Shown piece after piece: positions 1-64,000 of a stretch of DNA of 64,000 nucleotides; the first letter of the stretch is position 1; the number at the start of each line of letters is the position of its first letter. This stretch comes from Cordylochernes scorpioides (Eukaryota; Arthropoda; Arachnida; Pseudoscorpiones; Chernetidae). The position numbers and the translations under genes were made by a program. Location of the stretch: positions 89,574,906 through 89,638,905 of the forward strand of contig CP092876.1 of assembly GCA_030710605.1 (NCBI GenBank). Reading direction: 5' to 3'. The notes beneath the pieces were generated by a model. The model ran no database searches. It was not told the DNA's origin and was given only the letters and a program-made list of their open reading frames with translations.

Positions 1-172
1 AAAACAAAGGTGTTGCCATATTTTAGGGGGAAAAAAATTAAAGACTCGAATCCAAAACAACGCAACTTCGAAAATCTAACGAAGCACAGTGAAAATCAGT
101 AAAAATTAAGCAGCGACGCAATTTCGAAAAAAAAACGCACAACGAAACGACGCAAAGCGAGGTATTGGTGTA
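1..172. repeat. Right part of a TA-flanked MITE
   Basis: This stretch matches 1702-1880 almost base for base, including the right terminal inverted repeat ending in GGTATTGGTG followed by TA. The left end lies outside the window. No coding capacity is seen. It is a truncated-by-window copy of the same MITE family as 1599-1880. Confidence 0.7.
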
Positions 173-186
173 CATTGTTTTGATCT

Positions 187-633
187 ATAAAATAAAAGGA
201 TTTAAAAGCGCGAATGTTTCTTTTATACATAAAACGAACTTCTACTGTCCTTACTGCGATGAAAAAATATATTGGGAGGGCTTGGTTCATCAGTGGTGAA
301 CCCTCCCAGCGGTTTCGCCAATTTAATCCACCAGACCGCTTCTCAGAGCTCTAATACTGTATTGGATCATTCTGCTTTTATATGCTACACTGAAGGATGG
401 AATCTTAGAAATGGTTTTCAAGTAAACTATGGACATAAGCTTATACAGAATGATCCAATACAGTATTAGAGCTCCGAGAAGCGGTCTGGTGGATTAAATT
501 GGCGAAACCGCTGGGAGGGTTCACCACTGATGAGCCAAGCCCTCCCAATATATTTTTTCATCGCAGTAAGGACAGTAGAAGTTCGTTTTATGTATAAAAG
601 AAACATTCGCGCTTTTAAATCCTTTTATTTTAT
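187..633. repeat. Foldback element with 188-bp arms
   Basis: Positions 187-374 and 446-633 are near-perfect reverse complements around a centre of about 70 bp. Related copies are at 57385-57760, and partial copies at about 26735-26800, 30885-31080, 37465-37545 and 51085-51165. No transposase is present, so this is a non-autonomous interspersed element. Within each arm an 8-bp hairpin (512-519 with 540-547) encloses a CTGATGA sequence; see the findings. Confidence 0.8.
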
Positions 634-1598
634 ATGTATAGATGGCGCGTTATTGCTTTGTGTTAATTGTTTTGATCTGTTTTTTACACCAGAAATGGAA
701 TGGCGAAAGCCGGTGTGAAGATTGTGAAGAACCTTTTAAGAAAAATCCAGGATCCACACAAACACACACACAACACACATACATTTCTAGGTTTGTTGGA
801 GTACCGAGCAATTCCTCTAGAAAATGGATATAATCCTGATGAGCTGTTCTATCACAGATTCCTTTTTTACATATATCTATTACTTTATTGAAATATTTTA
901 ATATTTAGATTACTCGTTTCTTTGAAACAATCCATATAAATCTGTCCAAAATCCAAATCCAAAAAGAAAACAAAGCACTAAGCCTACATTTAAATCCAAA
1001 ATGGCGACGGATGAGAGATGATCGTAGTGTAGGTCACCATATCCATAAATTCTGGATTTGTTTATTTCTCTTCTGGAACCGAATAAATCAAACGTGAAAT
1101 ATTCGTCTGCAGCTCTCAATTAGATCGCCATTTTGTTTTTATGGGTTTATCGTCTGCTTGCAAAATTATGGGCAAAGTTCTTGGCTTTTTTTAAAAATAA
1201 TAATAGAGTAGTAGAGTATTATTATAAACAAGTTATTTTGCAATTTTAATAGATTTTTTCTGAATATCAAATAGGGAATAAATAAAATATTTATTGTTTT
1301 ACTTCATTTAATGAGATAGCTTTTATTGACTTTTCTGATGTTATTTAAATCAAAGTTAGAATGTAAACACAATGTATTAATATCAACATCTGTATTATAA
1401 TATTGTGGCGAAGAGATAATTTATATTTTATTATTTAATTTAATTATTCAATGAAAACATTTAACACAGATTATTATTATGAATTCGTGAAATCATCATA
1501 CATGGTACTTTAGCTTGATTGTTCAATATTCTCTAGCTGTGAATAGTTGTTCTTGTTTGATAATTGTCGACTGGTCGTAATGACGTCATCAATAAATA
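634..1598. other. Intergenic sequence, no gene seen
   Basis: AT-rich sequence with only short open frames of no recognisable similarity. No repeat boundary or RNA gene is evident. Confidence 0.5.
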
Positions 1599-1880
1599 CA
1601 CCCATACCTCGCTTTGCGTTGGAGTTACGTTCCAAAAAAAAAAAAAAAAAACACGACGCAAATTGAAACGACGCAAAGTGAAAATATGTGAAGGCGCAAT
1701 CAAAAACAAAGGTGTTGCCATATTTTAGGGGAAAAAAAATTAAAGACTCGAATCCAAAACAACGCAACTTCGAAAATCCAACGACGCACAGTGAAAATCA
1801 GTAAAAATTAAGCAGCGATGCAACTTCGAAAAAAAAAAAAAAAAACGCAAAACGAAACGACGCAAAGCAGGGTATTGGTG
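1599..1880. mobile_element. TA-flanked MITE
   Basis: The left end CACCCATACCTCGCTTTGCG and the reverse complement of the right end (CACCAATACCCTGCTTTGCG) form an imperfect terminal inverted repeat. Both ends abut TA. The interior is A-rich and non-coding. The TA target and short TIRs fit a Tc1/mariner/pogo-type non-autonomous element. A second copy fills 1-172. Confidence 0.75.
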
Positions 1881-1882
1881 TA

Positions 1883-2690
1883 TATCTTAAGATAATCCAA
1901 GACTTGATTTCTACGTTACAATATGTAAATAGGTTACAATTTCAAAACGTCATAGTATATTTGAATAAAAAACGTTTAATAAAGAATTAACAACTTCCAT
2001 AGTTAATTTGTATAGTGTGTTATGTTAAATACTTTGATTTCTTTTTTCCCTTCTCTCCTTTGTTTATGTTTTTTTCCCTTTTCTCCATGAAAATGATGTA
2101 TGGCGAGTCCTTACAGAACGGAAATGTCTTAATAAAGTTGTTGTTGTTGAATTAATAATCAATTTCTTTTTATTTCGATAAAAATTTAACAAGATATCTG
2201 TGATTAGGATTCTGAGTAATAACAGATCAATTATTTCTTTAACCCTTTCACCCCTAAATTAAATTTTTATGGAAGTTTCTAAAGACCTTTAATAAAAGCG
2301 TATTCAACGTTAACAAAAAGATAATTTAACCTAATATAAATTGCATATTTTCGATGTTTATTTGTGTTCATTCCACCCACCTTTATTAGAGCAACAATCC
2401 AACACGTAATGTGGCTTGGAAATAATATTGTGACAGTTTTGTTTTTGAAGATGTCGCTTCCACAACACAAAGGTAAACAGTGAGGCGCAATGCCAATAAC
2501 AAAGGTTTTCAATTATTTTGTATAAATATTATTTAGAGATTATATATAGAATATCAGCCCGTTAAAGAGAAATATATTTTCTTGAAAGCTTGCAAATTTA
2601 AAATTAGAAGAAACTTTTTACCTTATATTTATTTTTACTTAATAAACAAAATTACATAATGATAATAATAGATGAATTTATATAATGTTG
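1883..2690. other. Intergenic; possible LINE tail near 2080-2146
   Basis: Mostly AT-rich. Around 2085-2146 the text ends in AATAAAGTTGTTGTTGTTG, resembling the 3' tail of a non-LTR retrotransposon with a trinucleotide repeat. No gene is recognised. Confidence 0.4.
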
Positions 2691-2912
2691 ATTGTACATA
2701 ATGCCATTCTTTCTTTTGTATACAGTTCTCTGCTCTTGTTTTTATTCTCTTTCTCCTTTTTAATATCATATGACTGCTCTCTTTACGGCCTAAAAGTATT
2801 GTAAATATATATATATAGCAAATGTAAAGACATACATGTATGACAGCGCAAGTGTCACTAAGGGGACATAACGCTTTAAATTGAAATAAATAAATAAATT
2901 GTAATAATAATA
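2690..2912 (+). repeat. 5'-truncated LINE 3' end
   Basis: Matches 57985-58190 in the opposite orientation. The + strand ends in ACGCTTTAAATTGAAATAAA followed by a simple A/T-rich tail, as in 3' ends of non-LTR retrotransposons. No reverse transcriptase is retained. Confidence 0.6.
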
Positions 2913-4246
2913 ATTTTTTAATATAAAATAATAAATTTATAATCTTTATGCTACAATATTTAATCGAGATATAGCTACAAAAATCTACATAATTTGCCAA
3001 TAAATTAAAATTCTGTTCTTTTACTTTATGAGTGAGTAAAATTATCTTTTGGGTAAAAAAAAAGATCTTTTGGGTAAAAAACAAAGAAATCTAATTATAT
3101 TATCAATTCAAATATAAATGTAATACAAAATCCTCTAATAAATAAATAAAAACAGTAAAAGATAAACACACAGATGACAAATATATTTTCTACTATTAAA
3201 AATTAACGAAAAAAATAGTTTTATTTTTATATTGTGTGTGTGTGAAAACTCGTATGTTTACAAGAAAGAAAAAAAGAGAAAAATTTCTTAGATTGTCAAA
3301 CTATATAAAATGTAGAGAATTATGGTTAAAAAATGTTTTATGAAATTATATATATAGGGCAATAATATATTGATAAATTAAAGCATTTAGTGAAATAATA
3401 TTAAAAGCATTTTATTGATTATTACTTATATTGGAAGAGAGATATAAGTTAGGGAAATAAAAACTTGATATCTTTTGAAGCAGCAGTGGCGCCATGAGTT
3501 GTGGCCAAGTTTTTTATTTTTTTATTTTTGTTCCCATCGTCTGCCAGGCTTATATTGACTTGGGCGGCACCTTGGAACAAAGACCTCGTTTGATGGAAAG
3601 AAATCGCAAGTTTCTCTTATTTAAAATGTAGAAATATCAACATCTCAAAATGTCTTATTTAGATTGGGTTCTAGCCAAATATGTTTGTAAGTTTTTCTCC
3701 ATTTTTTTATAGTTCTACATTTTAATTTTAAGCAAACGATCGACAAATCTTAGAAAATATTTGCAAAGAAAATTTAAACGAATTATAAAATTATATACAT
3801 TTTGATTTTATTAAGGACACTTTTAAAATCCAAAAAGAACATTTTATTGAAAACATTTAAAATATTTTTTATACCTATGTTAAGGTTTTACTCTCTTAAG
3901 GCAACATATTAAAGTTTAATAAATATATTTCATGATTTATATAATTATAAATATTTTAAAAAGTGAAATAAGCGAATATTTTAGGATTTAATAACAAATT
4001 TCTGTATTTTAACAACGATTTTTCAAAGTTTATATATAACTTTAATGTTTTAAAGTATTAAAACCACATTTAATGTAAAATAACAGCATTTCATAGTAAA
4101 AAAAAAAAAACATTATGAAATTAAAGACAATATATTGAATTTAAATAATAGCATTCAAATCTAACTTTTGATACCTATTTTATTCCAAAACCTTCGGTTA
4201 CACTTAAATTACGATGACTTTGAAGCGATTTTATATAAAAATATTG
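2913..4246. other. AT-rich intergenic; short signal-peptide-like ORF at 3494
   Basis: Mostly featureless A/T-rich sequence. At 3494-3628 a 44-codon ORF with a GCC ATG context begins MSCGQVFYFFIFVPIVCQA, which resembles a secretion signal. A signal-peptide exon is missing upstream of the BAMBI-like ectodomain exon at 6942. However, no convincing GT donor in the right phase follows this ORF, so the link is only a possibility. Confidence 0.25.
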
Positions 4247-4770
4247 TAGCAAAGTATTTATTATTTTTATCAAAAGAGTATCATTTTTTATACTTATATT
4301 TTGCTACTCTGTAAACTTCCCTCATTTTGCTTATCTTTTGTTTATCTTTCATAATTTGTTCTTGCCTTAAATCTTCTTCTTTCTTATCTCCACTCAATCA
4401 TTCTTGACTGGGGGAAGTAGAATGCGTCTGTCTTTGTCATTAAGACTGGGAGCACCACTGAGTGGCAGGCCGACTTAGCTCCAAAAGAAATGGCCGCCTC
4501 TGACATGAGGAACAGATGCCATGTACAGCTACTCCTAACATGGAGTACAAACGCTGCTCATCCTGTATCCTTGGATTAGGAGCCCTTACAGGGTACTATC
4601 AGCCAGGCCAGCTGAACCCAGTTTTTTAGTGAGCTTGTTACTGTTTCCCCTCCTTCTTTTTCATTCTGGCTTGGGACCGGCAAAGGCGGAGTTCTTGCCT
4701 TAAATAAATTGCTCTGTCATCACGAAGTTTGTATTTCCTAATTTTCCACGTGGCAATATTTTTAAATTTG
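4247..4770 (+). repeat. Interspersed repeat (family B) with a nested insertion
   Basis: The outer sequence begins TGTAGCAAAGTATTTATTA and ends CACGTGGCAATAT. It recurs at 27235-27435 and 44105-44290 (same strand) and 36343-36525 (opposite strand). Positions 4373-4690 are an extra 318 bp flanked by the 15-bp duplication GTTCTTGCCTTAAAT (4358-4372 and 4691-4705). This shows a younger retro- or DNA-element inserted into the older repeat. The insert has no poly(A) and no recognised coding content. Confidence 0.75.
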
Positions 4771-5870
4771 TTAGTGTAAACCATAGTTTCAGGGAGTAAA
4801 ATAAATATTACTAAAAGAAAGGATACATTTTAATTTTTTTATCAAAATGTTATTTTCGAAAAAAAAAACCTTCAAAATATAGTTATATAAAATATTATTT
4901 TAAATTATAAAATGCTGTTAATTTACATTAAATGATGTTTTAACACTTTGAGATATCTGCATTACACTTATAAAATATTGTTATACTTAAAATATTCGCT
5001 ATTAAACTTTTTAAAAGTTGATATTATATCATATGCCGTCTTTATTGTGAGCTTTATAGTATTAAAATGTAAAACCTTTAAAAATGTACAAAATTTTAAA
5101 ATGTTCTTATAAAATCTAAATGCTTTTAATAAAATTAAAGATGTTTATATAATAATAATATATAATGTTTAGATGATTTTATTTCGATAATATTAATCAA
5201 ATAATTTAACACTCAAAGTTTCTATCATTTTAATGAAATTAAAATTAGATCATTATTTCTAGAGTATGTATGTGAAAAGTCTTTTTTGTTTTCACTCTAA
5301 ATATATATTTATTTGTTCACAAATATTTTTTAAAAAAAGTTATATTTTTATATAACTTTTAAAATATTTAAAACTTGTTTAACATTGTTGTTTATTTTGT
5401 TTAATTTTTTTTTTCATAGAAAAGGTCGTACTTAAATTCTCAGCATCAATTAGAATGTTTCACAGAGTAATTACCGACGACGCGCCGCGGGTCTGGCACC
5501 ACTGTTGTTGGCAAGGTTGCCAGACCAATCTCTTGGCGACAATAATCACATTAGTCAATTCCATGTCAAGCCAACTTTGATGCCATTGCTTTTGACTTTT
5601 TAATCCTCTTCTTTTAATTTAGGTTAATGTTCCTTTACTAAAAAAAACACGAGAGATATAAATAATTATTTTTCTATACATTTTACTATTGAACTGTAAT
5701 ATATAATTAGTTTAATCAATCATTTTTAAATAAATATTTTTAAAAAATTATATAATGTGGTAAATATATAATTTATTTGAATAGATTTTGAAAAGTTTGT
5801 ATTATATAAATAAAATCTCTAAATAAAAGTTAAATGCCTTTTTAACGTTTGACGTTTGTTAGTTCATTGA
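4771..5870. other. AT-rich intergenic or intronic sequence
   Basis: No gene recognised. A GC-richer patch at 5470-5600 has no open frame of note. The stretch may be 5' intron of the BAMBI-like gene. Confidence 0.4.
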
Positions 5871-6905
5871 TTAACAATTATTCCATTGTTGAACGATTAT
5901 TTTAGGAATATTGGGGGTAATTTGTATATCAACGTTAGCTAAAATTTTTTATATCACTGCTTACGATTGTTTTATCATTGTTATGACGATTGTTATTCCT
6001 TATTGGACTCCTTATTGTATCCTTGTTGGGCGATTGTTATAATAACCGGCTATTTTTTAATTCATTGTTGCCGAATGTTTAAAATTGCTTGCAGATTTAT
6101 TTCATTGTTGGACGATTTTTATAATAACCGGCTGGTTTTTAATTCATTGTTGCCGATTGTTTAAAATTGAAGATTTATTTCATTGTTGGACGATTGTTAT
6201 AATAACCGGATGATATTTAATTCATTGTTGCCGATTGTTTATAATTGTTTGAAGATTTATTTCATTGTTGGACGATTGTTTAAAATTGTTTGCAGATTTA
6301 TTTCATTGTTGAACGATTCCTTAATATTGTTGAAAGATTCTTATATAATTAATGGGTAATTGTTATATAAATTATAGGTTATTATTGTGTTAGATGAATG
6401 TTATGATATTTACTGTTTTATTGATTGATGGAAGTTATGTATAAAGTTATATTATTGTTGCTCACTATTGGCAGATTGTTGTATCATTGTTGGCGATTTT
6501 TTAAATCAATTATGAGCTATTGGTATTACCAATTGGTATATTGTTAGACGATTGTTGTTCATTATTTGCGATTTCTCTTTAAAATATAATTATGGGCCAT
6601 TGTTATGCTATTGTTAGACGATTGTTGTTCATTGTTGGCGATTGATATATCAATTAAGGGCCATTGTTAGATATTTGTTATTCATTGTTGGCGATTGTTA
6701 TATCAATTAAGGGATATTGTTATGATATTTTTAGATATTTGTTATTCATTGTTAGCAAATTGTTGTGGTATTGTTGGGGATTACTTTTTAAAAATCAATT
6801 ATGGGCCATTATTATGCTATTATTAGCCATTGTTGTATCATTGTTGGCGATTGTTAGGGGCTATTGTTATGCCATTGTTGTAATATTGCTGTTCCATTAT
6901 TAGAT
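5871..6905 (+). repeat. Degenerate tandem repeat, intron-like
   Basis: Irregular tandem repetition of a motif around TTCATTGTTGGACGATTGTT, with units of roughly 30-65 bp that have diverged and shuffled. The tract runs right up to the BAMBI-like ectodomain exon. It has no sustained coding frame. Confidence 0.75.
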
Positions 6906-6941
6906 AAATTGCTACACTGGGCTAACAATGAGGGGTGATAC

Positions 6942-7147
6942 AGGGGAGACAGTGCACTGCTACTGTGACCAGCCCCGCTGTGTTTCCACGGGCTACCTCT
7001 GCAGATCCCCTCTCGGCACTTGCTATGCTACATTCACTGGCACGGCAGGCTGTGTCAACACAGTGGACCCAGTACCACAGTCTGCACTGCTGTGTCATGG
7101 AGACTTGTGCAACTTGCCTCCTGAGGTTCTTCCTACTTCCTTCCCAG
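6942..7147 (+). CDS. BAMBI-like pseudoreceptor, ectodomain exon
   Basis: The translated exon begins GETVHCYCDQPRCVSTGYLC and continues with PLGTC, GC and LLCHGDLCN. This is the three-finger cysteine pattern of activin/BMP-receptor ectodomains, and the opening matches vertebrate BAMBI closely. BAMBI binds TGF-beta family ligands and type I receptors but lacks a kinase, damping signalling at the plasma membrane. The acceptor is taken as GATACAG before GGGAGACAG. The donor is CCCAG|GTTGG, phase 1, and joins in frame to the exon at 9504. The usual paired cysteine before HGDLCN is Leu-Cys here. A signal-peptide exon must lie upstream; one weak candidate is at 3494. BAMBI identity rests on the ectodomain pattern together with the downstream membrane exon. 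Confidence 0.8.
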
Positions 7148-7499
7148 GTTGGTCCATCTCACTTCTTTATACCCAAGAGAGATCTGACATTTTATGGATT
7201 TGTAGGATGTTTGAGTGCGTGTTGGTGTGGCTTGTGGAAAGGCCGTTGATAAGATTATAATTATTTTTATAAAATAAAATAAATTTATTTAAAGCCCCGA
7301 AATATATAGAGAGGAAAGAAGCCGCTGGAAGCAAGCCTTGTTGTTTCAACGACGCGCGTGCTAAGAGTCCCGGATGCCGCCCGCACATGCGTAGTGAGGC
7401 CGCCACACTACTGCCCGTATGTTTAGTGAAGCTTTGTCCCAGTTCGCGCTCGCTGAAGCAAAGTGTGGTCGCCACAGATTAAAAGAAACACATTACCAT

Positions 7500-8020
7500 A
7501 CATCTTAGAGTTTTCATTCTTTAATAAACACTTGCAATAGCGACGAGAAAAACATTTTTGAACCTGATAACAAATCAGGTGGAACCTCTCTGAATCCTAT
7601 ATCGGATATTTTGTGGATGAAAAGGGACACATTCCCGTTTATCTTTGCGCTTTCACTTTCAATAAACAGCTACAATGACAACAAAGAGAACTCTCTGAAT
7701 CCTGTATCTTACATTTTTGGATAAAAAGGGACACATTTTTGTCGATTTTATGGTTTTCACTCTCAATAAACGCCTACAATGAAAGGAGAAACTCTCTGAA
7801 TCTGATATTTTGTGGATTAAAAGGGACACATTCTTGTCGATTTCATAGTTTTTACTCTCAATAAACACCTACAATGAAAGGTGAAACTCTCTGAATCTGA
7901 TATCTGACATTTTGTGATGAAAAGGATTCTTACTCTCAATAAACACCTGCAATGACACATCTGGGAGAACCTCTCTGAATCCAATATCTGACATTTTGTG
8001 AATTAAAAGGGACATATTAT
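7500..8020 (+). repeat. Tandem repeat of about 100 bp, 4-5 units
   Basis: Repeated blocks contain CTCTGAATC, ATATCTGACATTTTGTG, AAAAGGGACACATT and CTCTCAATAAACACCTACAA in the same order. Units have diverged and vary in length. They lie wholly within the BAMBI-like intron. A related stretch in opposite sense appears at 8280-8380. Confidence 0.75.
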
Positions 8021-8167
8021 CAACCAGCACGCAGGTATATTTTCAAAATTTTATTTTACAAACATAAATAATGTAATATATTTTTCTCTCAATATATAAT
8101 AAGTATTTAAATATGTATATAATAATGTGTATATAAAAATTGTATTTATTATTAAGTTGTTAAAGTG

Positions 8168-8206
8168 ATACTCCTGTTGAAGGACTGACAAGTCCGAAAG
8201 CTTGAA
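8168..8206 (+). ncRNA. Degenerate Penelope-type hammerhead motif
   Basis: The order CTGTTGA, A, GGACT-gaca-AGTCC, GAAA, GCTTG matches a hammerhead core with stem II of five base pairs. The invariant A6 is replaced by T (CTGTTGA against CTGANGA), and stem I is not evident, so cleavage is unlikely. The same layout is intact at 61294-61332. It is probably the relic of a Penelope-like terminal repeat. Confidence 0.5.
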
Positions 8207-8433
8207 AATAAAAAGTTGTACAAGAAACTTAACCCTGGAATCTTCATTTATTTTATAATATATTATTATATGTAAAGATAAAAAAGAATCTGTTCCTTTT
8301 TATCCCCAAAATGTCAGATAGGATTCAGTCAGGTTCTTCTGGATGTCATTACAAATGTTTATTGAGAATGAAAAAATAAAGATAAACATGATATTTTGGT
8401 TTAAAAGGAACATTTTTCTTTTTATATGTAAAG

Positions 8434-8625
8434 ATATGTTTAAAATAGAAAAAGAAGATATGTAGATATTAAAAAAGGCATATCCTAACCGCTCTCACAT
8501 GAACATTTTAGATGGTAGAGCGCCATCTAATGGAACAAAAATAAACTAAACGTTTATTTAACTTGTTCTGTGAATATTTGACAAACCCATTTTCTTGATA
8601 AATTATAGTTAAGAAAAATAAAACC
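8434..8625 (-). repeat. Divergent fragment of the hammerhead-bearing repeat
   Basis: Positions 8470-8600 follow the order of the unit repeated at 28481-30110: GGCATATCCT, the GCGCCATCTAATGGAACA segment, AACTAAACGTTTATTTAAC and TTTCTTGATAAAT. It stops before the ribozyme segment. This is an old, truncated member of the family. Confidence 0.6.
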
Positions 8626-8937
8626 TACATTATAAGGGAAATTCGTAACAATATTGTAGCATAAGCCGACTTCATGTAAATATATCCATTGTCATTTGTT
8701 TATTGTAAACATACAAAATATGTAAATTAGGGACAGAGATATAAAAACTATCTTTTTGTTCTGTAGAGTTGAGTTAGTTAAACTTCTCTCGCTTATTAAA
8801 TTGCTTTTGATTGCCAAACGACTTGCTAATTATTTCATCACCACAATATAAATAAAATGACAATTTGTATACAAAGTTAAACAAATTCTAATGTACTGCT
8901 GTTATGAAATAAAGAGTATTGCAATATTAAGGAAAAG

Positions 8938-9175
8938 GCATCTCCTGATCGTAATTTGCGTCACCCAATCGGAATAAATATCAATTAATCGTTTATTTTT
9001 CAAAATTTTTCTGAATTTGGGCCAAATATATATATATTAAAAAATAATAATAAATCAAAAAAAGCCAACGACGTACGCATTTCCATGCTGTTAGTCCTCG
9101 TCAGTGTATTTCTGATAGATGACGCAAACCACCAACAGCTTTTAGTTTGACGATTGGATGCCTTTTTCTTAATTT
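8938..9175 (-). repeat. Related hammerhead-family repeat, degraded core
   Basis: The ends AAGGAAAAGGCATCTCCTGAT and the reverse of GGATGCCTTTTTCTTAA form imperfect inverted termini. On the minus strand at about 9070-9112 a CTGACGA core is followed by GGACTAACAG and GGAAA, a degraded hammerhead. A second member, interrupted by a SINE, lies at 42385-42870. Confidence 0.55.
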
Positions 9176-9184
9176 AACCACCTG

Positions 9185-9455
9185 ATACCCAGCATTTCAA
9201 GATTATAGAATGAAGAATTAACTAGTTGTTTGTGAACTTAACGATTTGATTTCCGATAAAAAATCATATTTAAAGTTCAATTCATTTTGTAAATACATTC
9301 TAAACTTTCTACAAAATCTGGATCTCTAATGTTTTCATGCGTTGTATAATGTAAATAACTTATGTAAATAAACTTTTCTCCTTGTTTGGCGCAAGTATCC
9401 CTTGCGGGATATAGTGCTTTGGAAATAAAATAATAATAATAATGATGATACTACT
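9185..9455 (+). repeat. 5'-truncated LINE 3' end
   Basis: Matches the reverse complement of 20536-20775 almost throughout, ending with GGATATAGTGCTTTGGAAAT and a TAATAATAAT tail. This is the 3' tail of the LINE whose C-terminal coding part is seen at 20628-20978. Confidence 0.75.
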
Positions 9456-9503
9456 TTTGTACTATATTTCATAGAGTATTACAGTGTTGTCGGTTGTGTT
9501 TAG

Positions 9504-9673
9504 AGCTTCCACCACACCATCCTGACCTTCTCTTCATCTTTGGAGTCGCCGCCGTGTTAACTATCGGCTGTTTGGCTCTGGTCCTGTTGAGCTTGTTCGC
9601 CGGTCGTCTGCTTTATGGACAAGATGATCATCATCATCTGTTGCCTACTCAATGTCCACATCATGTCGTGTGA
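9504..9673 (+). CDS. BAMBI-like pseudoreceptor, transmembrane and C-terminal exon
   Basis: After the acceptor GTGTTTAG the frame reads ELPPHHPDLLFIFGVAAVLT and on through a hydrophobic span (IGCLALVLLSLFAG), then GRLLYGQDDHHH and a stop at 9671-9673. The split codon g|ag joins in phase with the donor at 7147. A single membrane span after a three-finger ectodomain with no kinase is the BAMBI layout. The predicted cytoplasmic tail is only about 25 residues, far shorter than the roughly 80 or more in vertebrates. Either this gene has a minimal tail or a further exon is joined from an unrecognised donor. AATAAA at 9842 could serve as the poly(A) signal. Confidence 0.7.
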
Positions 9674-12600
9674 CATCCTGCCGCCATCTTGCTTAGCTTT
9701 TCTACCGCTTTCTGTATTTTGCTTTTACCTCGTCAAAGTCAAACACTCTTCATACTCTCACCTTTAGCCTTACGTTAGTTTTGTTTTTATATAAAGGCAA
9801 CGCCATCTATTGATTATATTGGGAACTACGCTAACTTTCAAAATAAATTATTAAATATTTTAAGAAATACCTCTCTTATGTAAGATATTTTATATATAGT
9901 ATTCTTTATTTTTATATTCTAAAACTATATATTTATAATAGGAATACACATACAGTATTTAGACAGAAATATATACATATATAATTTTAAATATTTACTT
10001 TAAAAACATTTTTATAAAAAGTTCGACAAACTTAAAACTATGAATTATTTGAGATGAATAATTATCTTAAAATTGTTTCGTGTATTCTATATTAAAATTA
10101 TTAGAATATTTAGATGTACGATTGTTGCAAATTTCATTGAAACATTTTTCATTTATCTTGTTAGCTCAATAAAAATTATATGGATAACTTCGAAAATATT
10201 TTAATACATTAGACTGGTTTTCAAAATTGATTGAAGTAATACTTAAAACACGACAAAATAAAACTTTAAATATGCAAACACAATATATATATTTCAAATA
10301 ATATTTCGTTTCTCAATATGTTCAATATTGAATTTCTTATAAAAGGGTTTCAATTAAAAGAAAAAAATATTTTGAATATGATAATATTTTAAAATGTATT
10401 TTTTTTTCTTCAAAATATTTCCTTAGTATCCTCATATATTTTTGACATCTTGTGATAGTAATTCAGACAACATCTTAATCACGCGCCCTCTACCGGGAAA
10501 AATCCGTCCCATATCTATTATATATTCTTCATAATTGATTATCTGAAAATTAAATAAAACTTAATTTTTCGATTAATTAAAAATGTACTTAATCTTTAAA
10601 ATTATTTCTGCTTTTAATAAACTATCTTTAAAAATATATAAGATATATTATTCTTAGTTTTTTTTCTCAATATATTTTAGAAAAACTTCAAATTTAAGAG
10701 AGAGAAAATTTCTTCATAGGCAAGAGTAAAATTTATATTTGAAAATAATTATTAATTTATAAATTCACATATAGTTCAAAGGCCTAGCACAATATTTATA
10801 AACTCACCATTTTCGAAATGCAAAGATATTTAATAAAATATTTTGGTCAAGCATATTTTTTCTTAAAATATTTAGCTATAATAAAAGGTTTTGAATATAT
10901 TCGGGTAAAAAGCTATATTTAATGCTTTATATTTGACAAATATTTAATGTGAATGCATTTAAAGTGTCTTTCCATACAAATTATATAAATATTATGCCTA
11001 TATAATCGTATTATTTTCTTAGCAAAAATATTCCTGCCAAAAATTCTTGTAAATAAAACAAAATGCCTTGGCTTTGCGCTTTATAAAAGCTAAAAAATAA
11101 TATTTTTCACTCTTCCAAAGTTTATATATATTCGACTGTATATATACACTTCATAGTACGCAGACCTTTCTATATTTTTAAATATATGTAAATATATTAA
11201 AAATTGCATATATAACCCTTTCTAGTCATATTTGCTAAATATTTCTAAACATTCCATTTTTTAGAATTAAAAGAGTAGTGTCTTTTATAAAATAAAAATA
11301 TATTGCGACTATATTATTTTAAGCATTTATTTTTTCCTGAATTAAATTTTTACTTATAAAATATGTATCCATAAAAGCGGCCTTGAAAACATAAAATGCC
11401 TTTCAATTAAATTATGGCTTATTTTAACCAAGTATTATTACATACAAATTTATTTATGCTTAAACCTATGATACAAAATGGAGGAAATAGTTCAAATAAA
11501 AAAAAATAAATATAAAACAAGAATAACTCATTTAAAATAATATATATTTTTAATTTTCTAAAAGGTTAATTTGAATTTATATTTTTATTCAATATATATT
11601 TGCACAATATATATATATATATATATATATAAATTCAGATGACAATTTTAATATTTATTAAAATATGACTATTGAATAAATCTATACATGTTCTTTTTTT
11701 AATAGATAAGACGAATATTTACAGTATTTATTAAAAAAAAAACTTTTAATTTAAAATTTAAATATTAAATTTTTAAAATTTATCATTTAGGATTATAAAG
11801 TAAAAAAGTCTATTATCTCTTTATTTAATAAATATTTTTATTCTACAGTCATATACATACAACCTATGGCTAAATATTTTATAGGTACGTTTTTTTTTTA
11901 AATTTCTATATATTTATTTATATTAAAAAAAACTATTTTACATTTTTAATTTTTATCTAGTCATTTTGAGTTAAAATATATCTTATCGTGTTCAAAACAT
12001 ACATTTAAGGTTTGTTGTTGACTTTATTTACAGAATCCTAAAGAAAATGCATTTATACAGCACTTTTCAAAGTAATAGTGTTTATATATATTGCTTTAAT
12101 ATATTATCGAAACATTTTTATTTATAATTGCGCATATTAAAAATAGAAATTTAGAGTACAAATATTTTAAACGTTTTCGTTTATCTATTATATACTTCCA
12201 ACGATAAAATATTTTAAATTTTAAAGCTAAGTTTTTAAAATTTGTTTCAAAAGCTGGTATATCAAAATATAATTGAATTATTTTTGAGGTGTCAAAATTA
12301 ATGGGTTAATTTATAACCTAAAAAAGGAACATTAGAAAAAAAATGTTTTTGAAAATAGAGCAATTCATAAATTAAATTAAAAAATTGTGTTATGCGTGTT
12401 ATAAACATAACTTTTATATATTCAAATTTAATAAAAAAATAAATATTTTATAAATAGAAGTTAATTGATATACCAAATACATTATTTGATAATTTACACT
12501 TTTTTTCAAAGCTTCATAAATTTCACAAGATACTGTTATACATATATTTATGAACAAATTTATATATAAATAATTATTTTTTAGAACTGTTAATCACACA

Positions 12601-12985
12601 ACACTATTTATATATAATTGCACATAAAAAGATTTATAAATTAGTGCCAAAAGATTTATTGAACTATCGTATGCTCATAAAAAATTTGAAATGTTTTGAA
12701 AAAAAGAAACATTTTTTTTCTTTGAAAATATTTATCATTTAAAAAATATAATTTCTGAAATGACTTCCCTATTACAATTGAAAAGAAATCGTTGCATCCA
12801 CATCTCTTTGTTTCATTTATTTGATTTCTAATTTAACTGAAATATATTTTCTCAATATAAAGTTTTATCATTTTGAAAAATTAACAATGATTAAAATCAA
12901 TTTATTTAAATATCTTCTCTACCCACCCGGAATACAGATTATCTCTATAAAAATCCGTTAAATTTAAATTCCTCTATTATCTATA
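9674..12985. other. Very AT-rich intergenic stretch, no gene seen
   Basis: About 3.3 kb of almost pure A/T sequence with short TA runs (for example 11611-11631) and no open frame of note. It holds the putative BAMBI-like 3' UTR at its left end. I see no RNA gene or bounded repeat. Confidence 0.6.
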
Positions 12986-14291
12986 CAGGGTGTACCAGGT
13001 AAATTGGGAATTTCAACAATGGTATTTTAACTGAAATTTTTTGCAAGTAAAAATTAAAATATCCGAATGAAATTTGACACAGTAGTAGATAAAAGGATAT
13101 AGTTTTTATTTATTCAATGTAGTTTCCATTATTAGCTACAACAGTCTCGAGGCGAGTGCGGAATGAAGCACAGGCCTTGGCGACGATGACCTTGTCCATT
13201 TGGGTCATCACCGTGTGAACTGCTTTCTTGACAGACTGGATGGTGGTATGAGGAGCTTTGTTGACATCTCTCTCAACAACGCCCCATACATAGTAGTCGA
13301 GGGGATTGCAATCTGGAGAATTAGGGGGCCAAATATCAGGACCCCAGTGACTAGGGACGTTAAGTGTCAGCCACGATTGTGCCTTTTTTGCCTTATGGGC
13401 TGGAGCTGAGTCCTGTTGGAAGACATACTTCCTTCCTGCGGCCACCATGTCCATCCAAGGCTTCACAACGGTCTCCAGAACATTGATGTAGGTGTCAGCG
13501 TTCATCCTAAGGCCCTTCTCAAAGAAATGGGGAGGCATGACATCACCTTCACTGCTGATAACGCCAAGGACCATTACGGAGGCAGGAAATTTCGTGTGCA
13601 TCACGACAGGTATCTCTGAGGGGTCTTTACAGATCCAGCGATCATTCCTGGGATTTACCTTTTGGTCCACATCAAAGTTCTTTTCGTCAGAGAAGAACCT
13701 TAGCATGCCAAAAGAGTCGTGTTTCAGGTTGTTGAGGAGGGCAGCAGCCTTTCCTTTTCTGTTATTCTTCATATTCTCAGTCAGCAACTGACCTTTCCGA
13801 AGGGCATAAGACTTGAGACCAAGGTCCTCATGGATAGTTCTGACAATTGTCATAGAGCCAACGTCCATTTCTTTGGCTATGGCCCTCATGCTCTTCCCAG
13901 GGTTTCCATCAATCTTCTCCTTGACATTTTTGACAAATTCTTCGCCTCTTACCCTGTCCGATCGACGCGAGTGCTTTTTCCTTGTAGCTATCCCCTCTTT
14001 GTTACTGTCGGCCTCATCAAACTGCTTCTTGACACGATAAATAGTGGTTTTGGGCAACTTAAGAAAATCCACTATCTCTTTGGGGCTCCTTCCGGCGCGC
14101 AGAGCAACGATGATGGCAGCTCGATTTTCAAATTCTTGGTTACTCTTCATCACTACACTGCGCACACATGTACTGTTGCATTTTACATGAATATGGCTAC
14201 GTAATGAAAAAAAAAATAAGTTTTTAATCTCAAGTAGTTTTTGTTTTATGGACTGTCAAAGTTAGTCCCAATTTACCTGGTACACCCTCTG
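12986..14291 (-). mobile_element. Complete DD37D (maT-type) mariner element
   Basis: Terminal inverted repeats start CAGGGTGTACCAGGTAAATT on the left, and on the right reverse-complement to an AGGGTGTACCAGGTAAATTG match. TA lies at both ends (12984-12985 and 14292-14293). The element is about 1.3 kb, a normal size for the superfamily, with one uninterrupted transposase ORF on the minus strand. It may still be mobile or recently inactive. Confidence 0.9.
13110..14165 (-). CDS. Mariner-family transposase, DD37D, intact
   Basis: A 351-residue ORF fills the element. The N-terminus has two helix-turn-helix regions (around residues 15-50, IVALRAGRSPKEIVDFLKLP, and 95-125, MRAIAKEMDVGSMTIVRTI). The catalytic triad is visible: FFSDEKNF (first D), VFQQDSAPAHK (second D) and NSPDCNPLDYYVWG, where the third acidic residue is the D of NPLD with 37 residues between it and the second D. 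That spacing defines the DD37D group. The enzyme cuts and pastes the element at TA sites. The first codons could also begin at the internal MKSNQEF methionine. No stop or frameshift is seen. Confidence 0.9.
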   Translation of the reverse strand: MRSVVMKSNQEFENRAAIIVALRAGRSPKEIVDFLKLPKTTIYRVKKQFDEADSNKEGIATRKKHSRRSDRVRGEEFVKNVKEKIDGNPGKSMRAIAKEMDVGSMTIVRTIHEDLGLKSYALRKGQLLTENMKNNRKGKAAALLNNLKHDSFGMLRFFSDEKNFDVDQKVNPRNDRWICKDPSEIPVVMHTKFPASVMVLGVISSEGDVMPPHFFEKGLRMNADTYINVLETVVKPWMDMVAAGRKYVFQQDSAPAHKAKKAQSWLTLNVPSHWGPDIWPPNSPDCNPLDYYVWGVVERDVNKAPHTTIQSVKKAVHTVMTQMDKVIVAKACASFRTRLETVVANNGNYIE

Positions 14292-14293
14292 TA

Positions 14294-15493
14294 TATCGAA
14301 AAAAAAAATAGAATTATATATTCTCTTTTTACCTTATTCTGTTAAATATATATTCACCCGGTGCACTTTAATTACTTCCTTTTTCATACCCTTAGTTTTA
14401 AAACCAATATTTAGTCCAATTATTTACAAATAAAATTATTTCTTTTGAAAACATTTTTTTTTTCTATTTATTTTATTTTGACCTAAAACCTTTTAATGCC
14501 TATTTATAAATAAAAAAAATCAAACCTCCTATATAATCTAAAAAATAAATATATTTAAAGAATATATATTTACACATACGTAAATCGTCACACACAATGT
14601 AAATAAATATTTATATATATATTTGCTATATAGAATATATAATAAAATATATTAACAAAATACTCTTTAAAATAACCTCTTTATTTCCAAAATTTCACAC
14701 ATTTTATAAGTAATAAAAATAGAATACTTTCTCATTGTGGGTTAGATTTTCCCTTGGAAATATCGATCAAAAAAAAAAAAAAAACTACAAAAGATCGTGA
14801 TAGGACTTTGTTTAACTAAGCTAAAAAAAATTAAATAAAAATAGCTTAAAAAGAAAAAAAAAAAAAAAGCCAGATATTTCGAAGAAGCCAAAAAGCGCGC
14901 AAGCGACCTTGAAGTGGGTATCTTCTGTAAACATCAGTTATCGTTTGGCATGTAATTAGATTAGTAGGAATGACGGGATACATTCTCTAGTCGGGTTCGC
15001 CTGTTGGTTGTTTTTAATGTCTCTTTCTCATTGCCACACACCTATATTATTTTCTAGACTCATTTTTTACTTTTGTAGTCACTCGTACCTTAGCATGGTT
15101 AAAACATGCTTTAAACACTTCACAAATCACATCTATCTATTTATAGGCTTTATTTTCGCGAAATAAATAACATAGGAGCAACAGCCTTAGAAGAAACTTA
15201 TTTGAGTAAAGGCAATGTTCCGATGTTCCCAGTTGGGAAATTGAAATTTCCAACCCGACAGTAGTGAACGTATTTCAATGGGTGAAGTAGATAAATTAAT
15301 CCAATTTGTTTACTAATCCACACATTCTTTACTCAGTTCATGGAATGTGGCATTCTTACAGATCCTGTGGTGAACTCTGTGATTGGTAGACTTTATAAAT
15401 ATATGAATTTGTTCCTTTCACACCATGATAGTTCTTCGTGATATTCTTTTGTTTCAAATAACGCTACTTTCTTTTAGGTCCTAGGTTTATATA
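14294..15493. other. AT-rich intergenic sequence
   Basis: No gene recognised. Poly(A) runs occur at 14770-14785 and 14855-14870, and TA-rich tracts elsewhere. The 14930-15490 part is of more mixed composition but has no supported ORF. Confidence 0.5.
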
Positions 15494-15495
15494 TA

Positions 15496-16787
15496 CGAGG
15501 GTTGTCCCATAAGTTCGTGGCCCGACATATAAAGAAAATGGCTAATAAAATTATTATGATTTATATTTCAACATAATCCCCTTTAAGGTCTATACATTTT
15601 TTTCCAGCGATGTTCTAATGCTTTTATGCCCTCCAAAAAGAACGATGTTTCAAGTGACTCAAAAAATGAGGTTACAGCATCAATGACCTCTTCATCTGAC
15701 CTAGAATGAATGCCAGAAAGTGAAATTTTCAAATGAGAATATAGGTGGAAGTCAGACGGAGCTATATCTGGTGAATATGGTGCATGTGGTTAAAGTTCAA
15801 AGCCAGAATCTTAAATAGTAGCCATGGCTTGCAGCGACCGATGACTCGGAGCATTGTCTTGATGGTAAACAATCTTTCTGGACAACATTCCTCTTCTCTT
15901 TTCCTTGATAGCTCCTCGTAGTTGCTTCACAAGATTTGCATAATAATTGCCAGTGATGGTTTGACCCTTATTCAAAAAGTCTAGAAGAAGTACACCCTCG
16001 GAATCCCAAAAGACAGACACCATAACCTTCCCTGCTGATGAAACTGTCTTGGCTTTCTTGGGGGGAGGGGAACCGGAGTGTCTCCATTGCATGGATTGTT
16101 GCTTGGCCTCTGGTGTAAAGTGATGGGCCCAAGTCTCATCCATGGTAACAAATCTACTGACAAATTCTTCTGGATTGGCTTCAAATAACGCAAGATTGTC
16201 CGAAAATAACTTTCTTCTTACAGCCTTTTGATCGGGTGTCAAAAGTTTGGGAACCCAACGGGCAGAAAGCTTTCTGAGGCCCAAGTGTTCTCTCATAATC
16301 CGATCCACTGTTGTTTTTAGAATACCCAAGGTCTCTTCTATCCGACGAACTGTCATTATTCTGTCCAACATAACCAAATCATGTATCTTGTCGATGTTTT
16401 CTTGAGTAACTGACTCAACAGGTCTTCCTGGTCGATGTTCGTCTTCGGTGCTGATCCTCCCTAATTTAAACGCAGCTACCCATTTTTTACTGTGCTATAG
16501 GAAGGAGCATCTTCCCTTAATGTATCCACCATTTCTTCATAGATTTCCTTCGGCGACATTCTTTTCTTACAAAGATATTTTATTACAGCACGAATCTCGT
16601 TTGTCTCCATTTTAGATTATTCCTGTTTCTTGTCCTCTTTCAGAACCCATAACAAAAAACGGTTAGTTGTAGAAACTTAAATATTTACATATCTTTATAC
16701 AAGGCATTAAGGTATATATGGTAAAATTTATTAGTTTCAAATATTTCGTTCTCATGGTCGGGCCACGGACTTATGGGACACCCCTCG
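15496..16787 (-). mobile_element. Mariner (DD34D) element, inactive
   Basis: The ends CGAGGGTTGTCCCATAAGTT (left) and, on the right, ACTTATGGGACACCCCTCG are inverted repeats flanked by TA at 15494-15495 and 16788-16789. Size is about 1.3 kb. The enclosed transposase is broken (see the pseudogene entry). Confidence 0.9.
15583..16610 (-). pseudogene. Broken mariner DD34D transposase
   Basis: Reading the minus strand from METNEIRAVIKYLCKK, the protein follows a mariner transposase through the HTH domain, the first catalytic D (VTMDETWAHH), the second (YHQDNAPSHR) and the third (YSPDIAPSDFH). There is a one-base deletion near 16485 after SYSTVK. Two stop codons follow MATI (about 15800-15811). 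About 342 codons are recognisable, the usual family length. These lesions make it non-functional. Confidence 0.88.
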
Positions 16788-16839
16788 TATATATTAGATA
16801 ATAAAAAGGCATATATTGGATTTAATAAAAGATTTATTT

Positions 16840-16882
16840 TGCCAATATTTCGGCTGGCTGAACGCCAACCTTTATCGAGGCA
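16840..16882 (-). ncRNA. Degenerate Penelope-type hammerhead motif
   Basis: On the minus strand stem I TGCC/GGCA encloses a CTCGATAA core (a damaged CTGATGA), a 7-bp stem II GGTTGGC/GCCAGCC, GAAA, then the four-base palindrome ATAT read as a minimal stem III and a T before stem I. The layout equals that at 61294-61332, but the core is mutated, so activity is unlikely. It is probably a relic of a Penelope-like terminal repeat. Confidence 0.5.
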
Positions 16883-17380
16883 TTACATCTTTGTATACAC
16901 CATATATATATGGTCTATTTGTTTCGATAATATTTCTCTACAGTTCTTTTTTCATTCATTATCATATAGCAGAAGGTGTTTGAGACCATATAAGATCTTT
17001 ATACGATATATGCAAATGCTTTTCTGAAAAAAAAATCAGCCCCCTTTAGATGATATCATTATCAAGATAGTAAAGATTTTAAAAAGATTTATAACTATCG
17101 TTATATATATAACGCAAGCTGTCATGTGATCTCGAAAATCCCACCCAGCTAGACGGTCAATCGGGACCTATCACTTGGTTTTTGTAGTCGATGGCCAAGT
17201 GGCTTCTCCTTTGTTGAATAAGACAAGACACAGGATGGATTTCGGAAACAAGAAGCTTCCAGACAAAACTGATGAAAATAAAGTGTTTATTAAACCATTG
17301 GTGATTTGAGGTGTGCATAAGGCTTGACGGAAAGTTAGCGAAAAGTTTTGAAGGAGATGGAAGATTCACTAGCGTGAAGT
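16883..17380. other. Intergenic sequence
   Basis: No gene recognised. A sequence on the minus strand near 17280 contains AATAAA, so a minus-strand 3' end is conceivable but unsupported. Confidence 0.3.
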
Positions 17381-17397
17381 CGGGACTGGACAGTGTG

Positions 17398-17609
17398 TTC
17401 TGATCATCTTCTGTTGTCCGCTCTTTGTCAACGATGACTGTCAACTGTGTACTCTCTGCTGACCGTGGAAACTCCGAATGTCTCTGCACCATCTGGCCTG
17501 GACCAGAGGGTCACCTGATTTTGGGTGAACAATCAGATGGTGATACGTTTGGAGATGGGGAAGAAACATCTCATTTTAACTGTGAACTCCCTCTGTTTAT
17601 CCCACCCAG
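17398..17609 (+). other. Possible coding exon, unrecognised
   Basis: A patch of balanced base composition in AT-rich surroundings, open on the + strand around MTVNCVLSADRGNSECLC to CELPLFIPPR, followed by CCACCCAG|GTTATT. It resembles a cysteine-containing exon with a donor, but the acceptor side is unclear. The opposite strand is also open for 111 codons, so even the strand is uncertain. No family is recognised. Confidence 0.25.
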
Positions 17610-17610
17610 G

Positions 17611-19440
17611 TTATTTAACCGACTTACTTCCATTCTTTGTCAGAAGGCTGAATTTTATTTTAAATTTTGTTCACTCATTTTGTTACAGATTGAAAAGGTT
17701 AAATTATTTACAATACATTGGAAATATGGAAGGTTTTTTTATAAGGTATATAGAGACACGTTTAAATTATTTACAAACAGGAAAAAAAGTCGTTGAGTTT
17801 GAATGTTTTGCAGGTTAGAGATAGGTGATATATAAGATAATGTTTAGAAATTGTGACATATATATATATATATTGTTTTAGCATGAAATTAATATTGTTT
17901 CATGATTTGAGCGAAATTTTGCGAACAAAGTTACCTTTTTTACTGATATGAAAGAAGAAGAATTTGTACTTCGCGGGCAATTTTACGACCCAATCTACTT
18001 GAAATCAATCTTAAAATAGGAGCTGCTTGTGTGCTGTGGAAGGTAGAGAAATGATACAAGACAAAAAGAGATGATGCTGAGAATTCAATCAAGAAAGCAC
18101 TAGCTTCTATAATGAACCTCAATAAGGAAGACTGGGAAACATTGCACCATTCTGTTGAGGCCGCCACAAGTCCGCGTATGCTATCTAAGGAACATCAGTC
18201 GTGCTGTTCAACACCTACACACGCCAATAAGAGTGATAATGCCAATGTATTTGCACTCCCCCAAGCTTAGTCCCGGATTAAAAAGTATCGTCCATTGGCT
18301 GAATTTCTAAAAATATGATTGTTTTTTTTTTTCATCAAACGAATTGTCAAAAAAAAAAAAAAAAGATTCATTAATAAAATCCTGATATCAGTGTTTGGAC
18401 TCACTTCAGATTTCAGAACCAGGGGATATGTGAGAATACAAGATGACGCTTTGTATCGGTTACTGCCATTTTGAAAGCCGAAGCACCTTTAACTGGTTCC
18501 AGAATCGAAAGAAAGCATGAAGTTTTATTCCCCAAATATCAACTAGCTCTAGTCCTTCGTAAGCGGGTGGTATTCCAACACTTCCCACCTCACGAGGCGC
18601 GTTTCATAAAAAAATGAAATCTGAACAATTCGAGCTTCTGTCCATATTCGCGCTGTTTCAGTGGAGGTAATACGATGGACACACAAACTTTCAGTTAGGG
18701 ATTCAAAATGATAATATATCAAGCCATAGCTCTCTGGCTAAAAAGTAAATCATATATAGACCTGAAATAATACGTTGGTGTCGTCAGTTGTAAAGGAATA
18801 AGAACGATCGTCCTTTAACAAATAGATGTTGGAGGTTAGCTAGAGAGTCAGAAAACTAAATTAAAACATTAAGAGAATATCACTTTTTAAAAAGCTGCCG
18901 TTTTCGTATTCAAGACTGGAATATGATCGTAATTAGAAGATCAACGATTTTTTAATCAAAAATTCAATTTGCCGTTCTCGCTATATTATCAGTAGAATAT
19001 TGATGTTAAAAACGTAATTAATCTTAATAAATTTAAGGCGGTTTGAGCTAGAATCTGGCATTTTGAATTTCGGTCTTTTTCTAGGTTCTACAAACAATTG
19101 CTCCCAAAAATCTATGACCAACATGTCCCTAGTTGAAACCACGCAGACAAACATCGTATATCAGGAATTAGTTTATTGTTACGTCATTAGTTCTGAGCAG
19201 TTGGAAATGCTTATCAGACCTCCTAGAAGCCATCTCAACACCGCCACTGATAGCGTTGGTTGTAAATATCTTGGAAGGGTGACTCCGTCCTGTTTAGGAT
19301 CGGTGTTAGCACAGCTCTCTCCTTACTAACTACTTGAGAAAATTGGTATGCTCATAATCCATAGAAATAAAAAAAAAATTTTCCGTGCAGAGTTAGGTCT
19401 GAAAGAAGGAGTACTATCAGTTTCAACTCCAAAATATGCA
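17611..19440. other. Unrecognised single-copy sequence
   Basis: Mixed-composition DNA without supported genes. Short open frames near 17940-18170 and 19063-19329 show no recognisable domain. Confidence 0.4.
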
Positions 19441-19445
19441 AATTA

Positions 19446-19738
19446 GTTTTTTTTTTTTTGCTTATCCCTAGTACTCGTGGTACAGGCCATGATAATCATG
19501 GTGGGTAGAAGTAGGCGACTACTTTTACTGTAAGTGCACCACATGTCTACACACGTGAAAAGCAGTTCGACTTTGCACTTACAAATGTGCCAGAGCCCCG
19601 TTTGGTTACTTGCACTCGTTGGTAGGGTTGGACTTTTGCGAGAATCGGGGGCCATTGGAGCATTTTTTTTAAACATAAAAAAAAGTTTCAATGCGGGAAT
19701 CGAACCCGGGTCGTATAGGTCGAAAACCAACGGTTAGT
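19446..19738 (-). mobile_element. tRNA-derived SINE
   Basis: On the minus strand a tRNA-like head (box B-like GGTTCGATTCC, around 19690-19738) is followed by a conserved body with AAGTCCAACC, ACCAAACGGGGCTCTGGCAC and CATGATTATCATGGCCTGTA and a poly(A) tail. The same element is at 22392-22717, in altered form at 42420-42700, and truncated at 52304-52424. RNA polymerase III transcription would be expected from the head. Confidence 0.85.
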
Positions 19739-19740
19739 AC

Positions 19741-20535
19741 AATAAATTAGTACAATAAAGAACTGATTTGCATATTTCGTTTGTTTAGCGCACATGTCGA
19801 CTATTTTTGTACCTGTCTATATGAAACATTAAAATGGTATAGAGTTGGTTAGAAGGATTAACTGCCGTAGTTTTAAGTAGGGACTATGCAAATTTGTCCG
19901 ATAACGTTTCATCAACATTAAATCTATCCGGTGTAACTCCGATATAGATTCAGGTCATATCTATTCACTGACATTAAGTACACTTACCTAGTTCCTTTTT
20001 GACTGAAAGCTATTTACTTAGCGACCCTCTATTTCCAGTAAAATGCTATATTGCACAACAGATGATGCTCCATTCGTTTTTTTATATGAAAAACTATACC
20101 AAAATCTTCAGTGAGGAGATACAATATGCCATCTTTGCAAAGAAAAAATAAATATTAAAATATCTCATTACATCTTTGAGTCTCAGTATATTAGCCAAGA
20201 AAGAGAGATGTTCTTCTCAAAAGCAAAAACGACAGCCACAACTTACCTCAGTACAAAGTATTTTAACCAGCGCCATATTAAGTCGAATGATTGTTCTGTT
20301 CCCTATATAACTTTTACAAATCAGTAAGTAGGAAAAATAACTTGGATTTATCTACTCCACTACATGATGGTGATTGATCATCTTGAGGATATCGTTGCAA
20401 GCCGGCAATCAGAGAGGAGAATCTGTATTAGAATGGTGTTTTAATAAAGACTTTGTGTCTGTGTATTCACTGACATAGCTTCAACTCTATAATTGGCTAA
20501 GAATGTCAATAAAATATTACCAATTATTTTATTTC
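19741..20535. other. Unrecognised intergenic sequence
   Basis: No supported gene, repeat boundary or RNA gene. Confidence 0.4.
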
Positions 20536-20985
20536 CAAAGCGCTATATCCCGTAAGGGATACTTGCGCCAAACAAGGAGAAAAGTTTATTCACATAAGTT
20601 ATTTACATTATTCAACGCATGAAAACATTAGAGATCCAGATTTTGTAGAAAGTTTAGAATGTATTTACGAAATGAATTGAATTTTAAATATGATTTTTTA
20701 TCGGAAATCAAATCGTTAAGTTCACAAACAACTAGTTCTTTCTTCATTCTATAATCTTGAAATGCTGGGCAATCGATCAGTAGACGTTTTGAGGTTTGTT
20801 CCGCAATACCACAAAAGCAACTTGAATCCTCCACTGCCTTAATTCTATTTAAAAAAAAAACTTTTGAAATTTCCGTGGTTTGTAACAAATTGAGTATTAT
20901 AAAATTTTGGACGAAAGTATTTAGGGATTTCTTGTCTATAATAAACCCAATAGTCTCAGTAAACAGGCTAATTTGCATATTCTCT
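20536..20985 (-). pseudogene. 5'-truncated LINE, C-terminal ORF2 remnant
   Basis: On the minus strand 116 codons (20628-20978) include CFCGIAEQTSKRLLIDCP, the cysteine-histidine-type C-terminal signature found downstream of the reverse transcriptase in CR1/Jockey/I-like non-LTR elements. The 3' tail (20536-20590) equals the one at 9360-9440. The RT domain is absent. Confidence 0.7.
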
Positions 20986-21394
20986 TTGTTCCGCCCACAT
21001 CTCCGGAATAACCGACCTATTCAGATGGATCTTTGAAACGACTAAGAATTTCAATTCTAAAAGCTATCAGCCAAAGTTTCAATCCCCATATTGTACTAAT
21101 TAATCCGTTTTCAGATTAATTTGTATATTCGGGGTGCAAAGAAGATAAGTATGCGATACTAATATATTAAATGTGTGTCTTCACTACTACTATTGCTAAT
21201 AACAAACTTTTATTATAAAATAACATAGGTTCGACAAAGATTGGCTTGAGAAGAACATGGACAAAGCGCCGGGTCAGTTGTCTGGTAAAAAAATGTCGAA
21301 GAATAAACTTTTATCTATTTGACAACGGTGTCTAGTAAGTTGTGCTCTTGTTCAATATCAATCCTCTAAACCGTTGAAAGTGATATATATATAT

Positions 21395-21560
21395 ATATGA
21401 AAAAAATAATAGAAAAAATAAAAGATAAGTGGGTCAGGTGTTGATATTAAAAAAAAAAAAAAGAAGGCATCTCCTGACCACGAGCACATGTGATTTTTAG
21501 ATTCTTTCATCTAAAAAGCACATATGCTCGTGGTCAGGAGATGCCTTCTTTATTTTTAAT
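21395..21560. repeat. Short palindromic derivative of the hammerhead-family repeat
   Basis: AGAAGGCATCTCCTGACCAC and GAGCACATGTG at 21463-21492 recur in reverse complement at 21518-21553 around a short centre. Flanking text (AAAAGATAAGTGGGTCAGGT) matches the outer end of the 28481-30110 unit, and the whole lies between TA runs. It looks like a deletion derivative of a head-to-head copy. The ribozyme segment is missing. Confidence 0.6.
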
Positions 21561-22286
21561 ATATATATATATATTATGAATATTTTGTTTTTTGTTGTTG
21601 AAAAAGATAGAGAATTGAAGGTGCAGTCGTAAAAATAGGAAAGATAATTATTTACCCATCAAGTAGTTTTTATTTTGAATTACTTGAAAAATGTACACAT
21701 AAATTATATATTTTTCACAGTAATATAGAATTTATAAAATGAATTCTATATTCGTGAATTAAAACGCAAATTAAATGGTCAATGTCTTTGGAGGAGTTTC
21801 AGCAAAGACCCCAGGAAGTGCCATACTGTTAACTCGACTAATTTTCTCCTTCTTATCTCTATTTCATACTTTAATTAATTAATGAATTATTATTGTAGTA
21901 TATATGTGTGAATACATCCTTTATAAATCTATTCAGAATTAAATTACAAATCTTTTTATAAATATTCCTTTGATGCATTAACTCGATAAAGAGGATTTAT
22001 TTCAAAAGCCTACAATTAAAAAGTGATCAAGATGGCTTTTTGCTCTAGCTCGTACTTATTTGTTTATAAGACAAAGTTCGAAATCGACACGTTACTCAAA
22101 TGATTAAACTTCTTGAGTTAGTTTTAAAAATGCGTATTCGTGAAAAATAAAGCATATATTTTCTGAAATTATAGAAGAATGTGCCTTTTATATTGATAAG
22201 AATGATGATGGGTCTATATGTCTTCCCCCATGGTGGATAAAAAAATATTCTGTCGTTGGTTGGCTATCCATCTGCACCAATAATAA
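21561..22286. other. Unrecognised intergenic sequence
   Basis: No supported gene. Short AT-rich frames only. Confidence 0.4.
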
Positions 22287-22822
22287 GTGACAGTCAGACT
22301 TTTCCCCTCTACAAATGTCTACAAAAAGAGAAACATCCAGGCAAAAATACAGTAGTCAACATTCCATCATTGGCATCTAAACCAAAAGCCTAGGGGGTCG
22401 GTGGAAGGCTGATTAAACCGTTTGGTTTTCGACCACTACGACACGGGTTCGAGTCCCGCATTGGACACTTTTTTTCTGATATAAAAAAAAATGCTCCAAT
22501 GGCCCCCGATTTTTGCAAAAGTCCAACCCCACCAGCGAGTGCAAGTAACCAAACGGGGCTCTGGCACATTTTGTAAGTGCAAAGTCGAACTGCTTTTCAC
22601 ATGTGTAGACATGTGGTGCGCTTACAGTAAAAACAGTCGCTAACTACCCACCATGATTATCATGGCCTGTACCACGTGTACTAGGGATAAGCAAAAAAAA
22701 AAAAAAAACAATAGGAGGTGACAGTCAGACTTTCCCCCTCTACAAATGTCTACAAAAAGAGAAACATCCAGGCAAAAATACAGTAGTCAACATTCCATCA
22801 TTGGTATCTAAACCAAAAGCCT
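22287..22822 (+). mobile_element. tRNA-derived SINE flanked by 105-bp direct repeats
   Basis: The SINE occupies 22392-22717. Its tRNA-like head has box B GGTTCGAGTCC at about 22446-22456, and it ends in a poly(A) tail at 22693-22708. The sequence immediately left (22287-22391) and right (22718-22822) is the same 105 bp with about two differences. SINE target duplications are normally under 20 bp. Either this is an exceptionally long target duplication, or the SINE landed at the junction of a pre-existing tandem duplication. Confidence 0.85.
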
Positions 22823-23374
22823 GAAGCTATCCTGGAATGTGGGATGAACTGACAGAAAGCAACCTGTATTTTCAGGCTCAAAATTTGACCATACAAGACC
22901 GCTCCTTTTCCATAATGGTGTCAAGACCTTCCTACAATGCACTATATGCAGGACCAAAGAAGCCTCACCAAACCACCTTTTGGAATGTATGGGACAGGAT
23001 CTCTCTATATGCCAATCCTACCAAGATTATAAATAATTTAATCCATGCATCCAGTTTCCACGACCTTGTGTATAGCTAAACAATTAGATAATTTAATATA
23101 TATATATACAAAAAACCAATAATGGTTTTAAAATGGGTCCACATACGTATCCAGGACAATTTACAAACTAAATCGTAACTTCAAGAAGCAAATATAGTGG
23201 TCAATGGTCAGATTTAGAAAGAGAGGACATTATTCAGGACATTAAATTTAATTGTGATAGCTATTCTGACGTTGAAGTTCGGTTACATATTTCATAGTAT
23301 AGTTAACGGAGCTATGATTGTCTAGATCAGAGGTCGGCAAACTGCGGCTCTTTGGATGTGAAGCTCTTTATATA

Positions 23375-24690
23375 CAAGGTGTGTCCAATAAATAATGAGA
23401 CTGGTCAAAAACAAAGAAAAAATGAAATGATATATTTTTTAAAAAGTCTATTAAAAAAATAGAAAGCTTCAGCTACACTGCGGTATATCACATCACGTGA
23501 TTGCGCGCGCAGTCTATAAATTGTAAGTTTGTAAAAAGAACACCTTGCATAACAACTTCTAATTTGTAATGGATACAAAATTCGAAAAACGAATTTGTAT
23601 TAAATTTTGCTACAAAATTGGGAAATCGGCTTCAGAAACTTTAGATTTGTTGAAATTGGCATTTGGAAATGAAAATGTAAATAAGCCCACCACATTCAGA
23701 TGGTTTTCACGATTTAAAAATGGAATGGAATCGGTGAAAGATGAGAAGCGTGTTGGACGTCCAATTCTGCACATGAACCCTGAAAAGGTGAGCAAATTTA
23801 AAATTTGATAAAAGAAAATCCACGAATAGGGTTACGGGACATTGAGGAAGAAACAGGGATATCAAAATCATTAGTTGGATCGATAATTAAAGAAGACTTG
23901 CAGTTAAAGAAGACACCTTCAAAATTTGTCCGTAAAATGCTCACAATCCAACAAAAGGAGAATCGCGTTGAAGTTGCCAAAAAATGCTTGAATGGTGGAA
24001 GAAAACCCTAATTGGAAGGAAAAAGTAATAACTGGAGACGAGACATGGGTTTACAGGTATGACCCGGAAACAAAATGCCAATCCATGGAGTGGAAAGGAA
24101 AAGATGAACCATGAACGAAGAAATCCCGACTTTGCAAGTCAAAAAACAAAGTCTTATTGGTCACGTTCTTTGACATAAAGGGAATTGTGCATTATGAATA
24201 TCTAGAGGAAGGTCAAACAATCAATAAGGAGTCTTATTTAAACATTATGAGACGTATACGTGAATCAATTCGTCTGAAAAGAAGTGAAATGTGGAGTTCC
24301 AAAAATTGGATTATCCATCATGATAATGCACCACCACACACCGCTACATCTGTACTGACTTATTTGGCTAAACACGGCATCCAAATACTTCAACACAACC
24401 TCCCTATTCCCCAGACCTAGCTCCAAATGATTTTTTTCTCTTTCTAAAACTCAAAATGGCTCTAAAAGGAAGGAGATTTGACACTAGAGAGTCCATCATA
24501 ACGGATTCGAAAAAGGTCTTAAAGAACATCCGAAAGATGACTTTTCTAAATGTTTTAAATCATGGGAGAAGAGATGCAAATTATGTATAGATGCGGGAGG
24601 GGACATTTTGAAAAATACTTATAATTCTTTTTTTATCATTCTATTTTTTCTTTATTTTGACCAGTCTCATTATTTATTGGACACACCTTG
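23375..24690 (+). mobile_element. Mariner (DD34D) element nested in a hAT MITE
   Basis: The ends CAAGGTGTGTCCAATAAATA and the matching right end TATTTATTGGACACACCTTG are near-perfect inverted repeats with TA on each side (23373-23374 and 24691-24692). Inside is a broken transposase on the + strand. Confidence 0.9.
23569..24589 (+). pseudogene. Broken mariner DD34D transposase
   Basis: Starts MDTKFEKRICIKFCYKIGKS and follows a mariner transposase through GDETWVYRYD, HHDNAPPHTA and YSPDLAPNDFF (the three catalytic Ds). At least three frameshifts (about 23805, 24010 and 24405) and a stop near 24112 interrupt it. It cannot make active enzyme. Confidence 0.85.
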
Positions 24691-24835
24691 TAGGTCTATA
24701 CGCAAATATTATTTAAGAGAGTACTATTTATTGTTGGCAAGAAAAAGTTTTGTGGCTCTTTAAAAACTTTGAAATTTTGTAAATTGTAATTTTTGACTCC
24801 TCCGACTCAAAAGTTTACCGACCCCTGATCTAGAG

Positions 24836-26430
24836 GATAAGGTCTTTATCTTTAAAGGGAGCCTCTTCGACTATACCTAAATAATTTCCTATATGCATAG
24901 TTTCATTCTAGAATACCTATTATTGTACTTATTCCTATAATCTAAAGATACTTGCACATAATACTCAATGGTAGTAAAATAAAAGGACGAGTTTCAAGAT
25001 GCTTCTTTATATTTTTAAATCGATTAGCTGATAAAGAGCTTATGCTTGGATAAAGCTAGCCGATTTTGATAATAAAAAGCACCTTCCAGAATTCGTCAAT
25101 TTTATTTTACTTTTATAAATGTACTTTGGTTTTTCGTTGTGTTCCATCGTTACTGCCACTAGCGTATGTGTACCATTGGTGTTTAAAGTGTAGTATAATA
25201 GAAGTGTGTAGGGTTAAGTGTACCGTTCTCATTAGCTGGTACACCATGACGTAGCTGCTGACAGTCCAGGCGACAGCCGAGATAAAGTACTGTAAACAGC
25301 GGCGCCGAGATAGAAGTCTGGATGGACTGTACTACTTGGGTGTGCTCTACTAGCAGGATAAATTCGAGTTACTGTGAAACTTTCTATATCCGGTGAGTAC
25401 TACTACGCAAACTGATCTTCAATGGTTTAATTTTGACCGGAGAGTAGCTTTTTTTCGCTTAAGATTGGTTACCAAAATCTTATATAGCTTAGTCAATAAG
25501 TTATCCCAACCATTTTAACAGTTGACAATTGAAAATGGTTTATTGACATCTAGTCAATGGCCAAGAGAGAGTTTACAGAGTTTAAAATAGTAGAGAAAAA
25601 TATATACACCAGACGAGGCCTTCTCCGAAGGTACGTCTGGATCCTATCAGGAGCTTAGAATCGTCTTGAGTTCAGACTTGCGAGTTATGGAATCCGTGTC
25701 CCCAGCATGCTCGATGACTGTGTTTAGAAACTTGACAAGAATAATCTTGTGTTTAGGTAAGGTATCCGCTAGGAAACTCTCCCTAAGATGGACAGTACAG
25801 GACCGCCCACGCGACATCATTAATGGTCGTCCCTCGGTTATATACACACGTTCACACGTTCCATTTCCTGCAACTCCTGGGTCGTCGGGGCAGGTATTAG
25901 AGGCGGAGGGACTACTACCATTTTAACAGTTAGCTATGATGATCTTCTTTAGCCCTGCTCAATAACGTTTTTTGAACTGAAATACACCAATGCTATATAT
26001 TTGATCAATTAGGAAGTGATCCTAGGTTGATGAGTACCATAGCCTGAAGCCATGGTGGAAGTTCCGAATCAACCAAATATTTTATTATGGCTCTATCACC
26101 GAGTCTGCTGAACTGTTACGACTGTTGATAGGTTACACACGGTGTTGCGCATCTTCTGATGCCGAAGGTATCTTCTGTAAAATTGATACCGGTGAATTAT
26201 CGATGTAACACCATTTTTACTTATTGTAAGCGCGTTACTTAACGTCCGAGGAAGAGCTCCTATGCTTGAATATTTCATATTCTCGTTAGTAAAAGAAACA
26301 TCGTTTACTTTTTGTATCAAAGACCCCTGCGCTAGGAAGAAGATGCTGTGATATGCAAATGATTAAATTTTCAACTCATTTATACAAAATAAGCGCCGGT
26401 AGCGACACCTAAAATGTGTTGAAAGGAAGA
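24836..26430. other. Unrecognised sequence, some balanced-composition patches
   Basis: Patches at 25245-25410 and 25640-25930 are less AT-rich than their surroundings and have short open frames, but no recognisable family and no clear exon limits. TATCCGGTGAGTAC near 25390 would be a good splice donor. Confidence 0.3.
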
Positions 26431-26501
26431 GATTGTACAGCTGTGTTTCTCTCGTACAGAAATTACATTTGAAACGTTGCTTCGTCGTTGAAGATTCCGT
26501 T

Positions 26502-26765
26502 ATGCCTCGTGTAAAAAGGATAAATGCTCACCAACACATTTCAGAGTTTGATAGAGCTAGAATTGTAGCCTACCAAGATTGCGGTTTATCGTACCACAGT
26601 ATTGCTGCTCGCGTCTGTCGAGATCCCAGGACTGTTAGCAGAGTATAGAATCGATAGGACGGTCATAGGAATAACATACTGGATCCTCGCTATCACTAAC
26701 TGCCGAGAAGACCGACATGTTACCCCCATAGTCTTAATATGGACCTGATGAACCCTCCCATTAAT
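26502..26765 (+). pseudogene. Tc1-like transposase N-terminal fragment
   Basis: MPRVKRINAHQHISEFDRAR followed by IVAYQDCGLSYHSIAARV and CRDPRTVSRV is the helix-turn-helix start of a Tc1-type transposase common in arthropods. It stops at 26646, and the weak similarity beyond has more stops. No catalytic domain or terminal repeats remain. Confidence 0.75.
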
Positions 26766-27019
26766 TTTTCAATGTAGTAAGGGCAGTAGATATATTTGTT
26801 TAAAATTTAAAAATAATCATACCCGTATAAAATAATTTCAAATTCTCATATGGCGCACTAATACATCATATTTCCCTTTGGTGAAAGTATCACATAGATT
26901 TTGTACATAACCTGCATCATAAGTCTTATTTTTATTATTCGGAAAATCCTCTCTGCGTTATACATATAAATAATAAACAACTTCTTTCGATGTATTTCTT
27001 GTTTTATTTTAAATTCATT

Positions 27020-27060
27020 TCAAGCTTTTGGGTATCACAAATCCTTCTACAGGATCATAT
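27020..27060 (-). ncRNA. Degenerate hammerhead-like relic
   Basis: The minus strand reads CTGTAGA, A, GGATTTGTGATACC, CAAA, AGCTTG, parallel to the motif at 61294-61332. Both the A6 position and the GAAA box are altered. It is most likely a dead Penelope-type terminal repeat. Confidence 0.35.
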
Positions 27061-27234
27061 GATTCCTGAGTACCTGAGTTTGTGATACCTGAATGCCTTT
27101 GATGAATATAAAATAACAAACCCATCTTCAAAAGATGTTTTTTTTTTGTTTATTACTCTTATTATATTTTCCCTCAATCCTAAATCTCACACAGTAGAAT
27201 GTGGAGATACTACCGACACAGTTTCAATACCTTC

Positions 27235-27435
27235 TTCTTTATATTGTAACCAAGTATTTATTAATTTTATTATTTTTATTAACAGAGTGGTCATTTTTTA
27301 ATGTTTATATTTTGCTACTCTGTAAATTTTCCTCTTTTGTTTATCACTCATAGTTTGTTCTTGCCTGAAATAAATTGTTGTCCCATCCCGAAGTTGGTCT
27401 TCTCTAATTTTCCAAGTGGCAATATGATCTTACAA
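27235..27435 (+). repeat. Interspersed repeat, family B
   Basis: Begins near TTGTAACCAAGTATTTATTA and ends TTTTCCAAGTGGCAATATGA. Shares its whole length with 44105-44290 and, in reverse, 36343-36525. No coding content. Confidence 0.75.
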
Positions 27436-27654
27436 CATTTTATAATAAATATCTTTTTTTTTTCATGTTTACATTTAATATCGGCTATTAAATATTATAC
27501 ACTCACGAACAAAACTGAAGACTGTTTCCGACAATAACGGTCGGTGATGTCCCAGGTCGTCATTTTATTTTTGGATACAGAGACAATTATGTTCACACTT
27601 GGTTATATCATGTGTCTTCAATAAAGGTCACTGTAATATCTTTCAGAAATATTG

Positions 27655-27838
27655 TCTTAATCCCAATATACATGCTAAAAGGTTAAACTTCCTTAAGTTT
27701 TGTCCATGAGTGTATTGTCTGAAACCCGATATTCATGCTAAAAGGTTAAACTTCCTTAAGTTTTGTCCATGAGTGTATTGTCTGAAACCCGATATTCATG
27801 CTAAAAGGTTAAACTTCCTTTTGTCCATGAGTGTATTT
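27655..27838 (+). repeat. Tandem repeat of about 65 bp, three units
   Basis: Units contain ATTCATGCTAAAAGGTTAAA and TTTTGTCCATGAGTGTATTG in order. The second and third differ mainly by a deletion of CTTAAG-type sequence. Not coding. Confidence 0.8.
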
Positions 27839-28679
27839 TAAATAGCATAAAATGTTATAGTTTAAACTTAGGTGTCAAACTATGGCAGTATTGTTACCAA
27901 AAATCACAATAATAAACACTTCTTTGTGATACCAAACCAAAAGTCAGAGAAGCAATATACTTAGTTGCATATACGGGATCCCTTCCAATGCCATATTCTC
28001 TCACGACAAAATTTAACACATATTGGCTCGCAAACCTATGTTTTACACGTTCGCTGGTAAAAAAGAAAGAAGCCTGAATTTGTCATGTAAAGATGGTCTC
28101 ATAAATAAACACTTTTCCTAATTCCCAAAATTTATATTAATTGATCTAAAACTAACATTGTACATGTTATTCATGGTGGTGTCTTGTCCATGAAGCAGAT
28201 CAGATCGGTCCATGCACCCTGATCACAATACCGGCCTACTGAGGTGTCTTGTTCGTTCGTATGGATGTCCTCTTCTGGATTGGTGTCTGCCATATAGAGG
28301 GCTGCAAGAATGGCCGGGTATATATGGTCCGGAGTGAGTTGGGTGTTGTAAAAGTTATTACAGTTCCGGTAGGATCTAGTCATGTCTGGGTTTATCCTCA
28401 TTCCTTTAAAATGTCCTGTTCTGATTCTTGAAATTGTTAATTCTCTATTAATATGTTATTCATATATATATATATATATTAAAAAACGAAATAAAAAAAT
28501 AAAAGATAAAAAGATCAGGTGTTGAAATCAATAATAAAAATGGCATATCCTGACCAGGAGCACATGTGCTTTACAGAAGGCAGAACGCCATCTGGTGGAA
28601 CAGAAATCAACTAAACATTGATTTAACCTGTTCCCTGATATTTGGCCAACCCAATTTCTTGATAAATCAAGAAAAGCCA

Positions 28680-28722
28680 TCCACGAACGCGTTTCGCGCT
28701 TTTTGGCGCTCGTCAGCGTGGA
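28680..28722 (-). ncRNA. Hammerhead ribozyme, type I, unit 1
   Basis: The minus strand shows stem I TCCACG/CGTGGA, core CTGACGA, stem II GCGC/GCGC with loop CAAAAA, GAAA, then CGCG and TT before the 3' strand of stem I. All core positions agree with the hammerhead consensus (CTGANGA, GAAA, UH at the cleavage site). Stem III is only a loopless CG/CG palindrome, as in minimal retroelement hammerheads thought to act as dimers. Confidence 0.85.
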
Positions 28723-29030
28723 ATAGGCTGAACCATTGAGACCAAAAAAGATTTTTTGATCCCAATGGCTTCCTGAAAAACCAAGAAATGGGTATTTAAG
28801 GCCAAACTTGCGTAAATACGCTTAGCACATTAAAAAACGAAATAAAAAAATAAAAGATAAAAAGATCAGGTGTTGAAATCAATAATAAAAATGGCATATC
28901 CTGACCAGGAGCACATGTGCTTTACAGAAGGCAGAACGCCATCTGGTGGAACAGAAATCAACTAAACATTGATTTAACCTGTTCCCTGATATTTGGCCAA
29001 CCCAATTTCTTGATAAATCAAGAAAAGCCA

Positions 29031-29073
29031 TCCACGAATGCGTTTCGCGCTTTTTGGCGCTCGTCAGCGTGGA
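29031..29073 (-). ncRNA. Hammerhead ribozyme, type I, unit 2 (stem III variant)
   Basis: Identical to the unit 1 motif except that the stem III palindrome CGCG is CGCA, which breaks its first C-G pair. The catalytic core and stems I and II are intact. Confidence 0.8.
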
Positions 29074-29215
29074 ATAGGCTGAACCATTGAGACCAAAAAA
29101 GATTTTAATGTGCTAAGCGTATTTACGCAAGTTTGGCCTTAAATACCCATTTCTTGGTTTTTCAGGAAGCCATTGGGATCAAAAAATCTTTTTTGGTCTC
29201 AATGGTTCAGCCTAT

Positions 29216-29258
29216 TCCACGCTGACGAGCGCCAAAAAGCGCGAAACGCGTTCGTGGA
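29216..29258 (+). ncRNA. Hammerhead ribozyme, type I, unit 3
   Basis: Plus-strand copy: stem I TCCACG (29216-29221) with CGTGGA (29253-29258), core CTGACGA (29222-29228), stem II GCGC/GCGC, GAAA, CGCG and a predicted cut after the second T of TT (29252). Confidence 0.87.
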
Positions 29259-29566
29259 TGGCTTTTCTTGATTTATCAAGAAATTGGGTTGGCCAAATAT
29301 CAGGGAACAGGTTAAATCAATGTTTAGTTGATTTCTGTTCCACCAGATGGCGTTCTGCCTTCTGTAAAGCACATGTGCTCCTGGTCAGGATATGCCATTT
29401 TTATTATTGATTTCAACACCTGATCTTTTTATCTTTTATTTTTTTATTTCGTTTTTTAATGTGCTAAGCGTATTTACGCAAGTTTGGCCTTAAATACCCA
29501 TTTCTTGGTTTTTCAGGAAGCCATTGGGATCAAAAAATCTTTTTTGGTCTCAATGGTTCAGCCTAT

Positions 29567-29609
29567 TCCACGCTGACGAGCGCCAAAAAGCGCGAAACGC
29601 GTTCGTGGA
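29567..29609 (+). ncRNA. Hammerhead ribozyme, type I, unit 4
   Basis: Same sequence as the motif at 29216-29258, exactly 351 bp downstream. Two successive cuts would release a 351-nt monomer. Confidence 0.87.
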
Positions 29610-29917
29610 TGGCTTTTCTTGATTTATCAAGAAATTGGGTTGGCCAAATATCAGGGAACAGGTTAAATCAATGTTTAGTTGATTTCTGTTCCACCAGATG
29701 GCGTTCTGCCTTCTGTAAAGCACATGTGCTCCTGGTCAGGATATGCCATTTTTATTATTGATTTCAACACCTGATCTTTTTATCTTTTATTTTTTTATTT
29801 CGTTTTTTAATGTGCTAAGCGTATTTACGCAAGTTTGGCCTTAAATACCCATTTCTTGGTTTTTCAGGAAGCCATTGGGATCAAAAAATCTTTTTTGGTC
29901 TCAATGGTTCAGCCTAT

Positions 29918-29960
29918 TCCACGCTGACGAGCGCCAAAAAGCGCGAAACGCGTTCGTGGA
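29918..29960 (+). ncRNA. Hammerhead ribozyme, type I, unit 5
   Basis: Same sequence, a further 351 bp downstream. The unit is cut short by the TA run shortly after its 3' half. Confidence 0.87.
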
Positions 29961-30110
29961 TGGCTTTTCTTGATTTATCAAGAAATTGGGTTGGCCAAAT
30001 ATCAGGGAACAGGTTAAATCAATGTTTAGTTGATTTCTGTTCCACCAGATGGCGTTCTGCCTTCTGTAAAGCACATGTGCTCCTGGTCAGGATATGCCAT
30101 TTTTATTATA

Positions 30111-30884
30111 TATATATATATAAAACGATTTTTACTCGGAAGCTATTTTAACCCAAATTTTTACATTTAATAAAAAATAGGAATTAACAAATTTGTTTTA
30201 AAAAGTATAAATAGCTAAAAAAGGTGTAAAATATTTTAAAGCTTTTGAACAATATTAAATCAGTTTTAGCCATTTCCCAAAATACACTTTCAGAATTTGA
30301 CGTTAGAAAAAAAAGTTACTACCAAAAATCTGCCTGGCTAGTTATTAGTCAATTAATATGCAGTTTTTGTTTAGCTCAGAGGCAATGAGAAACGAAACTC
30401 TATATTAAATATAAGATTCAGTTTTAGGAAGTTCTCTTTCATCATATCATATTTTAAATCATTATATAATGATAATTATCATTTATTAATTAGTGAAGAC
30501 TGCGTGCACTTTGTCATTTTATTGACAACATATCAATAAATTATTTTCAATTTCAAATTGTCTCTTAATATGGGAAATATTTTTATGTTTTTCATTCTAG
30601 CTGTAATTTTTAGAAAACAATTTATTTCAGAGTTGCATTTATCAATTATTTTGATATTCGCTTTTTAAAAAACATCTTTGTATTATAGATATCTGACGCG
30701 CTTTTTATCTCCTTATTCTGTAATGTTAGTGGTGTAGGAATGGTTCGATTCTATTATAGTTATATCGAGACATTTATAAGTTTATTAAATTTAATTGTCA
30801 TCTATCGTTAAAAGTTTACACAAATAAATTTACTGGCAATGCGCTTCTTTTAAATATAATCAAATATTATCTCTACAGACCTTA
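30111..30884. other. AT-rich intergenic sequence
   Basis: No gene or bounded repeat recognised after the TA run at 30105-30122. Confidence 0.5.
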
Positions 30885-31080
30885 CTGCAATGATATGAGT
30901 TATTGAATGAGAGGGCTTGGCTCATCAGTAATGAACCCTCTCAGCGGTTTCGCCAAATTAATCTCTAGACCGCTCTACTATTGTATTGGATTGGTTTGGG
31001 GTATACCCTGTATTTTCTATGGAAGGCAGCTTAGGGGTGTTTAGTGAACTATGGACATAAGCTTATAGGTCTGTAGCGGT
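30885..31080 (-). repeat. Single arm of the foldback family
   Basis: Corresponds to the arms at 187-374 and 446-633. Its inner hairpin reads TGAGAGGG (30908-30915) with CCCTCTCA (30936-30943), where the first copy has TGGGAGGG with CCCTCCCA. Confidence 0.65.
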
Positions 31081-31525
31081 ACATACATATAATTTCAAGG
31101 TATTGCATCAGGCAAAGCTCTTCCGCAAAATATGTTTTCAAAACAAATATATATTGGTAAATTAAATTTAAAAGTTTAATTATTCTTGAAGTGATCCGTC
31201 TCACATATGTGGCCAAATTATCTAGTTAATGTATATTTTGTTTTTATTGACTTTATATAGAGGTTTTTTTTTGGCCATCATGCATTTGAATGCATTTATT
31301 AAAAGCTGTAGATGTTTTTATGCACCGAATTTTCCACCTCCTTTAGGTTTAAAACATATGAAATATATAGATTGATAAATTAGAAATTTATTAAGAATAA
31401 AAAGCCTATTTCGGATCAATTGTTCTTTTTATATAGAGTTGTGTAGGGTCCCCGGCTTCGCCTAGTATTTAACAGAGGGAATGCTTGATCCACCAATTTT
31501 TTAAGTTCAACTATATATATATACT

Positions 31526-32235
31526 AGCGGACGTACCCGGCTTCGCCCGAGGTTTTACACGAGTAAAGGTTTGTCTAACGAACATTTGGTAAAACAATTT
31601 TCTATAAACCTATTAAAAAATATATATATTTTGATAATTTTAAACTCGTAAATTTGAATCTCTCGATAAAGTGAACATTGTTTCTCGGTCCCTGTGAGCC
31701 GTGTCATCCTGAATTTTGTTTTTCATAATTTTATACATTACAAAATCATCGTTTTATCTAGTGAACATATTTTCCCGGTCCCTTGAAAAATACTCGATAA
31801 GTTGAATAAAATCATGGTCGTTTATGGAAGATGGACGTAGTTCCCGGAGGTCACCCGCCCCCCGCGCGCCAGGACCTCTTGATCACTCTGATTGGCCGGC
31901 GGCCGGACGGGGGGGGGGGGGGGGGGGGAGAAGGCTCTTGATCCCTCTGATTGGTCGGTGGGAACTTGGAATGTCCAACCAACTGGCCGGCGGCCGGACG
32001 GTGAGGGGGGGGGGGGGGGGCAGATCTCCGTGGCAAGATGGCGTTGCTTGCGAGTTAAAGCTACAAATCTGCAAATAACTCTAAGGATATTAAAGATATT
32101 CAAGAAATTATTTTTCGTAAACCTTTCCGGAGATACACCTAATAATATCCCAAAATTTCACGGCGATTGGATGTATGGTTTTTGAATCCATAGAGGACAC
32201 ACACACACACAGACATTCAATTTTATATATATAGA
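31526..32235 (+). repeat. TATATA-flanked interspersed repeat with G-run island
   Basis: Starts CTAGCGGACGTACCCGGCTT after a TA run. It ends with TTTCACGGCGATTGGATG, an ACACACAC run, CAGACATTCAATTTTATATA and ATAG, the form of a widespread invertebrate retroelement 3' end. The middle (31830-32040) is strikingly GC-rich, with two copies of CTGATTGG...GGCGGCCGGACGG each followed by a long G run (about 31910-31928 and 32006-32020). A minus-strand relative is at 38510-39775. Confidence 0.6.
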
Positions 32236-32689
32236 TATATAATCATTAGAATATTTATAAACATTCTATATATCAGAATGTTTCCGTCCGGCATATACCG
32301 ATAGAATTTGACTTTTATATGCATTTATATATTACTAAAAATATTTTTTGCTGATTTTGGAATTAGAATTATTACCTTACTTGAGACTTGAAGAGGAAAA
32401 TAAAAGATTACATATTTACATATGTACAAAAAAATTTGAGCCGACCAACGGGAAATGGAATTATCTTTATTTACTGGGCTGCTAACCAAAATGGATGATT
32501 TTGAGCCCCAATGGACGCATAAAGTGGAATATATACAGAGCGTTATATACATTCCATTGTTGGAGGGGCCTGGGGATGGGTGGCCAGGGGATCATCGCCG
32601 GGTAAAAAAAAAAAAAGGCCAACGGGAAACAACAATGGATTTATATTGGGAAAGCCGCGACATCTTGCGGTGGACTTTACAGAGTATTT

Positions 32690-32945
32690 TAAAAACAAAA
32701 AAAAAAAGGCGTATTCTGACCACTCACGCGAGCATTTTGATGGAAACACATCTAATGGAACAAAAATAAACTAAAGGTTGATTTAATTTTGGCCAACCCA
32801 GTTTCTTGATAAATCAAGAAAAGCCCACCACGAATGCGTTTCGGGCTGTAGACCCTCGTCACGTGATGTAGGCCGTAACTCAACGACCAAATATTTCGTT
32901 CAAGGGGCTTCATGAAAAATCAAGAAATTTATTCTATTTAAACCA
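32690..32945 (-). repeat. Divergent single unit of the hammerhead-bearing repeat
   Basis: Follows the 351-bp unit in order: GGCGTATTCTGACCACTC, CATCTAATGGAACA, AACTAAAGGTTGATTTAA, GGCCAACCCAGTTTCTTGAT and the ribozyme region. A stand-alone, diverged copy just upstream of the SVEP1-like gene. Confidence 0.7.
32828..32865 (-). ncRNA. Hammerhead motif with damaged core
   Basis: The minus strand has stem I CACG/CGTG, TGACGA lacking the leading C of CTGACGA, stem II GGG/CCC with a longer loop, GAAA, CGCA and TT. Loss of C3 should abolish cleavage. Stem II differs from the array units but still pairs. Confidence 0.6.
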
Positions 32946-33255
32946 CCAGATATATAGAGAATTTTTTTTAGGGTAATTTAAAATAAATTATAATTCTCAA
33001 ATCACTGATACATGAATATGAAGTCTAGATAGTGTATGTGATTTGTGCATCCTAGAGAAGAACATTAGAAAATATCTCTCTCCAACAAAAGCTTGAAGTC
33101 GTGAGAGACCTGCAGTTCACTTATTGGACCTGATGTAGAGGACAAACAAATTGATCAACAATTTAATGAAGTCGAGCGTTGACCTTAAGGTGGTGAGAAG
33201 ATGATGACTCAAATAGGTCAATGATGAGTTGATTAACTGAAGGCTGTTTCAGACG
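32946..33255. other. Upstream region of the SVEP1-like gene
   Basis: Contains the 5' side of the first coding exon. A pyrimidine-poor GCTGTTTCAG just before ACG ATG could be a splice acceptor, so the start may lie in an exon preceded by a 5' UTR intron. No promoter motif is called. Confidence 0.35.
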
Positions 33256-33696
33256 ATGACGGTCGGATGGGGGGTACTAGCCATCTTGCTGGTAGCTGTG
33301 GGGGCCGAAGAAGAGGGTCCCTTGCCCCCCGGGCCCTCCACGGGGTCTCACAGCCGCGTGGAGGAGTTGGGGGCCCTGCTGAAGGTGCACGTAGCGCGAC
33401 TGAGGCGTGCATCAACGGCGGAACTGGTGTTCCTTGTGGACAGCTCTTCCAGTGTCGGCGCAGACAACTTTGCCGACGAACTGAGGTTTGTCAGGAAACT
33501 CCTAGCGGACTTCACAGTCTCGCGGAACGCTACGCGAGTCGGCGTGGTGACATTCAGCTCCAAGGGACGTGTTGTCACCCATGTGGATCATCTCTCGGAG
33601 CCTTCCAACAAGTGCGAACTATTGGAGCATCAGCTCCCCGGCATTGGATACTCTGGAGGAGGAACCTACACCTTAGGTGCCATGTTGGAGGCTCAG
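33256..33696 (+). CDS. SVEP1-like exon 1: signal peptide and first half of vWA
   Basis: Starts [20 protein letters not shown], a signal peptide, then a short spacer. The vWA domain begins at [13 protein letters not shown], carrying the DxSxS metal-site motif. It continues through the VRKLLADF helix and [10 protein letters not shown] to [14 protein letters not shown], which supplies the metal-site threonine. The ATG at 33256 is the first in frame. The donor is GCTCAG|GTAGGT, phase 0. The donor is followed by tandem donor-like repeats. Confidence 0.88.
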
Positions 33697-36600
33697 GTAG
33701 GTCTTTCTTGTCTCCTGTTCTGTTGGAGACACGGGTAGGTCTTCCTTGTCTTACCTTGTTCCGGGTTGGATACTGAGGTAGGTCTTACTTTGTTCCGGGT
33801 TGGATACTGAGGTAGGTCTTACCTTGTTCCGGGTTGGATACTGAGGTAGGTCTTACCTTGTTCCGGGTTGGATACTGAGGTAGGTTTTACATTGTTCCGA
33901 GTTGGATACTGAGGTAGGTCTTACTTTGTTCCGGGTTGGATACTGAGGTAGGTCTTACCTTGTTCTGGGTTGAATACTCTAATTACGTGTTGAATACTTA
34001 GGTAGGTTTTAATTGCCTCAAGACCGAGTACTTCAGGATGTTAGCAAGACTCGCTGGACTGCTAGCTAGTACTCACGTATGACTAACCTTTTTTAAAATA
34101 AGGTTATATAACCCTTAGTTTTCACTTTAATCAAATAATACATTTGAACTTCAAAATTATTCAAATATTTGAAACAGCGCAGACTACTTTGTTATTTAGA
34201 ATATTCTCCGGAATGCTCGGCCTGAAGCGGATCAGGCAGTTTTCCTGGTGACGGACGGCTATTCCAACGGAGGAGACCCACGCCCAGCAGCCAGGGACCT
34301 ACGGGAGGCCGGAGTGGAGGTCTTCACCTTTGGGATACGCCACGGGAATATCCGGGAACTGTGGGACATGGCAGCTGAGCCGAGAGCAGAGCATTCCTTC
34401 ATCGTGGACTCCTTCGAGGAGTTCGAAGCCCTAGCACGAAGGGCCTTGCATGAAGGTGAGGAAATCCCTTTAAGCTGCGAGTGAAGTCTGACAATTCTGT
34501 TGCTCGTAGATCTCCAGACTGGAATGTTTGAAGCCCAGAACCCAGACGCGTGTGTTATACTCTGCCCGGAGGACGGTAACTGCTGCGATATATCAGCTAC
34601 GTGCGCGTGTGGCACCCATACAGGACATTTCGTGTGCCAGTGTCCGCCTGGATACCACGGTGTTGGGCTACACGGACAATGCGAACGTAAGTTTAAATAT
34701 CCCAATGTCAACCCCCCATAGTCTTACATTTAGTATATCTGTTCAAATTAAATGTTTCTATCTCACTAAATGTTGTTGTCTTAGGTGATATTTTGCCTTT
34801 AGTTGTTTTAGAGATGAGTTGGTCTTGATGTCTTCAATCTAGTTTGATCTTGGCCTTTCTTCTTCGTCGTTGTCCTGAGGATAAACATTTCAAGGCGTGG
34901 TAGGGGAGGCCAAAATATACGTATACAGTAGACCCTGTTTTAAACAGAAGTCCTCAATACAAGAAGTCTCCAGTAGTTATCTAGTACATGTAGCTGTGTT
35001 GAGAGATAACATGTGCTGTACATCCATTCTGTTTCTGTCCATTAAGTCACTGCTTAAGACAGACTCTCTTCCTTCATAACTACAGAAAGTATTCTTGCAG
35101 AGACGATATAAGTCTGTAGGATACCATATCGTTATTTTGCTTAAATAAATCTTTGCTCAAAGAACATCTTCACCTTCAAAAGAATATATCAAACTATCAG
35201 TTCAGAGGTATATTCAAACCTATATATGATCGTAAAAACCATATTTCATTTATATGATCAAATTAAGCTTAATATAGTAATTTTAAATTCTTTAAATACA
35301 TTAATAAACGTAACATGTGTGTATGTATGAGTAATGTGAACAAAGGTTTACCAGGTCCTTATACAATGGAGGAAAAGAAAAGAAGGAATGTAAAGGGAAA
35401 GTTTGCTCCACCAATTTAACACATGAGTTTGTAGCACGGGCTGAAGAAGGAGTGCTATATGGGATATACATTGTAACGATCTTAATTTGACACGCTCTGT
35501 TTAACTCTTTTTCAAATTCCAATTAAACTGTCTACTTTATTATACCGATTATGTGATAAAATTATCTATTTCTCTTCAACCCGTAGGTTGGTGGCTAGAA
35601 GTATTTTTGTCCTCTCTCAGAACTTCCTTTCTATGAGTATTCTTTTGATGGTAATTTAGGGTCTTCTCCCAAAATTGTTCTTGAATTCCATTCAAGGCCT
35701 TTTACATTTTCTGGTATTCCTTCCATACATCCCTCCAGTAATACATTTATCCTCTCAGAGTGTCGGGCAAGCTGTCTAACATGCTAGTTCTCCTCATCCT
35801 CTCAATCGTCTCCAATAGGTCATATCTCTTCTCCATTATTTTCCAGACATCTTCATTACTTTTTTTGAAGTCTTTGGCATCATTCCGCATAACATCTCGA
35901 AAGCCCTTAGCATTACCATTTTCATCTATGACATGTATTTTAATTCAATAGGAATCCCCTTGAAGATGTATTCGAGAGGTTTGTCCGGCTTAAAGAGCTC
36001 GTACTTTTAAAATGGATTTGAGAGGAGAGGGTGTTGAAGTATTTGCTTAGATAAGGGCTGATAAGTGTTGTTATTGCTTACAGCTTGTCCAGCGGGCAAA
36101 TATAGACCACAGAACGAAACCTTCTGCCATCCATGCCCCGATCCCCACCATACAAGTCCCGTTGGATCTTTTTCGATCCAGAACTGCACCTGCTCTAAAG
36201 GATTCACGTGGAATGGAACTGCGTGCGATAGTAAGTTGTTATAAATATTGCTGAATGACCTTACTTCAAGGGATCATTTCTAAAGTTACGTACGCAGTTC
36301 GATTACCGAACTTCGACGAATGTGTGTTATAAATATTGACACGTGGAAAATTAGGAAAGACAAACTTCGGGATGACACAGCAATTTTCATTTAAGGCAAC
36401 AACAAACTATGAATGATAAACAAAAGATAAGCAATGAGGGAAGTTTACAGAATAACAAATATATAAGCACATCAAAAATGATACTCTGTTAATAAAATAA
36501 TAAATGCTTTGCTACAATATAATAACATAGGACGTGCTGTATTTTAAACATGAAAGCTCCAAGTATAATTTACTGTTGTCTATTTCTAAGTAAAGCTAAA

Positions 36601-39600
36601 GATATGAACAAGTTTAGTATCTTGGTTTATATGATAGTCATATATTTCTCGCTGTCATATAGATATATAGACGACATACTAATTCTATAGTATTAAATAT
36701 GGTTGTATTTTTAAATATTTTAATTTGGCAAATCATGTGTGTATTGTTAAATGAACAGGTGAATCTTAAGAAATTGTAAAAAATAGGTTAATTTGCTTTT
36801 TAAAAATGTGCAAACAAAAAATTTAAAGGAGTTGATTTTTTTTAACATGATTATCATCCTTGCAAAATTACAATGTATATCTGTCTAAATACCTAATACC
36901 ACCAGCAAAAACATCTCTCGGGCAAGTTCCGCTGATCTCAGCTTTTCAGAAAGTAGATCACTAGCTCGAGTCACCGTCCTGTACAGATAACGTCCGTAGT
37001 CCGAAATCCTGGGTTGGCTTTATCGAATTTATCAAAACTCTGATGCAATGACATATCAACTAATATAAATTGCGTGATCCTCTGGCAAAAATGATTTACC
37101 CGATTTACCCATTTTTTTAGATTTTCTAGAGATTTTCTTTTGTTTGCAAGTCAATTAAACTCAATAAAATCTATCAAGAGCTACAAAAAACTACCTGAAA
37201 TGGTCAAATTTTGAGATGATCGTCCGTTATTGTGATTTCAAGACATTTGCTTAGTGGTCCTATCTTCCAGGCAACAACAACATCGTCACCCCGGCCGTTT
37301 TAACTAGAATGTGGATTAATCCCCTGCAGAGGCTTCGCTTAGAGTGGTCAGTGATAACGAATCCCTTGTGATCTTTGTTGACAAGTTTTACTGTAGATAA
37401 AGGGCGTCAGTTTGATCAAGAATTGATATTAGTTTAACTTTATTTTCAAATTAAAAAATAATTTCCTACTGCCTCTACTGCTATGAGGAAAATTATTAAA
37501 AGAGCCTGGCTCATCAGGGATACCCCTCCCAATGATTTAACCAGTTAAGTCTACCATAAAAAGGGTTTTAATGCGTATATAGTTTTTTTCTACTTTCTCT
37601 GTTTCAGTGACCAAATGTCCCGCTCTGGAAGCTCCAACAAACGGCAAGTTCGTGGCCCCCTGCGACCATATCTTCCACGCGGCGTGCGGAGCTATCTGCG
37701 ACCCGGGCTACGAGCTCCAGGGCAGCAGTATCCGCGTCTGTGGAGCGGACAGCAAGTGGACGGGGCAGGAGGCCGTGTGTGTCGGTAGGTAGACCACCCG
37801 GTAGACAGTCGCCACAGTAATCCCCTGACACTGCCCTCACAGTAAGGCAGTGCTCCCCGCTCACCGCCCCACACCACGGAACCGTGAACTGCTCCACTGA
37901 CGACTTCAGGTTTGACACGGAGTGCAAGTTTGCCTGTGAACGTGGCTATGTCCTGGTCGGGAGTTCCAGCAGGAGTTGTCTGGCGGTGGCCATGTGGGAT
38001 GGCTTGCGGGCTTTCTGCAGGGGTAACAAACTTCTCGCCATCATCCTAATTCTCAATTCATTACATCAAATATATTCATAAATTCTCTCAGCGTCATCTA
38101 TCGTATACAATTATAACACTATTTTATAACCTTACATTTCTCTTTAAAAAAAAAGATATATAATTAATATATACCTGCAATAGATAAAAATGCAAAGAGG
38201 GAGGAAAATAGGCATGATGAGCCTTGCCCCTACTCTTTCAATTCTTATTAATTGTATAGTTTAAGACCTGTGGGGATTCCTCGCTAGGTGGCGAACCGAA
38301 GAAGCAGCAGGTAACTACGGCTCTCGCCAAGTATTATTATTTCTTTATATCTTTTGCCTTTTATTCCTTTATTTAAAAATTGCTTTTCCTCCTCACTCAT
38401 GTACATATATAACCTTTTAGGGGAATTCCCTTGTAAAACAATAGTGTTTTAATAAAGGTTTTTGTTGTAAAAAAAAGGTTAAAGGCCTGTGGAAATATAG
38501 CATCTAATTAATCTATATATATATATATAAATCAATGTTTGTATATGTTTGTTTGTTTGTATGTCCGGTATACAAATTCGCAGTAGTTCACTAATTCAAA
38601 CCAAAATTTCCATACATAGATAAAAAAAAAACAATGGTTGCCTGTAAAGTCGGTTTTACGGGCGAAGATTTTACGTGACAACGGTAGAATATTTATTGAT
38701 ATGAATATAATTAAATTGCACAATAGGAACAAGGAATTGAATGAAAATTAACTCATCAAAACACTTATTCAGATCGAAGGTTCAAATTTTTGCTAAATAA
38801 ATTTGAAATTAAATAAAATTTGTAATTGTAAATGATGAAGTTGAAAATTAAAACATTTACTTATATTAGATGTTAAAATTCTTGCTCAACACAGTTTAAA
38901 TAAGGTTTTCTTATATCTGCCACTTTTTCTTAATATTTGTTATTTTAAATAATCAATTCGAAAATCAAAACATTTATTCAGATCGAAGGTTCAAATTTTT
39001 GCTAAATAAATTTGAAACTATTTAAAATTTGTAAAATAATAATTAATTAATTATTTAATTTTAAACTAATAATTTACTTAACACTATCAACATTTATCAA
39101 TAGTATGACATAACCTATAAACTCAGTTTCTCAACTTTTGTGTCAATCTAACAATTAATCAATCAATCATAGTTTACGATAATGAAATATCAGTGTACAA
39201 TTATTTACCTTTATTGTTGTAGTTGTTGTAAATGACGAATCTAAGCACTCCACATTTTCACTACAGACACAGCTGACGATACTTTAACCACACGTGTGAA
39301 CTTGTATTATGACGCTTTCTTGTTTTTCCAACGCCAAGAACGTTCGAGAAAGACAAAGACAGAGACAAGCATGCGCCGATTCAATGCGCCTAATTCTCTA
39401 GCTCTGCGCGCGCAGCACTCTCGTTCGGTGACTCATCGTAACGTTACCGGGCGTTACACTTTTTCATAAGTGACTCCCAGCCGCAACCTAATTTAAGACG
39501 TTGTCACGTCAAAAATACGGGGAAGACGATAGGCTATTTAAAAATATATATAAATCAATTATTAAAACTATATATTCAAATTATTCTACTTAGCTCACGA

Positions 39601-42600
39601 ACAGCGCCCTCTATCAAAGATTAGATTAAATTATGCTGAAGCAAACAAATAGATAATGCTAATAACAAACAATTATATAAAAAAAATCTTATCTAAATAT
39701 ATATCACTCGGGTAGATATGCACACGGGTCAATCCCGGGGCGAAGCCCGTGTCACCCGTCTAGTTATCTATATTTTAAAATAAATGTAGCGCTAAAAATA
39801 TTTATAATTTACATTTATAATCATCCGAAATTTCTTTTGATAGATAACCAGAACAAAGGTACAGAGAATACCAGCAATGATCCCCTGAAATATACATGTG
39901 TGACGAGATATAACTTAAAATATCAGTAAAGTCTCTGTTCTACCACCATAGAAATAATGTTGAGAAGATGACCTGTATACAAAGATTTTGTGCAATGGCT
40001 GTTAACAATTATGGGACGCAGGGGCGTCACTTGCCTAGGTAGTCCCAAGCCACCTCCTTCGGGCGTGGCCGTATAAATTCTTGCATTTTTAGTCCTAAGA
40101 ATTGACATAGATCCAGAACAGAAGCTTTACACACCTAAGATAGAGAACATTGCTGTGATAGAGATGCCCGGAGACATCTGAGGCTCTTCATTGGACACGT
40201 CAACAACAACAAAAATAATTATAAAAAGTATATATATATAAAAGCTATATACATGCTTTCTACCAGTTATTTCAATAGAATATTAGCATTGAACACATGA
40301 CATATTTTCAAGTTATGCTGAAGTATACATTGAGAGGTGTGACAGCTGCTACCTGCAAGCCCCTCCCACTCATGGACCACGGAACCCTGGACCCTCCCAG
40401 ATGCCAGTCATCCCGCTCCACCCACGGGGAGTCCTGTACCGCCGTCTGTATCCCAGGATTCCAGCTCCGGGGACCCAGTCATCTGGAGTGTGGTCCAGAT
40501 GGCAAATGGATTCCTGGAAACAACTCCCTTGTCTGCCATGGTCAGTATCCATATGTTGGGCAATGGGAGATATGCTGAAGCTCCCTCACGGTTTGACAAT
40601 TGAATATTTGATACCTGCTGCACTTCTAACTTATTTTCAATCCTGAAGAATGCTATATTCACCGAAACATTTTAAAAATAAAGAAATTCATATAAATGAG
40701 AAATGTCCCTTCAATACTAGATTACGAAACCCCCGAGATTTGTTTTTCTAGTATAATTGAAACTATAGAGGAGAACACTAAATGAAAGGGGTAAGTGCTT
40801 CTTTATTTGACATATAACTCGAGCTTTCGATCAGGACGCCTTTGTACAGGCTAGGAACTCAGTGCTCAGCCTGTCAAAGAGCGTCACGTCCGAAAACTCG
40901 AGCTATATATGTAAATAAAGAAGAACTTCACACACATTCAGTATTCCCTTATATACATATCCTCCTCAGAAATTGAAGCAATGAAAGGAGAATGGGTAAA
41001 TGGACTCAGGAAATCTTTCAGTTAAACTGGGATCTTCAGACACCGCTTTCTCTACACTCTATTTAAACCACGTTATAACGATTTATTTATTTATATTCCG
41101 ATAAAACTGGGCTACGAGCTTTCAAACAAAGATCTTATTCACGGCCCTAACTACGATATAAAACAGCTCTTAAAGATATTCCCTTTATATATTGTTGCAT
41201 CATGGCTAATGAACCTATTTTATTTTAATTTGTAATATTATTTTTCATATATTTTAAATTCAAAATTATATTTTATATTTATTTATTTTATTAAACAGAA
41301 TATATGTATTATAAACAGAATATATGTATTATAGAATCATCATTTGTATTTAGGTACACGTGTGACTTCACTGCTCTCTTTGATGTGAGAAATAAATAAA
41401 TTATTCTGGAGGCTACTTAAAGTTATCTCATTATTCCCTTATATAAATTTGTAGGATGGTTGAAACACGCTCTGGTAAGATACAAGACCCGGCACAGGAG
41501 AGAATCAAGGTTGAAGAGTTTGCCAAGCCGCAACCTGGTGCAACTATACATCTACCTTTACTATTGTTTTGTGCTGTTTGGATTAAACTCGTAGAGAGAG
41601 AGTGTACAAATTCTAAGGCTTATATACCTTAGGAAAATGGGGGAACTTTCTGTTCATAGGCTTCTAGGTACATAGAAAGACTATTTGCTAAGTTTCAAAA
41701 CTTGCAGTTTTCCAGAAAATCTCATGTCAAGAGCCTATTTAGCATACTTTGAATACAATATACAACTATTAATAATACAATATAATGCGGCTTATGATTG
41801 TAGAGCGACATTTGAAAATTATCCCGCATGTGTTTCTTTTGGACGAAAAATCGAAATTTATTTTAAGGAGAAATAACGATTATTTCTAACTTTAGGGATG
41901 AAGTATGAAAGGAAAGTAATTTATTATTCCCATCCCAGGACACTTTTATTTTTCAGTTCATCATTACTCTTCAAAATTCATCCTTTCATACTTCATCCTA
42001 AGGCTGGAAATAGTAGTTATTTCTCCTTAAAATAAATTTCGATTTTTCGTTCAAAAGAAACACATGCGGGATAATTTTCAAATGTCGTTCTACACCTATT
42101 CATAAAAAAAAAAATTGGAATTTTTTTAAAGTTGAGAATTTAAATTTTCAAACAAAGCATTCTTTAAGAGAAATAGAACGATGAGGGATTTAGAGATATA
42201 TGCTTTGTATATTTTAAAATGCTTGCTTGCTAGAATTGAAATAGTATGCTTTGTAAAAAATTGTATCAGTTGATTCACTCAAAATATTATCTTGGGAAAA
42301 TGAAACTTAACTATCAATTTATATGAAACAAATAGTAAAAAAAGTGAAATTGTACTGGGATTAGGTGGATAAATAAAGAAAAAGGCATTTCCTGGTCGTC
42401 CAACTAAAAGTTGCTTATAGGGGGGGTCGATGGTCTAAACCGTTGATTTTAGACCGCTACGAATCTCTCATTGGGCACCTTTTTTTCTGAAAAAAAAAAA
42501 TGCTCCAATGGCCCCCGATTCTTGCCAAAGTCCAACCCCACCAGCAAGTGCAAGTAACCAAACGATGCTCTGGCTGTAAATGCAAAATTCGAACTGCTTT

Positions 42601-45600
42601 TCACATGTGTAGATATGTGGTTCACTTACAATAAAAGCAGTCGCCAACTTCTACCCACCATGATCATCATGGTCTATACCACGTCCACTTGGGAAAATAA
42701 ATGGCTTGTGCCATATGTCGGAATAAATGTAACTAATCGCTGATTTTTTTAAATTATTCCAAGATCGGCCAAAAATACATTTCTTAATATATATTATAAA
42801 CGACAGATGGCGCAAGCCATCAGCAACTTTTAGTTGCACGATCAGGGGAAGCATTTTTCTTAATTTACTTCAAAATGTTTGTGTGTTGTGCAAAACTTTA
42901 TTATCTACTTGAATATATTGAAGCGTATCTGAGATCTGACAACAAGGTTTGTATTTATAATACTTATGCCCCGCCTCCATGCTGAAAGTGGGCGTGGCCT
43001 AGATGTGGAACCGCCCCAATTGGAGTGCCCGGACGACGTGGTGGTGAGGGCGAGCGAGGGGGAGGCGGGGTCTCAGGTGACATGGCCCGCCCCCCAGACC
43101 TCTGACAACAGTGGAGCGACTGTGGCCCTCTCATTAGTCCCTGCTGTCAGCTCTCCCTATTGGTTCCCCATAGGCTCCTCCCACCTCAATTACAAGGCCA
43201 CCGATCCGGCGGGGAATGACGCCTCCTGCACCTTCCGTATCCACGTCAGAGGTGAGGTGGTTTACAACGTTTCCATATACATCTGTCTCTCTAGCCATTT
43301 TTTGAATTTTACAGTATTATACCACATACAAAAATTACCCAAATATGTATATAAAGCACAACACATTATAATAGCGATGCGTTTGTCTTTCTATTAGATT
43401 AGATAAAATTTTTATTATTTTGTTTTAGGAGCCCGTCCTTGATCTTTGGATCTAAAGCTTGCAGTATTACAATGAAGAAATGTTTCGGCTTTATAATGTA
43501 TTGTGATCCTCCGAGTCTTATGTATATATGGCCAATTTGACCTATGTCTTAACTCATCTTCTAGGATTTTGTGAGATCGAAGCTGTACTGGTGAGGGCAA
43601 TAGCCCGAAACAACGGTATTCAGAAGAGTGGTATAAAGAAAGACCCTAAACTTCCAATATATATTTTAAAGCCTTACGGTAAAAAGGTATTAAAATATAA
43701 TTCTTATGAAAAGATTGTGACTGATATCAATAAAGAGTATTCTTTGACATTAATCTCCATTATAAGATAGAAGAATAAAAAAGTATATTAGATTTATAAA
43801 TTTATATAGATAGAGAGTATTTAGGATCGAGTTATAAAAGTTTATTCAGATCAAAATAAAGGCGATATTTCTAGAGTCTCTGTTCGTTTCTTTTTTTTCA
43901 ACAAAATCACAAGTCAAGTGGCCGCCTCTATGTTACAGCAACGAATATTTTGATGATGTTTTGTCTAGGGCCAGGTCATATTTTTGTTTATGATGCTGTT
44001 GGGGTATGGGATTTTTCTTGAAAAAGAAAAACGAACATCCTCTCGAAATAAAACGTTTATTGTGGATTTAAATAAACCCTTTAACCAAAATAATCCAATA
44101 TATATTGTAACAAAGTATTTATTATTTTATTAGCAGAGTATTATTTTTTATGTTTATATTTTGCTATACTCTGTACACTTCCCTCTTTTGCTTATCTTTC
44201 GTTTATCACTCATAGTTTGTTCTTGCCTGAAATAAATTGTTGTCTCATCCCGAAGTTGGTCTTCCCTAATTTTCCAAGTGGCAATATATATATATACACA
44301 CGTCCTATTATTGAATAAATTCAAAATATCAATTGCACTATAGTCTTCCTCAACATTTTGTATTTTTATATTCCATGTCTCTCCAAAGAGGAAGTAAAGT
44401 AGGCGGGGCCTGCGACAGACGAGGAACCGCCCACAGTTGACAGTTGCCTATCCCCGGAGGCCGTCTACAGTATGGATCTGGCTGCTCCGGTCATATGGGC
44501 GGAGCCTCTGTTTTCTGACAACGCCCCCGGGCCCCTGACTGTCATCCGTTCCCACTCCCCTGGGGCTGAGTTCCCCCGTGGGGAGACCCACGTCACCTAT
44601 GAAGTTCAGGATGGGGCGGGGAATAACAACACGTGTCACATCGTTGTCCGGGTGGAGGGTAAGTCTTCTTCACATACTCTGGAGCTGTTCTATTTGTAAT
44701 ATACATATGATCTGATTAGAGCCTATTTACAGGGTGTCCCAAAATAACGGAGTCAATGTTTATTTTTTTTATTCTAACACTAAAGTATTGAACCGCAATA
44801 AATTAATATATATATTTTGTCGGATTCTCCATGTTTTTATGTACCATTATGTTAAGTTTCGACTTTGTGCTGACTTATATTTTGTCGTGTTTTTAGGATG
44901 TCAAACTAACGTAATTATTGAGCTGTTTGTTAAGGAAAACGTCAATGTGAAATTGTTAGGTTTCTCAAAGTATTTCAACAAACTGTGTCCAAGGTCATCG
45001 CTTCAATGATCTTGGTCATAAAGACGACCGTGCCGGAGGAGAAAGAAAGCGCGCCGCCAACACTTCCGCCAACCGTAAGATCATCAAAGAGAGATTTCAA
45101 CGAAATTCAAGGGTGTCCATGAGAAAGATTGCCCGTGAGATCGGCATAAACAAGTCGTAGGGACATCGAATAGCGAAAAAGGAACTTAACCTCAAGGCGT
45201 ACAAGCTCCTCACGGATGAGAACAAGCGCGTACGGCTGGAGAAATGTCGCCGACTCAAACATAGAGCCACTGGTCAGCGATGGGAGCGCATCCTCTTCAC
45301 TGACGAGAAGCTGTTTACCCTCGAGCAGGCTCACAACCATCAAAACGACAGGAGCTGGTCGGCTGAGGCATTCGGTACATTGGCGATCGTCGAACACCGC
45401 CAAAATCCGCAGTCGGTTATGGTATGGGCCGGGATTTGCGCCAGTGGAAAGACCCTCCTTATTTTCGTGGATTTATGGTTTCAAAATCAACCAAGAAGTG
45501 TATCGCCGCGACATTCTCGAGGCCACAGTACTCCCGTGGGCTAAACAACACTTCGGCGATTCGGATAGGACGTTACAGCCTAACTCCGCTCTGGGTCGCA

Positions 45601-48600
45601 AGACAAAATTGACTCAGAACTGGTGCAGGGCCATTTTACGGACTTCACGGCGGAATGGCCGCCCTACTCACACCCGATGGATTACAGTATGTGATATATT
45701 TTGCAGGCCAAGGCCTGTGCTACATACCACAAAGTTTGAAGTCGCTGAAGCGATCGCTGCGCCGAGAATGGGACCGATTGTCGCCGGAGGACCTGCAGCC
45801 CGTAGCAAAAAATTTCAAGTCACATTTCAGGTCCAAAGACCTATGTATCGCCGCCAAGGGAGGCCAATTTTAAACCGGCTGAATTAATTGTTAGTTAGAG
45901 AGAGAGAGAGATTTGAACTCGTATCGCTGGATTCAGAGTCCAGAGTGCTAACCATTACACCATGGAAGCATGCGAGAGAGAGAGAGAGAGTATCCATATT
46001 ATTCTTACCCATTGTTAAAAAAATGTAGTTCACTTTTTTTGTTCAATAATATTATGACTCGAAATGTTTAACTCCGTTATTTTGGGACACCCTGTATATT
46101 GTAGTTTAGCGTTTACTTTAAAAAAATACAGAATAAAGTAAGAATCCACATTGAGGGTCAAAGGAAGCAAGTAAATTGTTTTAGTTTTCTTCAATGGGTT
46201 GTATCATGTACCCCAGCTATACTGAGGATGCAGCCAATCACCAGCATTCAAATCGTCTTTATAAACCATGCATTCTTCGTCTTTAGAGAGTAGTTTGTTT
46301 TAGGCTGTCTACACGTCTCATTTGAACCTAAAACCAACTGTCTTTACCAAGCTCCCAGCCTCTTTTATAGCCGGGTTTTTCCTCAACCGGGGACAATGGT
46401 CGGAACTTTGGAATGATATGGAGCCAGGCTGTCACGCTTATTTCTGAGGCTTCATCCTTCCTTTAACTGTATTGTTTCTACGCAAGTTAAAATAATGGTG
46501 GTATTTTGATGAGTATTGGTTGCTAGTCGTCATGGAACCAATTAAAACTGAACAATCGGTATTTGTGTGTTATCTGCCTTGAGAATGAAACAACAAAAAT
46601 ACATAATTAGAAGTCTTCACATGGACATAGGTGATATAAGTATTTAAAGTATTGAAAAATAACATTGTTTCACAGAGCATGGATGCACGGTTCCTGTAAA
46701 CATCCGTAACCTGGATCCTCACTGCGAGTACCGCGCTGGAGCAGTGACCTGCCGCCCCTCCTGTCACGAGGGGTACGGCCTGGCACCGGGGGCCGGTCCC
46801 CTGCCCACCGTGACTGTTTGTCGCCTGGGGGAGGGGATCTGGAGACCTCAGCCCGCCTTTCCTGACTGCTCACGTAAGCCTTTCCTTGTCACCACCTTGC
46901 ACAAACTTTCTCTAGGCTCCATCACATTTCTCAATCACGCCCTATTATCAATTTCTTTAAATATTTTGAAGCTCTACCTACATGCCTAAACTTATTCTAC
47001 CGTCAATTATCTTGAATCGTTCACCTTCCTTCCTTCCTTCTTTGTCACCGCCAACTATCAATTACCCCAAATTTAGTATCCACCTTCATTACAGGTCACC
47101 GGCTGATACAAATTTTATCAAATATTTTAGGCCCTTCTCCTTTTTCCTTTTCACTACCTACCAACATTTTTTTCAAATTAGGTCTCCATCTTCTTTCGTA
47201 TTCACCGTCCTATTAATCTCTTAGGTCGCCCGCCATCTTCTCTCTTCCTATAAACACCATATACCACCAATTACCTCAAATTTTCTTCTATCCGCCTTCT
47301 TTTAACCCTCTCGTAGTGTGATCATTAACCTTTCCCCAGTGGTCAATCAGGATATACAACATTTATCCATATGGATCCATCTATGCCTTCCAATTTAACT
47401 TTATTTGATGGTATTAGTGAAAATAAACGTTGGTTGCATATGATTGTGGATTTGACATTTTGTTTGTACATTTTTTAAAAATTTATTGGTTAAAATACTG
47501 GACTTGTTTCCATCATATACCCCTAGCTAACGTCTACAACGAATTTCCTCAAATCTTGTAATCTTTACCCTTTTCCCTGTAGATACCTTATGCCCCTACT
47601 TTCCTCAAATCTGTCTTTACCCTTTTCCCTGTAGCTACCTTATCCCCACTTTCCTCAAATCGTCTAGTCGTTTCCCTGTAGTTACCTCCTATCCCTACTT
47701 CCCTCAAATCTGTCTTTACCCTTTTCCCTGTAGATACCTCCTATCCCTACTTTCCTCAAATATGTCTTTTCCCTTTTCTCTGTAGATACCTTATCCCCAC
47801 TTCCCTCAAATCTTCTAGTCTTTACACTGTAGATACCTCCTATCCCTACTTTCCTCAAATCTTCTAGTCTTTACACTGTAGATACCTCCTATCCCTACTT
47901 TCCTCAAATCTGTCTTTGCCCTTTTCCCTGTAGCTACCTTATCCCCACTTTCCTCAAATCTTCTAGTCTTTACCCTGTAGATACCTCCTATCCCTACTTT
48001 CCTCAAATCTGTCTTTGCCCTTTTCCCTGTAGCTACCTTATCCCCAATTTCCTCAAATTGTCTAGTCTTTACCCTGTAGATACCTCCTATCCCTACTTTC
48101 CTCAAATCTGTCTTTGCTCTTTTCTCTGTAGATACCTCCTATCCCTACTTTCCTCAAATCTGTCTTTGCTCTTTTCTCTGTAGATACCTTATCCCCACTT
48201 TCCTCAAATTTTCTAGTCTTTACCCTGTCGATACCTCCTATCCCTACTTTCCTCAAATCTGTCTTTGCTCTTTTCTCTGTAGATACCTTATCCCCACTTT
48301 CCTCAAATTTTCTAGTCTTTACCCTGTCGATACCTCCTATCCCTATTTTCCTCAAATCTGTCTTTGCTCTTTTCTCTGTAGATACCTTATCCCTACTTCC
48401 CTCAAATATGTATTTTCCCTTTTCCCTGTAGATACCTTATCCCCAATTCCCTCAAATCTGTCTTTTCCCTGTAGATACCTCCTATCCCTACTTCCCTCAA
48501 ATCTGTCTTTACCCTTTTCCCTGTATATACATCCTATCCCTACTTCCCCCAAATCTGTCTTTACCCTTTTCCCTGTAGACACCTTTTCCCACTACCCTCA

Positions 48601-51600
48601 AATCTTCTAATACCCTTACCCTGCTAGTACGAGCTGGACAGCCCGGTTAGTTGGCGTTCTGCTCTCCAGGAACCTGGGTTGTCTGAATTTCTCTCTCTTG
48701 AGCCATTATTTTATTTTTAGTTGCCATTATAGCTTTTCGAATTGTATCGATTTTATCTATTTAATTGCGCATTTATTAATTATTTGGTTATAACCCAGGT
48801 TCCTAGAGCCATGTATAGAAGTCTCAAACTACCTACCTGTCCTACAGACCTAAGTATATTTTTTGTTTTATTCACAATGAAAGCATAGGTCTAATTCATG
48901 AGTTGGCGCCAGGCAGGTTTTTTTTTCTTGGAAGATTTCCCAGGGCTTAGTGACTCCAAGGAGGATAGCTATCTGGAATCTTTGGTATTTGAAGCCGGAC
49001 AGGTGAAAAGAAGGTGGTCTACGGTTTTGTATTCATTTTGGAAATGGTAGCAAATTGGATGGTTTTTTCTGTATCTTTGCATAGTCTGCCTAGACTGTCA
49101 GGATTGTTGAAGTTTAATTGTATCACAGGTTCAAGAGTGCCACAGTGGTTTATACACTATTCAAAGAAACCTATTGAACATACACGGTATATAGTTTTAT
49201 CCCATGTAAGACAATGTCAAGATGTTGTGATACTGGTTTTCCAGAAACCCTGGATCCAAGCGCTATCACGTTAATGGGGACCCTGTCTGTTATTACCCCA
49301 TCTCTGGACTACTGCGTGGAGCCGTTCTTGATTGAACAACTGGAGCTGTTTGTGCTCAAGAAGTTGGAAGACAAGGTACGTCGTGTACAGTAGAATTGGG
49401 TCCCAAGTTACATTTTGCTATACAAATCATCCCGCTTATAATACACTACAAATCCCGCTTAAACGCTTTTTTCCCCATTTTATACAGTATTTCCTATTTA
49501 TAGAAACTTATAAGAAAAAAGGAAAACTCCGGTTTAATTAAAAATTAATTATATTAGATATCATTGTTATGAAGATTAATTATAAACTTTCAATAAAAAT
49601 AATAATAAGTTTCTTTTTTTTTACTAAAGAAAAAAAAAAGCTTTGGCACGGCGCGAATTTACTCATCTATACGGGTTTATATTAAATATAACGGCAGAAT
49701 ATATTCATTTTATGAATACACTCATGGAGACAAAAATTGAGAGGGGGCGGGAAGTTCGTATTAATATTACCAATAAAAGGTATTTTAGCATGTTTATCGG
49801 GATTCAGACAATAACTTTTGTGGTGGGAGCTGGACTCAAGGTCAAAGTGGTGGATCCTGGACGCAGGGTCAAAGTGTTGAAAGTTTGCCACAAGGTCAAA
49901 GTGGTGGGAGCTGGACTCAAGGTCAAAGTGGTGGGAGCTGGAGTCAAGGTCAAAGTGGTGAAAGTTTGCCACAAGGTCAAAGTGGTGGGAGCTGGAGTCA
50001 AGGTCAAAGTGGTGGGTCCTGGACGCAGGGTCAAAGTGGTGGAAGTTTGCCACAAGGTCAAAGTGGTGGGAGCTGGAGTCAAGGTCAAAGTGGTGGATCC
50101 TGGACGCAGGGTCAAAGCGGTGGAAGTTTGCCACAAGGTCAAAGTGGTGGGAGCTGGACGCAGGGTCAAAGCGGTGGAAGTTTACCACAAGGTCAAAGTG
50201 GTGGGAGCTGGACTCAAGGTCAAATTGGTGGGAGCTGGAGTCAAGGTCAAAGCGGTGGAAGTTTGCCACAAGGTCAAAGTGGTGGGAGCTGGACTCAAGG
50301 TCAAAGTGGTGGGAGCTGGAGTCAAGGTCAAAGTGGTGGAAGTTTGCCACAAGGTCAAAGTGGTGTGAGCTGGACTCAAGGTCAAAGTGGTTGTAGCTGG
50401 ACGCAGGGTCAAAGCGGTGGAAGTTTGCCACAAGGTCAAAGTGGTGGGAGCTGGAGTCAAGGTCAAAGTGGTGGGAGCTGGACGCAGGCTCAAAGTGGTG
50501 AAAGTTTGCCACAAGGTCAAAGTGGTAGGAGCTGGACTCAAGGTCAAAACGTTGGAAGTTTGCCACAAGGTCAAAGTGGTGGGAGCTGGACTCAAGGTCA
50601 AAGTGGTTGGAGCTGGACGCAGGGTCAAAGCGGTGGAAGTTTGCCACAAGGTCAAAGTGGTGGGAGCTGGAGTCAAGGTCAAAGTGGTGGGAGCTGGACG
50701 CAGGGTCAAAGCGGTGAAGTTTGCCACATTTATATCGGGATTCAGACTATAACTCTGAAAGATATTACAGTGACCTTTCTTTATTAAAGACACACGAGAT
50801 AACCAAGTGTGAAAAAAATTGTCTCTGTCTCCTTCAAAAAAAAAAAAACAGACTACCGGCGTCTATGAGTGTATTTGGTAATTTAAGGAGAAGGAGAACA
50901 CGCCTACTAGTATTTACCAGTATATACTTTGGAGAAGGCTTCTTTAATACCGAATACATATCAGTGTGTTTCTTTTTGGTGGTATACGAGGAAGTATTCT
51001 TTAAAATTGGTTCTAATTTTTATATAACGCTACCTTATTATTATTCACATAATTAAAAGCCATTTATACAAGCCTCTCTTATACTGCAATGGGTAAAATT
51101 CGAGAAAAGGTAGCATGACTCATCAGAGGTTAACCCTCCTAGCGGTTTCGCCAATCCACAGACCACTATATGGTATATATCATATTGCTGTTTGTCTTAT
51201 AGATTCGCTAAGGGGAATGCAGGAAATGAGTTTTCAAATTTATAATTAAATATATATTTATAAATAGTTCTCTAGAAGCATATGTCCATAGTTCTCTTAA
51301 AACACTTAGGTTCCTCTTTTAAAAACATATAGTTCTCTTAAATCGTTTAACACACACTCAAAGTTTCTTTAAATTTCTATCATAAGTAGGTAATTGTTTC
51401 TGAAGTGTGGTTGTCTCACACACAGTACGTATAAGTCAGGGGTTGGCAAACTTTTGAGTCGGAAGAGTCAAATATGACATTTGATAAAATTTCAAAGTTT
51501 TTAAAGAGTCACAAATTTTTTTCTTGCCAACAATAAATAGTATAAATAATATTTACGTATGGAACTATATAAAGAACCGCAGCTTCACATCCAGAGAGCC

Positions 51601-54600
51601 GCATGTGGCTCGCGATCCGCAGTTTGCCAACCCCTGGTATAAGCTCATCCATAATGTAACTTTTTGTTATGTATTAATATTTTCAGAGATTGTTTATCAT
51701 CATCATTTGCTGTATAAATACTTTGTTTTTAATTAAAATGTATGTATGCAAAAATGGCTAGCGTTGCATCATAATCTTTTAAGTAGATACATAATAAATT
51801 GGAATATTAATACATAACACTTTTCAAAAAGGTCAAAGTGGTGGGAGCTGGACGCAGGGTCAAAGCGGTGAATCCTGGACGCAGGGTCAAAGCGATGGAA
51901 GTTTGCCACAAGGTCAAAGTGGTGGGAGCTGGAGTCAAGGTTAAAGCGGTGGAAGTTTGCCACAAGGTCAAAGTGGTGGGAGCTGGAGTCAAGGTCAAAG
52001 CGGTGGAAGTTTGCCACAAGGTCAAAGTGGTGGGAGCTGGATTCAAAGTCAAAGCGGTGGAAGTTTGCCACAAGGTCAAAGTGGTGGGAGCTGGACGCTA
52101 TAGAATGATCATATAAATTGTACATCACGCTAGGAAACAATTGAAAAATCTCATTTATTACACGACTCTCTTGGCCAAAAAAAAAAACTTCCTTTTATAT
52201 ATTCTCTACCATATTTACATAATATCTCAAAACTTTAAACGAATATGCGCCATTTAAACGAATATGTGACATATATTAAAATAAAATTGTTATTATTATT
52301 TTTTGCTTATCCCTAGTACACGTGGTACAGGCCATGATAATCATGGTGGGTAGTTAGCGACTGCTTTTACTGTAAGCGCACCACATGTCTACACATGTGA
52401 AAAGCAGTTCGACTTTGCACTTACTTTTATATCTATATACTTCGCTTTTTTATTAAATATTTTTCACGTTAGAATGACCATGTGTTTGCATTGTGCAGGT
52501 GTCTCTGGTATGCGAGAACAAAATGGAGTGTCACGTCAGGAAGGTTATGGCTCGTTGTCGCACCATCTTACAAGGTAAGCTCACCAATATGTAAATATGG
52601 GGTAGAGATTGATCCTGTAGTATTGGCTAGTCACGATAATTTATACCTTCTTGCAACTTAACCTTCCATTTCAAACGAAAAGGATCCGGGCACAACAAAG
52701 GATACTCTGTCCCCCCCCCCCCCCAATAGCCGCTCGGAATATTGAACTTTTTGTCTGAATATTTCATAGATGGTGTTGGGGTATATTCTCAATCAGCAAC
52801 AGTACGTTCTGTGATGGGGCGATACATTGTTCGAATGCATTTTTAATGGGAGAGGTGCCCTTTTCGATACATAATACCTTCCTCTTGTATTACACTACAA
52901 GTCAATTTTAATAGACCTTAAAGACCGTGTAAAAACACGAATACTTCACCTGATATCTTCAGGAGGCTTGTTTCTGATTGAGGTTTGGGTTATGTTAGGT
53001 GAAGTCTATTTTTTTTCATGTTTACACAGGGATTAAACACTCAGGTAAGAAATATATTGTCATATGTGTGTAGACCATATGAAGTTTTTTTGTATTAAAA
53101 TTAGCATTCTAAAGTCCTGTGCGATTGATCTGTTTCTGGGGTGTGTCCAGAGAACAACTTAATTCCTTATGGACGCCGTAGAAAACGGTATGCCTCGACA
53201 GCTCCTTCTCCCCACTCCCTACAGCAGGGAGATCTCACCCACAGAACATCCTCCGATTCTTCCTCCTCCTCCAGGACCTTCATCTCTGGATCCAGTACTG
53301 GCTACTCCAAGACCACCCATCAAACATCCAGCTCCGGCAGCGGGATTTCGAAATTCAACAAAAAGATCCCAACCAAAAATGATCAAGGATCGGGAATCAA
53401 CAGACATAGGGTAGAAAGACTTCAGACAATCGATGATAGCCAAGATGGAAAGGTTGTCTTCCCTGAGAGTGATGAAGATAGTCAGATTCTCAACGCGCGG
53501 GATTTCCGACATAGACAGACCGGGAATGGCCAAAGAACAACAGTAACAGAAAGCCGAACTTTCAGTCAACAACAGGGAAGCAGTCAAACCGGTTCTCGGG
53601 ATTCAGATGATATGAGGCAAATCGAATTTGTAGGTCCAGACAGAGATTTCCGACACCCCGCACCTGGTTCTGGAGGATCGACTCAAACCAATGTTCGACA
53701 AACTGGAACAGGTCAAAGGGAAGTAACGCACACCCAATATCCTGGTGGAACGGTCCAAAGGGAGGTTGTTACCACAAATGTCCGATATCCGGGAACAGGT
53801 CAAAGGGAAGTGACTCAAACCAATGTCCGACAAGTTGGAACAGGTCAAAGGGAAGTAACGCGCACCCAATATCCTGGTGGAACAGGTCAAAGGGAAGTAA
53901 CACGCACCCGGTATCCTGCACTTGGTCCAGATGGAGGAACCCAAACCAATGTTCAACACGTTGGAACAGGTCAAAGAGAGATTACTCGCACCCAATATCC
54001 TGGTGGAACAGGTCAACGCGAGGTTGTTACAACAAATGTCCGATATCCGGGAACAGGTCAAAGAGAAGTGACTCAAACCAATGTCAGGCATGTTCAAACA
54101 GGTCAGAGTGGTGGAACCTGGACACAGAGTCAAAGTGGTGGAACCTGGACTCAAGGTCAAAGCGGTGGAAGTTGGACTCAAGGTCAAAGTGGTGGGAGCG
54201 GGACTCAAGGTCAAAGCGGTGGAAGTTGGACTCAAGGTCAAAGTGGTGGGAGCGGGACTCAAGGTCAAAGCGGTGGGAGTTGGACTCAAGGTCAAAGTGG
54301 TGGAAGTTGGCCACAAGGTCAAAGTGGTGGGAGCTGGACTCAAGGTCAAAGTGGTGGGAGTTGGCCACAAGGTCAAAGTGGTGGGAGCGGGACTCAAGGT
54401 CAAAGCGGTGGGAGTTGGACTCAAGGTCAAAGCGGTGGGAGTTGGACTCAAGGTCAAAGTGGTGGAAGTTGGCCACAAGGTCAAAGCAGTGGAAGCTGGA
54501 CTCAAGGTCAAAGTGGTGGGAGCTGGACTCAAGGTCAAAGTGGTGGAAGTTGGCCACAAGGTCAAAGCGGTGGGAGCTGGACTCAAGGTCAAAGTGGCGG

Positions 54601-57600
54601 AAGCTGGACTCAAGGTCAAAGCGGTGGAAGTTTGCCACAAGGTCAAAGTGGTGGGAGCTGGACTCAAGGTCAAAGTGGCGGAAGCTGGACTCAAGGTCAA
54701 AGCGGTGGAAGTTTGCCACAAGGTCAAAGTGGTGGATCCTGGACGCATGGTCAAAGTGGAAGTGGTCCCACACGCTGGAGTCAAAGCGGTGGAAACTGGA
54801 CGCATGGTCAAAGTGGAAGTGGTCCCACACGCTGGAGTCAAAGCGGTGGAAACTGGACGCATGGTCAAAGTGGAAGTGGTCCCACACGCTGGACTCAAAG
54901 CGGTGGAAACTGGACGCATGGCCAAAGTGGAAGTGGTCCCACACGCTGGAGTCAAAGCGGTGGAAACTGGACGCATGGTCAAAGTGGAAGTGGTCCCACA
55001 CGCTGGAGTCAAAGCGGTGGAAACTGGACGCATGGCCAAAGTGGAGGTGGCACCACGCGCTGGAGTCAAAGCGGTGGAAACTGGACGCATGGTCAAAGTG
55101 GAAGTGGTCCCACACGCTGGAGTCAAGGTCAAAGCGGAGGGACTTGGACACAAGGTGGAGTGACCCAACCGGGTCAACGTGGTGGAACCTGGACACCAGG
55201 TCAAGTCACACAAGGTCAAAGTGGTGGAACCTGGACACCAGGTCAAGTCACACAAGGTCAAAGTGGTGGAACCTGGACACCAGGTCAAGTCACACAAGGT
55301 CAAAGTGGTGGAACCTGGACACCAGGTCAAGTCACACAAGGTCAAAGTGGTGGAACCTGGACACCAGGTCAAGTCACACAAGGTCAAAGTGGTGGAACCT
55401 GGACACCAGGTCAAGTCACACAAGGTCAAGGTGGCGACCAAATGACTGGCAACCCAGATGATCCATGGGATACTTTCGGCCAGAAAGGGGGAAGGACCAA
55501 GACATCCCAGACAAATGAAGAACCAGAATCCATCAACTCCATCGAAGATGATGACCTTTGGAGTTACCACAGTACCACCACCACCAGCAGTCCTGGCACC
55601 ATGGTGACTGTGGATTGGTCCATCTCAGGTACCTCCCGCCATGATGACGATCTCTCCATCAACCTCATTACCTCCAACATCACCCGGCCAGACAACGATA
55701 GCCTTATCGTACCTCTGGAGGTCTCCAATGGCACCAGAAGGATTGAAATGGATCTTGAAGTCACCGGTAAGTTCACTTTATTTCCCTCGTTGGGGAATCA
55801 CGGTATTGATAGGTATTTCAAGAATAAAACTAAAATTTACATTGTAACAATATAGTGGGGTAAAGATAAGAGGCTGCCTGGCCGGCATTCATAGTTCTTC
55901 AAATAAACTGCGGCCAGTAAATTTTTATATAAAAAGATTTACTGGCCGAAGTGTCTTTTATTTGAAGAAATATATAGGGGTGGCTTTATATAATAGACTA
56001 CTCTGATATTCTATTCCTAATGAATATGCAATCATAAAAAAATATCTAAATGATATCTAATTCGATAAGTATTTTCAAGGTATAAAAAATGCACCTCTTT
56101 ACTTTAAGGTATACATCATGTTTGCTTGATTAATTTTATAAAGTTCTAGATCTTTGTTCTACTAGAGCAAACAACATGTTGTTTTGTGCTTGTTATTAAA
56201 GTTTAAAACACATTTAAACTTTATATATTTTATTCTCAATGAAGATCAAAATTACATATACCCATCACAATTAATTATATATCATAACTATATAACATTA
56301 AGCCATCTATTTTCAGTTTTGTTTTCGTCACCGGTCCAATATTTTTATTTTCACAGACTAAATTATGAGATTAATTTATAAATGAAAAATAGACAAAACA
56401 AATAAACACACACACAACTATATACATCACATGTCTTTAGAAATACACATGACTTTTGAGAGGTAAATGCTTTTTCAAATATACTCTTGAAAACAACAGG
56501 GTGATGTGAACACAAAGTTTCTGAAACACTTTGGTTATCACAAATACTGTCATTTATGTCAGATATTTCATATCTGCTTCCCTAATTTACATCTATATCA
56601 TCTTCAAACGATATATTTAATTGAGGCGGAACAAAGGAAGAGGTGAAGATCTTAGATCTCTAGCAACAGAAACTAAGATGCACTTTCTACAGTCTCGTCT
56701 CTAAGCTTGTTTATACAACATAAATACGTTGTTGTACCTTGACAAAGGTTCAGACAACTAAAATACAGTAGACTCTCCTATAACGCGAGTTTTTACAACG
56801 CGATTTCGTACAAAGCGATAAAAAAAAATGCGACAAATTTATTTATACAACGCGAATTTTCGTATAACACGTTATAAAATAAAACAATTTACCCTAACAA
56901 CATTCGCGTTATACAAGTTTTATTTCGTACAACGCGAATTCCTATAACGCGATTTCATACAACACGGAACACATTAATCGCGTTATAGGAGAGTTTACTG
57001 TATTGGTAAATTGTTTTCGATTAATTTTCATTTTAATGGTTTTTTTTTTCAATATGTAGAGGGATATATCTAAGAGATTATTGTGGGACGTATGTTTGTA
57101 TGGGCGTGGCCAGGTACTCAACGCAAGGAGGCGGGGCTAAACGATTCCATGACGGATGTAGCCAATCAGATCAAAGAGGCGGTGCTGAACGGTACCCTCG
57201 ATGTCGCCCTGGGTGGGAACCAGCTCCACGTGGCGGACTTCGAGGTAGACGGGCAGTCCTACCAATGTCAGCCCGGGGCTCTGGCAGTCAATCACTCCTG
57301 CGGTAGGTGAATTGGTGGTGGTCCAGATGGCATCATGTTGTGAATGCGCCTCTACATTGATTTATTTAACGCGCCATCTATACATATAAAATGAAAGGAT
57401 TTAAAAGCACGAATGTTTCTTTTATACATAATACAATGTTAATTTATGCTTAACTGGCCTTGCGGAAGAGCATTGCTCGATGCAAGTATTTGAATGTAGT
57501 CCTACTGTCCTATAAGCTTATGTCCATAGTTTTCTTGAAAACCATTTCTGAGATTTCATTCTTCAGTGCTGCGTATATAAGCAGAATCGTCCAATACAGT

Positions 57601-60600
57601 ATTAGAGCTCTGAAAAGCGGTCTGGTGGATTAAGTTGGCGAAACCGCTGGGAGAGTTCACCACTGATGAGCCAAGCCCTCCCAATATATTTTTTTCATCG
57701 CAGTAAGGGCAGTAGAAGTTTGTATTATGTATAAAAGAAACATTCGTACTTTTTAATTCTTTCATTTTATATTTATTTATTTGTAAAACGACATTTAAAA
57801 ATTATCCCGCATGTGTTTCTTTTGAACGAAAAATCAAAATTTATTTTAAATAGAAATAACGATTATTTCTAACCTTAGGGATGAGGTATGAAAGGATGAA
57901 TTGTGAAGAGTAATGATAAACGGAAAAATAAAAGTGTCCAGGGATGGGAAACGAACCCAAAGTGTTCCATATATAATATTGTATTATTTATTCATTTATT
58001 TCAATTTAAAGCGCTATGTCCCCCCTAGGGACACTTGCACTGTCATACATGTATGTCTTTACATTTGCTATACATATATATTTACAATACTTTTAGGCCG
58101 TAAAGAGAACAGTCATATGATATTAACAAGGAGAAAGAGCGGGAGAGAGAGAAAAAAAAAAAAGATAACAGAAAACTGTGTACAAAAGAAAGAAATGTCT
58201 GGAAATTTTATAATATATAATATCAAATTCAACACACAAGGAGCTGAAAACAATGTTTATAATTTTTAACATTGTTTTCAGTTCCTTTTGTGTTGAATTT
58301 GAGCAGGGGAAAAAATGGAATATATTTGGAGAAAATAGATATATTGTTTTGTTATCACTTGTGTTTGTGGGGTGGTTGCAACATGTTCAGGAAAGACGGC
58401 AGCCAACACGAGTGAAAGAACGATAAACCGCCAACCGCAACATGTTTGAGCTTCATACTTGCATAGCTAGCCGTCAAGTTCTTTCCCCTTACCTGTGACA
58501 TGTTTCTATAACAAATATAAACCGTGTCTTCATCATTGTAACATCCTCGAGTTTGTTAGTTGATGTTAATCAGCAAGAAGTATTTGGAAGTTTAAAAAGA
58601 AAAGTCTTTATTTCCTTTAGGCTAACCACCGACATAAGTTTACATGTGGATATATATTACAATAAGTCAAAAAGACAACTCCACAGAGTACCATCAGTGA
58701 TGTGCTCACTGATAATTTACTATATAGGCATTCCAGCTGCCGTTACAATCATTATACAGATGTCTTCTAAGAGAACCCCATATTTCTGAGAAGACCAATA
58801 AACCAAGTTGTAACTAATAGCTAATACTGGATAGAGAGAAATGTAGTGGATGTGTCCAGTCTTGTGCCCTGTGGGGACCCACTTCGATGTCCTCAACGGA
58901 GTCAAATGTCTCTCCTGTCCCCAGGGGACCTACCAGTTCCAGGAAGGACAGCTGGCTTGTCTCGTCTGTCCAGAACACACTTCCACACTCTCCAACAACT
59001 CCAAGAGTCTAGGGGAATGCAAAGGTAATACTTCCCTACACGTCAATATGGAACATACGTGACTGTACGCGACATGACGAGATGTTAGCGCTAGCAGGAG
59101 AGAACAGATGTCTCATATTAAAATACTTGAATAGATGAATTGGAGATGCTATATGCTAAGATAGCCTACTCAAAATATCGATCGAAGGTCCTCTTGTCAA
59201 GATAACACCCTTGTATTAACTTTGTAGATCAACCATTGAGAGAAACCAAGACAGCACCAAGTCTTTCCACCAGTTGTAAACAATGTCTATGAATTGAACA
59301 TCTTAGAGGAGCCTGAAAACTATGGCTATGGATTGAACATCTTAGAGGAGCCTGAAAACTATGGCTATGGATTGAACATCTTAGAGGAGCCTGAAAACTA
59401 TGGCTATGGATTGAACATCTTAGAGGAGCCTGAAAACTATGGCTATGGATTGAACATCTTAGAGGAGCCTGAAAACTATGGCTATGGACTGAACATATTA
59501 GAGGAGCCTGAAAACTATGGCTATGGATTGAACATCTAAGAGAAGCCTGAAAAATATGGCTATAGATTGAATATCTTAGAGGAGCCTGAAAACTATGGCT
59601 ATGGATTGAACATCTAAGAGAAGCCTGAAAAATATGGCTATGGATTGAATATCTTAGAGGAGCCTGAAAACTATGGCTATGGATTGAACATCTTAGAGGA
59701 GCCTGAAAACTATGGATATGAATTGAACATCTTAGAGAAGCCTGAAAACTATGGCTATGGATTGAACATCTTAGAGGAGCATTAAAACTATGGCTATGGA
59801 TTGAACATCTTAGAGGAGCCTGAAAACTATGGCTATGGATTGAACATCTTAGAGGAGCATTAAAACTATGGCTATGGATTGAACATCTTAGAGGAGCCTG
59901 AAAACTATGGCTATGGATTGAACATCTTAGAGGAGCCTGATTGAGAAGGTACACCAGTCTTAAGATTGAAATACACCTGAAATTTATATACGCATGAGAC
60001 ACTATTCTCTCTCTATTGAGAGAAAATTCAATTTTGCAAGAGACAGGAAAACCTCTCTTAAGCGAGTCGTTAACTGGAAACCTGTTGGCTGCGGGTAAAA
60101 CTACCTAGCCACCCAGTACTTGTATGCACAAGTTTGTGTTAGGAGATAGTCTGTATTATTGAATAATTTTTTGTGTTCCTTCAACTGCAAGTTTCAACTG
60201 TAGCTCTATAAATGGGAGATCAAGAGGAACGTGGTGAGTTTCTTTATTGAGAGGTACACAAGCTTTCGGACGTCACCCGTCCTTCATCAGGTGTTGACAT
60301 GAATAATAAGGAGATGCTATATTTATAAGCGACAGTTTAAAAGTATTAAAAATATTAAAAACAATCTGATGCACGCCCGCGAGAGCACATGCTAATAACA
60401 AAATATTTTCAATTTTACTTTGAGTTTGTATAAAGAGAGGTGAAGACAAAAGCAAGAAAAAACAAAAATAAAAAATAAAAATAGAAAATCAGTGGAATAA
60501 AGATAAAGTTAAAAGTTACGAAGAAGATAAAGTTAAAAGTTACGAAGAAGGTGTATCTGAGGTAGAATAAAAAACAGAATATTGGGGCGGGAGGTCAATC

Positions 60601-63577
60601 TTTCTGTTGAGGCTGGGGGTAGTATTAGAAACAAGGGCCTCAAGAACTAAGCGTTGGTATTTGTTTGCTATATCGCTATAAACGGGGAAATCAGTGGAAT
60701 AAAGATAAAGTTAAAAGTTACGAAGAAGATAAAGTTAAAAGTTACGAAGAAGGTGTATCTGAGGTAGAATAAAAAACAGAATATTGGGGCGGGAGGTCAA
60801 TCTTTCTGTTGAGGCTGGGGGTAGTATTAGAAACAAGGGCCTCAAGAACTAAGCGTTGGTATTTGTTTGCTATCTCAATCTTCAATCTCAACAATACAAC
60901 CCCCGTTTATAGCGATATAGCAAACAAATACCAACGCTTAGTTCTTGAGGCCCTTGTTTCTAATACTACCCCCAGCCTCAACAGAAAGATTGACCTCCCG
61001 CCCCAATATTCTGTTTTTTATTCTACCTCAGATACACCTTCTTCGTAACTTTTAACTTTATCTTCTTCGTAACTTTTAACTTTATCTTTATTCCACTGAT
61101 TTTCTATTTTTATTTTTTATTTTTGTTTTTTCTTGCTTTTGTCTTCACCTCTCTTTATACAAACTCAAAGTAAAATTGAAAATATTTTGTTATTAGCATG
61201 TGCTCTCGCGGGCGTGCATCAGATTGTTTTTAATATTTTTAATACTTTTAAACTGTCGCTTATAAATATAGCATCTCCTTATTATTCATGTCAACACCTG
61301 ATGAAGGACGGGTGACGTCCGAAAGCTTGTGTACCTCTCAATAAAGAAACTCACCACGTTCCTCTTGATCTCCCTTTTACACTTCAAACGTGGCTATATC
61401 TCAGCTCTATAAATGTTATATAAAAAATATAACACATTTTTAAAATATACGGATCAAGGAGCCAATTTTAGAAAAAAGTGTTTGAATTTTCTTATTAAGA
61501 AAGATCTTTGACCTATATTCTGGAATAAATAAAAAACTGCAACTTCCTCTATAAGGATATGCACTTTTTCAAATATCATGTTTACAACAACAACAACAAC
61601 AACAAAAGCCTTTATTCAGGGCATTCCGCCCCATACAGGATTCGCCGTATTTACACGTCAACAAGAGGAGAGGGAAGAGGAAACATTTACAACAAAATAA
61701 GGTTTGTCTCACATTCAGTTACCTATTTACAGATAGTTCATCCTCCAGTATCCTTTGCCCTGCATTCTTTCTCATGCGCCCAGCTTCTGTGCAGAACTTA
61801 AAGTATCTAACAATCAGTAATTCATCATTCAGAGCTGAAGAGAGAAGTTGACATATGCGATGGTATCTAAATTGACCAGAGTTAGGGCTTAGGAAAATTT
61901 CAGTACGTTTTTCTGTTAAGAGAGGGCATTGGAAGAAATAGTGAACCAAATTATCATCCATGAGATCCTTACAAAGTAAACAGTTCCGGCCATTTTCTTT
62001 CCAGAAGTCTTTTCTTTCTTCCCTGAAAAATTGCCATAAAACTCTATGTTGTGCAACTAGTCTTTTGTTGGGAAGCGAGATATTTAATCGTAGGTACTCC
62101 TCTGTCATGAATGATTCACTCAAAAATTTGTAGTGAGCAAAGTGGGTTGAATCAATGATTTTCATCTGATCGCTTTGAATTAGTTGGTCTGTGGTGGTTC
62201 TAATTATGCCTGGCAATTCTTTCTGTATGGCTAAGTAGTCTTCGCAGCCCTTAAGAAAGGAATATCCCTTAGAGTCTAGAATTTTTATTAAATTTTGAGT
62301 AAAACTGTTTTCTATTTTCTTTTTCGCGGTGAATTTCCAGAGATAGTTTAAGCAAGCATTTGGTAATCTGCTCGTCTCCATTTTTAAAATCCTGACCCAA
62401 AACCTTAATGTGAGTTTTGCAGCATTAAGTTCAGTTGATATTCTTCCACATTCTCTTCTGAGGATATATCCTGGTGTGAAGTTTGGTAAGTCTAAGAGAC
62501 GACGAAGAAATGCATCTTGTGTATTATTGACTGTCATCAGCTGGTTAATTGCCCACATTGGTGCCGCATATAGTAACGTAGGAAGAACAATAGTGTCAAG
62601 AAGTTTCATCACTGAGGTAAAGGACTTTATTCGCGCCTTTGTAAGGATTCTCCAAAGTGCATTAATTGCATTCAGTGCTTTGTTTCTAAAGTATTGGGAA
62701 GCATATTGGGTCGAAATTTTTGTAGCCAGAGGGTAACCCAGATATGTATACTTAGCTACTATTGTCAGGGGTTGCTGACCCCAAAACCATGTCTCGGAGC
62801 GAGCTGTTCTTCCACCATTTCTAAACACCATTATTTTAGATTTATTTTGGTTTAACGTTAGGCAGTTCTCTTCTAAGTACTTTTTAAGTAAGTTAATCTT
62901 CAATTGCAAATTTATTTTCGATTCTCCTAAGATCACTATGTCGTCTGCATACAGTAAAAGGTGTATAGTTCCATAATTCTCAAGATTTATGCCTGGCAAT
63001 TCTGATTCATCGAACAGGGGTACCAGATCGTTTAGGAAGAGAATGAATAAATAAGGTGACAACGGCTCTCCCTGCAATACTCCCGCTTGTATTTTGATAG
63101 CCTCCGTGAAGGAACCCCGCCATCTGACTGTTGCCGTCATTTGGGTATAATAGTTCTTAATTAGTTTAATAAATCGACAGCTCAGACCATTTAAAGCTAA
63201 TTTTTTCCAAAGTAGATGGTGCGGCACAGTATCAAAGGCCTTCCTTAGGTCAATGAAGAAGGCATATAACTTTCCCCTTCTACGGCTAAGGGTCATTTGA
63301 ATTAATGATACGAGCGTGAAAATGTGAAATATCATGTTTTAATCGACATATTATATTTTTTGTGATTCTTACAAGAATGTTCTTCAAGAGGATTGACAGA
63401 GAGTTGTGTCTCTAGCCCAGTGTCTCCCCGGCAGTTACTCTCCCACAGGCCTGGAGCCTTGTGAGACCTGCCCCCTGGGGACCTACGAGCCCCGCTACGC
63501 CAGCTCCCTGTGTTCCCTTTGTCCCGCGGGTTCCACCACACTCCGACGAGGCGCCCGAAAGCCTGAACATTGCAAAG
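33256..63577 (+). CDS. SVEP1-like gene, 16 exons, 3' end outside the window
   Basis: Spliced coding exons at the positions listed below give about 1,866 codons in the window, all joining in phase. Domain order is signal peptide, vWA, EGF-like, Cys-rich GCC-type, sushi 1-3, HYR 1-2, sushi 4, linker with repeats, then two GCC2/GCC3 modules. This is the N-terminal order of vertebrate SVEP1 (polydom), a secreted extracellular-matrix protein that binds integrin alpha-9 beta-1 and angiopoietins and acts in cell adhesion and vessel development. Pentraxin, EGF and further sushi domains would follow to the right. Most introns are phase 1, as expected for shuffled extracellular modules. The odd feature is the very large repetitive linker exon. 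Introns range from 58 bp to several kilobases and are full of repeats. Confidence 0.9.
33735..33990 (+). repeat. 34-bp tandem repeat carrying splice-donor-like sequence
   Basis: Units read CTTACCTTGTTCCGGGTTGG then ATACTGAG|GTAGGT, with GT at 33778, 33812, 33846, 33880, 33914 and 33948, exactly 34 bp apart, plus a looser one near 33735. GAG|GTAGGT resembles the true exon 1 donor CAG|GTAGGT at 33697, so the array probably arose from that junction. Reading past the true donor meets a stop at 33736-33738. Confidence 0.85.
34200..34455 (+). CDS. SVEP1-like exon 2: second half of vWA
   Basis: After TTATTTAG the frame reads [20 protein letters not shown], giving the conserved TDG metal-site aspartate, then [29 protein letters not shown] and [14 protein letters not shown]. 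The match to SVEP1 vWA is strong to the end. Donor GAAG|GTGAGG, phase 1. Confidence 0.92.
34510..34686 (+). CDS. SVEP1-like exon 3: EGF-like cysteine-rich module
   Basis: Reads [20 protein letters not shown] to [20 protein letters not shown] and [17 protein letters not shown]. The [10 protein letters not shown]-type core is characteristic of SVEP1 directly after the vWA. Phase 1 at both ends. Confidence 0.9.
34687..36083 (+). other. Intron 3
   Basis: About 1.4 kb of AT-rich sequence. No repeat is bounded with confidence and no internal exon is seen. Confidence 0.7.
36084..36230 (+). CDS. SVEP1-like exon 4: Cys-rich GCC-type module
   Basis: Reads [40 protein letters not shown] and FTWNGTACD. 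The CPxGxY...C.PCP...HTS..GS pattern is the short ephrin-receptor-like repeat that precedes the first sushi in SVEP1. Acceptor TTGCTTACAG, donor GATA|GTAAG, phase 1 both sides. The asparagines in NET, NCT and NGT are possible N-glycosylation sites. Confidence 0.9.
36343..36525 (-). repeat. Interspersed repeat, family B
   Basis: Reverse-complement copy of the repeat at 27235-27435 and 44105-44290, within intron 4. The rest of intron 4 (36231-37607) shows AT-rich sequence and a foldback-family scrap at 37465-37545. Confidence 0.75.
37608..37784 (+). CDS. SVEP1-like exon 5: sushi domain 1
   Basis: Reads [39 protein letters not shown] and a WTGQEAVC ending, a canonical four-cysteine complement-control (sushi) module with the conserved Trp before the last Cys. 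Acceptor CTGTTTCAG, donor GTCG|GTAGGT, phase 1. It is separated from exon 6 by only 58 bp. Confidence 0.93.
37843..38022 (+). CDS. SVEP1-like exon 6: sushi domain 2
   Basis: Reads [18 protein letters not shown], then [17 protein letters not shown] and MWDGLRAFC. It has four cysteines and the Trp of a sushi domain, and matches the second SVEP1 sushi. Acceptor CCCTCACAG, donor AGGG|GTAAC, phase 1. Confidence 0.92.
38510..39775 (-). repeat. Interspersed repeat related to 31526-32235, in intron 6
   Basis: The minus strand begins near ATAGATAACTAGACGGGTGA with GGGCTTCGCCCCGGGATTGA and ends near a TATATA run around 38515. The GC-rich terminal box resembles CCCGGCTTCGCC at 31546. Internal AT-rich sequence at 38750-39060 contains a repeated AGATCGAAGGTTCAAATTTT (38771 and 38977). 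Confidence 0.45.
40346..40540 (+). CDS. SVEP1-like exon 7: sushi domain 3
   Basis: Reads [20 protein letters not shown], then [18 protein letters not shown] and a [12 protein letters not shown] end, a sushi module with slightly longer loops, as in the third SVEP1 sushi. Acceptor GTGTGACAG, donor CATG|GTCAGT, phase 1. Confidence 0.9.
40815..40912. ncRNA. Foldback pair of hammerhead-like relics
   Basis: CTCGAGCTTTCG at the left and CGAAAACTCGAG at the right face each other. On the + strand AGCCTGTCAAAGAGCGTCAC is followed by GTCCGAAAACTCGAG. On the minus strand CCTGTACAAAGGCGTCC leads to CGAAAGCTCGAG. Both resemble decayed Penelope-type hammerheads (CTGATGA...GAAA), with cores too altered to cleave. 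Confidence 0.4.
41795..42095. repeat. Foldback MITE with arms of about 115 bp
   Basis: Positions 41801-41916 and 41978-42093 are inverted repeats starting GTAGAGCGACATTTGAAAAT and ending with the reciprocal GTCGTTCTAC. A half copy is at 57785-57930. No transposase is present. Confidence 0.75.
42385..42870. repeat. Hammerhead-family relative split by a SINE
   Basis: Ends AAAGGCATTTCCTGGTCGTC and the inverted CACGATCAGGGGAAGCATTT resemble those of 8938-9175. A SINE of the 22392 family occupies about 42420-42700. Its head has a decayed box B, and its body retains TGCTCCAATGGCCCCCGATT and CATGATCATCATGG. The SINE is therefore younger than its host repeat. Confidence 0.65.
43003..43251 (+). CDS. 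SVEP1-like exon 8: HYR domain 1
   Basis: Reads [20 protein letters not shown], then [34 protein letters not shown] and [16 protein letters not shown] and the Y.A.D.AGN.ASC.F..HV signature define a hyalin-repeat (Ig-like adhesion) domain and match SVEP1 HYR1. Phase 1 both ends. Confidence 0.92.
43583..43620 (+). ncRNA. Hammerhead motif with one core substitution
   Basis: Order is stem I CTGTA, core CTGGTGA (43588-43594), stem II GGGC-AATA-GCCC, GAAA, stem III AC/GT, then A and TTCAG. Stem I pairs CTGTA with TTCAG at four of five positions. Only A6 differs from consensus (G). This is the best-preserved stand-alone motif of this type, within intron 8. Confidence 0.5.
44105..44290 (+). repeat. 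Interspersed repeat, family B
   Basis: Copy of 27235-27435, from TGTAACAAAGTATTTATTAT to TTTTCCAAGTGGCAATATAT, in intron 8. Confidence 0.75.
44419..44658 (+). CDS. SVEP1-like exon 9: HYR domain 2
   Basis: Reads [56 protein letters not shown] and [16 protein letters not shown]. Matches the second SVEP1 HYR, including the SDN and FP.GET motifs. Acceptor TGCGACAG, donor GAGG|GTAAG, phase 1. Confidence 0.92.
45000..45872 (+). pseudogene. Broken mariner-family transposase
   Basis: Recognisable pieces on the + strand: [10 protein letters not shown] with an in-frame stop, [40 protein letters not shown] (first catalytic D), [13 protein letters not shown], then after frameshifts [20 protein letters not shown] and [14 protein letters not shown]. 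It resembles the DD37-41D families. The central catalytic region is scrambled by frameshifts. Confidence 0.75.
45911..45969 (-). tRNA. Partial tRNA-Gln(CTG)-like sequence
   Basis: The minus strand reads CCATGGTGTAATGGTTAGCA, then CTCTGGACTCTGAATCCAG (anticodon arm with CTG at the anticodon) and GAGTTCAAATC, matching a eukaryotic tRNA-Gln body. The 3' acceptor strand is replaced by a CT/GA microsatellite, and GA runs flank both sides (45897-45911 and 45973-45990). It cannot form a full acceptor stem, so it is a tRNA pseudogene or relic. Confidence 0.6.
46676..46873 (+). CDS. SVEP1-like exon 10: sushi domain 4
   Basis: Reads [55 protein letters not shown]. Long-loop sushi module corresponding to the one that follows HYR2 in SVEP1. 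Acceptor GTTTCACAG, donor TCAC|GTAAG, phase 1. Confidence 0.9.
46874..49244 (+). other. Intron 10
   Basis: About 2.4 kb. The left part is pyrimidine-rich, the centre is the minisatellite at 47540-48615, and the right part (48620-49244) is unrecognised. Confidence 0.7.
47540..48615 (+). repeat. Minisatellite, about 50-bp composite units
   Basis: Repeats of CCCTGTAGATACCTCCTATC, CCTACTTTCCTCAAATCTGT and CTTTGCCCTTTTC, with two alternating unit lengths, fill most of intron 10. The + strand is pyrimidine-rich, resembling reiterated polypyrimidine-tract sequence. The minus strand is open over parts of it by repetition only, so I do not call a gene. Confidence 0.88.
49245..49375 (+). CDS. SVEP1-like exon 11: linker, first part
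   Basis: Reads [40 protein letters not shown] and LEDK. This occupies the position of the SVEP1 segment after sushi 4 that contains a short helical, cysteine-bearing stretch. Acceptor GGTTTTCCAG, donor GACAAG|GTACGT, phase 0, which matches exon 12. Confidence 0.75.
49796..50753 (+). repeat. Intronic copy of the exon 13 minisatellite
   Basis: About 33 units of the 27-bp repeat encoding GQSGGSWTQ and variants (GGSWSQ, GGSLPQ), in the same orientation and an open frame of 300 codons (49885-50787). There is no convincing acceptor or donor at its edges. It is bounded by a 20-bp direct repeat ATCGGGATTCAGACAATAAC (49796-49815) and a one-mismatch copy (50734-50753). This looks like an inserted duplicate of exon sequence, not an exon, although an alternative exon is not excluded. 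Confidence 0.85.
51437..51636. mobile_element. hAT-type MITE with 8-bp target duplication
   Basis: Termini CAGGGGTTGGCAAACTTTTG and (right) GCAGTTTGCCAACCCCTG. Flanks GTATAAGT (51429-51436) and GTATAAGC (51637-51644) form a near-perfect 8-bp duplication. About 200 bp, non-coding. It is the uninterrupted relative of 23328-24827. Confidence 0.88.
51830..52101 (+). repeat. Second intronic block of the exon 13 minisatellite
   Basis: About ten 27-bp units in the same orientation, with one unit mutated to a stop (GGTTAAAGC near 51940). It lies in intron 11 between a hAT MITE and a SINE fragment. Not coding as it stands. Confidence 0.85.
52304..52424 (-). mobile_element. Truncated tRNA-SINE
   Basis: The 3' part of the SINE seen at 22392-22717, from TTCGACTTTGCACTTAC back to GCTTATCCCTAGTAC. 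The tRNA head is missing. Confidence 0.8.
52499..52574 (+). CDS. SVEP1-like exon 12: linker, second part
   Basis: A short exon reading [20 protein letters not shown] and RTILQ, with cysteines as in the SVEP1 linker. Acceptor CATTGTGCAG, donor ACAAG|GTAAGC. It enters at phase 0 and leaves at phase 1, linking exons 11 and 13 in frame. Confidence 0.75.
53151..55766 (+). CDS. SVEP1-like exon 13: giant repetitive linker
   Basis: An open exon of 2,616 bases (872 codons), phase 1 at both ends. After ENNLIPYG comes RRRKR, a furin-type cleavage motif, at about the place where vertebrate SVEP1 also has a basic site. Next are a Ser-rich stretch, then [12 protein letters not shown]-type repeats (about 53690-54095). 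There follow some 24 copies of the 9-mer GQSGGSWTQ (54108-54735), about seven 19-residue units around SGGNWTHGQ and [10 protein letters not shown] (54740-55130), and six 14-residue units [14 protein letters not shown] (55180-55430). An acidic, Ser/Thr-rich tail rejoins the conserved linker. NWT in the 19-mers is an N-glycosylation sequon. The region should be disordered, extended and extracellular. Ortholog linkers elsewhere lack this expansion as far as I know. The donor is CACCG|GTAAG. Confidence 0.88.
55893..55970. repeat. Short palindrome in intron 13
   Basis: TTCTTCAAATAAA and CGGCCAGTAAA are mirrored in reverse complement by TTTACTGGCCG and TTTATTTGAAGAA about a short A/T centre. It forms a strong hairpin, and could be a small foldback element. 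Confidence 0.75.
55971..56765 (+). other. Intron 13, AT-rich part
   Basis: Nothing recognised apart from short frames without similarity. Confidence 0.5.
56766..57000. mobile_element. Pogo/Tigger-type MITE
   Basis: Termini CAGTAGACTCTCCTATAACG and (right, inverted) CGTTATAGGAGAGTTTACTG, with TA at 56764-56765 and 57001-57002. The interior repeats TACAACGCGA-like words. The TIR form is typical of pogo-derived MITEs. Confidence 0.88.
57114..57302 (+). CDS. SVEP1-like exon 14: end of linker, Cys-rich start
   Basis: Reads [60 protein letters not shown] and SC. It parallels the SVEP1 helical segment followed by CxPGxxxxxxxC that opens the GCC2/GCC3 series. Acceptor GCGTGGCCAG, donor TGCG|GTAGGT, phase 1. 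Confidence 0.85.
57385..57760. repeat. Foldback-family element in intron 14
   Basis: Matches the arms of 187-633, including TTGGCGAAACCGC, TGATGAGCCAAGCCCTCCC and TTCATCGCAGTAAGG. The outer left arm is partly replaced. The centre retains TAAGCTTATGTCCATAGTTT. Confidence 0.75.
57785..57930 (+). repeat. Half copy of the 41795-42095 foldback MITE
   Basis: Begins ACGACATTTAAAAATTATCC and follows one arm through ATGAGGTATGAAAGGATGAA. The second arm is missing. Confidence 0.65.
57985..58190 (-). repeat. 5'-truncated LINE 3' end
   Basis: Reverse complement of 2690-2912. It begins at TTATTTCAATTTAAAGCGCT, the LINE tail, in intron 14. Confidence 0.6.
58218..58304. repeat. Palindromic hairpin
   Basis: AAATTCAACACACAAGGAGC with TGAAAACAATGTT is mirrored by AACATTGTTTTCAGTTCCTT and TGTGTTGAATTT about a short centre. 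Almost perfect, so fairly young. Confidence 0.8.
58305..58859 (+). other. Intron 14, right part
   Basis: Single-copy-looking sequence with no recognised exon or repeat. Confidence 0.4.
58860..59024 (+). CDS. SVEP1-like exon 15: GCC2/GCC3 module 1
   Basis: Reads [40 protein letters not shown] and ending GECK. The CPxGTxxxxxxxxCxxCPxGTYQxxEGQxxCxxCP pattern is the ephrin-receptor-like repeat of SVEP1. Phase 1 both ends. Confidence 0.92.
59284..59943 (+). repeat. 39-bp minisatellite in intron 15
   Basis: About 17 units containing GGCTATGGATTGAACATCTT and AGAGGAGCCTGAAAACTAT. Because 39 is a multiple of three, both strands carry long open frames (+ about 81 codons of [13 protein letters not shown], minus 257 codons), but units with TAA end the + frame and there are no splice sites. 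The frames are judged non-coding. Confidence 0.88.
60256..60294 (-). ncRNA. Penelope-type hammerhead-like motif
   Basis: Reverse-complement copy of the motif at 61294-61332, with identical core and stems. Confidence 0.65.
61294..61332 (+). ncRNA. Penelope-type hammerhead-like motif
   Basis: Stem I ACAC/GTGT, core CTGATGA (61298-61304), one extra A, stem II GGACG/CGTCC, GAAA (61321-61324), the minimal palindrome AGCT as stem III and TT before stem I. Everything agrees with the hammerhead consensus except the extra A between the core and stem II. That A is shared by the decayed copies at 8168, 16840 and 27020, so it is a family trait. Catalytic status is uncertain. Confidence 0.65.
61584..63326 (-). 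mobile_element. 5'-truncated non-LTR retrotransposon (LINE)
   Basis: Flanked by the 13-bp duplication AAATATCATGTTT (61571-61583 and 63327-63339). The 3' end (left) has a GTT trinucleotide tail read on the minus strand. 1,743 bp remain of a longer element. The insertion lies in intron 15, antisense to the gene. Confidence 0.9.
61719..63326 (-). CDS. LINE ORF2 remnant: reverse transcriptase and C-terminus
   Basis: About 535 codons open without interruption. Visible RT motifs are [40 protein letters not shown] and [14 protein letters not shown] (catalytic YADD), then [17 protein letters not shown]. The C-terminus has a cysteine-rich [20 protein letters not shown]. The endonuclease and the first RT blocks are lost by 5' truncation, so the frame is dead although open, implying recent insertion. 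It belongs among the CR1/Jockey/I-like non-LTR clades; the exact clade is not decided. Confidence 0.85.
   Translation of the reverse strand, partial: HIFTLVSLIQMTLSRRRGKLYAFFIDLRKAFDTVPHHLLWKKLALNGLSCRFIKLIKNYYTQMTATVRWRGSFTEAIKIQAGVLQGEPLSPYLFILFLNDLVPLFDESELPGINLENYGTIHLLLYADDIVILGESKINLQLKINLLKKYLEENCLTLNQNKSKIMVFRNGGRTARSETWFWGQQPLTIVAKYTYLGYPLATKISTQYASQYFRNKALNAINALWRILTKARIKSFTSVMKLLDTIVLPTLLYAAPMWAINQLMTVNNTQDAFLRRLLDLPNFTPGYILRRECGRISTELNAAKLTLRFWVRILKMETSRLPNACLNYLWKFTAKKKIENSFTQNLIKILDSKGYSFLKGCEDYLAIQKELPGIIRTTTDQLIQSDQMKIIDSTHFAHYKFLSESFMTEEYLRLNISLPNKRLVAQHRVLWQFFREERKDFWKENGRNCLLCKDLMDDNLVHYFFQCPLLTEKRTEIFLSPNSGQFRYHRICQLLSSALNDELLIVRYFKFCTEAGRMRKNAGQRILEDELSVNR
63416..63577 (+). 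CDS. SVEP1-like exon 16: GCC2/GCC3 module 2
   Basis: Reads [40 protein letters not shown] and [14 protein letters not shown], closely matching the second SVEP1 ephrin-receptor-like repeat. Acceptor GTGTCTCTAG, donor AAAG|GTAAG, phase 1. The next exon lies beyond the window. Confidence 0.93.
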
Positions 63578-64000
63578 GTAAGTTGATACCGTAAAACCTG
63601 TCAGTAGAGGTCGCTTTCCCAAGCATCCATCTGCCTAGGGCACGGACAACTATTGAAATGACAGCCAAATTTATTTTCAAATCATATTTTTCCCAATGCG
63701 GTGATTTCTTCATCAAGGGACAGCCACAAAACTTACTTTACCACATTCTATATAAACGCCACTTTACACAGAAGACACATTATTATTAGAAGGATTTATT
63801 GTTAGAATTGTCCAGTGCATTTCAATTTTGACAAAAAAGGAGATAAAATATTTTTAATATCCTGGAGTTTTGGGAGGATGGTATTCATATACCAAAAAGT
63901 GACAGAACGCCCAAGATAGTGGATATTGTTGCTGCTGTGATGGAGATGCATGGAGACATCTGAGACTCTTCTTTGGACACGACAACAACAACAACAACAA
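63578..64000 (+). other. Start of intron 16
   Basis: No exon is seen. The window ends in an ACAACAACAAC run after GACATCTGAGACTCTTCTTT. A similar stretch (GACATCTGAGGCTCTTCATT) occurs at 40170-40215, so a shared repeat, perhaps a LINE tail, ends here. Confidence 0.5.

What the first reader, a model, noticed from the sequence alone, without database searches (positions are those of the whole stretch)
28481..30110. Retrozyme-like array: five 351-bp units, each with a consensus hammerhead ribozyme
Seen: units recur exactly every 351 bp, carry no ORF, and each has CTGACGA, a GCGC/GCGC stem II, GAAA, UU at the cleavage site and a 6-bp stem I. Known: tandem non-coding units with type I hammerheads define retrozymes, which spread via self-cleaved circular RNA. 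Inference: this is an animal retrozyme family, apparently unannotated, that may still yield 351-nt circles.
Basis: partly seen in the sequence, partly recalled or inferred. Interest (0 to 1): 0.92.

Follow-up and report, generated by a model that had tools for sequence, protein, structure and literature searches.

The report
Head-to-head hammerhead retrozyme insertion
This is a recently inserted animal retrozyme, a small non-coding jumping element whose RNA carries a self-cutting ribozyme, and the way it sits in the DNA as two back-to-back tandem arms inside a TA repeat points to Penelope-like retroelements as the machinery that copied it in.

Summary
The unit is 351 bp and near-perfectly repeated, with five type I hammerhead motifs (Rfam HH9, 38 or 33 bits, below gathering 52). 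It is not one array but two opposed arms: left 28478-29106 (-, 1.8 units) and right 29103-30109 (+, 2.9 units), sharing 4 nt at the centre and embedded in (TA)n on both sides. It fits published animal non-LTR retrozymes (NAR 2020): a new member of a known kind.

The added value is in the ends. Both outer ends are RNA 3' ends, at unit nt 155 and 208, not at the ribozyme cut. A second, diverged head-to-head insertion (21383-21574) ends within about 4 nt of the same two sites, also between (TA)n tracts; three other remnants end near nt 155 with different 5' ends. Head-to-head arms, an optional tail on one arm and AT-rich targets are published Penelope-like element (PLE) hallmarks, and a PLE-like inverted pair in the window (60202-61415) shows the same anatomy.

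Best explanation: circular or multimeric retrozyme RNA reverse-transcribed from both strands of a broken (TA)n tract by PLE machinery. Helix III is minimal, so cleavage is probably dimeric. Host genome and RNA could not be tested.

The parts
28462..28479 (.). left (TA)n flank of the insertion
   Evidence: one of 13 (TA)>=6 runs in 64 kb
28478..29106 (-). left arm: 1.8 retrozyme units on the minus strand; RNA 3' end at 28478 (unit nt 208, site B), RNA 5' end at unit nt 282
   Evidence: boundary mapping; inverted repeat of 629 nt
29103..30109 (+). right arm: 2.9 retrozyme units on the plus strand; RNA 5' end at unit nt 202, RNA 3' end at 30109 (unit nt 155, site A)
   Evidence: TRF
29103..29106 (.). 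TTTT shared by both arms at the centre (microhomology)
30107..30122 (.). right (TA)n flank
29206..29272 (+). type I hammerhead, copy 1 of right arm; cut after 29252
   Evidence: Rfam HH9 38 bits; descriptor scan
29557..29623 (+). type I hammerhead, copy 2 of right arm; cut after 29603
29908..29974 (+). type I hammerhead, copy 3 of right arm; cut after 29954
29017..29083 (-). type I hammerhead, inner copy of left arm, with G>A at 29039 in helix III
   Evidence: Rfam HH9 33.4 bits
28666..28732 (-). type I hammerhead, outer copy of left arm; cut between 28686 and 28685
29383..29425 (+). hairpin GGUCAGG/CCUGAUC whose loop holds site A (unit nt 131-137 with 167-173), shown in the first right-arm copy
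   Evidence: such hairpins are common by chance
29408..29460 (+). optional 'tail' between site A and site B (unit nt 156-208), shown in the first right-arm copy
   Evidence: present at the outer end of the left arm, absent from the outer end of the right arm
21383..21574 (.). second, diverged head-to-head retrozyme insertion between two (TA)n tracts: left arm (-) with tail, right arm (+) ending near site A
   Evidence: two-unit query: nhmmer E 1.9e-8 and 4.6e-5, blastn ends at unit nt 204 and 159; family model that includes these copies: E 8.9e-20 and 2e-13
32688..32929 (-). diverged monomeric relative, 5' truncated, 3' end near site A; hammerhead with altered stem II and the first core C missing
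   Evidence: two-unit query nhmmer E 7.8e-26
8463..8605 (-). diverged relative, 5' truncated, 3' end at site A
   Evidence: blastn query 169-305, i.e. to unit nt 155, 79% identity; nhmmer E 2.7e-17
8932..9108 (-). diverged relative with a decayed hammerhead, 3' end near site A
   Evidence: two-unit query nhmmer E 1.5e-5
42333..42874 (.). possible third, older head-to-head relative
   Evidence: parts at E 1.5e-4, 0.011 and 0.67; inverted repeat I13: weak
60202..61415 (.). Penelope-like head-to-head pair used as in-window comparison: 13-bp target duplication (60202-60214, 61403-61415), 28-29-nt tail on the right arm only (to 61402), hammerhead-like motif near both outer ends
   Evidence: read; PLE assignment by anatomy only, no RT domain in it

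Best explanation
A non-autonomous animal retrozyme. Its RNA is cut to 351-nt monomers by the type I hammerhead, most likely as a dimer of two copies, and closed into circles (inferred). A Penelope-like reverse transcriptase/endonuclease broke a (TA)n tract on both strands; each DNA 3' end primed internally on the retrozyme RNA, one at site A (nt 155) and one at site B (nt 208), and ran round the template 2.9 and 1.8 times. The two cDNAs were joined at their far ends through 4 nt of homology. Shown: the anatomy (two arms, recurring 3' ends, variable 5' ends, TA flanks, near-identity). Inferred: the RNA circle, the enzyme and the joining step.
For: Arms and limits. The five copies differ at one base. 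The outer ends of the two clear head-to-head insertions abut (TA)>=6 runs, 4 of 4; such runs with 3-nt margins cover 0.43% of the window (for the second insertion I set the ends by eye at the runs, and the homology model puts them at 21402 and 21560; the two flanks of one insertion are not independent). In both insertions one arm ends at site A and the other at site B: nt 155 and 208 in the main array, nt 159 and 204 by blastn in the second. The three other remnants end at about nt 155, 152 and 148, with different 5' ends. The second insertion's left arm holds tail sequence that its right arm lacks, so snap-back copying of the right arm cannot alone make it. Published PLE behaviour: the protein cuts and extends both strands at AT-rich DNA and starts internally at two adjacent sites in a stem loop, giving an optional tail (PMC11167929); head-to-head is the commonest inversion, with a tail on one inverted pLTR and short target duplications (PMC3846280 passages). 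The in-window PLE-like pair has the same anatomy. The 2020 retrozyme paper names PLEs as a strong candidate without showing it. Dimer: predicted dimer MFE -43.1 kcal/mol against 2 x -18.4, with stems I, II and III of a double hammerhead. Folded circle: z -7.7, 0 of 100 shuffles as low.
Against: Only one window; no host genome held, so no genome-wide count of ends. The ends of the three diverged remnants lie in T-rich sequence and are certain only to about 10-15 nt, and 0 of the 3 lies beside a (TA)n run; nor does the PLE-like pair. In the published PLE the start site is not homologous to the cut DNA, whereas here 2 or more nt of AT overlap exist at the joints. The hairpin round site A is weak support: 23% of unit positions, 9% of PLE-arm positions and 6% of random window positions pass the same test. 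No PLE reverse transcriptase was found among the 15 frames that I scanned; the RT found (61719-63335) gives only a general RVT_1 match. A linear multimer would explain the multi-unit arms as well as a circle. The predicted dimer also pairs the cut-site U with A14, so it is not exactly the active core; a dimer of the G>A copy with a normal one does not take this fold.
Confidence: 0.7

Rival explanations
1. The retrozyme was inserted by a LINE through ordinary target-primed reverse transcription, and the inversion is L1-like twin priming.
For: Twin priming also gives inverted 5' parts (recalled); an RT frame with a general RVT_1 match lies at 61719-63335; the 2020 paper and a review list LINEs as possible helpers.
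Against: In L1 twin priming (recalled) the outer end of the inverted part lies at arbitrary internal sites; here both outer ends fall at or within about 4 nt of two recurring sites in 2 of 2 clear cases. There is no poly(A) end. [quoted passage not shown]
Confidence: 0.17
2. The opposed arms arose after insertion or by snap-back: a single tandem copy was made, then the cDNA self-primed or the locus was duplicated in inverted orientation.
For: Self-priming was proposed for Penelope palindromes (PMC3846280). The 4-nt overlap at the centre would allow it, and the second insertion's arms meet almost symmetrically, 6 nt apart.
Against: The outer ends abut (TA)n and sit at start sites; in the second insertion the left arm holds tail sequence that is absent from the right arm; the central start points differ by 80 nt in the main array.
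Confidence: 0.08
3. Plain satellite DNA that happens to carry a hammerhead, expanded by unequal exchange, with no RNA-mediated movement.
For: Tandem, non-coding, AT-rich repeats; amphibian hammerhead repeats were first called satellites.
Against: Recurring 3' ends with variable 5' ends among dispersed diverged copies, opposed arms and a microsatellite target are retrotransposition marks.
Confidence: 0.03
4. Assembly artefact (palindromic chimera).
For: A long near-perfect inverted repeat is a known artefact type; no reads were available.
Against: The two flanks differ beyond the (TA)n, the arms start and stop at different unit positions, and a second, independently diverged insertion has the same design with arms 94% complementary over 49 nt.
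Confidence: 0.02

Closest known systems
Animal (metazoan) non-LTR retrozymes, Cervera & de la Pena 2020 (PMC7229834; parts 1-4 of 6 read, i.e. the text up to the start of the references; supplement not seen)
   Same: 351-bp unit (published about 170-400), GC 38% (published <45-50%), tandem type I hammerheads, no LTR, no long ORF, stable self-paired RNA, a PLE-like element with hammerhead-like motif near by.
   Different: Arms are head-to-head; reverse transcription starts at two recurring internal sites; target is (TA)n. The text that I read does not describe these.
Axolotl HHR_Amex1 and newt hammerhead repeats (PMC7229834)
   Same: Helix III of one base pair capped by a palindromic tetraloop (A-U and CGCG here); said to act as dimers.
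   Different: The paper says that helix III is typically longer in invertebrate hammerheads. Sequence relation to the amphibian units was not tested.
Penelope-like elements: Poseidon of Anolis (PMC11167929, parts 1-2 of 4 read) and Penelope of Adineta vaga (PMC3846280, passages)
   Same: Head-to-head pairs, optional tail at one arm, AT-rich target, internal start sites, microhomology joints (Adineta), hammerhead motif (Anolis).
   Different: No protein is encoded; the unit is 351 bp. It would work as a PLE passenger and is not a PLE.
Plant LTR retrozymes (PMC4918200, search listing only; features as told)
   Same: Hammerhead-bearing non-coding units with circRNA intermediates.
   Different: Type III hammerheads, LTRs, PBS/PPT, 600-800 nt, about 4-bp duplications: type, size and LTR differ here; PBS and PPT were not sought.
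Rfam RF02275 Hammerhead_HH9
   Same: All five copies match over the model 1-77, including the CCAAAAAG stem II loop.
   Different: Below gathering score; the helix III part is 5 nt shorter.

Membership tests
Animal non-LTR retrozyme | Tandem repeats of about 150-450 bp with a type I hammerhead per unit | tested here: met
   351-bp units, 5 motifs
Animal non-LTR retrozyme | Low GC (<45-50%) | tested here: met
   38.5%
Animal non-LTR retrozyme | No protein coding | tested here: met
   longest M-frame 50 aa in a doubled unit
Animal non-LTR retrozyme | No LTR flanking an internal region | tested here: met
   the whole insert is unit copies, flanks are (TA)n; PBS and PPT were not sought
Animal non-LTR retrozyme | Highly self-paired RNA | tested here: met
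   circular MFE -112.6, z -7.7 against 100 shuffles, 63% paired
Animal non-LTR retrozyme | Loop 1-loop 2 tertiary contacts of the hammerhead (some published members lack them) | not tested
   no tertiary model was made
Animal non-LTR retrozyme | Self-cleavage and circular RNA in tissue | not testable with these tools
   needs RNA
Animal non-LTR retrozyme | Multiple copies in the genome | tested here: inconclusive
   no genome held; one further head-to-head insertion, 3 remnants and a weak fifth place in the window
Animal non-LTR retrozyme | Target site duplication, when present, longer than 4 bp | tested here: inconclusive
   target is (TA)n, so a duplication cannot be told from the repeat
Hammerhead ribozyme, type I (Rfam) | Score at or above a hammerhead gathering cut-off | tested here: not met
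   38 bits against 52 for HH9; core, stems I and II present
Hammerhead ribozyme, type I (Rfam) | Stable intramolecular helix III | tested here: not met
   A-U plus CGCG; free folding of two copies gives an intermolecular helix III, one copy folds otherwise
Penelope-like element | RT with GIY-YIG endonuclease ORF | tested here: not met
   unit is non-coding; not a PLE itself
PLE-type insertion pattern | Head-to-head arms with tail on one arm, AT-rich target | tested here: met
   main array and 21383-21574
PLE-type insertion pattern | Short target site duplication | tested here: inconclusive
   hidden in (TA)n for both retrozyme insertions; 13 bp at the PLE-like pair

The most novel reading that the evidence does not exclude
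Animal retrozymes are passengers of Penelope-like elements: PLE machinery primes on circular retrozyme RNA from both strands of a broken (TA)n tract at two fixed start sites, and the head-to-head multi-unit array with a one-sided tail is the genomic signature of that event. The same two-strand priming would explain the long-known inverted pLTRs of PLEs.
Probability: 0.5. Interest if true: 0.75.

Novelty: new member of a known kind. Interest (0 to 1): 0.55.

Why it matters
Which enzyme moves animal retrozymes is left open in the 2020 paper, which calls PLEs a strong candidate. The ends here make that directly testable: if retrozyme copies across genomes stop at two sites flanking a tail, sit head-to-head in AT repeats and share these marks with the resident PLE, the helper is identified, and arms longer than one unit record how far the enzyme ran round the template.

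Tried and rejected
Host genome search: none held. Collection scans for the hammerhead core, a 21-nt unit stretch and the PLE-like motif in viral contigs and for the hammerhead core in genome contigs: 0 matches each; these collections hold viruses and prokaryotes, so this says little about animals.

Shared tail between retrozyme and the PLE-like element: a T-rich local match scores 42 (0 of 2000 dinucleotide shuffles of the PLE arm as high, maximum 40) and the stretch over its hammerhead-like motif scores 38, against 35 for the best unrelated stretch; the latter is a 24-nt match at 92%. The first is low-complexity and the second is not significant with the family model (E 2.5). Kept as a lead only.

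Hairpin round the start site: found in the unit, in the second subfamily and in the PLE-like element, but common by chance. The energy of the written double-hammerhead structure could not be evaluated (the script returned an invalid value); only the free dimer MFE is used. The same failed for the 2-bp helix III of one copy.

Other Rfam matches, to miRNA, FasX, leader and snoRNA families among others, are below their gathering scores, several of them within inverted repeats; I did not take them as members, though one (MIR9486 on the hairpin at 21460-21552) has E 1.8e-10. The repeat with CTGATGAGCCAAGC (5 copies by pattern) shows no hammerhead arrangement on inspection and was not pursued. My descriptor scan did not accept the PLE-like motif at 60290/61298, whose stem II has an extra A; that it is a PLE-type hammerhead is my reading. 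The schistosome W-element paper (PMC8490949, passages) gave nothing on insertion ends that I used.

Papers: PMC4209133 and PMC5785218 are not held. Searches for prior notice of inverted or tail-bearing retrozymes; nothing in the titles and abstract openings listed, or in the passages that I read, describes it. Subscription papers, preprints and supplements were not seen.

Full report
Observation. Mapping against the periodic unit (nt 1 = C29253, first base after the predicted cut) gives a right arm 29103-30109 (+) from unit nt 202 round to nt 155, 1007 nt or 2.9 units, and a left arm 28478-29106 read on the minus strand from nt 282 round to nt 208, 629 nt or 1.8 units; the arms share TTTT at 29103-29106. 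TRF lists the right arm only; the inverted-repeat search shows both. Across both arms one base departs from the unit, a G>A at 29039 in helix III of the inner left copy; it lies in a CpG, so later deamination is an easy cause (inference). Read from the left, transcription could release two complete monomers (29253-29603, 29604-29954); from the right, one (29036-28686) (arithmetic).

Ribozyme. All five copies match Rfam Hammerhead_HH9 over the full model, 38 bits (four) and 33.4 (one), below the gathering score of 52; no hammerhead match elsewhere in the window reached E 5. Stems I (6 bp plus an outer GCC/GGC) and II (4 bp) and the core are standard by reading. Helix III is A-U plus CGCG, which cannot close on itself well: a single copy folds into an alternative pairing of the core (MFE -18.4 and -20.6 for two lengths). 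Two copies together fold, as the predicted optimum, into the double-hammerhead arrangement at -43.1 against -36.8 for two monomers, with one extra A-U pair on each side at the cut site; a pair with the G>A copy does not. The 2020 paper describes the same helix III form in axolotl, active as dimers. So cleavage as dimers is likely, and a tandem arrangement would help it. The circular unit is strongly folded (z -7.7).

Relatives in the window. Searching with two tandem units found four further places: 32700-32928 (-), 8466-8603 (-), 21414-21499 (-) with 21508-21554 (+), and 8933-9107 (-), nhmmer E 7.8e-26 to 4.6e-5; weaker blastn matches, many of them T-rich, were left out. A model built from these five pieces and the unit adds a weak place at 42333-42874, E 1.5e-4 for its best part, against a best of 0.052 in the reversed window. 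The copy at 32.7-32.9 kb has stem II GGGU/GCCC instead of GCGC/GCGC, one pair changed on both sides, but lacks the first core C, so it is probably dead.

Ends. The copy at 8463-8605 stops at unit nt 155, where the right arm stops; the copies at 32.7 and 8.9 kb stop at about nt 152 and 148, with some uncertainty in T-rich sequence; their 5' ends differ. The insertion at 21383-21574 is head-to-head, lies between two (TA)n tracts, its right arm matches to nt 159 and its left arm runs on through the tail to nt 204. The main array has 155 and 208. The four outer ends touch or lie within 4 nt of (TA)>=6 runs; there are 13 such runs in 64 kb, covering 0.43% with 3-nt margins. The three monomeric remnants and the PLE-like pair are not beside such runs.

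Reading. Recurring 3' and variable 5' ends mean target-primed reverse transcription. Because both outer ends are RNA 3' ends, both DNA strands primed. Because the ends are not at the ribozyme cut, priming was internal. A circle explains this most simply, and near-identity of the copies fits repeated copying of one molecule, though a linear multimer is not excluded. Two start sites with an optional tail, both-strand cutting and extension at AT-rich DNA, and internal starts in a stem loop are what a purified PLE protein does (PMC11167929, parts 1-2 of 4 read). Head-to-head pairs with a tail on one inverted pLTR, short target duplications, a microhomology joint and preference for simple AT-rich targets are described for Penelope in Adineta (PMC3846280, passages). 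The window's own PLE-like pair shows it: 13-bp duplication AGCTCTATAAATG, left arm without and right arm with a 28-29-nt tail. It is called PLE-like from this anatomy and a hammerhead-like motif; it holds no RT domain.

Known and new. Animal non-LTR retrozymes are published, with PLEs named as the strong candidate helper (passages of reviews). The element is therefore a new member of a known kind. I found no description of the head-to-head, tail-bearing, (TA)n-embedded form in the searches listed, which cover open-licence papers only.

Host. Not named. VWA, Sushi and HYR domains on nearby plus-strand frames (33256, 37821, 42933, 44403, and 3 of 10 frames) suggest an animal gene; transposase and RT frames fit an animal genome. 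Arthropod is my guess, not a result.

Noticed in passing
60202-61415: Head-to-head PLE-like pair with hammerhead-like motifs at 60290 (-) and 61298 (+), 13-bp target duplication, 28-29-nt one-sided tail and a 202-bp duplication within the left arm.
   Followed up: partly
186-374 and 446-634; also 57663 (+), 37517 (-), 30928 (-): Another small repeat family with a CTGATGAGCCAAGC core; one pair is head-to-head at 99% complementarity.
   Followed up: partly
42333-42874: Possible third, decayed head-to-head retrozyme pair (E 1.5e-4 for its best part).
   Followed up: partly
33256-44696 (+): Frames with VWA, Sushi and HYR domains, resembling an SVEP1-like gene (name recalled); the retrozyme lies about 3 kb upstream of the VWA frame.
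   Followed up: partly
45905-45963 (-): tRNA-like match above Rfam's gathering score (34.1 bits against 29), covering model positions 7-64 of 71.
   Followed up: no
49820-55434: Long coding-like tandem repeats reading GQSGGSWTQ; a 904-aa open frame at 53141-55855 has no Pfam match at E 0.001.
   Followed up: no
61719-63335 (-): Reverse transcriptase frame (RVT_1, E 2.4e-25), 538 aa, probably of a LINE (my reading).
   Followed up: no
13110-14165 (-) and 15811-16377 (-): Transposase frames (DDE_3 with HTH; Transposase_1, mariner type by recall).
   Followed up: no
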